DNA of 64,000 nt from Eubacteriales bacterium (lineage in GTDB: Bacteria > Bacillota > Clostridia > Oscillospirales > CAG-382). Under the pieces are notes generated by a model. That model saw nothing but the letters and a program-made list of their open reading frames with translations, ran no database searches and was not told the origin of the DNA. Below, piece after piece: positions 1-64,000 of the stretch. Position numbers and translations under genes: made by a program. Positions within the stretch are counted from its first letter, which is position 1, and every line of letters starts with the position of its first letter. Location: the NCBI GenBank assembly GCA_028705495.1, contig JAQWDK010000001.1:223228-287227 (forward strand), in the 5' to 3' direction.

Positions 1-3000
1 GTATAGCCATTGAAAATTGGCATTCTGTTGGAGATAAGCAAGTATTTCTGCTCACTTGGTCTGCCGCAGAAAAGAGAATTAAGCAGCTTATTGCAACCGA
101 TAGATATTTGTCTGACAGGGATAAAGAAAAGTATCCTGAATATATACGAGAAAAATTTAGCTGTGATGAACGAAGTGCGGTTGCGGTTGAATTCATATCG
201 ATTATTACCGACTTCAACGACTATATGACACAGCTCGGAGAAACAGAAAAGTGCCTGAATACCTATGAGCTAAAAGTCTGTTGTACCAATTTCACTTACA
301 GCGGTAAAAACGCCTTTGTCCACTCTGAAAATCAGTTTGTTCTTCCGCTTATGCGTAAGGCAATGGAAACTGTCATTGAAGAAAACACCCATTTAACGGG
401 ACGATGCCAAGCAATGCTTGTAATGCTCAGCGGCGAGCGAGAAAATGAACTTGAAACTACGATTGAAGAACTGACACCTGAACCGGAGCTGCCGAAGGAA
501 TATAAGTTCTCTCTTGGGGATAGCGTTCACATCGGTATTGACGAGTATGACATTCTATCAATGGACGTTGATACAGTTCTTCTCTTTGACTCTAAATTTC
601 CGATACTCAATAAGGAAATGAGTCGTCAGGAATTTGATGTAAAGATAGCCGAAAACCCTATGAACGACAAGTATTTGCAGACCATTGAGGAAATACCACA
701 AAAACATTCTGTCGGATATGAAGATGCTATTTTTATCGACGAGCAAAACAAAAGGGGCTTCCCGTTGCACATTACAGACAAGTACACCGAAAAGCTTGAA
801 AATAACGGACACCCTGTAATCTTCTATAATGAGGACGAACCGAACCTTCTTAACGAAGCAAAACGACAGATCGACAAATTTTGCCGTGAGGAATACGAGC
901 ATGATGATGGTGCGGACTACTCCGATCTTTCCAATGTAGGGGTAGCATACACCGAAACCGAGGACGGCGAGCACGAGATTCAAGCAAGCGTTGACCTTGT
1001 CAATTTCAGTATCAACACCTATGTGGACGGGATTCTTGCTCGAGGCGAAGATTATGATAATATTGAATATATGGTTCGCAGTATTCTTCCGGCTTTAAAT
1101 TTCTCTGATCTTACTTATGTTTCCGATGATGAGTTGGAGTATGTTCTAAGCAAAAAACAATCAGAAATCGTTTTGGAACCACCAAAGACACAGATAAAAG
1201 ATAAAGTCGGCTTATCCATCCTTTATCCTGAAATCAAGTCGGTAGAAAGAAACAATTTCCGTATTACAGACGATAAAATCGGTGTGGGTACTCCGTCTGT
1301 CCGATATGCAAACAATGTTGCAGCAATCAAAATTTTAAAACAGCTTGAAAAGGAAGAAAGATTAGCAACAGCAGAAGAACAAAAAATTCTTTCGCAGTAT
1401 GTTGGTTGGGGTGGTCTTTCGGATTGCTTTAGTGAAGGAAACGCTCACTACGGAGAGCTGAAAGAGCTGCTGACTGACGATGAATATAATTCGGCAAAGG
1501 AAAGCACTTTGACAGCGTTTTATACACCGCCGGTTGTTATCTGTGCTATTTATCACGCTCTCGAAAATATGAACTTCAAGGTCGGCAATATTTTGGAACC
1601 TTCTTGTGGTGTCGGCAACTTCCTCGGTATGATTCCTGAGTCAATGGGTGAAAGCAAGTTATACGCAATTGAAATGGACAGCGTTTCGGGACAAATTGCA
1701 CAGCAGCTTTATCAAAAATCAAGTGTTTCGATCTCTCCTTTTGAAAAGACTGCGCTTCCCGATAGCTTCTTTGATGCTGCAATCGGTAATGTGCCTTTTG
1801 GTCAGTTCAAAGTGGCTGACAAAAAGTATGACAAAAATAACTTCCTTATACACGATTACTTCTTTGCCCGAACCTTAGATAAGGTTCGTCCCGGCGGTAT
1901 TATTGCTTTTATCACTTCACAAGGCACAATGGATAAGGAAAACCCTGCGGTGCGTAAGTATATTGCTCAGAGAGCCGACCTTATCGGCGCTATCCGCTTG
2001 CCGAATAACACATTCAAAAGTGCAGCTGGAACGGAAGTCACTTCAGATATTATCTTCTTGCAAAAGCGTGATAGGCTACTAGATATAAAACCAGATTGGG
2101 TACATCTTAATACCGATGAAAACGGTATCAAGATGAATGAGTATTTTGTAAACAACCCGGATATGGTTTGCGGAGAAATGAAGATGATTTCCGGTCCCTA
2201 CGGGGAGCAGAGTGCTTGTGTAGCTTTTACAGATCGGGATTTGTCAGACCTGCTAAATGATGCTATTCAGAATATTCACGCAGAGGTTGTAACCTATGGG
2301 CTTGATGATATAAGCGAGGATGAAACAGACCTTTCTATTCCTGCTGATCCTAATGTCCGCAATTTCAGTTATTATGTTGTGGACGGTAAGGTTTATTATC
2401 GTGAAAATTCCCGTATGAACCCGAAGGAGCTTTCGGTAACAGCTGAAAACCGTGTGAAAGGCTTGGTAGAAATCCGTGACTGTGTAAGAAAACTAATTGA
2501 ATACCAATCAGATGACTATCCCGATGGAATCATTGAAACCGAACAAAAAAAGTTGAACGACCTTTACGATAATTTCCAAAAAAAATACGGAATTATCAAC
2601 GCCAGAGCCAACAACTCTGTTTTTAGCGATGACAGTTCCTACTGCCTGATTTGCTCTCTTGAAGTTCTTGACGACGAGGGCAACTTCGTCCGTAAGGCAG
2701 ATATGTTTTCCAAGCGTACTATTCGCCAGCGTGTTGTGGTAACAAGTGTAGATACTGCATCCGAAGCATTGTCAGTTTCTCTGTCTGAAAAGGCAAAGAT
2801 AGATATGTCATATATGATTGAACTAACAGGCAAAACAGAAAACGAATTATATAGCGATTTGAAGGGTGTTATATTCCTTAACCCCGAAAACATCGGAGAG
2901 CTTGATGGTAAGCAGAAGTATCTTACTGCTGATGAGTATTTGTCCGGAAATGTTCGAGAGAAACTTGAACTTGCAAAAAACAGCTTTAAACTCTATCCAG

Positions 3001-6000
3001 AAGATTACGCCGAAAATGTGAAAGCACTTGAAGCAGTACAGCCTACCGACTTGACCGCATCGGAAATCTCGGTGCGTCTTGGTGCAACTTGGCTTCCCAC
3101 AGAGGTCGTAGAAAAGTTTATGTATGAACTTTTTGAAACTCCCCGTTGGTGTCAATGGAATGTAAAAGTTCACTATTCCGAGTATTCGGGTGAATGGAAT
3201 GTGGAAGGCAAATCTTATGACAGAGGAAACATTAAGGCGAATAACACCTACGGTACAAGCAGGATTAACGGTTATAAGATTATTGAAGAAACGCTGAACC
3301 TGCGTGATGTTCGTATCTTCGATTATGTGGAGGACGAAAACGGTAGAAAGACCGCAATCCTTAACCGCAAAGAAACTGCTATCGCACAAGGTAAGCAAGA
3401 AATAATCCGACAGGATTTTGCCGATTGGATTTGGAATGAGCCAAACCGCCGTGAAAAGCTTTGCAAGTTGTATAACACTAAGTTCAACTCCAACAGAGCA
3501 AGAGAATATGACGGAAGCTTTCTTAATTTTGTTGGTATGAACCCTGAAATAACACTCCGCCCTCACCAGATCAATGCTATCGCAAGAATACTGCTTGGCG
3601 GTAATTCACTGCTTGCCCACGTTGTGGGTGCGGGCAAGACTTTCGAGATGGTTGCGTCAGCTCAAGAAAGCAAACGACTCGGACTTTGCAATAAATCTCT
3701 CTTTGTAGTGCCGAACCATTTGACGGAGCAATGGGCGAGTGAATACTTGCAGTTATATCCTACTGCTAATATCTTAGTGGCAACAAAAAAAGACTTTGAA
3801 ACGAAAAATCGCAAAAAGTTTTGCGGACGTATTGCCACAGGTGATTACGATGCAATCATTATCGGTCATAGCCAGTTTGAAAAAATTCCTATGAGCGTAG
3901 AGCGACAGCATATTATTCTTGAAAGACAGCTTGATGAAATCACAAACGGTATTATCGAGCTGAAACACAACCGTGGGGACGGTTTCTCGGTCAAACAACT
4001 TGAAAAGGCAAAGAAAACAATCAAGCAGAAACTTGAAAAGCTGAACGATCAAAGCCGTAAGGACGATGTTGTAACCTTTGAGGAACTTGGTGTTGACCGT
4101 ATCTTTATTGACGAAGCACATTACTATAAAAATTTGGCTTCATTTACGAAAATGAGAAATGTGGGCGGCATCAGTCAAACTGAAGCAATGAAATCAAGTG
4201 ATTTGTATATGAAGTGCCGCTATCTTGATGAAATGACCGATGGTAAAGGTGTTGTCTTTGCAACTGGGACACCCATTTCAAACAGTATGGTTGAAATGTT
4301 TACAATGCAAAAGTATCTCCAAAACAAAGCACTGAAAGACAACAACCTTTTGCATTTTGATTCTTGGGCAAGCACCTTTGGTGAAACGGTGACTGCTATT
4401 GAATTAGCACCTGAAGGCACGGGATACAGAGCAAAGACAAGGTTTGCTAAGTTCTACAATCTTCCCGAGCTCATTATAATGTTCCGAGATGTTGCTGATA
4501 TTCAGACCGCAGATATGCTCAACCTTCCTGTACCGAAAGCAAACTATCATACAGTGGCATTAAAGCCTTCCGAAGAGCAAAAAGAAATGGTGGCAAGCCT
4601 TGCAGAACGTGCCGAAAAAGTACGAAATAAAATGGTAGCTTCAAATTTAGACAACATGCTCTGTATAACGAATGACGGTAGAAAACTTGCTCTTGATCAA
4701 AGACTTTTAAACGAGCTTCTTCCCGACAGTGAAGCGAGTAAAGTAACTGCTTGTGCAGACAATGTTTATGATATTTGGTTGCGTACCGAAGCCGACAAAT
4801 CTTCGCAAATGGTATTTTGCGACTTATCCACTCCCCACGGTGATGACACCTTTAATGTGTATGATTCTCTCAGAGATAACCTTATTGCAAGAGGTATTCC
4901 TGCCGAAGAAATTGCTTATATTCATGATGCTAAAAACGAGGTGCAGAAAAAAGAAATGTTCGGTAAAGTACGAAACGGACAGATCCGTGTTATTCTCGGT
5001 TCTACGCAAAAGATGGGAGCAGGCACCAATGTGCAGAAAAAGCTGATTGCATTGCACCATCTCGATTGCCCGTGGCGTCCTGCTGATTTACAGCAACGAG
5101 AAGGTCGTATTATCCGACAAGGCAACGAAAATCCCCAAGTTGAAATCTACAGCTATGTTACAGAAGGAACTTTCGATGCGTATCTTTATCAGCTTGTTGA
5201 ATCGAAGCAAAAATTCATTGGTCAGATTATGACATCAAAGAGTCCTGTGCGTTCAGCAGACGATGTTGACGAGCAGGCTCTTTCTTATGCTGAAATTAAA
5301 GCGTTGGCAAGCGGTAATCCCCATATCAAAGAAAAGATGGATTTAGATATTGAGGTATCTCGACTGAAACTCTTGAAAGCTAACCACCTCAGTCAGAAGT
5401 ATGCCCTTGAGGATAAAATCATTAAAGAGCTTCCTCAGAAAATACGCTCGTTAGAAGAACGAATTACCGGGTATGGGAAAGATATTGATCACGCTACCGA
5501 GAACACCCATCTTAATGAAGACGGGTTCAGTCCGATGAAAATTCGCGGTGTGACATACACTGAAAAGAAAACCGCAGGCGAAGCGATTATTACCGCTTGC
5601 AAATCTATGACAAAACCTGATCCTTTTCTAATTGGAGAGTATCGGGGTTTTTCTTTAGACTTGTGCTTTGATACCTTCTCAAAAGAATACAAAATTACTA
5701 TGCATAATCAGCTCCGCCACACTGTTACGCTCGGTACGGATATTTTCGGTAATATCATTCGCATTGACAATGCCATTACCGCATTTACTGAGAAAAAAGT
5801 TGCTTGCAATGAACAACTTTCAATAGTTCAGGCACAACTTGAAAGTGCGAAGGTTGAAGTCGAAAAACCGTTTCTTCGAGAAGACGATCTAAAATCAAAA
5901 TCTAAAAGACTTGATGAGCTTAACATCTTGCTCAATATGGATAAGCGTGATAATGAGATCGACGACGGAGAACGTAATGACGAAGGCGACGAACTCTCCG

Positions 6001-6035
6001 GCAAGAGTTTGAAGGACAAGGACTTTGAAAGGTAG
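1..6035 (+). CDS. DNA methylase / SNF2-type helicase fusion of an ICE, 5'-truncated by window
   Basis: This is the giant methylase-helicase typical of Firmicutes conjugative elements; its role in transfer or in escape from restriction is inferred. The frame is open from base 3 upstream of the first TTG (108), so the true start lies outside the window. An N6-adenine methylase core is visible: motif I LEPSCGVGNF (1593-1622) and the catalytic motif GNVPF (1785-1799). A helicase follows, with Walker A GAGKT near 3627, DEAH at 4110-4121, and a C-terminal helicase block ending in QQREGRIIRQGN near 5090-5125. The C-terminal 250 residues are charged and coiled-coil-like. In related elements this gene usually follows virB4 and the topoisomerase; here it lies upstream of the mobilisation genes. 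The family is sure; the substrate is not known. Confidence 0.9.
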   Translation, partial: IAIENWHSVGDKQVFLLTWSAAEKRIKQLIATDRYLSDRDKEKYPEYIREKFSCDERSAVAVEFISIITDFNDYMTQLGETEKCLNTYELKVCCTNFTYSGKNAFVHSENQFVLPLMRKAMETVIEENTHLTGRCQAMLVMLSGERENELETTIEELTPEPELPKEYKFSLGDSVHIGIDEYDILSMDVDTVLLFDSKFPILNKEMSRQEFDVKIAENPMNDKYLQTIEEIPQKHSVGYEDAIFIDEQNKRGFPLHITDKYTEKLENNGHPVIFYNEDEPNLLNEAKRQIDKFCREEYEHDDGADYSDLSNVGVAYTETEDGEHEIQASVDLVNFSINTYVDGILARGEDYDNIEYMVRSILPALNFSDLTYVSDDELEYVLSKKQSEIVLEPPKTQIKDKVGLSILYPEIKSVERNNFRITDDKIGVGTPSVRYANNVAAIKILKQLEKEERLATAEEQKILSQYVGWGGLSDCFSEGNAHYGELKELLTDDEYNSAKESTLTAFYTPPVVICAIYHALENMNFKVGNILEPSCGVGNFLGMIPESMGESKLYAIEMDSVSGQIAQQLYQKSSVSISPFEKTALPDSFFDAAIGNVPFGQFKVADKKYDKNNFLIHDYFFARTLDKVRPGGIIAFITSQGTMDKENPAVRKYIAQRADLIGAIRLPNNTFKSAAGTEVTSDIIFLQKRDRLLDIKPDWVHLNTDENGIKMNEYFVNNPDMVCGEMKMISGPYGEQSACVAFTDRDLSDLLNDAIQNIHAEVVTYGLDDISEDETDLSIPADPNVRNFSYYVVDGKVYYRENSRMNPKELSVTAENRVKGLVEIRDCVRKLIEYQSDDYPDGIIETEQKKLNDLYDNFQKKYGIINARANNSVFSDDSSYCLICSLEVLDDEGNFVRKADMFSKRTIRQRVVVTSVDTASEALSVSLSEKAKIDMSYMIELTGKTENELYSDLKGVIFLNPENIGELDGKQKYLTADEYLSGNVREKLELAKNSFKLYPEDYAENVKALEAVQPTDLTASEISVRLGATWLPTEVVEKFMYELFETPRWCQWNVKVHYSEYSGEWNVEGKSYDRGNIKANNTYGTSRINGYKIIEETLNLRDVRIFDYVEDENGRKTAILNRKETAIAQGKQEIIRQDFADWIWNEPNRREKLCKLYNTKFNSNRAREYDGSFLNFVGMNPEITLRPHQINAIARILLGGNSLLAHVVGAGKTFEMVASAQESKRLGLCNKSLFVVPNHLTEQWASEYLQLYPTANILVATKKDFETKNRKKFCGRIATGDYDAIIIGHSQFEKIPMSVERQHIILERQLDEITNGIIELKHNRGDGFSVKQLEKAKKTIKQKLEKLNDQSRKDDVVTFEELGVDRIFIDEAHYYKNLASFTKMRNVGGISQTEAMKSSDLYMKCRYLDEMTDGKGVVFATGTPISNSMVEMFTMQKYLQNKALKDNNLLHFDSWASTFGETVTAIELAPEGTGYRAKTRFAKFYNLPELIIMFRDVADIQTADMLNLPVPKANYHTVALKPSEEQKEMVASLAERAEKVRNKMVASNLDNMLCITNDGRKLALDQRLLNELLPDSEASKVTACADNVYDIWLRTEADKSSQMVFCDLSTPHGDDTFNVYDSLRDNLIARGIPAEEIAYIHDAKNEVQKKEMFGKVRNGQIRVILGSTQKMGAGTNVQKKLIALHHLDCPWRPADLQQREGRIIRQGNENPQVEIYSYVTEGTFDAYLYQLVESKQKFIGQIMTSKSPVRSADDVDEQALSYAEIKALASGNPHIKEKMDLDIEVSRLKLLKANHLSQKYALEDKIIKELPQKIRSLEERITGYGKDIDHATENTHLNEDGFSPMKIRGVTYTEKKTAGEAIITACKSMTKPDPFLIGEYRGFSLDLCFDTFSKEYKITMHNQLRHTVTLGTDIFGNIIRIDNAITAFTEKKVACNEQLSIVQAQLESAKVEVEKPFLREDDLKSKSKRLDELNILLNMDKRDNEIDDGERNDEGDELSGKSLKDKDFER

Positions 6036-6070
6036 ATAATATGTAGATAAGGTAGATAATATGTAGATAA
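6031..6070. repeat. 20-bp perfect tandem duplication over a stop codon
   Basis: The 20-base unit GGTAGATAATATGTAGATAA occurs twice head to tail (6031-6050 and 6051-6070). The first copy contains the TAG stop of the methylase-helicase. It looks like a slippage duplication and has no visible function. Confidence 0.9.
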
Positions 6071-6214
6071 GGGAATTTCCCCGAAAATTTCAATTTAAAA
6101 TATCAAATAACACTATCTAAATCAAAATATTTGAAAAATAAATAGCCTTAATTTGATTATAACTAAATTACGTGATATACTACGCACAGTTCAAGTTAAA
6201 AGAGAAGACGAGAT

Positions 6215-6486
6215 ATGTAATTCATAATAGAAAAATATTTTTCGAAAATCAGACCTTTCTATAATATAGATATGATTAAGGTAATCACCGGTATCAGACG
6301 TTACGGAAAATCTTACATTATGCGATTGATAAAAGAGGAGATCGAAAAGACAGGTGTGCCGGAAAAAGACTTGGTCTTTCTTGACCTCGATAAAAAAGGT
6401 AATAAAAAATATTAAAACACCTGATAAGCTTGAATCGAAAATTGATTCGCTTATTACGGACGACGACTTCAAGTATCTGTTTATCA
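6215..6486 (+). pseudogene. N-terminal remnant of a DUF4143-type AAA ATPase
   Basis: An ATG at 6215 is followed at once by TAA, after which the same frame reads a typical ATPase N-terminus: YFSKIRPFYN, then IKVITGIRRYGKS with a P-loop. This frame ends at a TAA near 6411-6416. The homology resumes in another frame (IKTPDKLESKIDSL, DDDFKYLFI) and stops before the Walker B motif. The gene therefore carries an early nonsense codon, a frameshift and a 3' deletion. Intact relatives lie just downstream at 7380 and 8839. Confidence 0.8.
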
Positions 6487-6589
6487 AAATATTATCAATG
6501 TGTTTTTTAAAAGAATTTCTCTGTAACTGCATATTTGTTCAATGAGTGTTATTGCCATATTGATTTCGAAGAAGAAGGATGTGAGAAAG

Positions 6590-7279
6590 ATGTTTTATAT
6601 TACAGGCGATACCCACGGCGATTTCAGCCGATATATCCCGTTTACTGCATGGGCAAAGCCTGCCGAAAATGATGTAATGATTGTTTTAGGGGATGCCGGA
6701 CTGAATTACTATAAAGGTAAAAAAGATGAACAACGAAAGAAGTTCGTAAACGATTTTCCTTTTACAACCTTTTGTATTCACGGCAATCATGAGATGCGAC
6801 CTACGGATATTGAAAGCTACGAAACAAAGTTATTCTGCGGCGGTACCGTTTGGTACGAGGAGAAGTACCCTAAAATATTGTTCGCCAAAGATGGTGAAAT
6901 ATATCGCTTCGGTGAATATGACTGTATTGTTATCGGAGGTGCTTACAGCGTAGATAAGTATTATAGGCTGATGAACGGCTGGAGTTGGTTTGAAAACGAA
7001 CAGCCCACTGCCGAAATCAAGGCTTATATTGATAAGCAGTTTGAAAGCCGAAATAATAAAGTTGACATCGTGCTGTCTCACACCTGTCCTTTGAAGTATC
7101 AACCGACGGAAGTGTTTTTGAAAGGCTTGGATCAAAGCACCGTAGATAAATCAACAGAGCAATGGCTTGACACTTTAGATAATCGAATTGACTACAGCTT
7201 ATGGTATTGCGGACATTACCACACGGAAAAGAAGATTGACAAACTGCGTTTTATGTACGAAAGCATTTCTATGTTGTAA
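6590..7279 (+). CDS. Calcineurin-like metallophosphoesterase
   Basis: The 229-residue protein carries the metallophosphoesterase signature: GDTHGD (D7, H9), GD (D35), GNHE (N66-H67), then SHTCP and GHYH near the C-terminus. These residues normally bind two metals and hydrolyse phosphomono- or diesters; the substrate here is unknown. The ATG at 6590 is chosen because the family begins directly with the metal-binding strand (MFYITGDTHGD); the frame is open 16 codons further up. It lies between an ATPase remnant and an intact ATPase, within the cargo part of the element. No signal peptide is seen, so it is cytoplasmic. Confidence 0.85.
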   Translation: MFYITGDTHGDFSRYIPFTAWAKPAENDVMIVLGDAGLNYYKGKKDEQRKKFVNDFPFTTFCIHGNHEMRPTDIESYETKLFCGGTVWYEEKYPKILFAKDGEIYRFGEYDCIVIGGAYSVDKYYRLMNGWSWFENEQPTAEIKAYIDKQFESRNNKVDIVLSHTCPLKYQPTEVFLKGLDQSTVDKSTEQWLDTLDNRIDYSLWYCGHYHTEKKIDKLRFMYESISML

Positions 7280-7312
7280 AGACACTCTCCTAAACAATGT
7301 ATATTCCCCAAC

Positions 7313-7341
7313 TTGACAGAGTATAATATTTATGATAAAAT
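7313..7341 (+). promoter_or_regulatory. Sigma-A promoter of the first DUF4143 ATPase
   Basis: TTGACA (7313-7318) and TAAAAT (7336-7341) are separated by exactly 17 bases. The box lies about 40 bases ahead of the ATPase start. The same -35, spacing and -10 recur before the second ATPase. Confidence 0.8.
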
Positions 7342-7379
7342 AGTATTAATCACAGAATATCATAAAAGTGGAGGAGCAT

Positions 7380-8606
7380 ATGGAATATATCACACGAGAG
7401 CTTGAACGCAAGTTTATGAAACTAAATGGCTTTTTCAAGGCAATCCTTGTAACTGGTGCGAGACAAGTAGGAAAAACAACGATGATGAAACATTTATCGC
7501 AAGGCACTGACCGCACTTATGTTACAATGGATAATGCAATGGTACGGGAGCTTGCAAAAAGTGATCCGGTTTTATTTTTTCAGACATATAAGCCCCCGAT
7601 CTTAATAGATGAAGTACAGAAAGCACCTGAGCTATTTGAACAAATAAAGGTGATTTGCGATGAAAGCGAAGACACGGGACTTGTTTGGCTTACCGGTTCG
7701 CAACAATATGAAATGATGGAAAGGGTTCGTGAAACTCTTGCTGGAAGAATAGGGATACTTGAACTTTATAGCCTATCCGAGAGAGAAAAAAACGGTCTTG
7801 TATTTGAAAATGACCTTGATTTTTCATTTGAAACATTAAGAAAACGGCAAGCTAAGATGCCAAAAAACAATGTGATTGATGTGTTCAATAGCATTTGGCA
7901 AGGCGGAATGCCACAAGTTCAAGGCGTAGATAATGAATTAAGACAAGAATATTTCAATTCATATGTCGACACTTATCTTATGAGAGATGTAACTGAAGCT
8001 GGTGGTATTACAGATACAGTAAGGTTTAGAAAGTTTCTTGTAGGTTGTGCTTCTCTTGTAGCCGAGCAGGTAAATTACTGTACGCTTGCCGAATCCGCAG
8101 ATATATCAGAAACCACGGCGAAAGCTTGGCTTAAAGTTCTTAGTGGTCTCCATATTGTGTATCTTCTTGCCCCCTATTCAAACAATGAATTGAAACGCTT
8201 ATCTAAAACACCTAAGCTTTATTTTTGTGACACGGGTCTTTGTGCTTATCTTTCTATGTGGCTTACATCAGATACCTTGCGAAACGGTGCCGCAAGCGGA
8301 CATTATTACGAAAATTTTGTAGTTATGGAGCTTGTTCGTAATTACGCTTATTCAAAATCAAAAGCAAACATTACTTATTTCCGTGATTCAAACGCAAAGG
8401 AGATTGATTTGTTTGTTGAAGTAAATGATACTATTCATCCTCTTGAAATTAAGAAAAGCTCTAATCCTGACCGCCGCGAAGTAAAAAAATATAATGTAAT
8501 CGATAAAGCATCTCTAAAAAGAGGAAATGGCGGTATCATTTGTATGTGTGAAGAACCAATTCCAATAGACAGTGAAAACTGTTTTATACCAAGCAATTTA
8601 ATTTAG
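7380..8606 (+). CDS. AAA ATPase with C-terminal DUF4143 domain (copy 1)
   Basis: This 408-residue protein belongs to the widespread ATP-binding DUF4143 family (COG1373 type), whose biological role is unknown. An N-terminal AAA domain has Walker A GARQVGKTT (residues 26-34) and Walker B ILIDEVQKAP. A central helical region follows. The C-terminal part (KEIDLF, then LEIKKS) resembles the D...ExK pattern of PD-(D/E)XK nuclease folds. The ATG at 7380 is preceded by GGAGG at a proper distance; an upstream GTG at 7368 overlaps that ribosome binding site and is rejected. The gene has its own promoter and terminator, so it is a stand-alone unit. It is a diverged paralogue of the gene at 8839. Confidence 0.85.
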   Translation: MEYITRELERKFMKLNGFFKAILVTGARQVGKTTMMKHLSQGTDRTYVTMDNAMVRELAKSDPVLFFQTYKPPILIDEVQKAPELFEQIKVICDESEDTGLVWLTGSQQYEMMERVRETLAGRIGILELYSLSEREKNGLVFENDLDFSFETLRKRQAKMPKNNVIDVFNSIWQGGMPQVQGVDNELRQEYFNSYVDTYLMRDVTEAGGITDTVRFRKFLVGCASLVAEQVNYCTLAESADISETTAKAWLKVLSGLHIVYLLAPYSNNELKRLSKTPKLYFCDTGLCAYLSMWLTSDTLRNGAASGHYYENFVVMELVRNYAYSKSKANITYFRDSNAKEIDLFVEVNDTIHPLEIKKSSNPDRREVKKYNVIDKASLKRGNGGIICMCEEPIPIDSENCFIPSNLI

Positions 8607-8623
8607 TATTTAAAACTGAAATC

Positions 8624-8660
8624 AGCCGTGTTTTTATGAAAATAGATGTACGGCTTTTTT
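8624..8660 (+). terminator. Rho-independent terminator after ATPase copy 1
   Basis: AGCCGT (8624-8629) pairs with ACGGCT (8650-8655) across a 20-base AT-rich loop and is followed by a T-run. Confidence 0.65.
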
Positions 8661-8745
8661 ATATCCTAAAATTATAGACAATGAAGAAATTTGAGGTAAA
8701 ACGCATTGTACAAAAAAGAATATCCTCACTTTCTCCGATTCCAGA

Positions 8746-8774
8746 TTGACAAAGAATGATATATATGCTAAAAT
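8746..8774 (+). promoter_or_regulatory. Sigma-A promoter of the second DUF4143 ATPase
   Basis: TTGACA (8746-8751), a 17-base spacer and TAAAAT (8769-8774) repeat the arrangement seen at 7313-7341. The surrounding sequence is otherwise different. Confidence 0.8.
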
Positions 8775-8838
8775 AAAATATCATTTTATATTTGCATAAA
8801 ATATATTGTTCTAATCCATAATGTAAAGGGGTGATATT

Positions 8839-10101
8839 GTGTACATTGCAAGAACTATAGAAAAAGCGGCAAAGTCTATAAGTGAAACTTACCCTGTTCT
8901 TCTGATTACTGGACCACGACAGGTGGGAAAAACAACACTTTTACAACAAATTGCTACTCCTGAACGAAAATATGTAACTCTAGATAACCCGACTTTTCGT
9001 GAAATTGCAAACAACGAACCAGAATTATTTTTACAACGATTTTCTCCTCCGGTAATCATTGATGAAATTCAATACGCAACAGGTCTTTTAGAATACATCA
9101 AAATTTATGTTGATACACATAAAAACTGTGGTGATTTTTGGCTTACAGGTTCACAAGCTTTTCATATGATGAAAAAAGTGAGTGAAACACTCGCAGGCAG
9201 GGTTGGTATACTCCGCATGAGTGGTCTTTCAAATAGTGAAATTAACGGATATAGTTTGCCAGCGTTTGAAGTAAATCCTGAAATACTTATTAGAAGAATT
9301 TCTATCGTTAAGAAAATGAGTATGCCGGAAATTTTTGAGCGTATATATAAAGGTTCTATGCCACGTCTTTATGAAATGACTCAGACTAATAGAGACAATT
9401 ATTATGAATCATATCTTGAAACATACATCAGCAGAGACATTAAAGATCTAACTCAAGTAGCTGATGAGCTTTCGTTCTTTAAATTTGTAGGAATTGTTGC
9501 AGCAAGAACAGCTTCCAATGTTAATTACGAAGCATTATCGAGTGAGACAGGTATTACAGCTCCAACTGCAAAAGCATGGCTTTCTATTCTTGTGTCAAGC
9601 GGGCTTGTTCTGCTTGTTGAACCTTATTTCAACAATGCCTTGAAAAGGGTAATTAAAGCACCAAGGATGTATTTTCTTGATACAGGTTTGTGTGCTTACC
9701 TTACGCGTTGGAATTCTCCAGAAGCTTTAGAAGCTGGTGCTATGAGTGGAGAGTTCTTTGAAACATGGGTGGTTTCTGAAATATATAAAAGCTATATAAA
9801 CAACGGCAAGCGGCCTCCTCTGTTTTTTTATCGAGATAGCAACAAAAAAGAAATTGATGTTATACTTCATCAAAATAATACAGTATATCCGATCGAAATT
9901 AAAAAGAGTGCAGCTCCTAAGGATGCTGTTAGAAACTTTTCAGTTTTAAAGCCGATTGAAAATGAACCTATAGCAGAAGATAGATTTTATGGCACTGCTC
10001 ATCTTAAAACAAATATCGGAACAGGTGCTGTCATTTGCTTGGCATCTGATATATTACCGATAGACAATAAGAACTGGTATATTCCAGCTTGGCTAGTATA
10101 A
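8839..10101 (+). CDS. AAA ATPase with C-terminal DUF4143 domain (copy 2)
   Basis: This 420-residue paralogue has Walker A GPRQVGKTT and Walker B VIIDEIQYA. Its C-terminal DUF4143-like part contains YRDSNKKEIDVIL followed by PIEIKKS, the same D...ExK pattern as copy 1. The start is GTG 8839, preceded by AAGGGGTG about seven bases upstream. The C-terminal stretch near 10000-10090 (TGAVICLASDILPID) is closely matched by a stray fragment at 41503-41610, more than 31 kb away. The gene has its own promoter. Family membership is sure; function is unknown, though multicopy carriage suggests a selfish or defence-like role. Confidence 0.85.
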   Translation: MYIARTIEKAAKSISETYPVLLITGPRQVGKTTLLQQIATPERKYVTLDNPTFREIANNEPELFLQRFSPPVIIDEIQYATGLLEYIKIYVDTHKNCGDFWLTGSQAFHMMKKVSETLAGRVGILRMSGLSNSEINGYSLPAFEVNPEILIRRISIVKKMSMPEIFERIYKGSMPRLYEMTQTNRDNYYESYLETYISRDIKDLTQVADELSFFKFVGIVAARTASNVNYEALSSETGITAPTAKAWLSILVSSGLVLLVEPYFNNALKRVIKAPRMYFLDTGLCAYLTRWNSPEALEAGAMSGEFFETWVVSEIYKSYINNGKRPPLFFYRDSNKKEIDVILHQNNTVYPIEIKKSAAPKDAVRNFSVLKPIENEPIAEDRFYGTAHLKTNIGTGAVICLASDILPIDNKNWYIPAWLV

Positions 10102-10457
10102 TAAAACATGCGTTAAGGTATTGTTCTTGATTATTAGATGTTCGATATAGTTTTTAATATTTTATCCCATTTAAAATTTTCAGTATAGTTGTATCTCTTT
10201 TGATAACTTCTACGCTGGTCAATTAATTTTGATGTTTTTGTTATAAATAAAACATGCATGGAAACCTAATGTAATTATAATGAAGTTTAAAAATTTGTTT
10301 TATGAAATAACTTGATGAATTAAATGCGATTGCTATATGAGTACTTGGCTAAAATGTATTACTTCTCGTAGATTTATTTTCTGTAAAATATAAATGCAAT
10401 TTAATCTATAACTTAAAAATCAACCTCGAGCCAATATGTATAATGCGGAGTAATAGA
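10102..10457 (+). other. AT-rich intergenic stretch without a gene
   Basis: No reading frame of note, no clear terminator for the upstream ATPase and no promoter better than a weak TTGATG/TATATG pair were found. Two short ATAAAACATGC matches (around 10102 and 10246) are the only repeat seen. Confidence 0.5.
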
Positions 10458-11549
10458 ATGAATGATACAAAACAACGAATGATCAACTTTCTTCTGGAAA
10501 ACGCTAACACTTCGATTAAGAAACGTATTAAAAGTGAGATTTTATATAATCTAACACCATTTGAATCAGCATTATATCAAGAACAAATTATGCAAGAACC
10601 AAACATTCTACAAGTAATAAAGTGCCAGAAAGAAAATGGGTGGATTGGACGATGGTGCCATGGTGCTGATAAAGAGGATGGTCTGTTTGGTTGTCAAGAA
10701 ACTGGAACAAAATATCTTGCAGAAAAAGCTGTTGATAAAGATACTCCTGTGCTAAAAAATGCAATGAATGCTTATATAACAGTTCCTTTAAGCGATGAAT
10801 GTTATCGTACAGGTGGCAAGATTTTTGACGAATTCAAAGTTACGGGGCATGGTATGAACCTTATCCGTTGTGCTTGTATAGCTCGCGCTGGATATGATGA
10901 TGTAATCGACATTAAACCTCAAATCCAATTATCACTTGATTCATTTAAACGTGTTTTAGAAGTCGATTCTGTTTTTGACGTTTCTCGTCCAATTAGAAAA
11001 GGAAAGCAACGTGTTTTCAATGAAAATGAGAAATGGCCATGTCGTTATCATCTTGATATTTTAGCTCATACAAATTCTTGGAAGAGTATGGAAAATATTA
11101 AAATAATCGCTGATTCAATCACAAAGATGATGAAAACTGACCGCCCAGAGCTTATTAACCTAATTCCATCATCGTGGGTAGGTCACGCTTTGGGCTCGTT
11201 TGGAGCGTTCCCGTCACAAGGGCTGTCTGTAAAAACAACTTGTTTGTTGCCAACCCCTATCTCCATTCCTTACCGTGACAGACCTGAAGTATATCAAATG
11301 GAGTATATTGAATGGTTTGCTCGTTGCGGTATTGTACAGCATATTCCAGCGTTGCGTCAAATAGTGGATGATATTATAGGATCTGTTGACGATGAAGGTG
11401 TTTGTCGCGCTCCAACGCTAGAACTTGAAGGCTGGGGACCATATTGCGGTTCGCAATTGGAGGTAGATTGGAAGTCAGAAATTAGAAAGTCTTGTGATAT
11501 TACATTTAGAGCATTGTTGATAGAGCATTATGCCAGTATGAGAGTATAA
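10458..11549 (+). CDS. Uncharacterised 363-residue protein, probably an all-helical toroid
   Basis: I do not recognise a named family. The protein begins MNDTKQRMINF at ATG 10458, chosen because GCGGAG lies about eight bases upstream; an ATG at 10443 overlaps that site. It is soluble, without signal peptide or membrane segments. It is rich in Trp, Cys and Gly motifs spaced along the chain (NGWIGRWCHG, GCQETGTKYL, GSFGAFPSQG, EGWGPYCGSQ). This pattern recalls alpha/alpha toroid folds with repeated Q-x-x-G-W units, as in prenyltransferase-like proteins, but no catalytic motif could be assigned. It follows the two ATPases and is closed by its own terminator. Confidence 0.7.
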   Translation: MNDTKQRMINFLLENANTSIKKRIKSEILYNLTPFESALYQEQIMQEPNILQVIKCQKENGWIGRWCHGADKEDGLFGCQETGTKYLAEKAVDKDTPVLKNAMNAYITVPLSDECYRTGGKIFDEFKVTGHGMNLIRCACIARAGYDDVIDIKPQIQLSLDSFKRVLEVDSVFDVSRPIRKGKQRVFNENEKWPCRYHLDILAHTNSWKSMENIKIIADSITKMMKTDRPELINLIPSSWVGHALGSFGAFPSQGLSVKTTCLLPTPISIPYRDRPEVYQMEYIEWFARCGIVQHIPALRQIVDDIIGSVDDEGVCRAPTLELEGWGPYCGSQLEVDWKSEIRKSCDITFRALLIEHYASMRV

Positions 11550-11557
11550 GCATTTGT

Positions 11558-11585
11558 GGACTAAGTTAACGCTTAGTCCGTTTTC
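11558..11585 (+). terminator. Rho-independent terminator
   Basis: GGACTAAG (11558-11565) pairs perfectly with CTTAGTCC (11572-11579) over a six-base loop and is followed by GTTTTC. It ends the unknown gene. Confidence 0.8.
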
Positions 11586-11816
11586 TTATTTCCAATACTT
11601 CATCGAAAGTCCACTGTACTTAGCGGTCAGAAGAACACGCCGAAACCCTTGACATAAGTGTTATTTATCAGCGTAACCGTGATAGTATAGCCGTTTTGCA
11701 CCGTTTTAGCAGAAGCATTAAAATAACTGGTCTACCATGAAATTGTTGGGTTCAAGCTTTTTTAGTATGAGCTTATGAAAACAATAAAAATAAAAAAACA
11801 AGGAGGAAATAGACCG

Positions 11817-12206
11817 ATGAATATACGCATTTATCAGATTGATATGGAGCGTGACACAAACAATGTGGCCTTTATAAACTATGAGAGCCTTGAGAAGTTT
11901 CAGGGCTCACAAAATATTGACAGCAGTATCTACGACAAAGTATTCGAGGGTGAAGTCACCTGTCAAGACCTTGAAGAAGTATTTGTAATGTTTAATGTAA
12001 ATCATCCCACAGGTTATACCGGGAGGTCATTATCTGTATCTGATGTTGTGGAAATCACGGGGGAAAAATCCACATTTCACTTTTGTGACTCTTTCGGCTT
12101 TAAGTATGTGGAGTTTGATCCAAGCGTTGCAATAGATAAAAGCAAGATAAAGGTTGTACACCGTGAATCTGGGAAACAAACCCAACAAAGATTGAAAACA
12201 CTTTAA
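11817..12206 (+). CDS. YodL-domain protein of the conjugative element, short
   Basis: The start MNIRIYQIDMERDTNNVAF is the YodL-domain signature found in many Firmicutes ICE proteins. The role is unknown. ATG 11817 has a perfect AGGAGG about ten bases upstream; the longer in-frame ATG at 11775 has none. At 129 residues the protein holds little more than this domain, whereas ICE relatives often carry an extra C-terminal domain. The sequence beyond the stop is degraded coding DNA, so the gene may be 3'-truncated. It sits just upstream of the mobilisation block. Confidence 0.7.
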   Translation: MNIRIYQIDMERDTNNVAFINYESLEKFQGSQNIDSSIYDKVFEGEVTCQDLEEVFVMFNVNHPTGYTGRSLSVSDVVEITGEKSTFHFCDSFGFKYVEFDPSVAIDKSKIKVVHRESGKQTQQRLKTL

Positions 12207-12270
12207 AAGGTAAGATAACAACAGTCAGTGGAGATAAAAGAATCGTTATAGAACGATAAAGCATATAAGA

Positions 12271-12372
12271 TCAAAGTTTCCTGCTATCTGCGCATTGAAT
12301 GAACTGATTGCGAAAAACAAAATCATAAAAACAGGTTTCGGTCCGGCAGTACGGTATAGGTTATCGGAATAA
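12271..12372 (+). pseudogene. C-terminal winged-helix remnant
   Basis: The frame reads SKFPAICALNELIAKNKI, then IKTGFGPAVRYRLSE and a stop. This is the end of a winged-helix domain as found at the C-terminus of AlbA-type ATP-binding regulators. No upstream domain or start is present, so only the tail remains. Confidence 0.5.
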
Positions 12373-12427
12373 CCCGTGCCGATTCAACCGTAAAATCGGC
12401 ATAATCGTTGCAAAATTGGAATTTAAT

Positions 12428-12457
12428 AACGATACAAACGATAAATAACGATAACGG
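12428..12457. repeat. Three AACGATA repeats with 9-10 bp phasing
   Basis: AACGATA occurs at 12428, 12437 and 12447, followed by AACGG at 12453. The spacing is close to one helical turn, as in iteron-like protein binding sites. The repeats lie about 200 bp upstream of the candidate oriT. Function is inferred only. Confidence 0.45.
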
Positions 12458-12589
12458 CGTTTAACTATTAATATTAAAGAAAATCCAATTGCATTTAAAA
12501 TGGTGATTTAGAAATATTACAGTGATTTGCTGATAAGGAGCTGTTTTACCAGAGGCAATATAATCTAGCTAACGGGTAATTATAACACA

Positions 12590-12617
12590 GGCGTTCACGA
12601 AAGTGAGCGTCTTTTTT
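12590..12617 (+). terminator. Terminator upstream of the mobilisation block
   Basis: GGCGTTCAC (12590-12598) and GTGAGCGTC (12603-12611) pair with two G-U wobbles around a GAAA tetraloop, followed by six T. Confidence 0.8.
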
Positions 12618-12646
12618 ATACTCTGAAATTAAGTCATAGAAACCAT

Positions 12647-12744
12647 AATGCACTTATCAGAAGAGATAGTGCATTGTCTTAGCAAGCATTGGATTTGTAT
12701 ATACAAATCCGCTTGTTTGGGGTTTGGCACCCCTAATACCCCGC
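12647..12744. other. Candidate origin of transfer (oriT) upstream of mobC
   Basis: Three symmetric elements are packed here. AATGCAC (12647-12653) and GTGCATT (12669-12675) form an inverted repeat. A perfect 20-bp palindrome with half-site GGATTTGTAT lies at 12691-12710. GGGGT and ACCCC flank a five-base loop at 12719-12733, followed by a C-rich run. Position directly ahead of mobC and the relaxase gene, together with nested palindromes, is what oriT regions of MobP-type elements show. The nick site was not determined. Confidence 0.6.
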
Positions 12745-12764
12745 TGAAAGGAGAGTTGATTTAT

Positions 12765-13088
12765 GTGAGAGAAAGAAATAATGGTGTTCTCATTTATTTC
12801 TCTCCTAATGAGCTTGCACAGCTCGATGAAAAGGTGAAGAAGACAAATTACACACGAACACAATTCATTCGTTCTGTTATTGCTGATGTCAAAATCAAGG
12901 AAGCGCCGCCGACAGATTTCTTTATACTCATCCGAGAAATCAGACGGGTCGGTAATAACATCAATCAGCTTCTTGCTCTTGCAAATTCTAAAGGTCTTAT
13001 CATATCTGATGAGCTCAGAAGCTCTCTTGATAAGCTGGATAAAACAGTGCAGATGATGTGGGACACCTTCAGGAGTGAAATAGCGTAA
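12765..13088 (+). CDS. mobC: MobC-like relaxosome accessory protein
   Basis: This 107-residue protein has the arrangement of plasmid mobilisation protein MobC: an N-terminal ribbon-helix-helix-like segment (YFSPNELAQLDEKVK, TRTQFIRSVI) and the conserved IREIRRVGNNINQL segment. It is expected to bind oriT and help the relaxase nick DNA. The start must be GTG 12765: the ATG at 12763 overlaps it but runs straight into TGA. AAGGAG lies about 12 bases upstream. The stop overlaps the relaxase start by one base (TAATG), indicating translational coupling. Confidence 0.85.
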   Translation: MRERNNGVLIYFSPNELAQLDEKVKKTNYTRTQFIRSVIADVKIKEAPPTDFFILIREIRRVGNNINQLLALANSKGLIISDELRSSLDKLDKTVQMMWDTFRSEIA

Positions 13089-14488
13089 TGGCTGTAACTT
13101 CAATTTGGAATATTCGTGGTCGTGTGGATAAGGTTATTGATTATGCCATCAACCCTGGAAAAACTGAGAACGAAAACTATAAAAAGGTTGCTTCATTTCA
13201 CAGTGTTGAAGGAGTGCTTGAGTATGCCACAGACGACATGAAAACCGAAAAGAAAATGTTTATAACGGCTATTAACTGCGGGGAAGAAACTGCCGCACGG
13301 GATTTTATGAACACCAAAAAATTCTATGGAAAGCTCGGCGGCAATGTTGCCTATCACGGCTATCAATCCTTTGCTGCTGGAGAAGTGGATGCTGACACGG
13401 CACACAAAATCGGTGTGGAGCTTGCGACAAATCTGTGGGGCGATAGGTTTCAAGTGGTAGTTGCCACTCACTGTAACACGGGGCATTTTCATAATCATTT
13501 TGTAATCAACTCCGTTTCGGATGTTGACGGTAAAAAGTACAATACTTGCAAGGAAGCATATCGGTTAATGAGGAGAGAATCGGATCGCCTCTGTGACAAA
13601 TATGGACTGTCTGTCATTTATGATCCACAAGATAAAAAAAATCCGTATGCTGCGTGGAAAGCTGAACAGGACGGAGTGCCTACGAAATTCGATGCTTATC
13701 GCCGTGACATTGATGCTGCCATTGAAGGTTCAACCACAATGAAAGGCTTTATCCGAGCGATGCAAGAGCTTGGATATGAGGTTGTGACAAAAGGAAAATA
13801 TCCACGCTTTAAAGAAATCGGCAGGGAGAAATTTCACCGCTTTTATAAGTTGGGTGATGACTACACCTTTGAAGCTATCACTAATCGTATTCTTGATAAT
13901 CTTCGTGAGGACAATCCTTTCCACAGACAAAACAATGTTGATTGGAATGAAGCACCTTCGGATACACCTGAGAACAGAAGCAACTATCAAATTCTGTACC
14001 GCAATTATAAGTTAGAAATAACATTCTATCAGAAATACCCCTACGCTCAAAAACGGATACACCCTCTTATCCGTGAGGACTTATACAAGCTGGAACAGAT
14101 AGATAAGCAGACACGGTTCTTAGGTAAAACGCAAATTAAAACAATGGATGGCTTGACTGCTTATAAACTAAAAATGTCATCGAATTTGGATTCGCTCATA
14201 GCACAGAGAGCTGTTCTGAGAAACAAATTGAAAAAGGACACACGAGCCGGTAATGAAGTGGAGGTTAATAAAACCAAAGCGGAAATATCGGCTCTTTCTG
14301 CACAAATAAAAGAAAAGCGAAAAGAAACTGCGTTGTGTGACAAAATTGCAAAACGCTCCACGCAAATGACATCTTGCCTTAGCTTTATGTCACAAGAAAG
14401 AGATATTGAACGAAAGGAGAAAAATCAAGATGAACACGTCAGGAGAAGCGGCAGAACAACTCGTCAGGATGTCCCTGAATGGAGTTGA
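13088..14488 (+). CDS. MobP-type relaxase (VirD2/MobA family)
   Basis: The 466-residue protein has the relaxase histidine motif in HCNTGHFHNHFV (H128, H133, H135, H137) and a likely nicking tyrosine in the N-terminal VIDYAINPGKT (Y19). It should cleave one strand at oriT, stay covalently bound to the 5' end and pilot it through the VirD4/VirB4 channel. The C-terminal third is lysine- and glutamate-rich and helical. It overlaps mobC by one base and the following PcfB-like gene by 59 bases, so the three genes are one transcription unit. Confidence 0.9.
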   Translation: MAVTSIWNIRGRVDKVIDYAINPGKTENENYKKVASFHSVEGVLEYATDDMKTEKKMFITAINCGEETAARDFMNTKKFYGKLGGNVAYHGYQSFAAGEVDADTAHKIGVELATNLWGDRFQVVVATHCNTGHFHNHFVINSVSDVDGKKYNTCKEAYRLMRRESDRLCDKYGLSVIYDPQDKKNPYAAWKAEQDGVPTKFDAYRRDIDAAIEGSTTMKGFIRAMQELGYEVVTKGKYPRFKEIGREKFHRFYKLGDDYTFEAITNRILDNLREDNPFHRQNNVDWNEAPSDTPENRSNYQILYRNYKLEITFYQKYPYAQKRIHPLIREDLYKLEQIDKQTRFLGKTQIKTMDGLTAYKLKMSSNLDSLIAQRAVLRNKLKKDTRAGNEVEVNKTKAEISALSAQIKEKRKETALCDKIAKRSTQMTSCLSFMSQERDIERKEKNQDEHVRRSGRTTRQDVPEWS

Positions 14489-15218
14489 GGTTATTGCCAA
14501 AATATCCGGCAAAGGATCCCTTAAGCTTGCTTCGGTTCTGTATAATGAACTGAAATCCAATAAGCGTTCTAAGGGTAAGCAAAGATTTGAAACAATGCTT
14601 CGCTCCGGCAAGCAACTCAAGGTGTTCGGTGTAAAGGACACCGACCTTGCGAGATTTTCAAAGGAAGCAAAGAAATACGGTTTTCCGTTTTGTGTACTCA
14701 AGGACAGAGATGCTACCGACGGTATCACAGATATTATGGTCGGTGCAGATGATGCCAGCAAGGTAAACCGAATCTTTGAACGCTTTAAGCTCTCTGAGGT
14801 TGACCAGAGTATCATTGATACAGAGGTTCAGAGAACAAAAACTCAAGGCTCAGAAATTCCCGTTCCTGAAACGAATCCTCCACAGAAGGAAGTACGAGAA
14901 GAAAACTTCGTGGAGGAGCTTATGCGAAAGCCAGCTCCAAACCACGAACAGGTACAAACATTAAACCCTATAAGCGGCACGGTGGCGAAATCCCGTCAGT
15001 CCGAGCCTATCTCAAAAGCCAAGAATAAGGGATCAACAATGGGGACTCCAATAAATGATGAACGCTCTCGTCCTTCTGTTCAAAAAGAGCTTAAAGAGAT
15101 TCAAACAGATATGGAGAAGAAGGCTCAATCCCGAAATGGCAGAACACAAAAAAAGCGACAGAACAAGCATATTGTTCCACAGAAAAATATTAAAAACAAG
15201 AAAATGAAGGAGAAATAA
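14430..15218 (+). CDS. PcfB-family (DUF3801) conjugation protein
   Basis: Residues 1-130 match the PcfB/DUF3801 family of Gram-positive conjugative elements (GEAAEQLVRMSLNGVEV, FGVKDTDLARFSKEAKKYG). PcfB-type proteins are accessory relaxosome factors that can contact the coupling protein. ATG 14430 follows GAAAGGAG; an upstream in-frame ATG at 14406 lacks a binding site. The C-terminal half is basic and low in complexity (KKRQNKHIV, KNKKMKEK), suggesting nucleic acid binding. The gene starts inside the relaxase gene and ends two bases before the next start. Confidence 0.8.
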   Translation: MNTSGEAAEQLVRMSLNGVEVIAKISGKGSLKLASVLYNELKSNKRSKGKQRFETMLRSGKQLKVFGVKDTDLARFSKEAKKYGFPFCVLKDRDATDGITDIMVGADDASKVNRIFERFKLSEVDQSIIDTEVQRTKTQGSEIPVPETNPPQKEVREENFVEELMRKPAPNHEQVQTLNPISGTVAKSRQSEPISKAKNKGSTMGTPINDERSRPSVQKELKEIQTDMEKKAQSRNGRTQKKRQNKHIVPQKNIKNKKMKEK

Positions 15219-15220
15219 AA

Positions 15221-16114
15221 ATGGTGAATTACGATGATATGTTTAAGATAGAAGAAGAAAGAGAAACAGAAAAAAAGGAGTTCGTTCCCTTTGATAAATC
15301 GGCTTGGGTCGAGCAGAAACAAATTGAGCGTGAACAGGCTTACACGATGATGGCTGATACGGCGGAAAAAATGGGTAAGGACGGTAATGTTCTCCGTCAG
15401 TACCTTGACGTTCAGGCTCAGTTTAACCGCTATTCGGTAGGTAATGCTTTGCTCGTTGTCGCACAGATGCCCACGGCAACAAGACTTGCCGATTTTGACA
15501 CTTGGAAGCAGAACAACACTTATGTCCAGAAAGGTGCCACCGGAATTGTACTACTCGAACCCGGAGAAGAGTTTACTCGTGAGGACGGTTCTGTTGGCGT
15601 GGCCTTCAACACTAAGAAGGTTTTTGATGTATCGCAAACAAGTCTTGCAGACAAACAGCGAACCGCTACAAAACCAGATGAGCGACAGTTTATTAAGGCT
15701 CTGATTGCAGAGTCTCCCTGCAAAATTAAAATCAGTACCGAGGTTAGCGAACAGGTTGGTGCAGTTTATGATAAAGTTAGTGGTATGATACTCATTCGTC
15801 AGGGAATGAACGGAAGCGACATTATAAAAAAGCTTTCTCGTGAGATTGCAGTAGTCCGTATAGCTGATGCACCCGAAAGAAGCAATGTAGCTTTCAATGC
15901 CTACTGTGTTTCTTATATGGTTTCCAAGAGAGCTGGTGTTGATGTTAGTGACTATAATTTCACGAAGCTCCCTGACAACATCCGAGATTGTCAGGCTAAA
16001 GATATCCGCGCTGAGCTTTCGCAAATCCGTGATACGGCCAATGAGATGATTACTGAAATCAGCAAGAGCTTTGAACAACAGAAAACTGCGAAGTCCCGTG
16101 ATGAGGTAAGATAA
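15221..16114 (+). CDS. ArdC-like single-stranded-DNA-binding / antirestriction domain protein
   Basis: The 297-residue protein has the N-terminal ArdC-like signature (QFNRYSVGNALLV, ATRLADFDTWKQ, VQKGATGIVLLEP). ArdC-type domains bind single-stranded DNA and are thought to protect incoming strands from restriction. The metallopeptidase half of full ArdC seems reduced: no HExxH motif is seen in the C-terminal part, which keeps only a generic helical region. GGAGAAATAAAA precedes ATG 15221. It is part of the mobilisation operon. Confidence 0.75.
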   Translation: MVNYDDMFKIEEERETEKKEFVPFDKSAWVEQKQIEREQAYTMMADTAEKMGKDGNVLRQYLDVQAQFNRYSVGNALLVVAQMPTATRLADFDTWKQNNTYVQKGATGIVLLEPGEEFTREDGSVGVAFNTKKVFDVSQTSLADKQRTATKPDERQFIKALIAESPCKIKISTEVSEQVGAVYDKVSGMILIRQGMNGSDIIKKLSREIAVVRIADAPERSNVAFNAYCVSYMVSKRAGVDVSDYNFTKLPDNIRDCQAKDIRAELSQIRDTANEMITEISKSFEQQKTAKSRDEVR

Positions 16115-16127
16115 GGGGGACTATCCT

Positions 16128-16319
16128 ATGTGTGACGAAAAAAAGGTTATCTCCGTTGATGCTTCAAAGCAAGGTATCTTGATAAACGGAATGATTCAAT
16201 ACCGTAATGACTTGATTAGCAAGGATAAGCCCGTAGAAGATGTCAATGAGGTAATCACCAAAATAATAAACGCTTCGCCGAAAAAGAGAAAGAGACGGTT
16301 TGGCCGTGAGGGTAGATAA
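16128..16319 (+). CDS. Small conserved conjugative-element protein, function unknown
   Basis: A 63-residue protein follows a strong binding site (AAGGGGGA before ATG 16128). Its acidic body (DLISKDKPVEDVNEVITKII) ends in a very basic tail (SPKKRKRRFGREGR). It overlaps the start of virD4 by about 20 bases, so both are probably co-translated. Small genes of this kind precede virD4 in many Clostridia elements; no function is assigned. Confidence 0.65.
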   Translation: MCDEKKVISVDASKQGILINGMIQYRNDLISKDKPVEDVNEVITKIINASPKKRKRRFGREGR

Positions 16320-17689
16320 ACTTTCTAAAACTAACCTTATTCTTTATGCCAGCGGTATCATCCCAGTTGTTTGGCTGTCTTTATTGGTTGCACCTGTTAT
16401 AGGTTGCGGATTGCCAAAACTGATTGAAAATCTATCAGTGATTTTTAGTCATCCATTTAATATTGAGTTTTGTGAGGATAGCCTGAAAACTGTCCTCATT
16501 TTACTTTTTGTGTATGTGATGGCAATCGGTATATATTTATCGTCAGACCGAAATTACAGACGACGTGAAGAACACGGCTCTGCAAAATGGGGCAATGCAA
16601 AAACAGTTAATGGCAAGTATGCCGACAAAAACAAGGTCGAGAATAAAATACTGACTCAAAATGTGGCTATCAGTCTTGACGGTCATAAGCACAGACGAAA
16701 TCTGAATGTGCTTGTCATCGGTGGTTCCGGTGCCGGCAAAACAAGATTCTTTGCTAAACCGAACATTATGAATGCTAATACAAGCTTTGTTGTGCTTGAT
16801 CCAAAAGGCGAACTGTTAAGAGATACCGGTAATTTATTGCGGGAAAAAGGCTACGATATTAAGATTATCGACCTGATCGATATGGAGAAAAGTCATTGTT
16901 ATAATCCCTTTGTGTATCTTCATTGCGATAATGACATTCAACGTTTGGTAACGAACCTGTTTAAAAATACCACGCCAAAAGGAAGCCAGTCACAAGACCC
17001 GTTTTGGGACCAAGCGGCAATGATGTTGCTCTTGGCTCTTGTGTTCTATCTCCATTACGAAGCACCACCGGAGGAACAAAACTTTCCTATGGTTATGGAT
17101 ATGATTCGTGCCGGTGAAGTTCGCGAAGAAGATGACAACTTTGAATCTGCTCTCGATAAACTCTTCGATCGATTGGCAATGAGAAACCCCGAACACATCG
17201 CTTTAAAATACTATAGAAGTTATCATTCGGGTTCGGCAAAGACACTCAAGTCCATTCAAATCACGCTCATATCTCGACTTGAAAAGTTCAACCTTTCATC
17301 CCTTGCAAGCATTACGCAGTATGATGAAATGGAGCTTGGAGATTTAGGCGAAAAGAAAACTGCCGTGTTTGGGGTTATTCCAGACAACGACAGTTCTTTT
17401 AATTTTATCATCGGTATGCTTTACACACAGCTTTTCCAACAGCTCTATTATCAGGCGGATGTGGTACACGGCGGAAGATTACCGGTTCACATTCACTTTG
17501 TAATGGACGAGTTTGCGAATGTTGCGTTGCCTGATGAGTTTGATAAACTTCTTTCCACGATGCGTTCAAGAGAGATTTCTGTTTCTATAATCATTCAGAA
17601 TATGGCACAGTTAAAGGCTCTCTTTGAAAAGTCCTGGGAAAGCATTGTTGGTAACTGCGATGAGCTTGTCTATCTTGGCGGTAATGAGC
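16300..17689 (+). CDS. virD4: VirD4-type coupling protein, exon 1
   Basis: This is the first exon of a type IV coupling protein, which links the relaxosome to the transfer channel. Two N-terminal membrane segments (about residues 10-32 and 65-85) precede the ATPase. Walker A VIGGSGAGKTRFF lies near 16720-16743 and Walker B HFVMDEFANVAL near 17491-17526. The start is TTG 16300 or GTG 16306, inside the preceding gene; neither has a clear binding site, suggesting coupling. Without splicing the protein would stop after ATRS at 17706. The exon ends after GAGC at 17689, leaving one base of a codon completed by AG at 18467. The joined product is about 605 residues, normal for VirD4. Confidence 0.9.
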
Positions 17690-18466
17690 GTGCGACACGT
17701 TCCTAACTGAAAAGGTTAGGCGTGGAGCTGAAAATATAGATTTAATGATTAAAAGGAGCATTAAACACAGTTCCAAAGAACTGATAATCCAATGGGTGGA
17801 ATGATGGGGTAACGCCTTGAAATGCCCGCCTAATACTCCGATTGGCGTTGTTGTATGCAATAACAACAGGGTCAAAGGCTCGGTGAAGTCGGCAGAGAGT
17901 GACCGTAAATGGGTTTTGCTCATACGAAAGCTGTCCAGAGGTGGATGGTGTCACCTATATGCCGGGGTTCTATAAATGCCCATGGTGAGAATGTTGCTTG
18001 GCGGCAACTGACGAACTTGCGAATGTACGGGTCTAAATGCCGAATAAGTCGAAAGGCTTTACAGTTTCATTACTGGTATGTGTGGTGGAGTAAGAATGTT
18101 CGTTATGAAACACCATACGCCGTTACAGGCGGTGTCCCGCATACAGGCTCATAGTAAGCACCTAAAGGTATATGCACAGATTGGATTATCGGAACGTGGT
18201 AAGCAACCTAACGCAGAGGGGATTGCAACCCTATGAAGCGGTGGCGACGAAGAAAATAAGCGTCTTTAATGGTTGTGAAAGTGGTGGCACAGTACCGTTG
18301 AAACCGTGGAAACACGGCGGAGGGATAGCCACCAGTCGGAAACAGATTGTGTGTAAATTTCAATAATATCTGTTTTCGATGGGGTGCCGTGTGCTATGAA
18401 AGTAGCCTGCACGGTACTAAGCGGGGGAAAATCTGGAGATGACTTCAAAGGATTACCTATCGCAAT
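17690..18466 (+). mobile_element. Group II intron without intron-encoded protein, inserted in virD4
   Basis: The 777-nt intron begins GTGCGAC and ends CGCAAT, matching the GUGYG...AY rule. Domain V is at 18384-18417: 34 nt, GTGCCGT stem, ATGAAAG core, ACGGTAC stem. Domain VI follows, with a likely branch-point A at 18459, eight bases from the 3' end. The candidate EBS1 GCTCAT (17918-17923) is perfectly complementary to the last six exon bases ATGAGC (17684-17689). No reverse transcriptase/maturase frame exists between domains I and V, so the intron is ORF-less and needs self-splicing or a maturase in trans. Removing it restores GGNEQSTHEYIS exactly. Base pair 2-33 of domain V is U-A rather than the common A-U. 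Confidence 0.93.
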
Positions 18467-18894
18467 AGTCCACTCACGAATATATCTCAAAGAAGCTTGG
18501 TAAGGAAACCATTGACACGAATACCTACGGAGAAAGCCGAGGTCGTAATGGCAGCTACTCAACAAACTGGCAGATTTCAGGTCGTGAACTTATGATGCCG
18601 GATGAGGTCGGTGGTATGGACAACAAATATGCTTTGCTTTTCATCCGTGGTGAACGACCGATTCAAGACCTAAAATACGACATTCTAAAGCACCCGAATA
18701 TGGCACTTTCCAAAGACGGCGGGAACGAAGCTTATATTCATGGTGTTGATAAACTGAGCTACGCCACCTTTGAAATCAGCCTAGATGCCAAAGACATTAA
18801 AAATGCTTTCTCACTTGACGATGTTAAAACCAATTATATTTTGCTCTCTGATGAGGAGTTAGAACTACTTATAAAAAATATGGAGGAAAATTGA
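18467..18894 (+). CDS. virD4: VirD4-type coupling protein, exon 2
   Basis: The second exon starts with AG, completing the CAG codon, and reads STHEYISKKLGKETIDTNTY followed by the conserved RNGSYSTNWQISGREL and NKYALLFIRGERP segments of VirD4 C-termini. The frame is unbroken to the stop at 18894. Alone it has an ATG at 18592, but this lies inside the conserved domain and has no good binding site, so independent translation is unlikely. The next gene starts two bases beyond the stop. Confidence 0.9.
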
Positions 18895-18895
18895 T

Positions 18896-19243
18896 ATGAA
18901 GAATCCCAAGAAAAACACTAATACACTTCCTATGAACGCAAAGCGGAAGAAAAATTTTCGTGCCTATGTTGCCATTGTCCTTTGCTTGCTTGTGACTTCC
19001 TGTTGCTCCCTTAAGACTTTTGCCATAAATGATGATCCGCTTACTGTTGTAAACAATCTCTCTGCCTTTATGTTCGGTCTTATACGTGCAATAGGTATGA
19101 TTTTGCTCGGCTTAGGTATCGTACAGGTTGGACTTTCTCTCAAGAGCCACGATCCATCCCAGAGAGCTAACGGTTTTTTGACAGTAGCTGGCGGCATTAT
19201 CATCACTTTTGCGAAGGAGATTTTAACTCTTATCACAGGTTGA
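18896..19243 (+). CDS. VirB2-like / Maff2-like small membrane protein
   Basis: The 115-residue protein has a basic N-terminus, a hydrophobic signal-like helix ending in TSCCSLKTFA, and two further membrane helices (SAFMFGLIRAIGMILLGLGI and the GGIIITFAKEILTLI region). Size, topology and position between virD4 and virB6 fit the pilin-like VirB2/Maff2 component of Gram-positive transfer systems. AGGA upstream of the ATG lies at the virD4 end, which suggests tight coupling. The assignment rests mainly on context. Confidence 0.65.
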   Translation: MKNPKKNTNTLPMNAKRKKNFRAYVAIVLCLLVTSCCSLKTFAINDDPLTVVNNLSAFMFGLIRAIGMILLGLGIVQVGLSLKSHDPSQRANGFLTVAGGIIITFAKEILTLITG

Positions 19244-19259
19244 TTACCGATAAAAATAC

Positions 19260-19289
19260 GGTGGGCTTATCCTCTGCGATAAGCTCACC
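19260..19289 (+). other. Intercistronic hairpin before virB6
   Basis: GGTGGGCTTATC (19260-19271) pairs with GATAAGCTCACC (19278-19289) with one G-U wobble and a six-base loop. No T-run follows; the virB6 binding site AAAGGAGG starts three bases later. It may set mRNA stability or translation of virB6 relative to the upstream gene. Confidence 0.6.
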
Positions 19290-19306
19290 TGAAAGGAGGA
19301 CACAAT

Positions 19307-20143
19307 GTGTCGGATAATTGGATAGTACAAAACCTCGAAAAAGCGCTTGAAACCTGGAATGACAAACTATCTGAAATATGGCGATTAATTACCCAATCCC
19401 CGGAAACATTTAAGGGCGGAGATATATGGAATGTAGTTGTAGGAATACACGGAGCGTTACAAGCGATCGCTTATGCCTTGCTTGTACTGTTCTTTGTAAT
19501 CGGCGTTGTCAAAACCTGTGGTAGTTTTGCCGAGGTGAAAAAGCCTGAACACGCAGTCAAATTATTCATTCGGTTTGCTATTGCTAAGGGTGTTATAACC
19601 TACGGTATGGAACTGATGCTTGCAATGATGTCGATTGTTCAGGGTGTAATCTCTACCATTATGAACTCCGCAGGGTTCGGTTCGCCATCGCAAACGGTAT
19701 TGCCTGTCGAAATAATTGAAGCTATTGAAGATTGCGGCTTCTTTGAATCAATCCCACTATGGGCAGTCACCCTGATAGGTTCACTCTTTGTATGGGTACT
19801 ATCATTCATTATGATTCTTTCAGTGTACGGAAGATTTTTCAAGATGTATATGTACACCGCTATTGCACCTATTCCGTTATCGACTTTTGCAGGAGAACCT
19901 ACGCAGAATGTGGGTAAATCATTCTTGAAATCCTATACGGCAGTTTGTCTTGAAGGTGCAATTATTGTTCTTGCGTGTATTATCTTCTCGGTCTTTGCTT
20001 CTTCACCGCCTGTTGTTGATACGAATGCGGCAGCAGCTTCGATGGTTTGGAGCTATATAGGAGAGTTGATCTTCAATATGCTTGTCCTTGTCGGCTCGGT
20101 CAAAATGGCAGACCGTATCGTCCGTGAAATGATAACTGGATAA
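19307..20143 (+). CDS. virB6: VirB6/TrbL-like multi-spanning channel protein
   Basis: The 278-residue protein has about five or six membrane helices, including YALLVLFFVIGVVK and WVLSFIMILSVY. It has the size and place of VirB6/TrbL in Gram-positive transfer systems, where it forms the inner-membrane channel. The start is GTG 19307 (VSDNW): AAAGGAGG lies about seven bases upstream, and the overlapping ATG at 19305 hits a stop after six codons. The last 200 bases are duplicated in decayed form at 23300-23477, beyond the accessory island that separates virB6 from prgI. Confidence 0.8.
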   Translation: MSDNWIVQNLEKALETWNDKLSEIWRLITQSPETFKGGDIWNVVVGIHGALQAIAYALLVLFFVIGVVKTCGSFAEVKKPEHAVKLFIRFAIAKGVITYGMELMLAMMSIVQGVISTIMNSAGFGSPSQTVLPVEIIEAIEDCGFFESIPLWAVTLIGSLFVWVLSFIMILSVYGRFFKMYMYTAIAPIPLSTFAGEPTQNVGKSFLKSYTAVCLEGAIIVLACIIFSVFASSPPVVDTNAAAASMVWSYIGELIFNMLVLVGSVKMADRIVREMITG

Positions 20144-20307
20144 CTTTAGTGTAAATAACGTTCGGAAAAAAATGCTTTAAAACATGCGCTGTTTGTTGAT
20201 TTGTATCGTCCTTTGCACTTTTCTTGTGTCTGTTCCGGCGACTTTGTTTCGTGAAATTACCCTTTGTTAATTTCCTTGCAAAATAGCCGTTGCTTGGTGC
20301 TTCGGTT

Positions 20308-20336
20308 TTGACAGGAATCTGTTTTTAAGCTATAAT
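20308..20336 (+). promoter_or_regulatory. Perfect consensus sigma-A promoter
   Basis: TTGACA (20308-20313), a 17-base spacer and TATAAT (20331-20336) match the consensus at all 12 positions. The start point would be near 20343, immediately before the antitoxin remnant and the HipA-like kinase gene. The roughly 160 bases between virB6 and this promoter hold no gene. Confidence 0.85.
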
Positions 20337-20363
20337 ATATATGCTTTTACTTGCATATGTAGA

Positions 20364-20465
20364 ATGGAAAGTGGCTTTCAAAACATTTCTTTAGATATGC
20401 TTTTGAAGATCGCACATGCTCTCGGAAAGAACATTGAAATAGAATTCACGGAAAGGAGTGTGCTT
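20364..20465 (+). pseudogene. C-terminal remnant of an XRE-type helix-turn-helix antitoxin
   Basis: The frame reads MESGFQNISLDMLLKIAHAL and then GKNIEIEFTE. This is the end of the XRE helix-turn-helix domain of HipB-like antitoxins (usual form ESGKQNISLDTLLKIAKAL). The recognition helices and N-terminus are absent. The remnant is in frame with the kinase gene behind it, without an intervening stop. Confidence 0.75.
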
Positions 20466-21656
20466 ATGGATAACAATATGTATTCTCTCCGTCTGTATGA
20501 CGAAGAATTGGTTCGGTTTTCATTAAGTGAAAACGGGATCGAAGGTTTACAGGCAAATGATATACACTTCAATGAAGAAAGACGGCAAGTGTTTCCCGTT
20601 GATCTTGAATTGACAAACGAAGGTATCATATCGTGGTTGAAAAGCCGAGTAATACCGAAAAACAGAGCATTTGTTGATGAGGTGTTGAAAACTCTCGGGC
20701 TTTCAGTCAATGATACAAAAGGTATTATTGACATCTGCAAAGGCTTATCGCTGAATGATAGCTTTTGGATAGTTCCTGTCGATTTTACGGGGAGTTTCGC
20801 TGAGTACAATCATTACAAAAACAAGTTTTCTGAAGTTTTGTCTTTGGTAGCATTCACTGGTGTGGCGGGAAGCAGAGGAGGATTTACAACCTCCCCGGAG
20901 CTTACTACATACGGAATGTTACGAAAAGCTTGGCGGTTTGTTGATGATGACGGGATTTATCTGTACAAGGGCGGTACAAGCGGTGCATCAAACACTGGGA
21001 ATGAGCCATACAGTGAATATTATGCCTGTCAAATAGCAGAGGCAATGGGACTGAAAGCAGTTCATTATGACTTAGAAAATTGGAAAGGCATACTTGCTTC
21101 GAAATGCAGATTGTTCACGAATATTGACACAGCATATATCCCCATTTGGCGAATCGTGAAGTCCGGCGGTATCAAAGGCATATTAGATTATTATGAGAAG
21201 AATATGGATAGTGATTCTTACGAACAACTTAAAAGTATGCTTGTTTTCGACGCACTGATATATAACGAAGATCGACATTTCGGTAATTTCGGTGTCCTTA
21301 GAGATAACCAAACTGGCAAGATCATCGGTGCTGCCCCTATATTCGATAATGGAATTTCGCTGTTTAGCTACGCAACGAAGAGTGACTTGCAAGATCTGTC
21401 AGCTTATGCAAAGATGAGAAGCACCCCCTACGGAGTGTCGTTTGAGAACATTTGCAAAGAGGTTATGGGACCGAAACAGCGAGCAGAGCTTCGGAGAGTG
21501 ATCGGATTTAAGTTCAATAGGCATCCTTCACTCAATCTTTCGGAAGAAAGACTTTCTGCCATCGAAAAGGTCATTGACGAAAGAGTTCGTGAGCTATTGT
21601 CATTGTCAAGAACAAATAATCAAGATAAGCAAAGCAAGGGTAGAGATGAAAGGTAA
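20466..21656 (+). CDS. HipA-like serine kinase (toxin family), antitoxin missing
   Basis: The 396-residue protein shows the HipA kinase core: a lysine strand GIYLYKGG, a glutamate in the helix YSEYYACQIAEAMGL, the catalytic loop FDALIYNEDRHFGNFG and the metal-binding FDNG. HipA kinases phosphorylate aminoacyl-tRNA synthetases or other targets and cause growth arrest unless held by a HipB-type antitoxin. ATG 20466 follows GGAAAGGAG. The in-frame upstream ATG at 20364 would fuse the antitoxin tail to the kinase. Only that tail of the usual HTH partner survives. The target is unknown. Confidence 0.8.
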   Translation: MDNNMYSLRLYDEELVRFSLSENGIEGLQANDIHFNEERRQVFPVDLELTNEGIISWLKSRVIPKNRAFVDEVLKTLGLSVNDTKGIIDICKGLSLNDSFWIVPVDFTGSFAEYNHYKNKFSEVLSLVAFTGVAGSRGGFTTSPELTTYGMLRKAWRFVDDDGIYLYKGGTSGASNTGNEPYSEYYACQIAEAMGLKAVHYDLENWKGILASKCRLFTNIDTAYIPIWRIVKSGGIKGILDYYEKNMDSDSYEQLKSMLVFDALIYNEDRHFGNFGVLRDNQTGKIIGAAPIFDNGISLFSYATKSDLQDLSAYAKMRSTPYGVSFENICKEVMGPKQRAELRRVIGFKFNRHPSLNLSEERLSAIEKVIDERVRELLSLSRTNNQDKQSKGRDER

Positions 21657-21672
21657 TACTAAGAAAGTATAA

Positions 21673-21703
21673 AATCCGATGGGAGGTTATTTCATCGGAT
21701 TTT
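21673..21703 (+). terminator. Terminator after the HipA-like gene
   Basis: AATCCGATG (21673-21681) pairs with CATCGGATT (21693-21701), followed by TTTTC. It is also the first part of a direct repeat shared with 23159-23223. Confidence 0.75.
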
Positions 21704-21737
21704 CATTCAAACTAAGAAAAGCAGTTTTTCGGACGGA
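21674..21737. repeat. Direct repeat, left copy (terminator plus flank)
   Basis: This 64-bp segment matches 23159-23223 at roughly 85 percent by eye. It includes the terminator hairpin and the conserved flank AAACTAA...CAGTTTTTCGGACGGA. The two copies flank the promoter and gene of ATPase copy 3. Confidence 0.8.
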
Positions 21738-21806
21738 AACCGCGAAAGTCTCCGACAAAATACCGCAAATCTCTGTTATGGAAAAGCACAAATCTCTCCG
21801 ATGACA

Positions 21807-21835
21807 TTGACTTTTTTAAGATTATTGGGTATACT
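21807..21835 (+). promoter_or_regulatory. Sigma-A promoter of ATPase copy 3
   Basis: TTGACT (21807-21812), a 17-base spacer and TATACT (21830-21835) lie directly ahead of the gene. A start near 21842 would give a very short leader. Confidence 0.75.
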
Positions 21836-21858
21836 ATAAGAAAAGGAGAGTGAACATT

Positions 21859-23151
21859 ATGCCTTTAGAGTATATCAAACGAATATGTGACAGCGAGCTT
21901 GAGCTTAAGCTTGAAGCATTCGGTGCGGTTCATATTGTAGGTCCGAAGTGGTGCGGAAAAACTACAACTGCGAAACAATTTGCAAAAAGCTATATTGAAA
22001 TGCAAGACCCGGATAAGCGGGATATGTATATGGAGACTGCTAAGATAAAGCCATCAAATTTGCTTGTCGGTGAAAATCCGAGACTCATTGACGAATGGCA
22101 GGTTGCTCCAAATTTATGGGATGCCGTTCGTGTGTCTGTAGATCGCAGAAACGAAGACGGTTTATATATTTTGACCGGCTCCAACTCAATTGATAAAACT
22201 GAAATAATGCACACCGGAACAGGCAGAATCGATACACTTCCTATGTATCCAATGAGTTTATATGAAACCGGTGAATCAAACGGTAGTGTCTCGTTGTTGG
22301 ATTTGTTTAATAATCCGTCTGCACTTGATGAAGGTTGTGAATCCAACCTTTCAATAGACGGGTTGATTTTTGCGGCTTGCAGAGGCGGTTGGCCATCTTC
22401 TATATTCAAAAAGAGCGATAAAGCAAGGCTTCTGGTGGCACAGAGTTATTTTGAAGGACTTTGCCGTGAAGATATGTCAAATGTGGACGGCAAAAAGAGG
22501 AACGAGACAACTTCAAGACTTTTGCTTAGATCTTATGCCCGTAACATTTCAACGGTAGCAACAAACCAGTCGATTATCAACGACATTAACGCCAATACAG
22601 AAATATCGGAATCAACTTTTTATGACTATGTCAATGTTTTAAAAAAGCTATATGTTATTCAGGACGTGGAAGCTTGGTGTCCGGCAATACGATCAAAAAG
22701 TGCAATTCAAGCAACCAACAAGCGTGAGTTTGTTGATCCTTCTCTTGTTATAGCTGCTCTTGGCGTTGATCCCGACTACTTTAATCTTGATCTGAAAACA
22801 TTCGGATTTATTTTTGAAACGCTGTGTATTCGTGATTTGAAAGTGTACTCAGCGGCTCGTGACGGAAATGTTTCCTATTACCGTGACAGATATGGACTGG
22901 AAGCCGATTGTGTACTCCATTTGCGTGACGGGAGATATGCACTGATTGAATTCAAGCTCGGTAGTGCAGATATTGAAGAAGGTGCAAAGCATCTGACTGA
23001 AATAGAAGAACTGATAAAGCAATACAATAAAAAAGAAAAACAGGTCAAACTTCGTTTGCCTGACCTGAAAATAGTCATAACAGGCACACAGTACGGATAC
23101 AAAAGACCGGACGGAGTTTTGGTGATCCCTATTGGTTGTCTGAAAAACTAA
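21859..23151 (+). CDS. AAA ATPase of the DUF4143 type (copy 3, divergent)
   Basis: The 430-residue protein has a P-loop in IVGPKWCGKTT, a Walker B-like RLIDEWQVA and a C-terminal nuclease-like pattern (YGLEADCVLHL then ALIEFKLG). It is clearly in the same family as copies 1 and 2 but diverged over its whole length. ATG 21859 stands ten bases after AAAGGAG; a GTG at 21850 is too close to that site. Promoter, gene and terminator form a cassette bounded by 65-bp direct repeats. Function is unknown. Confidence 0.8.
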   Translation: MPLEYIKRICDSELELKLEAFGAVHIVGPKWCGKTTTAKQFAKSYIEMQDPDKRDMYMETAKIKPSNLLVGENPRLIDEWQVAPNLWDAVRVSVDRRNEDGLYILTGSNSIDKTEIMHTGTGRIDTLPMYPMSLYETGESNGSVSLLDLFNNPSALDEGCESNLSIDGLIFAACRGGWPSSIFKKSDKARLLVAQSYFEGLCREDMSNVDGKKRNETTSRLLLRSYARNISTVATNQSIINDINANTEISESTFYDYVNVLKKLYVIQDVEAWCPAIRSKSAIQATNKREFVDPSLVIAALGVDPDYFNLDLKTFGFIFETLCIRDLKVYSAARDGNVSYYRDRYGLEADCVLHLRDGRYALIEFKLGSADIEEGAKHLTEIEELIKQYNKKEKQVKLRLPDLKIVITGTQYGYKRPDGVLVIPIGCLKN

Positions 23152-23158
23152 TATTTCA

Positions 23159-23189
23159 AGCCGATGGGAGTTTATCTCATCGGCTTTTT
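23159..23189 (+). terminator. Terminator after ATPase copy 3
   Basis: AGCCGATG (23159-23166) pairs with CATCGGCT (23178-23185), followed by a T-run. Confidence 0.8.
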
Positions 23190-23223
23190 CATTTAAACTA
23201 ATAAAAACAGTTTTTCGGACGGA
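23159..23223. repeat. Direct repeat, right copy
   Basis: This is the second copy of the 65-bp repeat described at 21674-21737. Stem positions differ in compensating fashion (AATCCGATG/CATCGGATT against AGCCGATG/CATCGGCT), so the hairpin is maintained in both. Confidence 0.8.
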
Positions 23224-23299
23224 CAATCAACCGCCCGTTTTTATATTCGAATTCTATGAAAGAAAAAACGAATATGATAGAAAATCAGACTATTTGTGA

Positions 23300-23477
23300 C
23301 TGTTTGCCTTGAAGGAGCTATTATTGTTCTTGCTTGTATTATCTTCTCTGTTTTTGCTTCTTCACCTCCTGTTGTTGATACGAATACGGCAGCAGCTTCG
23401 ATGGTGTGGAGCTCTTCAATATGTTAGTTCTTGTCGGCTCGGTCAAAATGGCAGACCGTATCGTCCGTGAAATGATA
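23300..23477 (+). pseudogene. Duplicated, decayed 3' end of virB6
   Basis: The sequence repeats the last 200 bases of virB6 (19940-20139) with scattered substitutions and a 16-base deletion after GTGTGGAGCT. The closing stretch GTCGGCTCGGTCAAAATGGC through GAAATGATA is identical in both copies. The deletion breaks the frame and no start is present. It marks the place where virB6 once continued towards prgI, or the site of a duplication that accompanied entry of the island. Confidence 0.9.
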
Positions 23478-23520
23478 GGGACTGTAAATTTGAAAAGAAC
23501 TCAAAAATCCTTATTTGCTG

Positions 23521-23549
23521 TTGTATTTTACGAAGAATTATGATATACT
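23521..23549 (+). promoter_or_regulatory. Promoter of the toxin-antitoxin pair
   Basis: TTGTAT (23521-23526), a 17-base spacer and TATACT (23544-23549) precede the antitoxin gene, which has AAGGAGGA ahead of its ATG. Confidence 0.65.
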
Positions 23550-23578
23550 AATAACAGCAAGAGGAAGGAGGAACTTTT

Positions 23579-23833
23579 ATGCCTAATATTAAACCCGTTT
23601 CGGATTTACGGAACTATAACGAAGTTTTGCGTGATATTGCAGTAGGAGATCCCGTCTTTTTAACCAAAAACGGCAGAGGTCGATATGCGATTGTAGATAT
23701 AGATGAATATGAGAAAACAAAAGCAATCATTAAGCTAATGGGTGAGCTTTCCAAAGGTGAGCAATCAGGAAAGGAAAAAGGCTTTACTTCATTTGCTGCA
23801 GTGGAACAATTGCTCGGCATTCAAAATGGCTGA
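23579..23833 (+). CDS. Phd/YefM-type antitoxin
   Basis: The 84-residue protein has the Phd/YefM fold signature: an N-terminal strand-helix IKPVSDLRNYNEVLRDI, then PVFLTKNGRGRYAIVDIDEYE, and a charged flexible C-terminus that would wrap the toxin. It should repress its own promoter with the toxin as co-repressor. AAGGAGG lies just upstream of ATG 23579. It overlaps the toxin gene by eight bases. Confidence 0.85.
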   Translation: MPNIKPVSDLRNYNEVLRDIAVGDPVFLTKNGRGRYAIVDIDEYEKTKAIIKLMGELSKGEQSGKEKGFTSFAAVEQLLGIQNG

Positions 23834-24152
23834 GATAAAGTTTTCACCAGAAGCGATTGCAGATTTTCAGCAAACAAAGGAGTATATATCTGAAGAACTA
23901 GGAAGCATTGATGCGGCTAATAATACGATTCAGAAGATTATGAAAAGCATAAAAATGCTTGAAACTTTTCCGCTTTCAGGAGCATCTTTAACATCAATTG
24001 TTGATTTCAAAACAGATTACAGATTTCTTGTTTGCGGTAACTATACTGCGTTTTACCGTGTAGAAAATGATGTTGTATATATCATCCGTGTCCTATATGG
24101 CAGACGAAATTTTATGCGTATCTTGTTCGAAACACAAATTGATGAAAACTGA
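23826..24152 (+). CDS. RelE/ParE-superfamily toxin
   Basis: The 108-residue protein begins MAEIKFSPEAIADFQQTKEY and ends with VIIRVLYGRRNFMRIL, the usual RelE/ParE core with the conserved YGRR segment. RelE members cleave ribosome-bound mRNA and ParE members poison gyrase; the sequence does not decide between them. ATG 23826 overlaps the antitoxin stop (ATGGCTGA), the normal coupled arrangement; the frame extends further up inside the antitoxin gene without reason. With its antitoxin it would stabilise the element. Confidence 0.85.
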   Translation: MAEIKFSPEAIADFQQTKEYISEELGSIDAANNTIQKIMKSIKMLETFPLSGASLTSIVDFKTDYRFLVCGNYTAFYRVENDVVYIIRVLYGRRNFMRILFETQIDEN

Positions 24153-24168
24153 ATAGCACAGATTACAT

Positions 24169-24198
24169 TCGTCACCTGAAATACGGTGGCGATTTTTT
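24169..24198 (+). terminator. Terminator after the toxin gene
   Basis: TCGTCACC (24169-24176) pairs with GGTGGCGA (24185-24192), including one G-U pair, followed by six T. It insulates the toxin-antitoxin pair from prgI, which begins 22 bases later. Confidence 0.8.
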
Positions 24199-24220
24199 AT
24201 ACCCTAAAGGAGGTTATGAT

Positions 24221-24592
24221 TTGGAAGTAAAAATAAACAAAGAAATAAGGAACTACACCGAGTCAATGTTTTTCGGACTGTCGATGCGACAGTTCTTTTT
24301 TGCAATAGCTGCTTGTGGTGTAGCAATTGTATTGTACTTCGCATTGAAGCCAGTCTTCGGATTGGAAACACTATCATGGGTGTGCATTCTTGGTGCGGCT
24401 CCTTTTGCCGCAATGGGTTTTATCACTTATCACGGAATGACCGCAGAACAGTTTGCTTTAGTTTGGCTTCGTTCCGAGTTCATTGAGCCAAAAGAGATAA
24501 AATTTGAAGCAAATAACATTTATTATGAAGCCTCCAAAAGTTATATCGAAAAACAAGAAAAAGAGGACAAAAAGAATGATCAAAACGCTTAA
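24221..24592 (+). CDS. prgI: PrgI-family transfer protein
   Basis: The 123-residue protein has the PrgI layout: a short N-terminus with EIRNYTESMFFGLSMRQ, two membrane helices (about residues 22-44 and 50-71) and a charged C-terminal tail. PrgI-type proteins are VirB3-like membrane partners of VirB4. The start is TTG 24221, with AAAGGAGG seven bases before it; the ATG at 24216 is out of frame. It overlaps virB4 by 17 bases. It should follow virB6 directly, but a 4-kb island separates them here. Confidence 0.85.
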   Translation: MEVKINKEIRNYTESMFFGLSMRQFFFAIAACGVAIVLYFALKPVFGLETLSWVCILGAAPFAAMGFITYHGMTAEQFALVWLRSEFIEPKEIKFEANNIYYEASKSYIEKQEKEDKKNDQNA

Positions 24593-26918
24593 AAATATGA
24601 TGACACAGGACAAAGAAAGATACAACGTTCCCCGTAAGGTTCAGGATGTAATTCCAATTAGCTGTATCTGGAATGACGGAATATTCAAAGTTGGAAACAA
24701 GTTTGCAAAGACTTATAAGTTCTCCGATATCAACTATCTTGTAGCAAGCCGTGAAGATAAAGAAAATATGTTCCTCATATATTCTGAACTCTTAAACTCG
24801 CTTGATAGCGGTGCAACTACAAAAATAACAATCAACAATCGACGTATAAATAAAAGAGATTTTGAAAACTCAATCCTTATGCCGATGAAAAAAGACGGCC
24901 TTGACGATTACCGTATTGAATACAACCAAATGCTTATCGACAAAGCAACCGGAGCAAACGGCATTATGCAGGAAAAGTATATTACCGTTTCGGTTGTCAA
25001 AAAGGACATTGAAGAAGCACGAACCTATTTTGCCCGTATCAGTTCTGATCTATATCTTCATTTTGCAGCACTTGGTTCTAAGTGCTCCGAAGTATCAACT
25101 ATAGATAAACTTCGTATTTTACACGACTTCTATCGTTCAGGTGAAGAAGCGTATTTCCATTTTAATATGAAAGATATGATGCAAAAGGGACACGATTTCA
25201 AAGATTATATCTGTCCCGACGCTATTGAAAAAAATGCAGACTACTTGAAACTCGGCAATAAATATTGCCGAGTTCTTTTCTTGAAAGATTATGCTTCATA
25301 TATCAAAGACAGTATGGTTTCAGAGCTCACAGAGCTTAACCGTAATATGATGCTTTCTATTGATGTTGTACCTATCCCCACAGACGAAGCAATCCGTGAG
25401 GTTGAAAACCGTTTACTCGGCGTTGAGACTAATATAACAAACTTTCAGAGGAAACAGAATCAAAATAATAACTTCTCGGCGATCATTCCGTTTGATATGC
25501 AAAAGCAAAGGGATGAAACCCGTGAGTTTCTTGATGACTTGATATCTCGTGATCAGCGTATGATGTTTGCGGTTGTTACTATCGTAATTACTGCTGATAG
25601 CAAAGAACAGCTCGATGTAGATACTGAAGCAATACAGACTACGGGTAGAAAACATATGTGCCAGATCAGTACACTCAAGTTCCAACAGCTTGACGGACTT
25701 AATACAGCACTTCCTATCGGTGTAAGAAAAATAAATGCTTTCCGTACACTTACCACAGAAAGCCTTGCTGTGTTTATGCCATTCAAGGTTCAGGAGATTA
25801 TGGACAAAGGCGGCATTTACTTTGGAGAAAATGCAATTTCCCACAATCTCATTATGTGCAATAAATCAAACCTTATGAACCAATCGTCGTTCCTTTTGGG
25901 TGTCCCCGGTTCAGGTAAATCATTTGCAGCAAAAGAGCTTATCACTTTCCTTATACTCAACACGGAAGATGATATTCTCATTTGTGATCCCGAAGGAGAG
26001 TATGCACCTCTTGTTCGTGAAATGGGTGATGTAGGTGAAGTAATCCGTATTTCAGCTGGAGGAAAAGACCGACTGAACGCAATGTATATGGTTGACGGTT
26101 ACGGTGAAAACAATCCACTTGTAGTAAAGTCGGAGTTCATTATGTCTCTTATCGAGCAGATAGATAAGATGGGTGTCAGTTCTCAGGAAAAGTCTATTAT
26201 TGACCGTTGTATTCGACTTGTCTATGATGAAGCAAAGCAGAATGGAACTGTACCGACGCTCTGCACCCTGCATGAAAAGCTTTTGGAACAGCCTGAACCC
26301 GAAGCACAGGACATTGCATTATCTCTTGAACTTTATACAAGCGGGTCGCTTGATATTTTCGGTAAGGCAAGCAATGTTGACCTTGATAAGCGAGTGGTTG
26401 TGTTCGATATTCACGGTCTTGGTTCTCAGCTTAAACCCACGGGACTACTTGTTATCACCGATACAATGTTGAACCGTGTAACCCTAAACTGGAAGAAAGG
26501 CAAGCGAACCCACGTTTTCATCGACGAGTTTCACGTTGTCTTTGAGAATGAGTACAGCGGTGCCTTTTTTAACTCCGCTTGGAGACAGTTCCGTAAGCGT
26601 AATGCCTTTCCAACGGCAATTACGCAGAATGTAGAATACTTACTCAACAGTGTTCAAGCAAGAACGAAGCTTTCTAACTCTGAGTTTGTGGTAATGCTTA
26701 ATCAAGCTGCTTCTGACCGTGAACAACTAGCAGAGCTTCTTAACATTTCTGGCGAACAGCTCAGTTATATCACTAATGCCGATTCGGGTTGCGGACTTAT
26801 TAAGTATGGTTCAGCTCTTGTCCCCTTTGTAAATCGTTTTCCGCATAATACGAAACTTTATCAGTTGATGACTACACGACCTGGTGAAGGTAAATTTGGA
26901 GGTAAATTGAATGGATGA
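24576..26918 (+). CDS. virB4: VirB4-type transfer ATPase
   Basis: The 780-residue protein is the main motor of the transfer channel. Walker A LLGVPGSGKSFAAKE lies near 25895-25925 and Walker B HVFIDEFHVVFE near 26512-26548, with the family's C-terminal QNVEYLL and LLNISGEQLSYITNADSG segments. ATG 24576 (MIKTLKN) has AAGAGGA upstream; the frame opens earlier within prgI. The length is normal, so the motor is intact. The next gene start overlaps its stop region but is truncated. Confidence 0.9.
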   Translation: MIKTLKNMMTQDKERYNVPRKVQDVIPISCIWNDGIFKVGNKFAKTYKFSDINYLVASREDKENMFLIYSELLNSLDSGATTKITINNRRINKRDFENSILMPMKKDGLDDYRIEYNQMLIDKATGANGIMQEKYITVSVVKKDIEEARTYFARISSDLYLHFAALGSKCSEVSTIDKLRILHDFYRSGEEAYFHFNMKDMMQKGHDFKDYICPDAIEKNADYLKLGNKYCRVLFLKDYASYIKDSMVSELTELNRNMMLSIDVVPIPTDEAIREVENRLLGVETNITNFQRKQNQNNNFSAIIPFDMQKQRDETREFLDDLISRDQRMMFAVVTIVITADSKEQLDVDTEAIQTTGRKHMCQISTLKFQQLDGLNTALPIGVRKINAFRTLTTESLAVFMPFKVQEIMDKGGIYFGENAISHNLIMCNKSNLMNQSSFLLGVPGSGKSFAAKELITFLILNTEDDILICDPEGEYAPLVREMGDVGEVIRISAGGKDRLNAMYMVDGYGENNPLVVKSEFIMSLIEQIDKMGVSSQEKSIIDRCIRLVYDEAKQNGTVPTLCTLHEKLLEQPEPEAQDIALSLELYTSGSLDIFGKASNVDLDKRVVVFDIHGLGSQLKPTGLLVITDTMLNRVTLNWKKGKRTHVFIDEFHVVFENEYSGAFFNSAWRQFRKRNAFPTAITQNVEYLLNSVQARTKLSNSEFVVMLNQAASDREQLAELLNISGEQLSYITNADSGCGLIKYGSALVPFVNRFPHNTKLYQLMTTRPGEGKFGGKLNG

Positions 26919-27054
26919 TTTTCGTTCCGACATGTCCGAAGCAGTTATTTATTTGAAGAAAGCCAGACTAACACTACTCGGTAAAACCTCGAATGAAGTC
27001 AAAAAGAATGAAGTGCATGTGCTGTATTCAGTCCGATTGCTTTTTTCTTCATAA
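26911..27054 (+). CDS. Truncated 5' end of the gene following virB4
   Basis: GGAGG (26898-26902) and ATG 26911, overlapping the virB4 stop, begin a frame reading MDDFRSDMSEAVIYLKKARL. After about 35 residues the sequence looks out of place (HVLYSVRLLFSS) and stops at 27054. It is best read as the start of a former transfer gene cut by a recombination joint near 27020-27050. The usual downstream genes (NlpC/P60 hydrolase, topoisomerase) are absent. Confidence 0.45.
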   Translation: MDDFRSDMSEAVIYLKKARLTLLGKTSNEVKKNEVHVLYSVRLLFSS

Positions 27055-27176
27055 TGATATTCTATATTTCTATACAATAAAATACTTATTCTTTTTGGTG
27101 TGAATACCTTGATTCCGACAACCATGATAATAATCGCGAGTATTATTGAAGTAAGTACGATCAACCCTTTTTTCAT
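27055..27176 (-). pseudogene. N-terminal fragment of a membrane-anchored protein
   Basis: On the minus strand MKKGLIVLTSIILAIIIMVV, followed by KVFTPKRISILLYRN, looks like the start of a protein with a signal anchor. The frame continues into the antisense of the truncated conjugation gene, so the original 3' part is lost at the joint. The family is not recognised. Confidence 0.35.
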
Positions 27177-27335
27177 TTGATCATCTCTATTTAAAGAGGG
27201 GGGAGTGTCAATTAGACACTCCATTGTTTTATATTTCTCTATTAATAGAAAAGAGAACCTATAATGAATAATACCGTATATTGATTTAAAAACCATGATG
27301 CTGTTACATAAATATCAACAGAATGAATTAAAATG

Positions 27336-27389
27336 ATCCCGATAGGGTATATCACAATAGATCCAAAGCTAATGATACCCTATCGGGAT
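27336..27389. repeat. Perfect 15-bp inverted repeat resembling the hipB operator
   Basis: ATCCCGATAGGGTAT (27336-27350) and ATACCCTATCGGGAT (27375-27389) are exact inverse copies separated by 24 bases, just past the hipT stop. Each arm contains TACCCTATCGGG, one base from the operator core TACCCTATAGGG at 29006. No good T-run follows on the minus strand, so a role as extra HipB binding sites is as likely as termination. Confidence 0.7.
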
Positions 27390-27404
27390 TATTATCTCCC
27401 TGTC

Positions 27405-28349
27405 TTAAAAACAAGCTATTCTCATGTTAATTAGTTCAATCAAAGATTTTTTCATATTATTAGGCAAAAATGAGTCATAGCACATTGAGATGAACTTATT
27501 TTGTTTTGATACGACTTTGTTAATCATGTTTTCAGCAGATTTTTCAGAAATACCACAGGTAGCTGCGAATTTTAAAAAGTCTTTGCTACGAATATTGGTT
27601 TTCTTTCCGTTCATAGGTAAAGCAAATTGTTCTTTGTCTTCGGGCATTATTACATTAACGGGTAATAAGTCATATGCCGGTGAGAGTATATATTCACCTG
27701 AGCCTTCACTTTTTTCAATCATAGAAAAGTTTTTTAGATGCATATCTGAATTACCAACAATGAAAGAGAACACCAAGCGCATAAAAAGTTCAGTAGTATC
27801 AAGACCTTTGCGTGATGAATATTTATCAATTATTTTAGCACAGCGTTCATACGAACCTTTGTATTTGTCTTGGGTCAATCGAAAATCAAGTTGACAAAAA
27901 TCTTCCATTCCAAACATTTGGATACTATTCTTTGTGAACACTCGGTCTACACGCTTAGTTATATATGCGAATCTTTCACCATCTTTGATAAGAGCATTTG
28001 GAACAGTAGTAATACCACTAGTGGAAGCCATCCTCATTACAAGATGTTCTGCTTCTGGCAGGGCTTCAAATTCTTCGATTTGAGGTTTTAGTATATATCC
28101 TGTAGGATAGTTTACAATGGTAAGCCGTTGTTTGCCTTCATGTGAGTGAAGATGAAGAGACAGCTTTTTTTGAACCCCAGGAACGGTGTGTCCCTTATTA
28201 ATGCTCTCGTTTGTTAATAATTCTAAAGTTTTTTCATTAATATCGATAACGGGTAATTCGTTCGTGCCGAAGAAGCTCTTAATACATGATTTATGCCATC
28301 CCGAGCTATTATTTGAACTAAGTGTCTTACCACAGTGTAAACAATTCAT
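27405..28349 (-). CDS. hipT: HipT kinase toxin of a HipBST system
   Basis: The 314-residue protein is a HipA-type kinase lacking the N-subdomain, as expected of HipT. It has a CxxC zinc-ribbon-like start (CLHCGK), a Gly-rich loop GHTVPGVQKKLS, the catalytic loop VGNSDMHLKNFS and the metal motif AYDLLPV. In the described E. coli system HipT phosphorylates tryptophanyl-tRNA synthetase; the target here is unknown. The two loop positions used for autophosphorylation in HipT proteins appear as T and P. Its ATG overlaps the hipS stop by four bases (ATGA), and AGAGAGGA serves as binding site. Confidence 0.88.
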   Translation of the reverse strand: MNCLHCGKTLSSNNSSGWHKSCIKSFFGTNELPVIDINEKTLELLTNESINKGHTVPGVQKKLSLHLHSHEGKQRLTIVNYPTGYILKPQIEEFEALPEAEHLVMRMASTSGITTVPNALIKDGERFAYITKRVDRVFTKNSIQMFGMEDFCQLDFRLTQDKYKGSYERCAKIIDKYSSRKGLDTTELFMRLVFSFIVGNSDMHLKNFSMIEKSEGSGEYILSPAYDLLPVNVIMPEDKEQFALPMNGKKTNIRSKDFLKFAATCGISEKSAENMINKVVSKQNKFISMCYDSFLPNNMKKSLIELINMRIACF

Positions 28350-28675
28350 ACTCGATCCTCTCTAACACTCACATTTCCAATACTATCTTTGCATGCAACA
28401 AGAAGTAATCCGAAGCGATCTTTAGTGTCGATCTTCCAGTTTCGGCTGACAACGCTTAATAGCCATCCTTCAGGTATTAATCCATCAAAAAAAGAAAAAA
28501 TCGTTTTCGATTTGTAGCTCACGGATTGTATTCGCAATGTTAATGAAACTGAACTGGGATTAACACCAGCAAGATAATCTGAATCATAGGTAAAGGTGTA
28601 ACCATCGTCTGTTTCTTTTAATTCACCGGCGAAAACATTTCTAACAAATATATAGGCTGTTCTAAAAGAGTCCAT
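28346..28675 (-). CDS. hipS: HipS antitoxin (free HipA N-subdomain)
   Basis: The 109-residue protein corresponds to the N-terminal subdomain of HipA (YIFVRNVFAGELKETDDGYT, GLIPEGWLLSVVS) encoded as a separate gene. In HipBST systems this protein, not HipB, neutralises the kinase. ATG 28675 overlaps the hipB stop by one base (TGATG), with AAGGA upstream. Tight overlaps on both sides indicate one operon. Confidence 0.85.
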   Translation of the reverse strand: MDSFRTAYIFVRNVFAGELKETDDGYTFTYDSDYLAGVNPSSVSLTLRIQSVSYKSKTIFSFFDGLIPEGWLLSVVSRNWKIDTKDRFGLLLVACKDSIGNVSVREDRV

Positions 28676-28923
28676 CACTTAATCCTTTCTTCGCTTTCTT
28701 TTTGGATATAATCGTTTTCATCGATTTTAGGTATTCTACCTGGAACAGCTTCCATACCAAACATTGAAAGAGCGGTGTTTACTTTGTCCATTCGCACCGT
28801 CTTTTTACCTTGCTCCAGTTCACGAACAAAACGAAGCCCCAAACCAGATCGCAGCGCAAATTCTTCTTGCGTAAGACCTGCCGCTTTTCTGCTGCTTTTA
28901 ATAAATTTAGCAATTTCATTCAT
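28675..28923 (-). CDS. hipB: HipB-like XRE regulator
   Basis: The 82-residue protein has a clear XRE helix-turn-helix (KAAGLTQEEFALRSGLGLRF, VRELEQGKKTVRMDKV). It is expected to repress the operon and to augment neutralisation of HipT. ATG 28923 has GGAG about nine bases upstream; the ATG at 28938 is the alternative. Two palindromic operators and a perfect promoter lie directly upstream. Confidence 0.85.
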   Translation of the reverse strand: MNEIAKFIKSSRKAAGLTQEEFALRSGLGLRFVRELEQGKKTVRMDKVNTALSMFGMEAVPGRIPKIDENDYIQKESEERIK

Positions 28924-28958
28924 TATATTGCGCTCCATTCAATGATTATTTTACGAGT

Positions 28959-28987
28959 ATTATATACCCTTTAGGGTTTAATGTCAA
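28959..28987 (-). promoter_or_regulatory. Perfect consensus promoter of hipBST
   Basis: On the minus strand TTGACA (28987-28982) and TATAAT (28964-28959) are 17 bases apart and match the consensus at every position. The proximal HipB operator fills most of the spacer, so HipB binding would block polymerase directly. Confidence 0.9.
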
Positions 28988-29019
28988 CGACATTATTTTT
29001 AAAAGTACCCTATAGGGTA
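28965..29019. promoter_or_regulatory. Two palindromic HipB operators
   Basis: TACCCTTTAGGGTT (28965-28978) sits in the promoter spacer and the perfect palindrome TACCCTATAGGGTA (29006-29019) lies upstream of the -35 box. Their centres are 41 bp apart, close to four helical turns, so two HipB dimers would bind the same face of the DNA. Confidence 0.8.
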
Positions 29020-29101
29020 TAAAAACATACATAATTTTAATTAAGTTACAACAACTACAACGTGTTCTATATGCTCAATTTGATTTTATTTATGTATACC
29101 A

Positions 29102-29191
29102 ATGTCTCCGGATGATGTTCCAAAAAGAGATGAACCCAACAAAGAAGAAAGCATTACCACGCCACCTTCATTTATGGTAGGCAATGGCTGA
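29102..29191 (+). pseudogene. Short tail of a lost element gene
   Basis: The frame MSPDDVPKRDEPNKEESI to PSFMVGNG is a 29-residue proline- and charge-rich tail with no binding site and no upstream domain, followed 35 bases later by a terminator. It looks like the 3' end of a deleted gene. The family is not recognised. Confidence 0.35.
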
Positions 29192-29225
29192 ATTAATGTA
29201 ACGGAAAAATAAATAGTGTAAGTCA

Positions 29226-29247
29226 AAGTAGAAAGCTACTTTTTTTC
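29226..29247 (+). terminator. Rho-independent terminator
   Basis: AAGTAG (29226-29231) and CTACTT (29236-29241) form a tight hairpin with an AAAG loop, followed by a run of T. Confidence 0.75.
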
Positions 29248-29273
29248 GTCATACACTTTTTTGGAGGATGCTC

Positions 29274-29651
29274 ATGAAAAATACCAAGGGAGAAGTCTGC
29301 CCAAAATTAAAAATATCTGTTTCCGGAAGGGAAGGAAGAATCAGAATCGGAAACGGAGTAGTCAAAGTTCTCGGAAACCCGTAATATATCTGTATTTATG
29401 TTTCTACCAACAATGATGCATTGATGGTTCGGCCTTGTGAGAAAAAAGAATTTTTGTCAATTAAGGTTACAAAAAACGATAATGTGATACCAAAGGAAAA
29501 TTTACGCACAATCAGCCTTCAATTCGTTTCTGAACTATGTTTAAAGAATGGTTGGAACATAAACGGCACTTATCAAATGCAGGGAGTATATGTTGAATCG
29601 TTAAATGCCACCGTGTTTTATTACAAAAATGCAGTTCTTAAGCAAACATAA
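29274..29651 (+). pseudogene. Small conserved element gene with a single in-frame stop
   Basis: GGAGGA precedes ATG 29274. The frame reads LKISVSGREGRIRIGNGVVK and VLGNP, then TAA (29382-29384), then YICIYVSTNNDALMVRPCEK and onward to 29651, all in one frame. Related ICE proteins read GNPEYI here, so a single GAA to TAA change explains the stop. The N-terminal part resembles AbrB-like basic strands, but the family has no known function. Confidence 0.65.
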
Positions 29652-29951
29652 CAAAGATTCGGTTGAATATAATTTATTATGAGTAAAATAATGGTATCAA
29701 AATAATTTCGGATTATCATGGAAAGAGGGAATGGCTCCGCTATTGAGTCTGTGAGTAAATTATAAAAAACAAGATGTTATTTCCCGGTATATTGCAAAAT
29801 TGCCGTTCTTGTAAACATTTATAATAAGTCTTACGACTAACCTTTGCTTGAAAATAAATCCGCAGATATGATTTTCTCCGATTACGAAATTGTTTAATCC
29901 TACGAAAATTGTAATTATAGAACTATAACATAATATTAATATAATGAAAGA
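29652..29951 (+). other. Intergenic stretch without recognisable content
   Basis: No reading frame, promoter or repeat of note was found in these AT-rich 300 bases. Confidence 0.5.
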
Positions 29952-29994
29952 AACACCTAAAAGCTTAGTTTTTTGCTTTTAGGTGTTCTTTTTT
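29952..29994 (+). terminator. Strong terminator hairpin
   Basis: AACACCTAAAAGC (29952-29964) and GCTTTTAGGTGTT (29975-29987) are a perfect 13-bp stem followed by CTTTTTT. No intact gene precedes it directly, so it probably ended a lost gene. Confidence 0.85.
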
Positions 29995-30031
29995 AATGCT
30001 ATAAAACATTGAAAGTTAAGAAGGCGTTTTT

Positions 30032-30384
30032 GTCCCTAAGATGCCATTAGCACTTGACGAGCTGCCACAGATTTTTAATATATTAGCCGGCCAAATGAGT
30101 ATCATCGGGCCAAGACCCGCATTGTGGAATCAGGACGACCTCGTCGCTGAGCGTGACAAGTACGGCGCAAACGATGTCCGCCCCGGTCTTTCCGGCTGGG
30201 CACAAATCAACGGTCGCGATGAGCTTGAGATACCAGCAAAAGCAAGACTTGACGGTGAGTATGTTTTTAAATGAGCTTATCAATGGACTTGAAATGCTTT
30301 TGGGGGACAGTCGTAAAAGTACTAAAACACGATGGTGTTGTCGAAGGCGGTACTGGTGTGATTGAACAAAAATACTCCGCTTAA
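30032..30384 (+). pseudogene. C-terminal fragment of an undecaprenyl-phosphate sugar transferase
   Basis: The frame LDELPQIFNILAGQMSIIGP, RPALWNQDDL and RPGLSGWAQINGRD is the hallmark C-terminal core of WcaJ/EpsL-type sugar transferases, which load the first sugar phosphate of exopolysaccharides onto the lipid carrier. A frameshift near 30265 moves the remaining homology (SMDLKCFWGTVVKVLKHDGV to EQKYSA) into another frame ending at 30384. The N-terminal membrane half is missing and no polysaccharide genes are nearby. Confidence 0.88.
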
Positions 30385-30569
30385 ACACTGCTAGAGAATC
30401 GGTGTTTTTAACGGGGTATTTTTTGTTACTTGAGCATAAGGATTACAAGAATATCATATTTATACAATTATAAATGATTAGATATAGTATGATACCCATG
30501 TATAGTCTTATTAATAAGTTTTTAGTAGTTCTACAAAATAGAGTCATCCTTCCTTTTTATCTTATTGTA

Positions 30570-31232
30570 CTAAACCCTTGATTTAAGGACAATTAAATTA
30601 TCTTCAGCAAGAAGTTCAGTTTGTGCGTCAAGAACCGCCATTACATCATCATCACGAATAATTGCGATAATATTAATTCCCTCTGTTTGTCTAAGCCTAA
30701 GTTTTTGTAAACTTTTTCCTAACCACTGTGAATGAGGTTTCATTTCTAAAATGTCGTATTTGTCAGAGCGATGAATATAATCCATTAAATCATTTGTAAT
30801 AAGTCCATATGCAATGCGCTCTCCCATCTCTTTTTCAGGTAAAATTACACGATCTACACCTATTGATTCCAGTATTTGTTTTTGGCGAGGACCATTAGCT
30901 TTCGCTAAAATATAATTTACACCCATTTCTTTAACAATACTTGCAGTAATTGCTGCTGCTTCAAAATCTGCACTGAATGCAATAATAACAACATCAAAAT
31001 TACCAATCCCTATTTTATCTAATGCTGTTTTATCAGATGCATCAGCCAAAAATGCATGGGTTGTATAATCTGAAACTTCTTGTATTATTTGCTCATTTAT
31101 GTCACAGCACAAAACATTAAACCCATTATCGAAAAGAGTTTTCGAGATACTACGACCGAATTTTCCAAGTCCTAAAACTGCAAACTGGGTTGTTCTATTT
31201 ATTTGTATTTTTTTATTTTTTCTTTTCTTCAT
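30570..31232 (-). CDS. ktrA: KtrA/TrkA-type NAD-binding potassium uptake regulator
   Basis: The 220-residue protein has an N-terminal RCK/TrkA-N Rossmann domain (FAVLGLGKFGRSISKTL, then an acidic strand end in LCCDIN) and a C-terminal TrkA-C domain from about residue 140. It gates the membrane subunit encoded just upstream in response to nucleotides. ATG 31232 is preceded by AGAGGA; an in-frame GTG at 31250 lacks one. It is the last gene of the V-ATPase operon, and no clear terminator follows. Confidence 0.88.
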   Translation of the reverse strand: MKKRKNKKIQINRTTQFAVLGLGKFGRSISKTLFDNGFNVLCCDINEQIIQEVSDYTTHAFLADASDKTALDKIGIGNFDVVIIAFSADFEAAAITASIVKEMGVNYILAKANGPRQKQILESIGVDRVILPEKEMGERIAYGLITNDLMDYIHRSDKYDILEMKPHSQWLGKSLQKLRLRQTEGINIIAIIRDDDVMAVLDAQTELLAEDNLIVLKSRV

Positions 31233-31252
31233 GAATAAAGTTCCTCTCACGA

Positions 31253-32674
31253 TTATCCTATCATAACATCCTCTTCGGCATATTGTATAACATCATCACC
31301 GTTGCGGAGACCATTTGACAGTGAAATAATTAATGTTATTGGACCTATACGTCCTACAAACATACAAAGCATCAATACAAATTTACCTATTTCTGATAAA
31401 AAAGGTGTAATTCCTGTACTTAATCCAACTGTACCAAGTGCTGAAGATACTTCAAAAAGCAAATCAGATATATCGTGTGTAAATATAGAATGATTTTCTG
31501 TTATTGAAAGAATTGCAGTACCAGCAAATAACATCAATAGCATTAAAACAGTAATTGTTAAAGACTTTTGTAATGTTAAAACTGATAGTGTTCTCTCAAA
31601 CACAACTATCTTTTTACGACCTTTAATGATTGACCAAACACTACAAAGGATAATGGCGAGGGTTACAGTTTTAATGCCACCAGCTGTCCCCCCTGGAGAA
31701 CCACCGATAAACATATAGAGACTTGAAAATAATTTAGAAACTCCTGTGAGACCGTCCTGTGGGATGGTTGCAAAACCAGCAGTTCTGAGTGTAACTGATT
31801 GGAATAAGGATCTTAATACTTTTTGAAAAAATGGTAGGTTTCCTATTGTTTGGGGATTATTATATTCAAAAGATAAAAAGAAAACAGTGCCTAATATCAA
31901 AAGTGTTACTGTCATAATTAGCGCAAGTTTTGTATGAAGAGAAAAACGACTTCTTTTATTATATTGCCTTGAAAACCAATACCTAATCCTATCAAGTAAA
32001 TCTCTCCAAACAGCGAACCCAATTCCTCCAATTATGATTAGCGTCATAACTACAATATTGATATAAACATTACCTGCATATGGTATTAAGCTTTTCTCAC
32101 CAAGTATATCAAAACCAGCATTGCAAAATGCAGAAACAGAGTGGAATATTCCATAAAATAGAGCATTATACCAAATAACACCTTTATGTAGAAATGAAAA
32201 AAACAGAAATAATGCTCCGATAAGTTCACAAATAAGAGTGCCTTTAATTACAAACATTACCATGCGAACCATTCCGCCAAGAGATAAATTATTGAAAGCT
32301 GCTTGAATAGCAAGTCTACTTTTCAATGAAATTTTCTTTCCGATGTTAACCATAAAAAACGTGAAAATTGAAATCAAGCTTAGTCCACCAATTTGAATTA
32401 AAATCAGGATTACAATTTTTCCGAAAATACTCCATGTAGTTGCAGTAGTAAGAGTAACTAATCCTGTAACACATACGGCAGAAACCGAAGTAAAAAAAGC
32501 ATCAAGAACAGATATGTTTATATTCTGAGCACGCGAAACAGGAAGAGATAGGAGAACACCTCCAATTATAATAATAAGTAAAAAACTTAATGTTATGATT
32601 TGTGCTGGAGAGAGTTTTTTTTGTAGTTTCTTAACTAAGAATGGTGTGCTTAACTCTATTTTTATTTTTGCCAT
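31253..32674 (-). CDS. ntpJ: KtrB/TrkH-type K+ translocating subunit (NtpJ-like)
   Basis: The 473-residue membrane protein has the four-fold M-P-M repeat of Trk/Ktr/HKT transporters. The selectivity-filter glycines are visible in SVSAVCVTGL, SVSAFCNAGF, SVTLRTAGF and SSALGTVGL. It would admit K+, probably driven by Na+ or membrane potential. In Enterococcus hirae the same gene (ntpJ) closes the Na+-ATPase operon. The ktrA-like partner follows 20 bases downstream. Confidence 0.9.
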   Translation of the reverse strand: MAKIKIELSTPFLVKKLQKKLSPAQIITLSFLLIIIIGGVLLSLPVSRAQNINISVLDAFFTSVSAVCVTGLVTLTTATTWSIFGKIVILILIQIGGLSLISIFTFFMVNIGKKISLKSRLAIQAAFNNLSLGGMVRMVMFVIKGTLICELIGALFLFFSFLHKGVIWYNALFYGIFHSVSAFCNAGFDILGEKSLIPYAGNVYINIVVMTLIIIGGIGFAVWRDLLDRIRYWFSRQYNKRSRFSLHTKLALIMTVTLLILGTVFFLSFEYNNPQTIGNLPFFQKVLRSLFQSVTLRTAGFATIPQDGLTGVSKLFSSLYMFIGGSPGGTAGGIKTVTLAIILCSVWSIIKGRKKIVVFERTLSVLTLQKSLTITVLMLLMLFAGTAILSITENHSIFTHDISDLLFEVSSALGTVGLSTGITPFLSEIGKFVLMLCMFVGRIGPITLIISLSNGLRNGDDVIQYAEEDVMIG

Positions 32675-32691
32675 ATTAACACCTAATGTTT

Positions 32692-33318
32692 TTAAATCTC
32701 TGGCGATATCTCATAATCCTGCATTTTTATCAATCGAGTAACCCTGTCTCTCTCATTATCTTCAAGACGCATTTTTATGAACCGTATTGTTTCTTTCAAC
32801 TGAGGTATTGTCATATATTCCAAAGCGTTTACTCTTCTGCGTGTCTTTTCTAATTCAGCTGAAAGGATAACATAGTGCTTTTCCAGTTGTGCCAGACGCA
32901 AGAAATCCTGAAAAAGCTTCGACATCTTTTGTTTTGTCTCGTTTAAAGCCGGTGAAAGAGAAAAGCTCTTAGTTCTATCCGGCCCAGAGTTTTTAAATGA
33001 CATAATAGGAACGATTACACCCATCTGATTTTTGGATTGTATGTCAACCTCTATCATTGGCTCAGTAATTAGACAACTCGCCAAGATCTCTGTTTGTGAG
33101 AATGCGGATTTTGCAAGTGTCGCTTGATGGTTGATATTTCGGTATTGCTTTTCTACGTTTAAGCGAAGAGATGCTGTTTCTTTAATAATCGCAATAAACT
33201 GCCTCATTAGTTCATCTTGTTTATCTTTAAGGAGCTTATGTCCTCTTTCAGATAACTGAAGTTGCTTTTTTAAACGAGACAGCTCCATGCGTGTAGGACT
33301 TACTGGAAGCAAGCTCAT
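32692..33318 (-). CDS. ntpD: V-type ATPase subunit D
   Basis: The 208-residue subunit D forms the central rotor shaft inside the A3B3 ring. The sequence starts with the family pattern SPTRMELSRLKKQL, and both ends are long helices that pair as a coiled coil, with ALEYMTIPQLKETIRFI near the C-terminus. The start lies four bases after the ntpB stop, so the genes are tightly coupled. Confidence 0.93.
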   Translation of the reverse strand: MSLLPVSPTRMELSRLKKQLQLSERGHKLLKDKQDELMRQFIAIIKETASLRLNVEKQYRNINHQATLAKSAFSQTEILASCLITEPMIEVDIQSKNQMGVIVPIMSFKNSGPDRTKSFSLSPALNETKQKMSKLFQDFLRLAQLEKHYVILSAELEKTRRRVNALEYMTIPQLKETIRFIKMRLEDNERDRVTRLIKMQDYEISPEI

Positions 33319-33321
33319 ATT

Positions 33322-34695
33322 CTACTCCTCTGGCAAATATCGTTCTATTAATTTCGGGGAGATACGCTTTAACTCACTCTTTGGTAAATCAGCGAGAAGC
33401 GACCATCCAAGGTCAAGTGTTTCTTCAATACTACGATTTGTATAAAAGCTTTGGTTTACATATTCTTGTTCAAATCGCACAGCGAAGCGTGCATACGTCT
33501 GATCAATTTCAGATAATGCAGAATCACCTAAAACCACAGCTAACTCTTTCGCTTTCTTACCCTGGGCGTATGCGCTAAATATTTGATTCATAGTTGAAGC
33601 ATGATCTTCACGGGTTTTTCCAACACCGATACCTTTGTCTTTTAACCTTGAAAGCGAAGTCAAAACATCAATAGGCGGTACGATTGCTTTATCATACAAT
33701 GCCCTTGATAATAGAATCTGCCCCTCTGTTATATATCCGGTTAAATCCGGAATCGGGTGGGTGATATCTCCTTCAGGCATAGTTAAAATCGGAATTTGTG
33801 TTATAGAACCGTTTTTGCCTTTAATTCTTCCAGCCCGCTCATATAAAGTAGATAAATTTGTATAAAGATATCCAGGATATCCACGCCTTCCAGGCACTTC
33901 GCGTCTTGCTGCGGATATTTCTCTTAACGCTTCACAGTAGTTTGTCATGTCGCTCATGATAACAAGGACATGCATGTCTTTTTCAAATGCAAGGTATTCT
34001 GCTGCTGTTAGTGCCATTTTAGGAGTAGCAATTCGTTCCATAGCAGGGTCGCTTGCTAAATTCAAAAACATTACTGTGCGATCAATTGCACCTGTCTTTC
34101 GGAAATCTTCTATAAAGAAACTAGCTTCTTCAAAGGTGATACCAATTGCTGCAAAAACAACAGCAAAGCGTTCTTTTGAATTTAAAACCTTTGCTTGACG
34201 GGCAATTTGTGCAGCAAGTTCCTGGTGGGGTAATCCGGATGATGAAAAAATAGGAAGCTTTTGTCCTCTTACAAGCGTATTCAAATGGTCGATAGCAGAA
34301 ATTCCCGTCTGAATAAACTCATCCGGATAGTCTCGTGCTATCGGGTTTATAGCTTCGCCATTGATATCCAATGATTTTTCAGCAACAAAAGGGGGAAGAC
34401 CATCTTTTACTTGTCCTAATCCGTCAAATACACGACCAATCATTTCTGGTGTAACATCAAGAGTGAAGGGGTGTCCTATAAATCTAACTTTTGAATCTCT
34501 TAAATTTATGCCGCCAGTACCTTCAAATATCTGAACCAAAGCTCTCGAGCCGTTTACTTCCAATACTTGACCCTGTCTGACTGTACCGTTTTGCATATGC
34601 ACTTCGATTAGCTCGTCGTACTTTACACCTTCCACGTGCTCAACAGTCATTAAGGGACCGATAACATTTTGTATGCTCTTATAAGTTTTAATCAT
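33322..34695 (-). CDS. ntpB: V-type ATPase subunit B
   Basis: The 457-residue non-catalytic subunit B has the ATPase fold without a P-loop: [18 protein letters not shown] replaces Walker A. It alternates with subunit A in the hexameric head. [20 protein letters not shown] and [11 protein letters not shown] are typical. The gene ends four bases before ntpD and begins one base after ntpA. Length and motifs are complete. Confidence 0.95.
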
Positions 34696-36471
34696 TTATT
34701 TGCTCACCTCTTCGCCCCTTAGGTCGCTGAAATATGATGCAATGGATTGCTTTATATCATCAAATTCAATCAAATCATACTCAGAAATATACTTGCATCG
34801 AGCTATTTTATTTCTTAGATTTAAACTGTTTTCATAAACAGTTAAAAAAGGAATGCCTAATTCTGAAGCTTGTGTTGCGAAGTCCGCAAAGGATTTTATG
34901 ATCGTGAGCATCTTTGATTGCTTTTCTATAGATGAATAAGAGTCAATATCATCAAAAGAGTTTTGTTGCAAATAGTCCTCACGAACAGATTTTGCTACTT
35001 CTAATGTTATACGATCTTTATCAGAAAGCGAATCAACACCTATTAGTCGTACCACTTCTTCTATTCTGGCTTCATCATTTAATATATCTACCATCCATCT
35101 CACCATGACGCTCCAATCAGCCGAAAGAGTATGGTCTACTGCTTTTCTAACCTGGTCGCCGTAAAGAGAGTAAGAGGTAAGCCAATGTATTGCAGGGAAA
35201 TGACGTTGTCTTGCCAATGTCGCATCCAACCCCCAGAATACCTTAACCACGCGCAATGTATTTTGAGTAACAGGTTCCGCTATATCTCCTCCGGGGGGTG
35301 ATACAGCGCTAATAGCAGTAATGCTACCAATGCGTTCGTCTTTTCCTAATGCTCTGACACGACCAGCTCGCTCATAATAATTAGAGATACGGCTTGCAAG
35401 ATATGCAGGATACCCTTCATCACCGGGCATTTCTTGTAAGCGTCCAGACATTTCCCTAAGAGCTTCAGCCCAACGCGAGGTTGAATCAGCCATAATAGCA
35501 ACATTATATCCCATGTCACGGTAGTATTCGGCAATTGTGATACCAGTATAAATGGAAGCCTCTCTGGCTGCAACAGGCATATTTGAAGTGTTCGCAATAA
35601 GAATTGTGCGGTCCATGATTGAGTTGCCTGTACGCGGATCAGTTAGTTTTGGGAATTCATTCATGACATCTGTCATTTCATTTCCTCGTTCTCCGCAACC
35701 CACATATACAACCAAATCGACATCACTCCACTTGGCAATTTGATGCTGAACAACTGTCTTGCCTGCTCCAAAAGGGCCCGGAACTGCTGCAGTTCCACCT
35801 TTCATAACTGGAAACAAGGTATCAATAACTCGTTGACCGGTTATGAGGGGTTCAATTGGATTCAACTTTTCTGAAACAGGGCGAGCATAACGCACAGGCC
35901 ATTTTTGTAGCATTGTCAATTCTTGTTTTTTATCGCCATTGTCTATTAGTACAACAGTTTCTTCAATTGTGCGTAAGCCGTCAAAAATGGCCGTAACCTT
36001 ACCCGAAATACCAAAAGGCACAAGGATTTTATGAATAATCGATGATGTTTCTTGAACGGTTCCTAAAACATCACCCGAAACGACCATATCACCAACAGCG
36101 ACTTGAGAAACAAAATCCCACTTCTTTTGGCGATCTAAGGATGGAACATGTATACCTTTTGTAAGAAAAACACTGCTTGAGTTCTCCATAAAGCGGTCGA
36201 GTGGTCGCTGAATACCATCAAACATCTGAGAAATAAGTCCTGGTCCGAGTTCGACAGACAATGCTTCACCTGTTGAAACTAATGGTTCACCAGGGCCAAT
36301 TCCTGATGTTTCTTCATAAACTTGTACGGAAGCCAAATCGCCCCGCATTTCTATGATTTCACCAATTAGCTTTTTCTCACCGACATGACATACATCTTGT
36401 ATATTTGCATCCTCCATCCCACTTGCAGTTACAAGCGGACCGGAAACTTTTACAATAACACCTGATTTCAA
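34696..36471 (-). CDS. ntpA: V-type ATPase catalytic subunit A
   Basis: The 591-residue catalytic subunit has Walker [18 protein letters not shown], the GERGNEM and [12 protein letters not shown] segments, and the roughly 90-residue non-homologous insert that distinguishes V/A-type A subunits from F-type beta. It hydrolyses ATP to turn the rotor. The start at 36471 lies 18 bases after the ntpG stop. Confidence 0.95.
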
Positions 36472-36489
36472 ATAATCACCACCTAAAAA

Positions 36490-36798
36490 TTAAAGTATAT
36501 TTTGCCCGAGGGCTTTTTCTATCATGCTTTGAATACGTTCCATTCCGATATTATCTTTGCCGGATCCGGGCACCGGAATAATCGTAACATACGGATGTTT
36601 ATCATACATCGTAAGTAGCAATGGCGTATCTGATAAATAATTTTCACTTATAAAAAAAAGACAATATCCAGATTGAATTAACTGTGCAACCTGTCTAAGT
36701 AAGCCAACTCCTTGGGCGGGCTCAAAAACTTCAACACCAATTTGACGAAAGGGAAACATGAAATCATTATCACCCAATGCGGCTATCTTATAACTCAT
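36490..36798 (-). CDS. ntpG: V-type ATPase subunit F (NtpG)
   Basis: The 102-residue protein begins MSYKIAALGDNDFMFPFRQI and includes CLFFISENYL and the conserved PGSGKDNIGMERIQ of subunit F, which binds the rotor shaft. ATG 36798 fits the family; the frame extends upstream into ntpC without reason. It overlaps ntpC by 11 bases. In Enterococcus nomenclature this gene is ntpG. Confidence 0.88.
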   Translation of the reverse strand: MSYKIAALGDNDFMFPFRQIGVEVFEPAQGVGLLRQVAQLIQSGYCLFFISENYLSDTPLLLTMYDKHPYVTIIPVPGSGKDNIGMERIQSMIEKALGQNIL

Positions 36799-37798
36799 AG
36801 TCTTCACGTAGCCTTTCTTCAATTTCATTTTGGTTAGCATTAATTTTTTTAAGAGAAAATATAAGCCGTACATTCTTTATGTCTAGCAGCTTAGCATACA
36901 AAAATGCAAAAAGCGGGAATACCCCGAAGGCTTCGAGCTTTGCTTGCTTACATATATTCAGCAAATAATTATCTATATAAACATCAGAGAGTCTTTGTGC
37001 AGTTTCATCTTTTAGAGACGACCAAAATTCAGAATATGGCGTACTACGCAACAACTCATCCTGTTGTCTTGCAGATGCTAAAAACAGCAATTCAGTATTT
37101 AATTTTAAATTTCCGGTTCTTGCTTTTGAAATAATACTTTTATTTAAAACTATAGAGATTTCTCTTATTTGAAATAAAATAGAAAGCAGATTTAAATCGA
37201 TATAAGTCTTGATAAAATCAGAAATTTTCGGCTCGCCAACCTTTTCGGAGAGAGCCAAAAGCTTAACATGTCCAAAGAACATTAAAATCAGATCGGTTCT
37301 CAAAAATGAGTTATGAATGGCATAATCACTCATAGCATCCTCTATAACGGTTTTTATGCAATTGTCTGTATTAGAAAGCTCTGTATTTGGGGTTTTGAGA
37401 ATATTATTAAAGTACGAATTATCACAACACTCATGGTTTAGATAAAGATAGGTAAGTTTGTTTTGAACATTATCTTTATTGTTTGAAATTTGTTCTCTCA
37501 AAAAAACCTTTATATTGTGTATAAGATCAGGCACTTCAAATATTTCGGCAACAGGAACTCCCGGAGCCATTTCTTTGCTCCAGTTAAGGTAATTACGTTT
37601 TTCTGTTTCAAGAGCCGATTCCAGTTCATTCGAGTGCGTTGGACGCGAAAAGGTTAAAAAACTTGTTCCGTTTAAAATATTTAAAGCCGTTTCTATATTT
37701 TCAGCATTAATGAGTTCTAATTTTTGCTGCTTGGAAAAGAGGGTTGTTTCACGTACTTTCACTAAGGTATTCATTTGAGGGAAAACCTTATTTTCCAT
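36788..37798 (-). CDS. ntpC: V-type ATPase subunit C
   Basis: The 336-residue helical protein is the socket that joins the rotor shaft to the membrane ring (subunit d in other systems). It matches V-ATPase subunit C in length and in segments such as LINAENIETALNILNGT and FGVFPLFAFLYAKLLDIKNV. It sits between ntpE and ntpG as in Enterococcus. Sequence conservation in this subunit is generally low, so context adds much of the certainty. Confidence 0.88.
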   Translation of the reverse strand: MENKVFPQMNTLVKVRETTLFSKQQKLELINAENIETALNILNGTSFLTFSRPTHSNELESALETEKRNYLNWSKEMAPGVPVAEIFEVPDLIHNIKVFLREQISNNKDNVQNKLTYLYLNHECCDNSYFNNILKTPNTELSNTDNCIKTVIEDAMSDYAIHNSFLRTDLILMFFGHVKLLALSEKVGEPKISDFIKTYIDLNLLSILFQIREISIVLNKSIISKARTGNLKLNTELLFLASARQQDELLRSTPYSEFWSSLKDETAQRLSDVYIDNYLLNICKQAKLEAFGVFPLFAFLYAKLLDIKNVRLIFSLKKINANQNEIEERLREDYEL

Positions 37799-37810
37799 GA
37801 CTTAGCCTCC

Positions 37811-38413
37811 TTAACCAATAAATTGTTTTAACAACGCTGGGGATTCTTTTTTCTTGATTTCACTCAGCATATCTTTAAACAAAAAGCTGAACTCTATCGG
37901 AAATTGCTCCAAAATAAACCCACCTTGATTAGGTATGGTTTTGTTTGTAATCAAAATGCTGTAATTATCCGTTTTAAACTCAAGTCTTTTTCGCTCATCA
38001 GAAGAGAGCTTTTGGGCGGTAATCTGTCCTAAAATTACTTTATATTCGCCAGTCAATTGTAAATTAGCAATCGAGTTCTGAAAAAATTTAAAGAAAGAAT
38101 CCGAGGACATTTCGCAAAGCACGGTTTCTGCTTCTAAAAAGAGTTGGTCTATCAATTTTAAAGCAAATCGTGTTTTTTCTTTGCTTAACTTCTCCGAATG
38201 TTGCCTAATTGCATTTTGCTTTCTTAGCTGGCTTTGTTTTTCGATTTGCTCTTTATGGTGTAAAAACATCTCGTCAAATTTGCCGTTTACTTTAGAACGC
38301 TCAATGCGAGCATTTTCAAGTGCTTCATTAAGAAGCATATGGGCTTCATTGTGAGCTTCATTAATAATATATTGAATAAGATTATTGAGTGAATTTTGCA
38401 TCTGTTTTTCCAT
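37811..38413 (-). CDS. ntpE: V-type ATPase subunit E
   Basis: The 200-residue protein has a long charged N-terminal helix (NEAHNEAHMLLNEALENARI) and a compact C-terminal domain with GGFILEQFPIEFSF, as in peripheral stalk subunit E. It pairs with the product of the first gene (subunit G/H) to form the stator. The gene lies one base from ntpK and 12 bases from ntpC. Confidence 0.88.
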   Translation of the reverse strand: MEKQMQNSLNNLIQYIINEAHNEAHMLLNEALENARIERSKVNGKFDEMFLHHKEQIEKQSQLRKQNAIRQHSEKLSKEKTRFALKLIDQLFLEAETVLCEMSSDSFFKFFQNSIANLQLTGEYKVILGQITAQKLSSDERKRLEFKTDNYSILITNKTIPNQGGFILEQFPIEFSFLFKDMLSEIKKKESPALLKQFIG

Positions 38414-38414
38414 C

Positions 38415-40826
<2,412 letters not shown>

Positions 40827-40846
<20 letters not shown>

Positions 40847-41165
40847 TTAAGTTCATCACCTTCCCGACCAAAAACTCAAGTATATCTTCTTTTTTAGCAA
40901 AAAATGATTTTTTCATTGAATCGGTTTCTTCATCATAAATTTTATCCATCAGTGCTAATTGACGGATAATGCTGTCTTTTTCTTCTTGCAGCATTTTGTC
41001 TCTTAAACTTTTAATTTGATCGTTGTAGCTATTTTCTGTTTTTTTTATTTCTTTACTTAATTCGTCTTTTATTTTCAAAATTTGCTCTTTAGTACTAAAA
41101 ATGATGGAATCTCCATCTTGCTCAGCTTTTTTTATAGCTTCAAGCGTTTTGTTCAAAATAATCAC
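40827..41165 (-). CDS. ntpF: V-type ATPase stator subunit (NtpF-like, subunit G/H)
   Basis: The 112-residue protein is almost entirely one charged coiled coil (KTLEAIKKAEQDGDSIIFST, KDELSKEIKKTENSYND). That matches the stator helix subunit that pairs with subunit E. It is the first gene of the operon, as ntpF is in Enterococcus. TGAGGTGA lies upstream of the start. Its identity depends on composition and place more than on specific residues. Confidence 0.8.
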
Positions 41166-41177
41166 CTCAATGAATAG

Positions 41178-41243
41178 AAAAAAGCATTATACTCCAAAGC
41201 GTTTTTCTCACCCCAGAAAAACAAAGCCTTGAAAGTATAATGC
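41178..41243 (-). promoter_or_regulatory. Leader hairpin with T-run: probable attenuator of the ntp operon
   Basis: On the minus strand GCATTATACT (41243-41234) pairs perfectly with AGTATAATGC (41193-41184). A second stem GTTTTTCT/AGAAAAAC lies inside, and six T follow at 41183-41178. The structure lies between the consensus promoter and the first gene. It can act as an intrinsic terminator within the leader, so readthrough would have to be regulated. No known riboswitch could be assigned by eye. Confidence 0.75.
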
Positions 41244-41296
41244 CCAATACTTTATTTGCATAACACCCAACACGAACTAATTATTTAATTTTATTT

Positions 41297-41325
41297 ATTA
41301 TACAGCAAGTAGATAAATATGTCAA
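41297..41325 (-). promoter_or_regulatory. Perfect consensus promoter of the ntp-ktr operon
   Basis: On the minus strand TTGACA (41325-41320) and TATAAT (41302-41297) are 17 bases apart. Transcription would start near 41290 and produce a leader of about 125 bases ending in the attenuator hairpin. Confidence 0.9.
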
Positions 41326-41502
41326 GTTTTTTACGAATTAAACTCCCTAAATTTTGCTAGACAGTTTTTTGCTCAATCCTCTATTCTTTACAACTCCTTT
41401 TACAGTGAGCGTAACAATAACCGTGCCCTTCAGACAGGTCGTCATAATAATATAATCAAGAAATTTTCATTCTAGTTCGTTTTGAGTGTACATGCAATAA
41501 AA

Positions 41503-41610
41503 ACTGGCGCTGCACATCTAAGAACAGAAATCGGAACCGGCGCTGTCATTTGCTTGGCATCTGACGTTTTACCAATAGACAAAAAGTACTGGTATCTACT
41601 TGTCGCTTGA
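41503..41610 (+). pseudogene. C-terminal remnant of a DUF4143 ATPase
   Basis: The frame TGAAHLRTEIGTGAVICLAS followed by DVLPIDKKYWYLLVA and TGA closely matches the last 35 residues of ATPase copy 2 (TAHLKTNIGTGAVICLASDI). No start or upstream domain is present. It shows that a member of this family once occupied the space between the V-ATPase operon and the AraC gene. Confidence 0.88.
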
Positions 41611-41660
41611 TTTTGTGCTCTTTCTTTCATTTTAACTTTACAGAGCCAATAAGCGTAAAA

Positions 41661-41684
41661 AAAGCACCTCTATAGAGATGCTTT
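41661..41684. terminator. Bidirectional terminator hairpin
   Basis: AAAGCA (41661-41666) and TGCTTT (41679-41684) flank the palindrome CTCTATAGAG. A T-run follows on the minus strand and a weaker one (GTATTTTTA) on the plus strand. It can serve both the ATPase remnant and the minus-strand genes above it. Confidence 0.7.
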
Positions 41685-41751
41685 GTATTTTTAGTTATTA
41701 TTTTTTATATATTTTGACTCACAATTGAAAGATTGCGTGGCGATAGGTTAT

Positions 41752-41987
41752 CTATGGTTTTATATAAGCATATCCTTCACTCTGTTTTACAACAAGTTCT
41801 AATACTCCAGCTGGAACGGTATCTACGAAATGAATAATGTTATATTTATCTATATTATTAGCCATTAGTGCATTGTTACAAGCAACAAACTTTACACCTT
41901 TTGTATTTAAACTTTCCATAGTATTAATGTCTGCACCTAAATCTTGAGTAGTATCATAATACTTAACTGCCTCTGAATTCGGGTTAC
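41752..41987 (-). pseudogene. C-terminal fragment of a DsrE-family protein
   Basis: Directly after the AraC stop the minus strand reads SEAVKYYDTTQDLGADINTM, SLNTKGVKFVACNNAL and PAGVLELVVKQSEGYAYIKP in one frame to TAG. This is the back half of a DsrE/YchN-like small protein of the type linked to sulfur relay, including the conserved cysteine in VACNNAL. The N-terminal half is missing at the joint with the AraC gene. An unusual fusion or readthrough product is unlikely because the AraC gene ends in its own stop in another frame. Confidence 0.75.
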
Positions 41988-42878
41988 TTAAGGGGTATGG
42001 CTTCTTACCTCAGAGGGGGTAAGTCCAATAGTTTTTTTAAATAGCCTGTTAAACAGAGTTGTGTTGTTAAATCCCGACTCATGTGATATACAATCAATCG
42101 TCATATTTGTTGTTGTCAGGAGTTCACGAGCGTGGTTGATTCGTTTAAGGTTAATGTAATCCCAAGGAGACAACCCCATCATTCTTTTAAACAGTGTTCC
42201 AAAATATGTTTGACTGAAACCAGCTATCTGAGACAGTTTTTCCAACGTCAAAGGTTCGGAAAAATGGTTTTCAATATAATCAATTGCACGGTTAATATAA
42301 AGAAATTTTTCATATGTAAGCGGATATGTTTTAGTATTTTCTTTTTCGGGTCCGAAATGCCGTATAAAGCAAGTCAGGACTTCGAATATATGAAGTTTTA
42401 TCATGGTTTCAAAGGAATCTTTTTGCTCTATGAATTCACGTTCGATTTTGAGCATTAAATTAGCGATATGCTTTGTTATAGGGGAATCTGCGGAAAAACG
42501 GTTCTCGAAAGTTTTTTCAAGGTTGGAGAAAATCTCCATAACGCGCCTGCTTGAGATAATATTTTCGCACATCCATAAAAAGCGGGGATCAATATGGATG
42601 TTCATAATGTGCATTTCATCCGGTTCAAGAATCTCTGTAATGTAGTGTTCCTCGTTGGTACTGAAAAAAAAGATGTCTCCAGTTTTTATCTCATATATAT
42701 GCCCTTTGGTTTTGTAAAAACCGCAGCCTTGCTTAAAAAAGGATATCTCAATACTGGTATGATAATGCTTTCTCAAATACCGAGTCTGCGGTAGTACAAG
42801 TGAATTATATAACCGTATGCTTTCATAATTTGAATTCAAATTGAGATTTGAATATAATTTATACTCGCTTGCAATCAT
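41988..42878 (-). CDS. AraC-family regulator with cupin sensor domain
   Basis: The 296-residue protein has an N-terminal cupin-like sugar-sensing domain (RYLRKHYHTSIEISFF, GDIFFFSTNEEHYI) and a C-terminal pair of helix-turn-helix motifs (LEKLSQIAGFSQTYFGTLFK, CISHESGFNNTTLFNRLF). ATG 42878 follows GGAGG closely. It is divergent from the dehydratase gene at 43072 and probably activates that cluster in response to a sugar or sugar acid. The C-terminus (LTPSEVRSHTP) is complete although a decayed gene is fused behind it. Confidence 0.88.
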   Translation of the reverse strand: MIASEYKLYSNLNLNSNYESIRLYNSLVLPQTRYLRKHYHTSIEISFFKQGCGFYKTKGHIYEIKTGDIFFFSTNEEHYITEILEPDEMHIMNIHIDPRFLWMCENIISSRRVMEIFSNLEKTFENRFSADSPITKHIANLMLKIEREFIEQKDSFETMIKLHIFEVLTCFIRHFGPEKENTKTYPLTYEKFLYINRAIDYIENHFSEPLTLEKLSQIAGFSQTYFGTLFKRMMGLSPWDYINLKRINHARELLTTTNMTIDCISHESGFNNTTLFNRLFKKTIGLTPSEVRSHTP

Positions 42879-43071
42879 ATGACCTCCGGTGTTCTGTTTA
42901 AATAATAAATAGTGTGATAGTGTGCATTTACGTAGGATAGTTTGTAGACATTCCAATAAATGTGTGTTATATTGTTGTTGTTAAATGATACATTACTTTT
43001 TATGATTAGTCAAGATTTGAATAGTAACATACCGCTTTTCAATATAATAAAGTTGATCGGGGTAAATAAAA

Positions 43072-44445
43072 ATGAGTAAGCTAATTGGAAATACATGCTG
43101 TGATAATGTAGATCAAAATTCATCTCCGTCAGAGCTGAAAATTACGGATATACGGACAGCACATATAACAGGCTCGCCGAAGAACTGTGTTTTAATAAAG
43201 ATAATGACAAATCAGGGGATCGTCGGATACGGCGAGGTTCGTGACGCTTCCAGTAAAAATTATGCTTTGATGCTTAAAAGCCGTCTTTTGGGTGAGAATC
43301 CTTGCAATGTAGATAAAATATTTCATAAAATTAAGCAGTTCGGCGGTCATTCCCGTCAGGGCGGCGGTGTATCGGGAATCGAAATCGCATTATGGGACCT
43401 TGCCGGAAAGGCATGGAATGTTCCTTTATGGCAGATGCTCGGCGGTAAGTTCAGAGATAAAGTGCGCGTTTACGGTGACACGGACGTTGACGGAAAACAT
43501 TCGGGAAGAGATATGGGGCTTGTGCTTAAAAAGCGTATGGATCTTGGTTTTACACTCCTGAAGATGGACCTCGGTATCGGTCTTTTGATGGACGTACCCG
43601 GTACAATAAACGCACCTCTCGGATTTATGGACGAAATGAAACAGTACGCATCTCATATTCTAAATGTGCAGAGCGGCTCAGTTTCATCGGAAATGGTTCG
43701 CAAACAAAAAAGCTACGATATCATTAATACGGCTCATCCATTTACAGGCATACATATTACGGAAAAAGGCTTGGATTACCTCGAAGATTACATAAAACAA
43801 GCTCGTGAAGTCGTCGGTTATGATATACCAATTGCAATAGATCATTTCGGTCATGTCTGTGTAGAGGATGCGATTCGCTTTGCGCGCAGAATTGAAAAGT
43901 ACAATATTGCTTGGATGGAGGACATGGTTCCGTGGATTTTCCCCGATCAGCTTGCACGTTTGAAAAGATCGACTACCATACCGGTATGTACGGGGGAAGA
44001 CATTTATCTTAAAGAGAATTTCCAAAAAATCATAGACCTTGATACCGTTTCGGTCATTCATCCCGACATACTTACCTGCGGCGGTGCGCTGGAGCTGAAA
44101 AAGATCGCCGATTATGCCGACGAACATGGTGTGGCAGTTGCGGTTCACATGGCTGAAAGTCCGATTGCCTGTATGGCTGCGGTACATACAGCGGCAGCGA
44201 TGCATAATAATCTGGCGGTTGAGTTCCATTCAGTCGATTGCCCTTGGTGGGGTGATATGGTTACAGGATTACCGAAGCCAATAATTCAGGACGGGTTTAT
44301 AACCGTTCCCGATAAACCGGGACTCGGTATTGACGAGCTTTGCGACGATGTTATCCGTGAGCACATAAATCCCAAAGACCCCGGTGTATGGGAGCCGACT
44401 ACGATTTGGGATAACGAATTTTCCAACGACAGAATTTGGAGCTAA
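43072..44445 (+). CDS. Enolase-superfamily sugar-acid dehydratase (mandelate racemase type)
   Basis: The 457-residue protein has the capping domain and barrel of mandelate racemase-type enzymes. Metal ligands are D257 (AIDHFG), E283 (AWMEDM) and E309 (CTGED). K164/D166 in LLKMDLG and H359 in AVHMAES are the likely acid/base residues. Such enzymes abstract the proton next to a carboxylate and usually dehydrate aldonic or uronic acids to 2-keto-3-deoxy acids. An insert of about 70 residues (166-235) sits between strands. It is the first gene of the catabolic cluster; the substrate is unknown. Confidence 0.85.
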   Translation: MSKLIGNTCCDNVDQNSSPSELKITDIRTAHITGSPKNCVLIKIMTNQGIVGYGEVRDASSKNYALMLKSRLLGENPCNVDKIFHKIKQFGGHSRQGGGVSGIEIALWDLAGKAWNVPLWQMLGGKFRDKVRVYGDTDVDGKHSGRDMGLVLKKRMDLGFTLLKMDLGIGLLMDVPGTINAPLGFMDEMKQYASHILNVQSGSVSSEMVRKQKSYDIINTAHPFTGIHITEKGLDYLEDYIKQAREVVGYDIPIAIDHFGHVCVEDAIRFARRIEKYNIAWMEDMVPWIFPDQLARLKRSTTIPVCTGEDIYLKENFQKIIDLDTVSVIHPDILTCGGALELKKIADYADEHGVAVAVHMAESPIACMAAVHTAAAMHNNLAVEFHSVDCPWWGDMVTGLPKPIIQDGFITVPDKPGLGIDELCDDVIREHINPKDPGVWEPTTIWDNEFSNDRIWS

Positions 44446-44509
44446 AAAGGAGAGGAATTAGCGTGAAATTTAACTCAGATATAATCTAACTACGATGTAT
44501 TCACGCCTC

Positions 44510-44560
44510 GAAATTCAATAAATTGAATTTCATTGATTTTTTGTACAGTCGCTTTGCGAC
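44510..44560. repeat. Intergenic palindromic hairpins (REP-like)
   Basis: GAAATTCAAT (44510-44519) and ATTGAATTTC (44522-44531) are a perfect inverted repeat with an AA loop, followed by ATTGATTTTTTG. A second hairpin GTCGC-TTT-GCGAC lies at 44548-44560. A strong binding site (AAGGAGAGG, 44447-44455) upstream leads only to a nine-codon frame (GTG 44463 to TAA 44489), so the insert appears to separate it from the real gene. Confidence 0.65.
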
Positions 44561-44575
44561 AGAATGGAATTTATT

Positions 44576-45478
44576 ATGCAGTTTAACAATAGAGAAGAAA
44601 TCATCGCGCTGACTCCCAAGTGGAAGGGTGAACGTCTTCCGGACGGAAGACCATATGTTGAAGATAAATACCTTAAAGCTCTTCACGGAATGACACTTGA
44701 AGAGGTTTGGAAACCGATTTTCGTACTTGGTTATGAGAGCCAGTTTGAAGGGCGCTTGAAAACTCTACATAATGACGGCAGAAAGCTTGTAGGCAGAGCG
44801 GTTACCTGCACATTCTGTCCGACGCGCCCCGACCTTCACGAGGTTGCTTTTGAAACAGGTGCTGCGGAAGGCAGAAAAGGGAATTACAATCAATGGGTAA
44901 TCGACAGCCTTGTTGAAGGGGATGTTGTTGTTGCCGATATGTATGATAAAATTTATAAGGGTACTTTCCTTGGCGGTAACCTGACGACAGCTATCGCTAC
45001 CAAAACAAAAACCGGCGGTGGCGTAATCTGGGGCGGTGTGCGTGATGTTGAACAGATGGAAAAGGTACCGGGAGTCCAGGTTTATTACCGCGGAATTGAC
45101 CCGACACCGATTCGCGACTTCATAATGACGGGCTTCAATACCGTAACACGAATCGGAAACGCGGTCTGCCTGCCAGGTGATATAGTTTTCGGCGCGGGCG
45201 GCGGCGTTCTGTTCATCCCTTGCCATCTTGTTGCGGATGTTGTTGAAGGTGCGGCAAAAACACATGTTAAGGACGATTTCGGCTTTGAAATGATAGGTCA
45301 GAATAAGTTCACAACAGCCCAGATTGACAAAAACACATGGACTGAATCTATGCTCGATATGCTGATGGCTTTTATAAAGAACGATCCGCGCGGAGAGGCC
45401 TATCGTGATCTTGACTGGTCGAAGGAATACGACTTAGCGAGAAACGGTGACCCGAATGATACGCAGACTGCACTTTAA
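44576..45478 (+). CDS. RraA-like aldolase/decarboxylase family protein
   Basis: The 300-residue protein belongs to the RraA/HMG-aldolase fold: AVTCTFCPTRPDLHE, the substrate loop FLGGNLTTAIATKTKTGG, and GVIWGGVRDVEQM with the conserved R-D pair that binds substrate and Mg2+. RraA-type enzymes cleave or decarboxylate 2-keto acids to give pyruvate. The start is ATG 44576 (MQFNN) or ATG 44564; neither has a good binding site. Together with the upstream dehydratase it could split a 2-keto-3-deoxy acid. Confidence 0.82.
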   Translation: MQFNNREEIIALTPKWKGERLPDGRPYVEDKYLKALHGMTLEEVWKPIFVLGYESQFEGRLKTLHNDGRKLVGRAVTCTFCPTRPDLHEVAFETGAAEGRKGNYNQWVIDSLVEGDVVVADMYDKIYKGTFLGGNLTTAIATKTKTGGGVIWGGVRDVEQMEKVPGVQVYYRGIDPTPIRDFIMTGFNTVTRIGNAVCLPGDIVFGAGGGVLFIPCHLVADVVEGAAKTHVKDDFGFEMIGQNKFTTAQIDKNTWTESMLDMLMAFIKNDPRGEAYRDLDWSKEYDLARNGDPNDTQTAL

Positions 45479-45490
45479 TTTGGAGTTATT

Positions 45491-46186
45491 ATGAAAATCA
45501 CTTGGATTGGACAAAGCGGTTATTTACTTCAGGACGGGGGCACAAAAATTCTGATTGATCCTTACCTTTCTGATGTTGTAAGCCGCGTTGCAAACAGACC
45601 GCGCATGATTGCCCCGCCTTTTTTGCCAAAGGATTTCAGAGGTGATGCGGTTTTTTGTACACACGACCATCTTGATCATCTTGACCCGGATTCAATCGCA
45701 GAATTCGATAAAAATATGCTTTTTGTCGCTCCACCTTCGTGCGAAAAGCATCTTGTGGAACTCGGTTGCAATAAGAGAAGTATAATTGATGTTGGTGATT
45801 TTATAAACGTAAATAACTTTACCGTCACAGCGGTCGCTGCTTTTCATACAATCCAAGCAATCGGATTAGTGGTCCACTGGAATGGCTATTGTTTATATTT
45901 TACATCTGATACGCTTTACGACAAACGCCTTGAAGACATGCAAAAATATAAACCCGATATCCTTTTTATCTGTATCAACGGTAAGTTAGGAAACATGGAT
46001 GTTGATGAAGCTGTAAGAGTTACAAAAGCAATCAACCCGAAAGCTGCGGTTCCTACTCATTACGGTATGTTTGAGAGCAACACCGAAGACCCGAAAAAGT
46101 TTACTTCACAGCTGTCTAACGGCTTTGAAATGGAATTTAATACTGCTTATGAAATTGAAACAATCTCAAAAGCGGTAGGAAGGTAA
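45491..46186 (+). CDS. Metallo-beta-lactamase-fold hydrolase (UlaG-like)
   Basis: The 231-residue protein starts MKITWIGQSGYLL and has the metal motif THDHLDHLD (H58, H60, D62, H63), then AFHTIQAIG, TSDTLYD and VPTHYGMF as later ligand motifs. This compact form is typical of UlaG-like lactonases and related metal-dependent hydrolases. In this cluster it could open a sugar lactone. It follows the RraA-like gene by 12 bases. Confidence 0.85.
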   Translation: MKITWIGQSGYLLQDGGTKILIDPYLSDVVSRVANRPRMIAPPFLPKDFRGDAVFCTHDHLDHLDPDSIAEFDKNMLFVAPPSCEKHLVELGCNKRSIIDVGDFINVNNFTVTAVAAFHTIQAIGLVVHWNGYCLYFTSDTLYDKRLEDMQKYKPDILFICINGKLGNMDVDEAVRVTKAINPKAAVPTHYGMFESNTEDPKKFTSQLSNGFEMEFNTAYEIETISKAVGR

Positions 46187-46192
46187 GAAGTT

Positions 46193-46942
46193 ATGACGAT
46201 TTTTTCACTTGAAGGAAAGCGCGCGCTCATTACCGGTTCAAGCCGTGGGATTGGTTCCTCGATAGCAACTGAATTGGCAAAAGCGGGTGCAAGAATTATT
46301 CTGCACTGCTCGGGTGATACAACAAAAGCAGAAGAAGTTAAAGCAGAAATTGAAAAATGCGGCGGAATTGTAGATAATATCATTTCTGCTGACCTAAAAA
46401 AACCCGAAAATACAATAAAAATCGCCAGACTTGCCGGCAACATCGACATATTGGTATTAAACGCTTCCATCCAATACAGAAAGAAATGGGATGAAATAAC
46501 GACCGAGGAGTTTAATGAGCAGCTCAGCTGCAACCTTTTATCCTCGATGCGCCTTATACAGTATTTTGTTCCGTATATGCGCGAAAAGAAGTGGGGACGT
46601 ATTATTACAATAGGAAGCGTTCAGGAAGTAAAGCCGCACCCCGATATGCTGGTTTATTCCGCATCAAAAGCAGCCCAGACAAATATGGTAAAATCACTTG
46701 CTTTACAGCTCGCAGGTGATGGTATTACCGTTAATAATGTTGCTCCGGGTGTAATAAGTACGGACCGCAATGCCGAAGCCCTTAGCAATCCGGAGTATGC
46801 AAAAAAAGTCATCGATTCAATTCCAGCAGGTTTCTGCGGGGATAAATCAGAATGTTCAGGCACAGTACTTTTACTTAGCTCAGAAGCGGGCAGATATATT
46901 ACAGGTCAAAGTATATATGTAGATGGTGGCAAGAGTCTATAA
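46193..46942 (+). CDS. Short-chain dehydrogenase/reductase
   Basis: The 249-residue protein is a classical SDR: cofactor loop TGSSRGIGSSIATEL, NAS-type segment LVLNASIQYR, and catalytic S142, Y155 and K159 (YSASK). It ends with GQSIYVDGGKSL. It would oxidise a sugar to its lactone or reduce a keto intermediate with NAD(P). It starts seven bases after the hydrolase gene, so both are in one operon. The substrate cannot be read from the sequence. Confidence 0.9.
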   Translation: MTIFSLEGKRALITGSSRGIGSSIATELAKAGARIILHCSGDTTKAEEVKAEIEKCGGIVDNIISADLKKPENTIKIARLAGNIDILVLNASIQYRKKWDEITTEEFNEQLSCNLLSSMRLIQYFVPYMREKKWGRIITIGSVQEVKPHPDMLVYSASKAAQTNMVKSLALQLAGDGITVNNVAPGVISTDRNAEALSNPEYAKKVIDSIPAGFCGDKSECSGTVLLLSSEAGRYITGQSIYVDGGKSL

Positions 46943-46968
46943 ATTTTAGTAAAAAGGTGGGTCTTATA

Positions 46969-48327
46969 ATGAATAACAGAAGAAATACGGTTTTGAAATT
47001 GTTTGATGAAAACAGCGAGTATTATAAAGAAAGAGTCAATTACGGCATCGAACTTTATCGAAAAGGGTATAATACTATAATGTTTGTTGACCGTGAGGGC
47101 AAACCAGTCAATGATGTAAAGTTTACTATTAAACAAAAATCGCATGATTACAAATTCGGATGCAACATTTTTATGCTTGATGAGTTTGAGCTTGAGGAAA
47201 AAAATGCTCAGTACCGTAAGGTCTTCGGTGAAACTTTTAATTATGCGATTGCACCCTTTTACTGGAAAGATCTCGAGCCGGAAAAAGGCAAACCCCGTTA
47301 TGACAAGAACAGTCCGAAGATATATCGCCGCCCGGCGCCTGACCTTGTAGTAGAATACTGCAAAGAAAAGAATATCGATATTAAGGCTCATTGTATTGTA
47401 TACGATGCCTTTGCGCCTTCTTGGTTGCCGCGCGAAGTTCCGCTGATTAAAAAAGAATATGAGAAACACATGGCAGAGCTCAGCGCGCGTTACAGCGATC
47501 ATATAGATGACTGGGAAATCATAAACGAGACGATGAACTGGGAAACTTATGGTTATTCAAGACTCGGTACTACCACATTTTTTAGCGAACCTGATTATGA
47601 AACCTGGAGCTATTTCTGTGCTCGCAGAAACTTCCCTAAAAACAACCTGCTCATCAACGCCGGTCCATGCGAAGCATGGTCGGACAGACGGACTCGCTCA
47701 CATTATTATTATCAGCTTGAAGCGCTTGCATCAAAAGGTGTTAAATATGATGGAATTGGTATGCAGTCCCATATTTTTGTAGACAGACAAAACGAAGCAG
47801 CGTTTTTCGCAAAATACTTCAATCCGGTAAAGATGTATGATGTGCTTGATACCTACGAACATTTCGGTGTACCGATCAATATTTCTGAGCTTACAATTCC
47901 ATCGTATAACGGAGGCGCTGAGGACGAGGAGGTTCAGGCAGAAGAATTAAGGCTTCTGTACAGCTTGTGGTTCAGTCATAAAGCGACAGATCAGATAGAC
48001 TATTGGAATTTCGTTGATGGTTACTCTTATGTTCCTGGTGGTGGGAAGTCAACACTCGGCGATCCGAATGCGGGTGAAAATATTTACGGTGGGGGCTTGT
48101 TACGCTTTGATATGACACTAAAACCAGCATTGAAAGAACTCCAGAGACTAATAAACAAGGAATGGCATACTGAGCTTTCCTCAGAAACAGGTTCGTCTAA
48201 CAGAGCAAAGTTCAAAGGATTCTATGGAAAATACGATATGACCTTTGTTTATAATGGTAAAGAAAAACACACAGAATTTCATCTTGATAAACGCGCAGAT
48301 ATGGAGCATATCATCGTCTGCGATTAG
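46969..48327 (+). CDS. GH10-family glycoside hydrolase, cytoplasmic
   Basis: The 452-residue protein has the GH10 pattern: acid/base E187 in DDWEIINETMNW, nucleophile E307 in INISELTIPS, and the GIGMQSHIF and YWNFVDG segments. GH10 enzymes are mostly endo-beta-1,4-xylanases. There is no signal peptide, so it would act on imported oligosaccharides inside the cell. The first 60 residues (DREGKPVNDVKFTIKQK) form a small beta domain. ATG 46969 has AGGTGG upstream. It ends the catabolic cluster, convergent with the radical SAM gene. Confidence 0.85.
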   Translation: MNNRRNTVLKLFDENSEYYKERVNYGIELYRKGYNTIMFVDREGKPVNDVKFTIKQKSHDYKFGCNIFMLDEFELEEKNAQYRKVFGETFNYAIAPFYWKDLEPEKGKPRYDKNSPKIYRRPAPDLVVEYCKEKNIDIKAHCIVYDAFAPSWLPREVPLIKKEYEKHMAELSARYSDHIDDWEIINETMNWETYGYSRLGTTTFFSEPDYETWSYFCARRNFPKNNLLINAGPCEAWSDRRTRSHYYYQLEALASKGVKYDGIGMQSHIFVDRQNEAAFFAKYFNPVKMYDVLDTYEHFGVPINISELTIPSYNGGAEDEEVQAEELRLLYSLWFSHKATDQIDYWNFVDGYSYVPGGGKSTLGDPNAGENIYGGGLLRFDMTLKPALKELQRLINKEWHTELSSETGSSNRAKFKGFYGKYDMTFVYNGKEKHTEFHLDKRADMEHIIVCD

Positions 48328-48339
48328 ACATAACCCAAA

Positions 48340-49239
48340 CTACAACACTGGATAAATCTCATTCAGTCTTAGCACGCGGTTCATATTATTCAGGACCTTC
48401 TTTTTGTCCGCACTCCATAGCGGTGCAAGGAGGTCCTTTTTTGCGCCGTCGCCTGTCAGTCGGTGGACTACAACCGAATCAGGCAAAATTTTCAGCGCAT
48501 CTGCGATTATTTGGTAGTATTCATCCGCCTTAAGAACCTCAAAATCTCCTCGGCGGTAGCTCTCGGCAAGAGCAGTACCCTCTATAACATGAAGTAGCTG
48601 TAGCTTGATGCCATCTGTACATTGCCCGACATAAGCGGTAGTTTCAAGCATATCCTGATGGCTTTCTCCCGGAAGTCCAAAAATGACATGTGTGATGCGG
48701 TGGATGTTCAGTTTCTTTAGCTCGTCCATCGCTCTTTTATATACATCCAAAGAATAACACCGGTTGATACGCTTTGCCGTTTCTTCATGTATCGTTTGCA
48801 GTCCAAGCTCAACCCAAAGGGGTTTTAGCCTTGAAAGTCGCTCGAGCATAGCGATCGCATTTTCTCCCAAACAGTCGGGTCTGGTGGCGATTGAAAGCCC
48901 AACAATTTCAGGATGCTCCACTGCCTGCAAATAAATCTGTTCCAAGTGCGCAAGGTCGCCATGTGTTCCAGTAAAACTCTGGAAATAGGCGATATATCTA
49001 AGCCCCTCACCTTTATTTCCAAGCCGCTTTTTAGCATCTTCGATCTGTTTATTTAGCGGTAGAACTGCTGGTGCTGCAAAATCCCCCGAGCCGTCGGCGG
49101 AGCAGAAAACACAACCGCCAAAACCTACTGTACCATCGCGATTTGGACAAGTTGTTGCCGCGGAAAGTGAGAGCTTATAAACCTTACAGCCAAAGATACG
49201 GCGGCAGTATGCATTTGCGCTGATATATTCTTTAGACAT
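48340..49239 (-). CDS. Radical SAM protein, YhcC-like (TIGR01212 type)
   Basis: The 299-residue protein shows the radical SAM iron-sulfur site in CPNRDGTVGFGGCVFC, with the long C-x10-C-x2-C spacing of the YhcC subfamily. IATRPDCLGENAIAML, WVELGLQTIHEETAKRINR and HVIFGLPGES follow. The reaction is unknown; relatives are widespread and resemble tRNA-modifying Elp3-like enzymes. It is convergent with the GH10 gene and appears monocistronic. Confidence 0.88.
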   Translation of the reverse strand: MSKEYISANAYCRRIFGCKVYKLSLSAATTCPNRDGTVGFGGCVFCSADGSGDFAAPAVLPLNKQIEDAKKRLGNKGEGLRYIAYFQSFTGTHGDLAHLEQIYLQAVEHPEIVGLSIATRPDCLGENAIAMLERLSRLKPLWVELGLQTIHEETAKRINRCYSLDVYKRAMDELKKLNIHRITHVIFGLPGESHQDMLETTAYVGQCTDGIKLQLLHVIEGTALAESYRRGDFEVLKADEYYQIIADALKILPDSVVVHRLTGDGAKKDLLAPLWSADKKKVLNNMNRVLRLNEIYPVL

Positions 49240-49354
49240 AATAACCCCAGAGTTTGATTTATGAAGAAATAGAAAAACATCTTACACTCTATATTACTAT
49301 ACAATCAGCGTAAATTCAAGATTATTCAGGCAGTACATAGCTTAAAACTAACCG

Positions 49355-49383
49355 TTGCTATTTGTCAATATTTGTGTTATTAT
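49355..49383 (+). promoter_or_regulatory. Probable promoter of the structured leader
   Basis: TTGCTA (49355-49360), a 17-base spacer and TATTAT (49378-49383) would start transcription near 49390, at the foot of the hairpin that follows. Confidence 0.5.
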
Positions 49384-49393
49384 AAATCCATAG

Positions 49394-49472
49394 AGCCTAT
49401 AGTGATCGATCCTTTTCGAATTGTAGCGATGCAGCTCAATTCCAACGCTGAATCGTTACTATGGGCTGTTTT
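49394..49472 (+). ncRNA. Structured leader with terminator-like end
   Basis: AGCCTATAGT (49394-49403) pairs over ten positions (one U-G) with ACTATGGGCT (49458-49467), followed by GTTTTTATT. Between them GAATTG and CAATTC form a second stem, so the whole is a branched fold of about 75 bases. It lies between a likely promoter and the gene at 49517, where it could act as attenuator or RNA sensor. It fits no riboswitch I can name. Confidence 0.5.
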
Positions 49473-49516
49473 TATTATGACGGACGCAGTCAAAAACGAT
49501 TAACGGGAGGCTTTAA

Positions 49517-50005
49517 ATGTTATACGCTGGTTATCCAGATGCCGACACCAAGAATATATTCGTTGAAGAAACTGAAGACCCCAAGCGTATCCGTTGCATT
49601 GACAATAGCTTCACGAACCGCAGCAGTTGCGTTGGTTATTGCATACATTACAATCATCCAGGATATTTGACAAAAAAATTAGCAGGCACACATAAATGTC
49701 ACGAGAAGGAATGCGCATTCTTTTATTATATAAGAAGCGAACTTAAGCAGCCTAAGGAAAAAGCAGAGCCGATTGATGAGAACATTGTTGATCAAATAAC
49801 AAAACTGACGAGTGCTTATGAAGGTATGCGTATCATGAATATTGAGTCAGAAGGTGACGACAAATACAAAGTTACTTATATTTCAATTGCACATTATAAT
49901 TTAGAACATGTTTCAAAACATATAAAACTGAAAACAGGCAAAGAGATTATAATGCGCAGGATAGATGCTGATTACGATGAATGCGTAAGACTAATATTCG
50001 GGTAA
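49517..50005 (+). CDS. Uncharacterised Cys-rich protein
   Basis: I cannot assign this 162-residue protein. Its N-terminal half has five cysteines (C27, C38, C42, C61, C66) and histidines in a metal-site-like arrangement (SCVGYCIHYNHPGYL, KLAGTHKCHEKECAFF). The C-terminal half is a mixed alpha/beta domain with VTYISIAHYNLEHVSKHIKL. GGGAGG lies upstream of ATG 49517. It is followed 13 bases later by an acetyltransferase gene. Zinc or iron-sulfur binding is an inference. Confidence 0.65.
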   Translation: MLYAGYPDADTKNIFVEETEDPKRIRCIDNSFTNRSSCVGYCIHYNHPGYLTKKLAGTHKCHEKECAFFYYIRSELKQPKEKAEPIDENIVDQITKLTSAYEGMRIMNIESEGDDKYKVTYISIAHYNLEHVSKHIKLKTGKEIIMRRIDADYDECVRLIFG

Positions 50006-50018
50006 CAACGAGGTAACT

Positions 50019-50453
50019 ATGCAAATAAGAGAATGCAGTGTAGATGATTATGAAAGAATTCACTATTTAAATGAAAACGCTTTTGGGTATGAGTATGATT
50101 TATCAAAAACGAAGCTTCGCTTAGCAGAAATTCTTGCGAGGAAGACGGATAAGATATTTGTTGCCTTTGTCGACAATATCATTGTCGGTTATATTCACGG
50201 CAGCGATTACGAATGCACCTATTCCGATTCGCTTAAAAGTATAATGGCTATCGCTGTTGATGATAATTATCGAAACCGTGGTATTGGCAGAGCTTTGTTG
50301 AATGCGGTAGAAAGCTGGGCAAAAGAATGCGGGTGCTGTGGTGTTCGACTTGTTTCAGGAATGAATCGCACTGGTGCGCATGAATTTTATTTAAAATGCG
50401 GCTACACAAATAGAAAAGTACAAAAGAATTTTATAAAATTGTTTGACAACTAA
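50019..50453 (+). CDS. GNAT-family N-acetyltransferase
   Basis: The 144-residue protein has the GNAT acetyl-CoA site IAVDDNYRNRGIGRALLNAV and the late motif GAHEFYLKCGYT. It resembles RimI-like acetyltransferases acting on amines or protein N-termini; the substrate is unknown. It lies between the Cys-rich gene and the thiamine-diphosphate enzyme, spaced 13 and 18 bases, so all three may be co-transcribed. Confidence 0.88.
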   Translation: MQIRECSVDDYERIHYLNENAFGYEYDLSKTKLRLAEILARKTDKIFVAFVDNIIVGYIHGSDYECTYSDSLKSIMAIAVDDNYRNRGIGRALLNAVESWAKECGCCGVRLVSGMNRTGAHEFYLKCGYTNRKVQKNFIKLFDN

Positions 50454-50471
50454 AACTTACAGGAGAAACCT

Positions 50472-52307
50472 ATGAAACAAAGATTAGCAGATTATGTGGC
50501 AGATTTCTTAGTCAGTCACGGAGTAAAGGATATTTTCAGCGTGGTCGGCGGAGGAGCGATGCACCTCAACGACGCATTTGGCCATAAAGAGGGAATAAAG
50601 GTTACATATAACCACCACGAGCAAGCTTGTGCTATTGCAGCAGAAGCTTACGCCCGTCTTGATAACAAAATTGCAGCTGTCTGCGTCACAACTGGACCCG
50701 GTGGAACAAATGCTCTTACAGGTGTTGTCGGTGGTTGGCTTGATTCAATCCCTATGTTCATCATCAGCGGACAAGTCAGATACGACACAACCGCAAGGTA
50801 TGGTATGCAGTTCACTGATGGACTGCCGCTTCGTGCTGTCGGTGACCAAGAATACGATATCGTAAAGTCCGTAACCCCCATGACTAAGTACGCGACCATG
50901 ATTGAGGATCCTAAGCAGATAAGGTATGCCCTTGAAAAAGGCTGGCATCTGGCGACAACGGGAAGACCGGGACCGGTATGGATAGACATCCCTGTCAACT
51001 TCCAAGGCGGATATATAGAGACGGACGAACTTGAAGGTTATGACCCGGCAGAGGACTCAAATCAACTACCGCCGTCGGTTGAAGACGACGTTATATACAC
51101 AGTTTTACAAAAGATAAAGGACGCTAAGCGTCCTGTGTTCCATGCCGGTTATGGCATAAGACTTTCCGGCGGATATGAAGCATTCAGGTCAGTAGCGGAA
51201 AAGCTTAACATCCCGATCGTTACATATTGGAACGCAGTTGACCTTATAGAAAACGACCATCCACTGTACTGCGGCAGAGCTGGTAATATGGGTGATAGAC
51301 CCGGCAACTGGGCAATCCAAAACGCCGACCTTATTCTTGCTGTCGGTACACGAATCTCCATCCGTCAAGTCGGTTACAACTGGAAAACCTGGGCAAGAGC
51401 GGCTGAAGTTATAATGGTTGACATCGACCGCGCTGAGATGAAGAAACACACAATCCATGTTGACATGCCTATATGGGCTGATGCAAAGGATTTTCTCACG
51501 AAGTTAAACAGTGCAACAACAAATGAAGTACCTGTTTCGAAAGCTGATGAGTGGGTGAAGGTGTGCCAAGGTTGGAAAGAAAACTATCCCGTTGTTCAGT
51601 GTTGTCAGGAGGGAGAGGACTGCGAAGCTGTAAATGTTTATGCCTTCGTGAAGCACCTGAGCAGCCAGCTGCCTGAAAACAGTTTAACGGCAGTTTCTAA
51701 CGGCGCATGCTGTGTTGTCGGCAACCAAGCTTATGTCATACAAAAGAAGAGCAGATTTGCAAACAATAGCGCAACCGCAAGCATGGGATATGGACTGCCG
51801 GCAGCGATCGGTACTTGCATAAGTGGCGGCAGGAGAACAACTATCTGCCTTGAAGGCGACGGCAGCATAATGATGAACCTTCAAGAACTGCAGACGATTT
51901 TGACAAATAAGCTCCCTATAAAAATATTCCTCATAAACAACGGTGGATACCACTCAATAAGAATAACCCAGTGCAACTTGTTTTCCAACAACTGCAGAAT
52001 TGGTATTGGCCCTGAGTCGGGCGATCTATCGTTCCCTGAATTTAAGAAAATTGCAGAAGCGTTTGGATTTCCTTATTACAGCGCAAAAGACAACTGCGAA
52101 ATGAAGACGGTTGTAAAAGAAGCATTAGCTCATCCAGGCGCAGTATTCTGCGAAATATTCACCGACACAAAACAGGTGTGGGAACCTAAGAGCAGCACGA
52201 AACGCTTAGAAGACGGTACCCTTTGCAGTCCACCGCTCGAGGACCTCGCTCCATTCTTACCAAGAGAAGAGCTTGAAAAAAATATGTTTATCCCGATAGT
52301 AAATTGA
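50472..52307 (+). CDS. Thiamine-diphosphate enzyme of the acetolactate synthase family
   Basis: The 611-residue protein has the three domains of this family: catalytic glutamate E50 in YNHHEQACAIAAEAYAR, VTTGPGGTNALTGV, and the cofactor motif GDGS (near residue 462) followed by KIFLINNGGYHSI. AGGAG precedes the ATG. No small regulatory subunit or other ilv genes are near, so a role in branched-chain amino acid synthesis is doubtful. The neighbour is a sugar-nucleotide-type epimerase/reductase. In some polysaccharide clusters such pairs add a two-carbon branch to a keto sugar (YerE/YerF type), which is a possible but unproven role here. Confidence 0.8.
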   Translation: MKQRLADYVADFLVSHGVKDIFSVVGGGAMHLNDAFGHKEGIKVTYNHHEQACAIAAEAYARLDNKIAAVCVTTGPGGTNALTGVVGGWLDSIPMFIISGQVRYDTTARYGMQFTDGLPLRAVGDQEYDIVKSVTPMTKYATMIEDPKQIRYALEKGWHLATTGRPGPVWIDIPVNFQGGYIETDELEGYDPAEDSNQLPPSVEDDVIYTVLQKIKDAKRPVFHAGYGIRLSGGYEAFRSVAEKLNIPIVTYWNAVDLIENDHPLYCGRAGNMGDRPGNWAIQNADLILAVGTRISIRQVGYNWKTWARAAEVIMVDIDRAEMKKHTIHVDMPIWADAKDFLTKLNSATTNEVPVSKADEWVKVCQGWKENYPVVQCCQEGEDCEAVNVYAFVKHLSSQLPENSLTAVSNGACCVVGNQAYVIQKKSRFANNSATASMGYGLPAAIGTCISGGRRTTICLEGDGSIMMNLQELQTILTNKLPIKIFLINNGGYHSIRITQCNLFSNNCRIGIGPESGDLSFPEFKKIAEAFGFPYYSAKDNCEMKTVVKEALAHPGAVFCEIFTDTKQVWEPKSSTKRLEDGTLCSPPLEDLAPFLPREELEKNMFIPIVN

Positions 52308-52393
52308 ATGATAAATCATTCAATCTCGAAGTTTGTTTCTTTCGTGCCGTAAGCAAGGCGCGAATCGCAAAGAGCGCGAACGAAACAAACTTC
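52303..52393. repeat. Pair of intergenic inverted repeats
   Basis: ATTGAATGAT (52303-52312) and ATCATTCAAT (52315-52324) form a perfect stem with an AA loop overlapping the stop codon. GAAGTTTGTTTC (52328-52339) and GAAACAAACTTC (52382-52393) form a second, larger perfect stem around an inner GC-rich hairpin. The layout recalls 44510-44560: an AA-loop stem followed by a CTTTTGCGA-like hairpin region. Confidence 0.7.
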
Positions 52394-52427
52394 CAGGTTG
52401 CTAAGTAATAGAGAGAGGGTTATAACA

Positions 52428-53339
52428 ATGAAATCAGCGATAGTTTTCGGAGCGACCGGTGCAGTCGGTTCAGCGTTGGTAAAGGAACTATTAGACAACA
52501 ATATAGAGGTGCTTGTTCTTAGCAGAGCAAATTCACAAAGACTTGATGTGATTCCCAAACACCCCCTTGTGACAATTATTGACTGTGGACTAGAAACAAT
52601 CGAAAAACTTGAGAATACCACGGGAAAAGACTATGATGTGTTCTACCATTTTGCATGGGCTGGTACAACAGGTGAAGCGCGGAACGATATGCAGCTTCAG
52701 AAGATGAATCTAAAATACTCGCTCGATGCTGTCAGAGCTGCAAAAAGGTTCGGGTGTTCTACCTTTATCGGTGCAGGTTCACAAGCGGAATACGGAAGAA
52801 GTAGTGAACCACTGACGGATATAACAATAGCAAAGCCTGAAAACGGATACGGTATCGCTAAACTTTGTGCCGGTTACACTACAAGGTTTCTCGCCGGTCA
52901 GCTTGAAATGCGGCATATATGGGTGAGAATACTGAGTGTTTACGGTCCAAACGACGGAGCGCAAAGTATGGTCATGTCATCGATTGAGAAGCTAAAGCAG
53001 GGTATAAAACCAAAGCTCACCAAAGGTGAGCAGATGTGGGATTATTTATACAGTGGCGATGCGGCGAGAGCTTTCCGACTGCTCGGTGAGAGGGGAAGAG
53101 ATGGCGAAATTTATGTCCTCGGATCAGGTAAGGCAAGACCTCTAAAAGAATATATGGAGGATATAAGGGATATTGCAGCACCGAAAATGGAGCTCGACAT
53201 TGGAGCTGTACCTTATAGAGAAAACCAAGTTATGTACCTGTGCGCTGATATTAGCAAACTGCAAAACGATGTAGGATTTAATCCGGAAACGTCGTTTAGA
53301 GATGGAATTAAAGAGATATTAAAAACACTTAATACATAA
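52428..53339 (+). CDS. NAD-dependent epimerase/dehydratase family protein
   Basis: The 303-residue extended SDR has the cofactor loop FGATGAVGSALVKEL, a HFAWAG segment and the catalytic Y-x-x-x-K-like YGIAKLCAGY. It resembles sugar-nucleotide epimerases or reductases such as those finishing unusual sugars. ATG 52428 has GAGAGGG upstream; the frame opens ten codons earlier. It lies between the thiamine-diphosphate enzyme and an MFS transporter. Confidence 0.85.
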   Translation: MKSAIVFGATGAVGSALVKELLDNNIEVLVLSRANSQRLDVIPKHPLVTIIDCGLETIEKLENTTGKDYDVFYHFAWAGTTGEARNDMQLQKMNLKYSLDAVRAAKRFGCSTFIGAGSQAEYGRSSEPLTDITIAKPENGYGIAKLCAGYTTRFLAGQLEMRHIWVRILSVYGPNDGAQSMVMSSIEKLKQGIKPKLTKGEQMWDYLYSGDAARAFRLLGERGRDGEIYVLGSGKARPLKEYMEDIRDIAAPKMELDIGAVPYRENQVMYLCADISKLQNDVGFNPETSFRDGIKEILKTLNT

Positions 53340-53365
53340 AAATCTAATTCGATCGGAGAAGCTTT

Positions 53366-54616
53366 ATGAAGCTACGCTATGGAAGAACCTTTTTTATTGG
53401 TCTTGCATTTATGTCCATTTGCGCGTTTTGGCAACTGTATGATAATATCGTTCCGCTTATGCTCAAGAATACCTTCGGTTTAGGCGAAACCTTGACGGGA
53501 GCGATAATGGCGCTTGACAATGTACTCGCGCTGTTTTTGTTGCCGTTTTTTGGTGCGCTGTCGGACAGGGTTAATACAAGACTTGGTAAACGCACTCCGT
53601 TTATAATAATTGGCACAGCGATTGCGGTTGTACTCAGCATATTGCTGCCGATAGCGGACTTGGCTGGAAACTTTGTGCTGTTTGTTGTGCTGCTCGGGCT
53701 ACTTTTGATGGCGATGGGTACATACCGTTCGCCTGCTGTTGCGCTGATGCCGGACCTCACCCCCAAACAACTGCGCAGTAAAGCAAACGCAGTCATTAAC
53801 CTGATGGGTACACTTGGTGCGATATACACACTTCTAATGATAAAGCTGCTAATTTCAAAAGAAGAACGGCCAAGTTATGTTCCGGTGTTTTTGGCTATAG
53901 TTATTTTTATGATAATATCGGTATTTGTACTGACATTGACAATAAAGGAAAAGAAACTGTCTGCAGAATTGCAGGATGACGAACCCGAGGTTGCTACTGA
54001 AAGCACAAAACCGACAAAGACAGCTCTATCGCCTGAGGTTAAAAGGAGTTTAATTTTCCTTTTGCTGTCCGTTTTTCTTTGGTTTACCGCATATAATGCC
54101 GTTACAACAGCCTTCTCGCGTTATGCGGAAGTGGTTTGGAGTCTGGGCGGTGGCGACTTTGCTGACTGTCTAATGGTCGCAACAGTAGCAGCAGTCATAA
54201 GCTATCTTCCGATTGGCATTTTATCCGAGAAATTCGGTAGAAAAAAGATGATAATCGCAGGCGTAGTCTTGATGATTATATCCTATTCGTCAGGTGCGCT
54301 GTTTACGCAGTATTCGGGCTGGCTCAATGTTGTTTTCGCCATCACAGGAATTGGCTGGGCAGCTATTAATGTTAACTCCTACCCGATGGTTGTGCAAATG
54401 AGCGGCGGTGGCGATATTGGAAAATACACTGGGTTTTATTATACCTTTTCAATGGCAGCACAAATATTTACACCAATCTTTTCAGGCTCTTTGCTTGAGC
54501 ATGTATCATACCGCACCCTATTCCCGTATTCAGCAGTATTTTCGGTTTTGGCGCTGATAACAATGTCACTTGTAAAACACGGTGATGTAAAGGTCGTAAA
54601 AAATAGAATTAGATAA
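53366..54616 (+). CDS. MFS transporter, sugar-type (SLC45/GPH-like)
   Basis: The 416-residue protein has about 12 membrane helices. The loop 2-3 motif GALSDRVNTRLGKRTPFI is characteristic of SLC45-like and glycoside-pentoside-hexuronide carriers, and the cytoplasmic loop around residues 195-225 is acidic. Import of a mono- or oligosaccharide is likely. It could supply the sugar cluster at 43072-48327, which has no transporter of its own, but it is separated by several genes. Confidence 0.85.
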   Translation: MKLRYGRTFFIGLAFMSICAFWQLYDNIVPLMLKNTFGLGETLTGAIMALDNVLALFLLPFFGALSDRVNTRLGKRTPFIIIGTAIAVVLSILLPIADLAGNFVLFVVLLGLLLMAMGTYRSPAVALMPDLTPKQLRSKANAVINLMGTLGAIYTLLMIKLLISKEERPSYVPVFLAIVIFMIISVFVLTLTIKEKKLSAELQDDEPEVATESTKPTKTALSPEVKRSLIFLLLSVFLWFTAYNAVTTAFSRYAEVVWSLGGGDFADCLMVATVAAVISYLPIGILSEKFGRKKMIIAGVVLMIISYSSGALFTQYSGWLNVVFAITGIGWAAINVNSYPMVVQMSGGGDIGKYTGFYYTFSMAAQIFTPIFSGSLLEHVSYRTLFPYSAVFSVLALITMSLVKHGDVKVVKNRIR

Positions 54617-54630
54617 GGGAAGTGAAAACC

Positions 54631-55041
54631 ATGTGGCAATGCCCGAAATGCGGTCGCGAGTTTAAAAATACAAATCAAGATCATTATTGCAATAAAATAA
54701 ACGAAGTAGACGAATACATCTCGAAACAACCTGAGGAAGTTCAAGGCCTGCTTCGAGAAATTCGCGAAACGATACACAGTGCTTCACCCAACGCTATCGA
54801 AAAGATGTCGTGGCAAATGCCGACGTTTTGGCAAGGCGAGAATCTGATTCACTTTGCGGCTTTTAAGAAGCATATAAGTATTTTTCCTGGTGGCGAGGCA
54901 ACAGCGGTTTTTGCGCAAAGACTGGTCGGCTATAAAACCTCCAAAGGAACAATACAGTTTCCGCTGAACAAACCGATTGATTTTGCTTTGATTGCAGACA
55001 TCACCCGTTGGAGAGTAGCGCAAGTAGAGGGAAAAATATGA
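54631..55041 (+). CDS. DUF1801 protein with N-terminal zinc-ribbon-like segment
   Basis: The 136-residue protein joins a CPKCG...HYC metal-binding start to a DUF1801 domain ([39 protein letters not shown]). DUF1801 is an alpha/beta fold that includes the YdhG/Fra-like small proteins, with no established reaction. ATG 54631 is chosen because it starts the metal-binding part. It overlaps the next gene by four bases. Confidence 0.85.
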
Positions 55042-55325
55042 ATCACAAAAAATATGAATACGATGCAATAATTGAAAAAGTCCCTGACATAGACGGCGCA
55101 TTTGCTAAATTCCCATTCGATGTTAAAGCCGAATTCGGCAAGGGCAGGGTGAAAGTCCATGCGACTTTCGACGACGAGCCGTATGACGGGAGCATTGTTA
55201 ATATGGGTGTTAAAAATGATGACGGCAGTATTTGCTACATCATCGGGCTTAGAAAGGACATTCGCGCAAAGATTGGTAAGCAACCTGGCGAAACAGTTCA
55301 TGTTACAGTACACGAGAGGGAATGA
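55038..55325 (+). CDS. DUF1905 protein
   Basis: The 95-residue protein shows the DUF1905 barrel pattern ([51 protein letters not shown]). ATG 55038 overlaps the DUF1801 stop (ATGA). DUF1801 and DUF1905 genes or domains often occur together, so the pair is probably functional as a unit. The role is unknown. Confidence 0.88.
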
Positions 55326-55337
55326 GAAACTGGAATC

Positions 55338-57491
55338 TTACTCCTTAACCTGTTTTATTGAAAGCGAGATGCGTTTTTTGGGTACATCGACGGAGAGCAC
55401 GACTACTTTTACTATGTCTCCGACGGATACAACTTCCGACGGGTGTTTAATAAATTTATTAACTATCTCCGAGATATGGACAAGTCCGTCCTGATGCACT
55501 CCGATGTCAACAAACACACCGAAGTCAATGACATTTCGTACCGTTCCGGAAAGAACCATACCGGGTGTCAAATCCTTCATCTCCATAACATCAGTGCGAA
55601 GCAGGGGAGCCGGCAGCTCATCACGCGGGTCACGGCCGGGCTTCAAAAGTTCCTTCGCGATATCCCTAAGTGTCGGGACGCCGACACCGCATTCCTTCGC
55701 AGCTTTTTCTTCGCCGTAGTCTTTAAGGCGCTGTAACAGCTCGGAAATATTTCCGGCAGCAACGTCTTTAAGAGTATAACCGCAAAGCTCAATCAGCTTT
55801 TCTGCAGCAGGATAGCTCTCTGGGTGAACACCAGTGTTGTCAAGCAGCGATTTGCTCTCAGGAACGCGCAAAAATCCAGCACACTGCTCATACGCCTTCG
55901 GTCCGAGTTTCGGCACCTTCAGAAGCTGTTTTCTTGTGGTGAACATACCGTTTTCCTCGCGGTAGTTGACGATATTTTTCGAAGTCGTTGCGTTAAGCCC
56001 CGACACACGAAGTAGCAGCGGCTGTGAAGCGGTGTTTATGTCAACACCGACAGCGTTTACGCAATCCTCGACAACGCCCGAGAGCGATTCATCAAGTTTT
56101 TTTTGAGGCATATCATGTTGGTACTGACCGACTCCGATGGCTTTTGGGTCTATTTTGACAAGCTCAGCAAGCGGGTCTTGCAACCTACGTGCTATCGAAA
56201 CTGCAGAACGCAGGTTTACATCAAATTGTGGCATTTCTTCTGCCGCAAGCTTTGAAGCAGAGTAAACAGATGCACCCGCTTCGTTTACAATCATATAGCT
56301 GACTCCGGGAGTCAGTTTAACAAGTTCACTTGTCATCTGTTCGGTTTCGCGAGAAGCAGTACCGTTACCGATTGCGATATGGGTTACTTTGTGTCGTTTT
56401 ACGAGCTTTTCTAAAACTTCAATCGCTTCATTTTTTTGGCGCTCGCCAAATGTTGGATAAACAACAGCGGTGTCAAGAACCTTGCCGGTCCCGTCAACAA
56501 CAGCTACCTTACAACCGTTACGATAACCTGGGTCAAGCCCCATTGTCACATGTCCTTTGACTGGGGGCTGCATCAGAAGCGGCTTGAGGTTGAGCGCGAA
56601 ATTGTGTATCGCACCCTCGGAAGCGGTGTCGGTTAAAGCGTTCCTTATCTCGCGTTCCATGGAAGGGAAGAGCAGGCGGTCGTATCCGTCTTCGACTGCA
56701 GTTCGAACAAAATCTGTTGCGCTTGAGCCTGGCTTTACAAGTGCGTCAGTTAAAATACCGAGCGCAAGACTGCGGTCAATCTGAACAGCAACCTTTAAAA
56801 ATTCTTCTTTTTCACCACGGTTAATCGCTAAAACTTGGTGACCGTTAATTTTCGAAATTGGTTGCTCGAACGCATAATAGAGACGGTAGACGGAGTCCTC
56901 TTCTTTTGTTGCACTTGCAGTCGAAACGCCTCTATTCATAATCAGCTCACGCAGACGGCGGCGAATATCAGCGCTGTCAGCGGCAATTTCAGCAATTATA
57001 TCGGATGCTCCAGCGAGTGCATCTTCGGCGCTTTCGACACCCTTTTCCACATCAATATAAGCTTCGGCGAGTGTATTTATATCAGCTAAGTCTTTTCTCT
57101 GCTCGAGAAGCAGCTCAGCAAGCGGCTCAAGTCCTTTTTCTTTTGCTATGGTAGCACGTGTACGACGCTTCTGTTTGTACGGACGGTAGAGGTCTTCAAC
57201 CTCTGCGAGCGTTGAAGCTGCATCAATTGCAGCAGCAAGCTCATCTGTGAGTTTGTCCTGCGCGGCGATCGAATTCTTAACCTCATCACGGCGTGCTTGA
57301 AGATTACGCAGATATGTCAGCCTGTCCGCCAGAGTACGAAGTACTGTGTCGTCCATCGCTCCATGCATCTCCTTGCGGTAACGCGCGATGAACGGGATTG
57401 TATTTCCTTCGTCGATTAGGGTTATGACGTTTTGAATATGCTCTTGACTTTTATTGAGTTCTCTTGCGAGAATTGAGATAATGCTTTCCAT
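55338..57491 (-). CDS. tex: Tex-family RNA-binding transcription factor
   Basis: The 717-residue protein has all Tex domains: an N-terminal helical part with NTIPFIARYRKEMHGAMDD, the YqgF-like nuclease fold (MGLDPGYRNGCKVAVVDGTG), helix-hairpin-helix pairs near NATTSKNIVNYREENG, and a C-terminal S1 domain (GMVLSGTVRNVIDFGVFVDI). Tex binds nucleic acid and affects transcription and translation under stress. It is monocistronic, with its own promoter. Confidence 0.95.
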   Translation of the reverse strand: MESIISILARELNKSQEHIQNVITLIDEGNTIPFIARYRKEMHGAMDDTVLRTLADRLTYLRNLQARRDEVKNSIAAQDKLTDELAAAIDAASTLAEVEDLYRPYKQKRRTRATIAKEKGLEPLAELLLEQRKDLADINTLAEAYIDVEKGVESAEDALAGASDIIAEIAADSADIRRRLRELIMNRGVSTASATKEEDSVYRLYYAFEQPISKINGHQVLAINRGEKEEFLKVAVQIDRSLALGILTDALVKPGSSATDFVRTAVEDGYDRLLFPSMEREIRNALTDTASEGAIHNFALNLKPLLMQPPVKGHVTMGLDPGYRNGCKVAVVDGTGKVLDTAVVYPTFGERQKNEAIEVLEKLVKRHKVTHIAIGNGTASRETEQMTSELVKLTPGVSYMIVNEAGASVYSASKLAAEEMPQFDVNLRSAVSIARRLQDPLAELVKIDPKAIGVGQYQHDMPQKKLDESLSGVVEDCVNAVGVDINTASQPLLLRVSGLNATTSKNIVNYREENGMFTTRKQLLKVPKLGPKAYEQCAGFLRVPESKSLLDNTGVHPESYPAAEKLIELCGYTLKDVAAGNISELLQRLKDYGEEKAAKECGVGVPTLRDIAKELLKPGRDPRDELPAPLLRTDVMEMKDLTPGMVLSGTVRNVIDFGVFVDIGVHQDGLVHISEIVNKFIKHPSEVVSVGDIVKVVVLSVDVPKKRISLSIKQVKE

Positions 57492-57527
57492 TTTTACTCC
57501 TTAAATGCTTCTGATTTTTCTCTAATA

Positions 57528-57556
57528 ATAATACCATTTTCATCAATTAATGTCAA
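57528..57556 (-). promoter_or_regulatory. Promoter of tex
   Basis: On the minus strand TTGACA (57556-57551), a 17-base spacer and TATTAT (57533-57528) precede the tex start by about 35 bases. Confidence 0.8.
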
Positions 57557-57671
57557 ACAGAACCGATTAATAGAGATCAATCATCTGAAGTAATATCCAC
57601 TAGACGGATAACATTCCAATTATCCATACCCCATTTTTAATAGCCAGTAACCCTAAGAAGGAGGTCACGCA

Positions 57672-58487
57672 ATGAATAAATGCGATAATGAAGGATTGTT
57701 TAACGAGCTTCATAAGATTGATTGCATTAGAGAAGTGCTTGAATACAGCAAAACAGAAAAAAATCTAAAAGATTGAGAGCCATTTGAACAGTTGAATCAA
57801 AAGTATGCTCAATTGCAGAAAAAATATGCTGATTCCTTTCAAGAATTGAATGCCAGTATTGCATCTAAGGCATATAAGTGGAAATATTCAAAAGGAGGAG
57901 CAACTCTTCATCGTGGGTTTTACTCTCCAAGCTCTTTAGATTTAGTTATTGGAGGTTGTGATAGAGGAAGGCTTCTAAAGAGTAAACCAAAAAGTAATAC
58001 ATACGATTATGAATACATATTTGACGATAAAGGTAATATAATTTGCTCAAAAAAATATAGTGATGAATTTGATGGGGTTTTTAGTGTTATTGCTGTTGAA
58101 TTATTTGTATATAAGAAGAATATAGTATTGTCCTTTGAGTTTGAACCATACCATAATCATGCCCTTACTTTCATTTCAGAATGCAAATATGAAAATGGAA
58201 GATTAGCAAGATATGAAAGTGCTATATGTGGATTAAATTATGATGGAAAAAGCTGTACGGAAATAAATATAGAAACCTTTGAGTATGCAGATGATTGGTT
58301 GAAATCTGTTTACTGGTATCGTTATACGCCTTCCATTCAACTATTAGACCAAAACAAATTCATTTTTACCAGAGATGAAGAGGGGTATTTATCAACATAC
58401 ACTGTTGAACGGCTTGGTGGATGCGCTCAAAAAAATGATTTTTATCAAAACTCGGAATCGTTCAAGGTAATTGTGAAACGCAAGTAG
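57672..58487 (+). pseudogene. Uncharacterised gene split by an in-frame TGA
   Basis: AAGGAGG (57658-57664) and ATG 57672 start a frame of 34 codons ending in TGA (57774-57776). The same frame then continues without further stops to 58487 (EPFEQLNQKYAQLQKK and 231 residues from TTG 57792). No binding site precedes the second part, and the coiled-coil character runs across the stop. A nonsense mutation in a 271-residue gene is therefore likely. The body (LHRGFYSPSSLDLVIGG, FEFEPYHNHALTFISE) matches no family I know. If the stop is not read through, only a 34-residue peptide would be made. Confidence 0.6.
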
Positions 58488-58519
58488 CCTTCAATATGCA
58501 TATAAAAGAGGAATAGCCC

Positions 58520-58777
58520 ATGAAAAAACTACCGAACGGTATCTACCGTCATTACAAAGGAAATGTCTACAGAGTGATTTGTGTCGCTAAACACAGTGAA
58601 ACGCTTGAGGATATGGTTGTTTACACAGACATGGTTGACAGCGAAAAGAATTGGGTGCGGCCGCTGTCTATGTGGAACGAAAAAGTCACAATAGGCGGAG
58701 AAACAAGACAACGCTTCGAATTTATTACCGCAAATGCTGAGGATATGGATGACAAAATAAAAAACCACAATGCCTAA
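58520..58777 (+). CDS. DUF1653 protein
   Basis: The 85-residue protein is a complete DUF1653 domain: GIYRHYKGNVYRVICVAKHS, ETLEDMVVYTDM, VRPLSMWNEKV and a closing RFEF. The small beta-rich family is widespread and uncharacterised. AGAGGA precedes the ATG. A strong terminator follows. Confidence 0.9.
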   Translation: MKKLPNGIYRHYKGNVYRVICVAKHSETLEDMVVYTDMVDSEKNWVRPLSMWNEKVTIGGETRQRFEFITANAEDMDDKIKNHNA

Positions 58778-58817
58778 GTAGCATCCTCTATGTTATTACA
58801 TTTGTAAATATTAAGAA

Positions 58818-58845
58818 AAGGGTCTGCGGATATCCGCAGACCCTT
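58818..58845. terminator. Bidirectional terminator, perfect 28-bp palindrome
   Basis: AAGGGTCTGCGGAT (58818-58831) and its exact complement (58832-58845) form a GC-rich stem between two convergent genes. Short T-rich tails lie on both sides. Confidence 0.85.
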
Positions 58846-58857
58846 GTTATAATTTAA

Positions 58858-60495
58858 TTATGAGTATATAGAACTATTACTCCAATACCGCTCATAGTAT
58901 TTTTCAGGTGATTCTAAGGTCTCCCAGATTTCATTAAAAACTATCTCAGGTAGATAAGTAATTTGCTCGTCACTTTCTGAATAGACGAAGCCTTTGCCTT
59001 GAGCATCTCTTGCAAACAGTAAATTAGTTATAAGCGTATCTTCGCAAACAATAGCAGCAACAAAAGCTCCCACCTCATAAGCGTTTATTAATGAATTATA
59101 AGGTTCCCACTCATACATATCTACTAATTTTAAAATATGAAAAAGCGGAGCTTTGTCTATTTGTAAAAAAGAGGGGTTAGAATCATTAGTATATTTTATT
59201 ATAACCGTCTCTTCCATATCGATTCTATTGTAAATCTCAACAAGATTTGTATTGACATAGCCTTTGATCGGTGATGATGTTTCATATCTCGAAGTTTCAT
59301 TCTGCTGAGATTCAATAGGATATGATGATTCATTTGAAGCGCTATTATCATCGATTATAGAATTAATGCTTACTTTAACCGGTGTACTACGATTGGATGA
59401 GGTGTTATATGGGTCGGTTGGTTTTAATCCATATCCAAGCTGTCCTGTGTAATTGCTACCCCATGCCCACAAGCCATCGGGCGTTGTTATAATCACATGC
59501 CAATTTCCTGAAGCAACCCCAGTCGCATTTGCAGGCAACACCACTTTAACAGGGGTTTTACTATTATAATTTACCCCATCGCCAAGACCGTGCTCAAAAA
59601 AGCCCCAAGACCAAACTGTGCCGTCCTTCTTAACGGCGACTGAATGAAATGCACCTGCTGCAATATCAATAATGTCCGAAAGTCCACCGACTTGATAGTT
59701 GATATATCCTGGGTTATCGGATTCAGAAAATGAACAAACGGTTCCATCGCTTTTTAACGCGATAAAATGATGCCCACCTCCAGCAATTTTAGTTATATCC
59801 GAAAGCCCTTCAACCTTTTTTGGAATCCTTGGCATGATATATTGTTCTTCTAAAAACCAAACATTGCCTTCCTCATCTAAAAATGCAGCATGATACCAAC
59901 TTGTAGCAATTTTTTTGATTTTCGGCAGACCCTCTACTTTCTTTGGTACCTTTTGCTCTTCAACGTTATCAACGCCATTTACACCCCATATCCAAACAGT
60001 GCCGTCACTTTTTAACGCGACTGTGAAATAGTCACCAACACTGACATCTATGACATCAGTCATTAAAGGCTCGTTTAATGAAAGAGAGTAACTACTCACA
60101 GGTCCGGTAGTTGTCCAACTAACACCCCACATCCATAAGGTACCATCAGACTTTATAGCAGCTGATGCAAAATTGCCAGCATCTATATATACAATATCTG
60201 ATAACCCTTCTATCTGCACGGGATAGCTCGAATTAATGCATCCATAGAAATCAGTGCCCCATCCCCATACTGTTCCATCTTCGCGCAGAGCAACTGTGTG
60301 AGCATACCCGCCCGCTGCCATCTTTGCTTTAAAAGCTGATTCAGTTTCATCCTCGGACGAAGTTAACCCACTGGCATCATCTGATACAATACCCGCACCA
60401 ACACCACTGTAAAACGCAGCATCATCGATTCTGCACCCGCTAAGCAGAGAAACAATCAAACTCAATACAAAAACAAAAGCGACAACTTTTTTCAT
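58858..60495 (-). CDS. RCC1-repeat lipoprotein
   Basis: The 545-residue protein begins with a signal peptide ending in the lipobox LLSGC. Seven RCC1-type repeats follow (for example HTVALREDGTVWGWG, FTVALKSDGTVWIWG, HSVAVKKDGTVWSWG), enough for a seven-bladed beta-propeller. A linker rich in S, N, E and Q leads to a C-terminal domain of about 140 residues of unknown type. Exported RCC1 proteins may bind surface or partner proteins; nothing specific can be said. GGAG precedes the ATG. The downstream minus-strand space ends at the shared terminator. Confidence 0.88.
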   Translation of the reverse strand: MKKVVAFVFVLSLIVSLLSGCRIDDAAFYSGVGAGIVSDDASGLTSSEDETESAFKAKMAAGGYAHTVALREDGTVWGWGTDFYGCINSSYPVQIEGLSDIVYIDAGNFASAAIKSDGTLWMWGVSWTTTGPVSSYSLSLNEPLMTDVIDVSVGDYFTVALKSDGTVWIWGVNGVDNVEEQKVPKKVEGLPKIKKIATSWYHAAFLDEEGNVWFLEEQYIMPRIPKKVEGLSDITKIAGGGHHFIALKSDGTVCSFSESDNPGYINYQVGGLSDIIDIAAGAFHSVAVKKDGTVWSWGFFEHGLGDGVNYNSKTPVKVVLPANATGVASGNWHVIITTPDGLWAWGSNYTGQLGYGLKPTDPYNTSSNRSTPVKVSINSIIDDNSASNESSYPIESQQNETSRYETSSPIKGYVNTNLVEIYNRIDMEETVIIKYTNDSNPSFLQIDKAPLFHILKLVDMYEWEPYNSLINAYEVGAFVAAIVCEDTLITNLLFARDAQGKGFVYSESDEQITYLPEIVFNEIWETLESPEKYYERYWSNSSIYS

Positions 60496-60567
60496 GAGAA
60501 AACTCCTTCTGTTTACTGCTACTATAACTAGAAACTATGTACTAACCACTAATCTTCATCCATTTTC

Positions 60568-60596
60568 ATATTATCATAATTTACGACATCAGTCAA
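60568..60596 (-). promoter_or_regulatory. Promoter of the RCC1 lipoprotein gene
   Basis: On the minus strand TTGACT (60596-60591), a 17-base spacer and TAATAT (60573-60568) lie about 70 bases before the start. Confidence 0.7.
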
Positions 60597-60655
60597 TACT
60601 TTCCAATACAAAATATGTAACTGGGAATTTACATTTTGGGAATGTTATTAAATTT

Positions 60656-61567
60656 TCAACTCAGTTTAGATTCTATTTTATTTAAATCCAAAACTTTATT
60701 ACTGTTTATAAGGTCGTAAATCTCATCGAAAGTTAGTATATGATATTTGTCTTCGGTGAAATTCATTGTGTCCTCATACAGATAACTATTGACAACGACA
60801 AAATCTTCACCGTAAACATCGAAGCCGTGGGTTTGAAATTTCCAGTCCTCGCTTTTTGTTATCACCTTATATTCATCGGTTTGGGTATCATAAACATATG
60901 TATCTCCACCTCTTACGACCGAACCGTGGTCAAGCTGAACAACAAACAGAAAATACCTGTCATCAAGCCATTCCATGTCTACAGCTGTTCTATCCCTCGG
61001 AAGATTAGGCATCAAAAGCTTTCTTGTCTCCCGCTTTTCTACATCATACATAAAAACTTGAGCGGTATATTCCATCTGAGCATCATTTAAAATTACTTTA
61101 GTTCCTTCGGGTGAAGCTTTGACTGTCCAAATATAGTTTAGCTTAATCACTTCAACCACAGTTTTATCTTCGTATTCAATACTTAGTGTATACCATGGTT
61201 GGGAAGAGTGGTCTTCTCTCAAGGTAAGATATACTCCGTCTTTAACTTTTATTTTTTCTTCTTTAACAGCTGAGTTTTTTAAAACCGAAACTTCATCTTC
61301 TAAGCTTTTAATTTTATCAGATAAATCAGCTTTTTCGCCATCTGAAGAGGACAACAAGGTATTTAATCTGTCAATCTCGTTTTCAAGTTCTTTAATCTTG
61401 GTATTGATAATATAGGTGTTTCCAGAGTTTTCAGAACATTCAGTACTTTCAGAGACTTCAGAGGCGTTATTAGTAAGAGACTCCATGCTCTCCTCGGGAT
61501 TATTGTTAGTGCAACCAAATAACGTAAAGACTAATACGAATAATATCAGTAAAGCGATTTTTTTCAT
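60656..61567 (-). CDS. Lipoprotein with coiled coil and beta-propeller-like domain
   Basis: The 303-residue protein has a lipobox (TLFGC), a Ser/Glu-rich linker, a coiled coil of about 60 residues (IKELENEIDRLNTLL, DLSDKIKSLEDEVSVLKN) and a C-terminal beta-rich domain. The strands WTVKASPEGTKVILND, AVDMEWLDDRYFLFVVQ and DTYVYDTQTDEYKVIT resemble TolB/DPP-like propeller blades. ATG 61567 has AAAGGA upstream; an in-frame ATG at 61585 does not. The role is unknown. Confidence 0.75.
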   Translation of the reverse strand: MKKIALLILFVLVFTLFGCTNNNPEESMESLTNNASEVSESTECSENSGNTYIINTKIKELENEIDRLNTLLSSSDGEKADLSDKIKSLEDEVSVLKNSAVKEEKIKVKDGVYLTLREDHSSQPWYTLSIEYEDKTVVEVIKLNYIWTVKASPEGTKVILNDAQMEYTAQVFMYDVEKRETRKLLMPNLPRDRTAVDMEWLDDRYFLFVVQLDHGSVVRGGDTYVYDTQTDEYKVITKSEDWKFQTHGFDVYGEDFVVVNSYLYEDTMNFTEDKYHILTFDEIYDLINSNKVLDLNKIESKLS

Positions 61568-61610
61568 TATCAGAAGTCCTTTCATAAAAGCTAATTATTA
61601 GTTAGCTACA

Positions 61611-62546
61611 TCATCCTTCTGCAGCTTCTAATTGGTCGTCAACGATTTTCAGGTCAGTTAAGTCATATATATACCAACCGACAATTCGGTTATCGACGTC
61701 ACCGATTAATACTTCTATTTTTATTTTGTTATCCGAAACCCACTCTTTAAAATAGGAAGTTAATTTAGTACTCATCAATTCTTTATCGAATTCAAGCGAA
61801 TCTAAAATTTCATCAATCCCCGGCAATTCTATAAATCTACCGTTAAGCGCATCAAACACATCGGTTTTATAATAATATTTCTGATCACCGTATGAGAGGG
61901 CAGCGTATTTGCTGTCATCCGACCATGTTATAATGAACGCTATTTCATTAATGTCTGACATAGCTAGTGTTGAACCTGTAGTTTTGTCAACAAGCCGGAA
62001 ATCACAGTATCTGAGTTCGCCGGATGCATATACGGGTACAAAAGAGAAAACCGAGCATTTTATTGTGTACTTGCTGTCGGGTGACGGATATGAAAGATCG
62101 TACAAATCCGGGTTTATTATGTACTTTGCATAACGAGCCATAGCGCGTCTTGAAATAGCATTTTCGCTATCATCGTATATACCGTCAAGAATCGGGAACG
62201 CTTCTTCTCCTAAATCGACAATTACGGAAAATTCATCTGCAAAAATTTCTGCTAAAGTTGATTCTGTTTTGTTATATGCAAAACCTTGTTCAGGAACATC
62301 GGCTAAAATTATATCCAAATTGTCGTTAATTAATGTCGCCATATCAACTGATGATTCTTCAGAGCTTGTTTCGTCGGAAACGGAAGCGGAGGAGCTTGCT
62401 TCTTTTGAGGTTGCAGTCGCGCTTTCTGAGACAGCGCTGCTGTTTTTTGAGCTGTTTACATCGGAATTACCTGAATTGGTACACGAAACGAGAACGGAAA
62501 CGGTTGCAATTAAGACAAGTATGAATGCGATGGTTTTCTTAAACAT
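61611..62546 (-). CDS. Lipoprotein paralogue A
   Basis: The 311-residue protein has signal peptide and lipobox VSVLVSC, a Ser/Ala/Glu-rich linker of about 45 residues, an alpha-helical middle (EEAFPILDGIYDD, RRAMARYAKYIINPDLYDL) and beta-rich repeats (AFIITWSDDSKYAALSYGDQ). It ends in GWYIYDLTDLKIVDD. It is a clear paralogue of the next two genes. AAGGAG precedes the ATG. The family is not recognised. Confidence 0.8.
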   Translation of the reverse strand: MFKKTIAFILVLIATVSVLVSCTNSGNSDVNSSKNSSAVSESATATSKEASSSASVSDETSSEESSVDMATLINDNLDIILADVPEQGFAYNKTESTLAEIFADEFSVIVDLGEEAFPILDGIYDDSENAISRRAMARYAKYIINPDLYDLSYPSPDSKYTIKCSVFSFVPVYASGELRYCDFRLVDKTTGSTLAMSDINEIAFIITWSDDSKYAALSYGDQKYYYKTDVFDALNGRFIELPGIDEILDSLEFDKELMSTKLTSYFKEWVSDNKIKIEVLIGDVDNRIVGWYIYDLTDLKIVDDQLEAAEG

Positions 62547-62573
62547 GATTAGATTCTCCTTGTTATATTGTTA

Positions 62574-62648
62574 TTATCTGCTAACTTCTGATTTTTGCAT
62601 ATCTATTTCTACGATTTCTTTTTTAGCAAGGTCGTATATATACCAGCC
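62574..62648. repeat. 3'-end repeat shared with paralogue C (63537-63611)
   Basis: The last 75 bases of paralogue B are nearly identical to the last 75 bases of paralogue C. The other parts of the genes are much more diverged, which suggests local gene conversion or recent copying of the end. Confidence 0.8.
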
Positions 62649-63518
62649 CTCATCTGCTTTTGTTGCTGCATCGCTGAATAAATCTATTCTAATTTTTATT
62701 TTATTTTCAGCTAACCACTCACTGAAGAGAAAATGAAGTGAAAAATCACTAGGGTTATAGGTATTTATCAATCTCTCTTTTATAATGCTTTCGACTTCAT
62801 TTTCATTAGGTAGTTTTATAAGTTTAGAGTTTTGAACATCAATGACATCAACTAAATGGTAATAACGATCTCCGAATGATATAGAAATATATCGATTATC
62901 TGTTGACCAATCTACACTGATATTCGAATAAACCTCATCCAATTTAAGTATAGAATAATTTGTTTGACGATCAAAAAGTTCTAATTTATATGTAGTTCCT
63001 ATAATTGTGTTAACATCTAAAAAAGAATCTACAAGCATCTTTAATAGATATTTCTCATTTGATGAAGGAAACACTTCATCGTATAAATCTGGCTTTATTG
63101 TATATTTAATAAAATAAGCTAAAGCGGTGCGATATATATCGTTATTCCCTTTACTTATAATTTCATCAAGAGTCGGAAATGCTTTTTCACCAAAAGCGAC
63201 AATTGCGGCAAACTCCTCCGGAAACTCCTCGGCTATTTCGGATTCTAACTTCTTCGGATTCGTCGAAAAAATAATATCAAAGTAGCCATTTATCTGTGAA
63301 GCGATATCGCCAGGAGATGTTTCAAGCTCGCTTAAATCGTCTGAAGCCACATTACTGACTTCGTTTGACGTTTCTTCGATATAGCTGTTGTCAGTGCCCA
63401 TACCATAACTGCTGTTTTTTGAGCTGTTTACATCGGAAGTATCGGAATTCGCACATGAAACGAGAACGGAAACGATTGCCATTAGAACAAGAATGAACGC
63501 AATGGTTTTCTTTAACAT
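62574..63518 (-). CDS. Lipoprotein paralogue B
   Basis: The 314-residue protein shares the N-terminus (KKTIAFILVL, VSVLVSC, SDVNSSKNSS), the helical middle and the strand motifs (SVDWSTDNRYISISFGDRYY) with paralogue A. Its C-terminus (EGWYIYDLAKKEIVEID then MQKSEVSR) is nearly identical to paralogue C. The gene starts 27 bases before paralogue A and has AAGGAG. Tandem duplication is evident; function is unknown. Confidence 0.8.
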   Translation of the reverse strand: MLKKTIAFILVLMAIVSVLVSCANSDTSDVNSSKNSSYGMGTDNSYIEETSNEVSNVASDDLSELETSPGDIASQINGYFDIIFSTNPKKLESEIAEEFPEEFAAIVAFGEKAFPTLDEIISKGNNDIYRTALAYFIKYTIKPDLYDEVFPSSNEKYLLKMLVDSFLDVNTIIGTTYKLELFDRQTNYSILKLDEVYSNISVDWSTDNRYISISFGDRYYHLVDVIDVQNSKLIKLPNENEVESIIKERLINTYNPSDFSLHFLFSEWLAENKIKIRIDLFSDAATKADEGWYIYDLAKKEIVEIDMQKSEVSR

Positions 63519-63536
63519 GATGAATTCTCCTTGTTA

Positions 63537-64000
63537 TTATCTGCTAACTTCTGATTTCTGTATATCTATTTCTACGATTTCTTTTTTGACAAGGTCGTAT
63601 ATATACCAGCCTTCGTATTCAGGAGGTGAACGGAGTTCGATATTGATTTTAATTTTATTATCATCAACCCATTGGTTATGGGTAAAACCAAAAAAGTCGC
63701 TATATACATTATAGTCATTGTTAAACTTATTCTGTACAATGCTTTCGACTTCCTTTGCATCAGGTAACTTAATAGTTTTTAATTCTTGAAAATCAATAAC
63801 ATCGGTTATATAGAAAAAACTGCTTCCATATTCTATTGAAGCATATCGATTATCAGGTGACCACTGTACGGTAAATTTATAATAATTATCTTTTAAAACA
63901 ATCAAAGTTGTATTTGTTTTACAATCAATAAGTTCAAAATAATAGACCTCGCCAATTGAACTCATGTTTATAAAAGTGTCAACAACTGCTTTAATAGCAA
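63537..64000 (-). CDS. Lipoprotein paralogue C, 5' part beyond window
   Basis: The frame is open to the window edge (AIKAVVDTFINMSSIGEVYY), aligning with the middle of paralogue B (LLKMLVDSFLDVNTIIGTTY). The ATG at 63965 is therefore internal and the gene continues outside. Visible parts include the strand motif TVQWSPDNRYASIEYGSSFF and the C-terminus EGWYIYDLVKKEIVEI. It ends 18 bases before paralogue B. Confidence 0.8.
   Translation of the reverse strand, partial: AIKAVVDTFINMSSIGEVYYFELIDCKTNTTLIVLKDNYYKFTVQWSPDNRYASIEYGSSFFYITDVIDFQELKTIKLPDAKEVESIVQNKFNNDYNVYSDFFGFTHNQWVDDNKIKINIELRSPPEYEGWYIYDLVKKEIVEIDIQKSEVSR

Follow-up and report, generated by a model that had tools for sequence, protein, structure and literature searches.

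Na+-I riboswitches bind Na+ with a KD of ~2-15 mM, reject other alkali ions, including K+ and Li+, and turn on the genes that they precede, according to White et al. 2022 (PMC9337991). Their aptamer combines a P1 stem with a UUG/CAA base and a UU bulge with a P2 stem carrying a GGGGUG loop, and a terminator that excludes the aptamer gives ON logic. The class is found with genes of Na+ biology, and in enterococci and clostridia it has already been reported with V-type ATPase genes (PMC9337991). In Enterococcus faecalis, the EF1492 leader was flagged by Term-seq (PMC9337991), and EF1492-1500, a homologous ntp operon with EF1492 as its first gene, is upregulated ~6-fold in 6.5% NaCl (PMC3995695). 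The kind of system described below is therefore already known. In the tested Na+-I riboswitch of C. acetobutylicum kefB, the terminator disrupts P2 as it forms (PMC9337991). The nhaA-I (Li+-I) riboswitch has a similar two-hairpin outline (PMC9646797).

Here we analyzed a 64,000-nucleotide stretch of a clostridial genome (the window) containing an ntp-ktr operon. We consider it about 90% probable that the leader of this operon is a transcription-terminating Na+-I riboswitch that is genetically ON with Na+; from sequence comparison and RNA folding, we infer that it binds Na+, terminates transcription and regulates the operon. The leader adds another case to a riboswitch class and a V-ATPase arrangement that are already known, including in enterococci. 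Apparently new are two details: a terminator, in this leader and most ntp relatives, that is predicted to break P1 and keep P2, where those of most other Na+-I aptamers compared break P2, and a U in place of an almost invariant G.

A Na+-type V-ATPase operon behind a consensus promoter

The genes of the operon are nearly gapless, all on the minus strand, and follow the order NtpF-like, I, K, E, C, G, A, B, D, KtrB, KtrA:

40827..41156, minus strand: NtpF-like first gene, small coiled subunit; position and N-terminus resemble ntpF of relatives, no family above cut-off
38903..40846, minus strand: NtpI, V-ATPase subunit I (PF01496)
38415..38879, minus strand: NtpK rotor subunit (2bl2, E = 2e-61; Na+ ligands kept)
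37811..38413, minus strand: NtpE (weak: NF003049, 24.5 bits, below cut-off)
36788..37798, minus strand: NtpC (PF01992)
36490..36873, minus strand: NtpG, ATP-synt_F (PF01990)
34696..36471, minus strand: NtpA catalytic subunit (NF003220)
33322..34695, minus strand: NtpB (NF003235)
32692..33318, minus strand: NtpD (PF01813)
31253..32674, minus strand: KtrB/NtpJ K+ uptake channel (PF02386; TIGR00933 above cut-off)
30570..31250, minus strand: KtrA regulatory subunit (PF02254 and PF02080)

The nearest solved structure to NtpK is the rotor ring of the E. hirae Na+-ATPase (2bl2). All five Na+ ligands (L61, T64, Q65, Q110 and E139, E. hirae numbering) are retained, which supports Na+ coupling of the pump. 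This set does not single out the operon, because it is common to nearly all V-ATPases compared, and it proved useless as a marker of aptamer-bearing operons. A distant second V-ATPase subunit I gene is present in the genome (L113, G000:C47:52933-54075, minus strand; 30% identity to the NtpI studied).

The minus strand also carries every element of the leader:

41320..41325, minus strand: -35 box TTGACA (12/12 matches together with the -10 box, spacer 17)
41297..41302, minus strand: -10 box TATAAT (promoter scan)
41202..41272, minus strand: putative Na+-I riboswitch aptamer (RF03071, DUF1646 motif; Rfam covariance model, 38.4 bits, E = 1e-6)
41258..41270, minus strand: P1 5' strand, the anti-terminator strand, UUGGGUGUUAUGC (minimum-energy structure of a transcript that stops at 41199; Rfam alignment)
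41229..41243, minus strand: P1 3' strand with the UU bulge and conserved CAA, shared as the terminator 5' arm (Rfam alignment, folding)
41201..41222, minus strand: P2 hairpin with the conserved GGGGUG loop, in aptamer and terminator folds alike (Rfam alignment, folding)
41182..41245, minus strand: intrinsic terminator hairpin, ~-29 kcal/mol, with P2 at its tip (folding)
41178..41183, minus strand: U-run of the terminator, TTTTTT (sequence)
41162..41168, minus strand: ribosome binding site GAGGTGA, upstream of the likely TTG start at 41156-41154 (sequence)

TTGACA-17-TATAAT is the sole sigma-70-type site with 12 of 12 matches within the scanned 16 kb (40000-56000), in agreement with the perfect consensus promoter that a sequence-only reading of the window had called. 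The same reading placed a 125-base leader behind this promoter; a leader does follow, but it measures ~135 nt from the probable transcription start at ~41290, as judged from the promoter position, to the likely TTG start. Among relatives, a consensus promoter ahead of the aptamer is commoner than in shuffles, with at least 10 of 12 matches in 38% vs 8% of cases, yet far from universal.

The long hairpin with perfect 10-bp outer arms, an inner stem and six T that had been read from the letters is fully borne out. The arms GCATTATACT (41243-41234) and AGTATAATGC (41193-41184) are 10 nt long and perfectly complementary, and the inner stem, GUUUUUCU-GGGGUG-AGAAAAAC, spans 41222-41201. Folding of 41290-41160 yielded z = -4.63 relative to dinucleotide shuffles, none of the 200 being as stable. 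What had been described as an inner stem is the aptamer helix P2, folded in both states, and the segment directly 5' of the hairpin (41273-41246), absent from the earlier reading, joins a second, mutually exclusive fold.

The leader matches the Na+-I riboswitch family

The covariance search proposed with the sequence-only reading singled out the Na+ family RF03071: when 301 nt were scanned against Rfam at a permissive threshold (E up to 10), the leader matched this family at E = 1e-6, and no other family fell below E = 2.4. The score lies ~2 bits short of the curated (gathering) cut-off (38.4 vs 40.5 bits), which is a threshold for automatic annotation and not a biological feature of the class. 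A default Rfam scan, which applies this cut-off, returned no match at the leader, and annotation pipelines have likely missed it because of its sub-threshold score. The ntp leaders of Tetragenococcus (39.8 bits), Fundicoccus (39.5 bits) and Vagococcus elongatus (37.5 bits) narrowly miss the cut-off as well. Across the organism's own genome, the runner-up to the leader in the RF03071 search reached 15.5 bits. An independent covariance model (R1), built from 12 relatives with the studied leader excluded, matched 41202-41247 (minus strand) at 34.4 bits (E = 2.4e-6 in 1.1 Mb). The marks of the class, namely P1 with its UUG/CAA base and UU bulge and P2 with its GGGGUG loop, are all present in the unconstrained minimum-energy fold, and the position of the aptamer upstream of a Na+-type V-ATPase operon matches the class context of Na+ transport and Na+-gradient genes.

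The leader departs from the class described in PMC9337991 at aptamer position 1 (41272), where it has U instead of G. G occupies this position in 36/36 ntp relatives and in almost all members of a set of 26 other aptamers, a count that covers only correctly read sequences and leaves out the mis-cut locus L128; one of the 26, L132, scores above the cut-off and has A. The GG before P1, conserved in all 36 ntp relatives and in almost all the other aptamers, accordingly reads UG in the leader and AG in L132. Elsewhere in the aptamer, P1 pair 8/20 and P2 pair 38/53 (alignment A1, read by eye) are both C-G in relatives and U-A in the leader, which are two-sided changes. No close orthologue of the leader was found in the family or order (394 genomes of the order, among which only its own has an NtpI of matching kind at E <= 1e-90).

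The near invariance of position 1 elsewhere and the score under the cut-off would suit a decayed riboswitch, in which the G-to-U change has lost or weakened Na+ binding and the terminator sets a fixed, low readthrough. We regard decay as unlikely, since P1 and P2 pairing is maintained through two-sided changes, the strand exchange described below is still nearly perfect, and L132 shows that an above-cut-off aptamer can have A at this position. Furthermore, the leader has intact versions of two conserved elements, CAA and the GGGG loop, and mutating these elements is known to abolish the response to Na+ (PMC9337991).

The leader might instead sense another signal, such as c-di-AMP, K+, Li+ or a leader-binding protein. 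The operon includes K+ uptake genes, and c-di-AMP is known to target KtrA-type proteins and K+ transport. Yet the c-di-AMP riboswitch model RF00379 has no match at E <= 0.001 in the leader or anywhere else in the genome, the nhaA-I (Li+-I) model does not match the leader even at E = 10 despite the similar outline, and rejection of K+ and Li+ is a property of Na+-I aptamers (PMC9337991), which together make a different signal very improbable. For its attenuator, the sequence-only reading had suggested Na+, K+ or c-di-AMP as the signal; the attenuator and its Na+ option agree with the RF03071 match, the ON-switch logic and the operon content, and K+ and c-di-AMP find no support. Least credible of all is an ordinary terminator without a switch, for example one insulating the operon from upstream transcription, a reading that a hairpin and U-run before the first gene would suit. 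Against it, the perfect promoter lies upstream of the hairpin with nothing coding in between, and the leader matches an aptamer that holds a conserved place in 36 relatives.

The predicted aptamer and terminator folds share one strand of P1

Growing transcripts were folded for their minimum-energy structure (prefix folding). Up to 41199, the predicted fold is the aptamer as in the Rfam drawing, including the UU bulge and P2. In P1, 41270-41268 pair with 41229-41231 and 41267-41258 with 41234-41243, with the UU bulge at 41233-41232 and one U-U mismatch. By 41181, the terminator had replaced P1. The two folds are mutually exclusive, as both require strand 41243-41229; with this P1 strand common to aptamer and terminator, Na+ should therefore switch the operon ON.

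The leader contains two UUGGG strands 23 nt apart. Used as the P1 5' strand, the outer copy gives a P1 of -7.8 kcal/mol. The inner copy (41247-41243), preferred by R1, was rejected for this role, since it brings together non-pairing positions and has no stable fold (0.0 kcal/mol alone); R1 favors it because the model was built mainly from short-loop members.

We propose that RNA polymerase starts near 41290 and that the aptamer would fold first, forming P1 (41270-41258 with 41243-41229) and P2 (41222-41201). With Na+ bound, P1 would retain its own 3' strand, the terminator would be blocked and the ntp-ktr operon would be transcribed. At low Na+, strand 41200-41182 would invade P1 and capture its 3' strand, and the long hairpin so formed, which encloses P2 and leads into six U, would stop transcription. 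We thus infer regulated readthrough of the operon, which at high cell Na+ would yield a Na+-exporting V-ATPase together with a K+ uptake system. By this logic, the cell would make the pump when it is needed. The reading would give the control of this Na+-ATPase and K+ uptake operon, from an experimentally unstudied organism, a concrete signal and mechanism.

Two predicted types of expression platform

Comparison of homologous ntp leaders, also suggested with the sequence-only reading, recovered the same aptamer in the same place: R1 finds it in 36 of 80 other ntp loci, always directly upstream of ntpF, and in 8 of 10 relatives tested the aptamer at this position passes the Rfam cut-off. In the studied leader and in 33 of the 36 ntp relatives, formation of the terminator disrupts P1 but leaves P2 in place, as seen in Enterococcaceae and Carnobacteriaceae ntp leaders (e.g. 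L020, L021, L074 and L039); the E. faecalis EF1492 leader is not in this count. Leaders of these two families differ from the studied one in having a short P1 and a short loop, with both P1 strands entering the terminator, whereas the studied leader uses an additional UUGGG strand further upstream for pairing and shares just the 3' strand with the terminator. Its long P1, which above the bulge runs for the length of 10 pairs and includes one mismatch, and its 14-nt loop also distinguish it from the Na+-I riboswitch as described in PMC9337991.

In contrast to kefB, whose terminator consumes P2 (PMC9337991), the terminator of the studied leader competes with P1. The kefB arrangement prevails among the other Na+-I aptamers of the same class and order, which are mostly clostridial: 29 of 31 terminators use the P2 loop and 3' strand and thereby break P2. 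Two non-ntp aptamers in Lactobacillales genomes, L158 and L157, the latter upstream of a gene for a P-type cation ATPase, have P1-breaking terminators too, and this pair of cases gives only a hint that the split tracks lineage more than gene. No description of a P1-breaking platform was found in the main text of PMC9337991. The split raises a testable question, namely how a single small ion aptamer can operate both platforms. A further Na+-I aptamer, from a different genome of this class (L125, 109-165, plus strand), has a P2-breaking terminator and lies ~0.7 kb upstream of a ktrB-like gene.

Origin of the operon

In a quick NtpI tree, in which the root is arbitrary and loci L001 and L002 are copies of the studied window, the studied NtpI groups with two Oscillospiraceae-labelled MAGs, L018 and L019 (support 100), and this group joins Lactobacillales. 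V-ATPases of the same family fall in another clade. The aptamer was found neither in L018 and L019, the nearest NtpI relatives, nor at the same-family V-ATPases of that other clade. Together with the single NtpI of matching kind in the order, this patchiness makes it likely, as far as sequence distribution can tell, that the operon was acquired horizontally along with its leader.

A broader scenario, which we hold at slightly below even odds, would comprise two platforms, one P2-breaking in most clostridia and the other P1-breaking and P2-wrapping in Lactobacillales and the studied operon. The second type would have entered a clostridial genome horizontally with the pump operon, where P1 would have been rebuilt through a second upstream UUGGG, giving a simple three-strand exchange.

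In the closest relative operon (L018, a Papillibacter MAG), the leader (176-300, plus strand) combines a promoter-like site with a small GC hairpin but contains no Na+ aptamer. In the window, signs of a conjugative element, a PrgI-family protein and a TraG/VirB4-like ATPase (24221-26918, plus strand), lie ~4 kb from the operon's downstream end and fit lateral movement in the region. The window also contains a group II intron (17776-18466, plus strand; RF02004 domains at 176.7 bits, RF00029 at 52.6 bits), a ParE-type toxin with an antitoxin-like partner (23579-24152), and a HipA split over two ORFs (Couple_hipA 28346-28678, HipA_C 27405-28349) with a HipB-like helix-turn-helix protein (27405-28938, minus strand). 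Adjoining ktrA is a bacterial sugar transferase fragment that retains only the C-terminal half (30041-30274, plus strand), likely a pseudogene.
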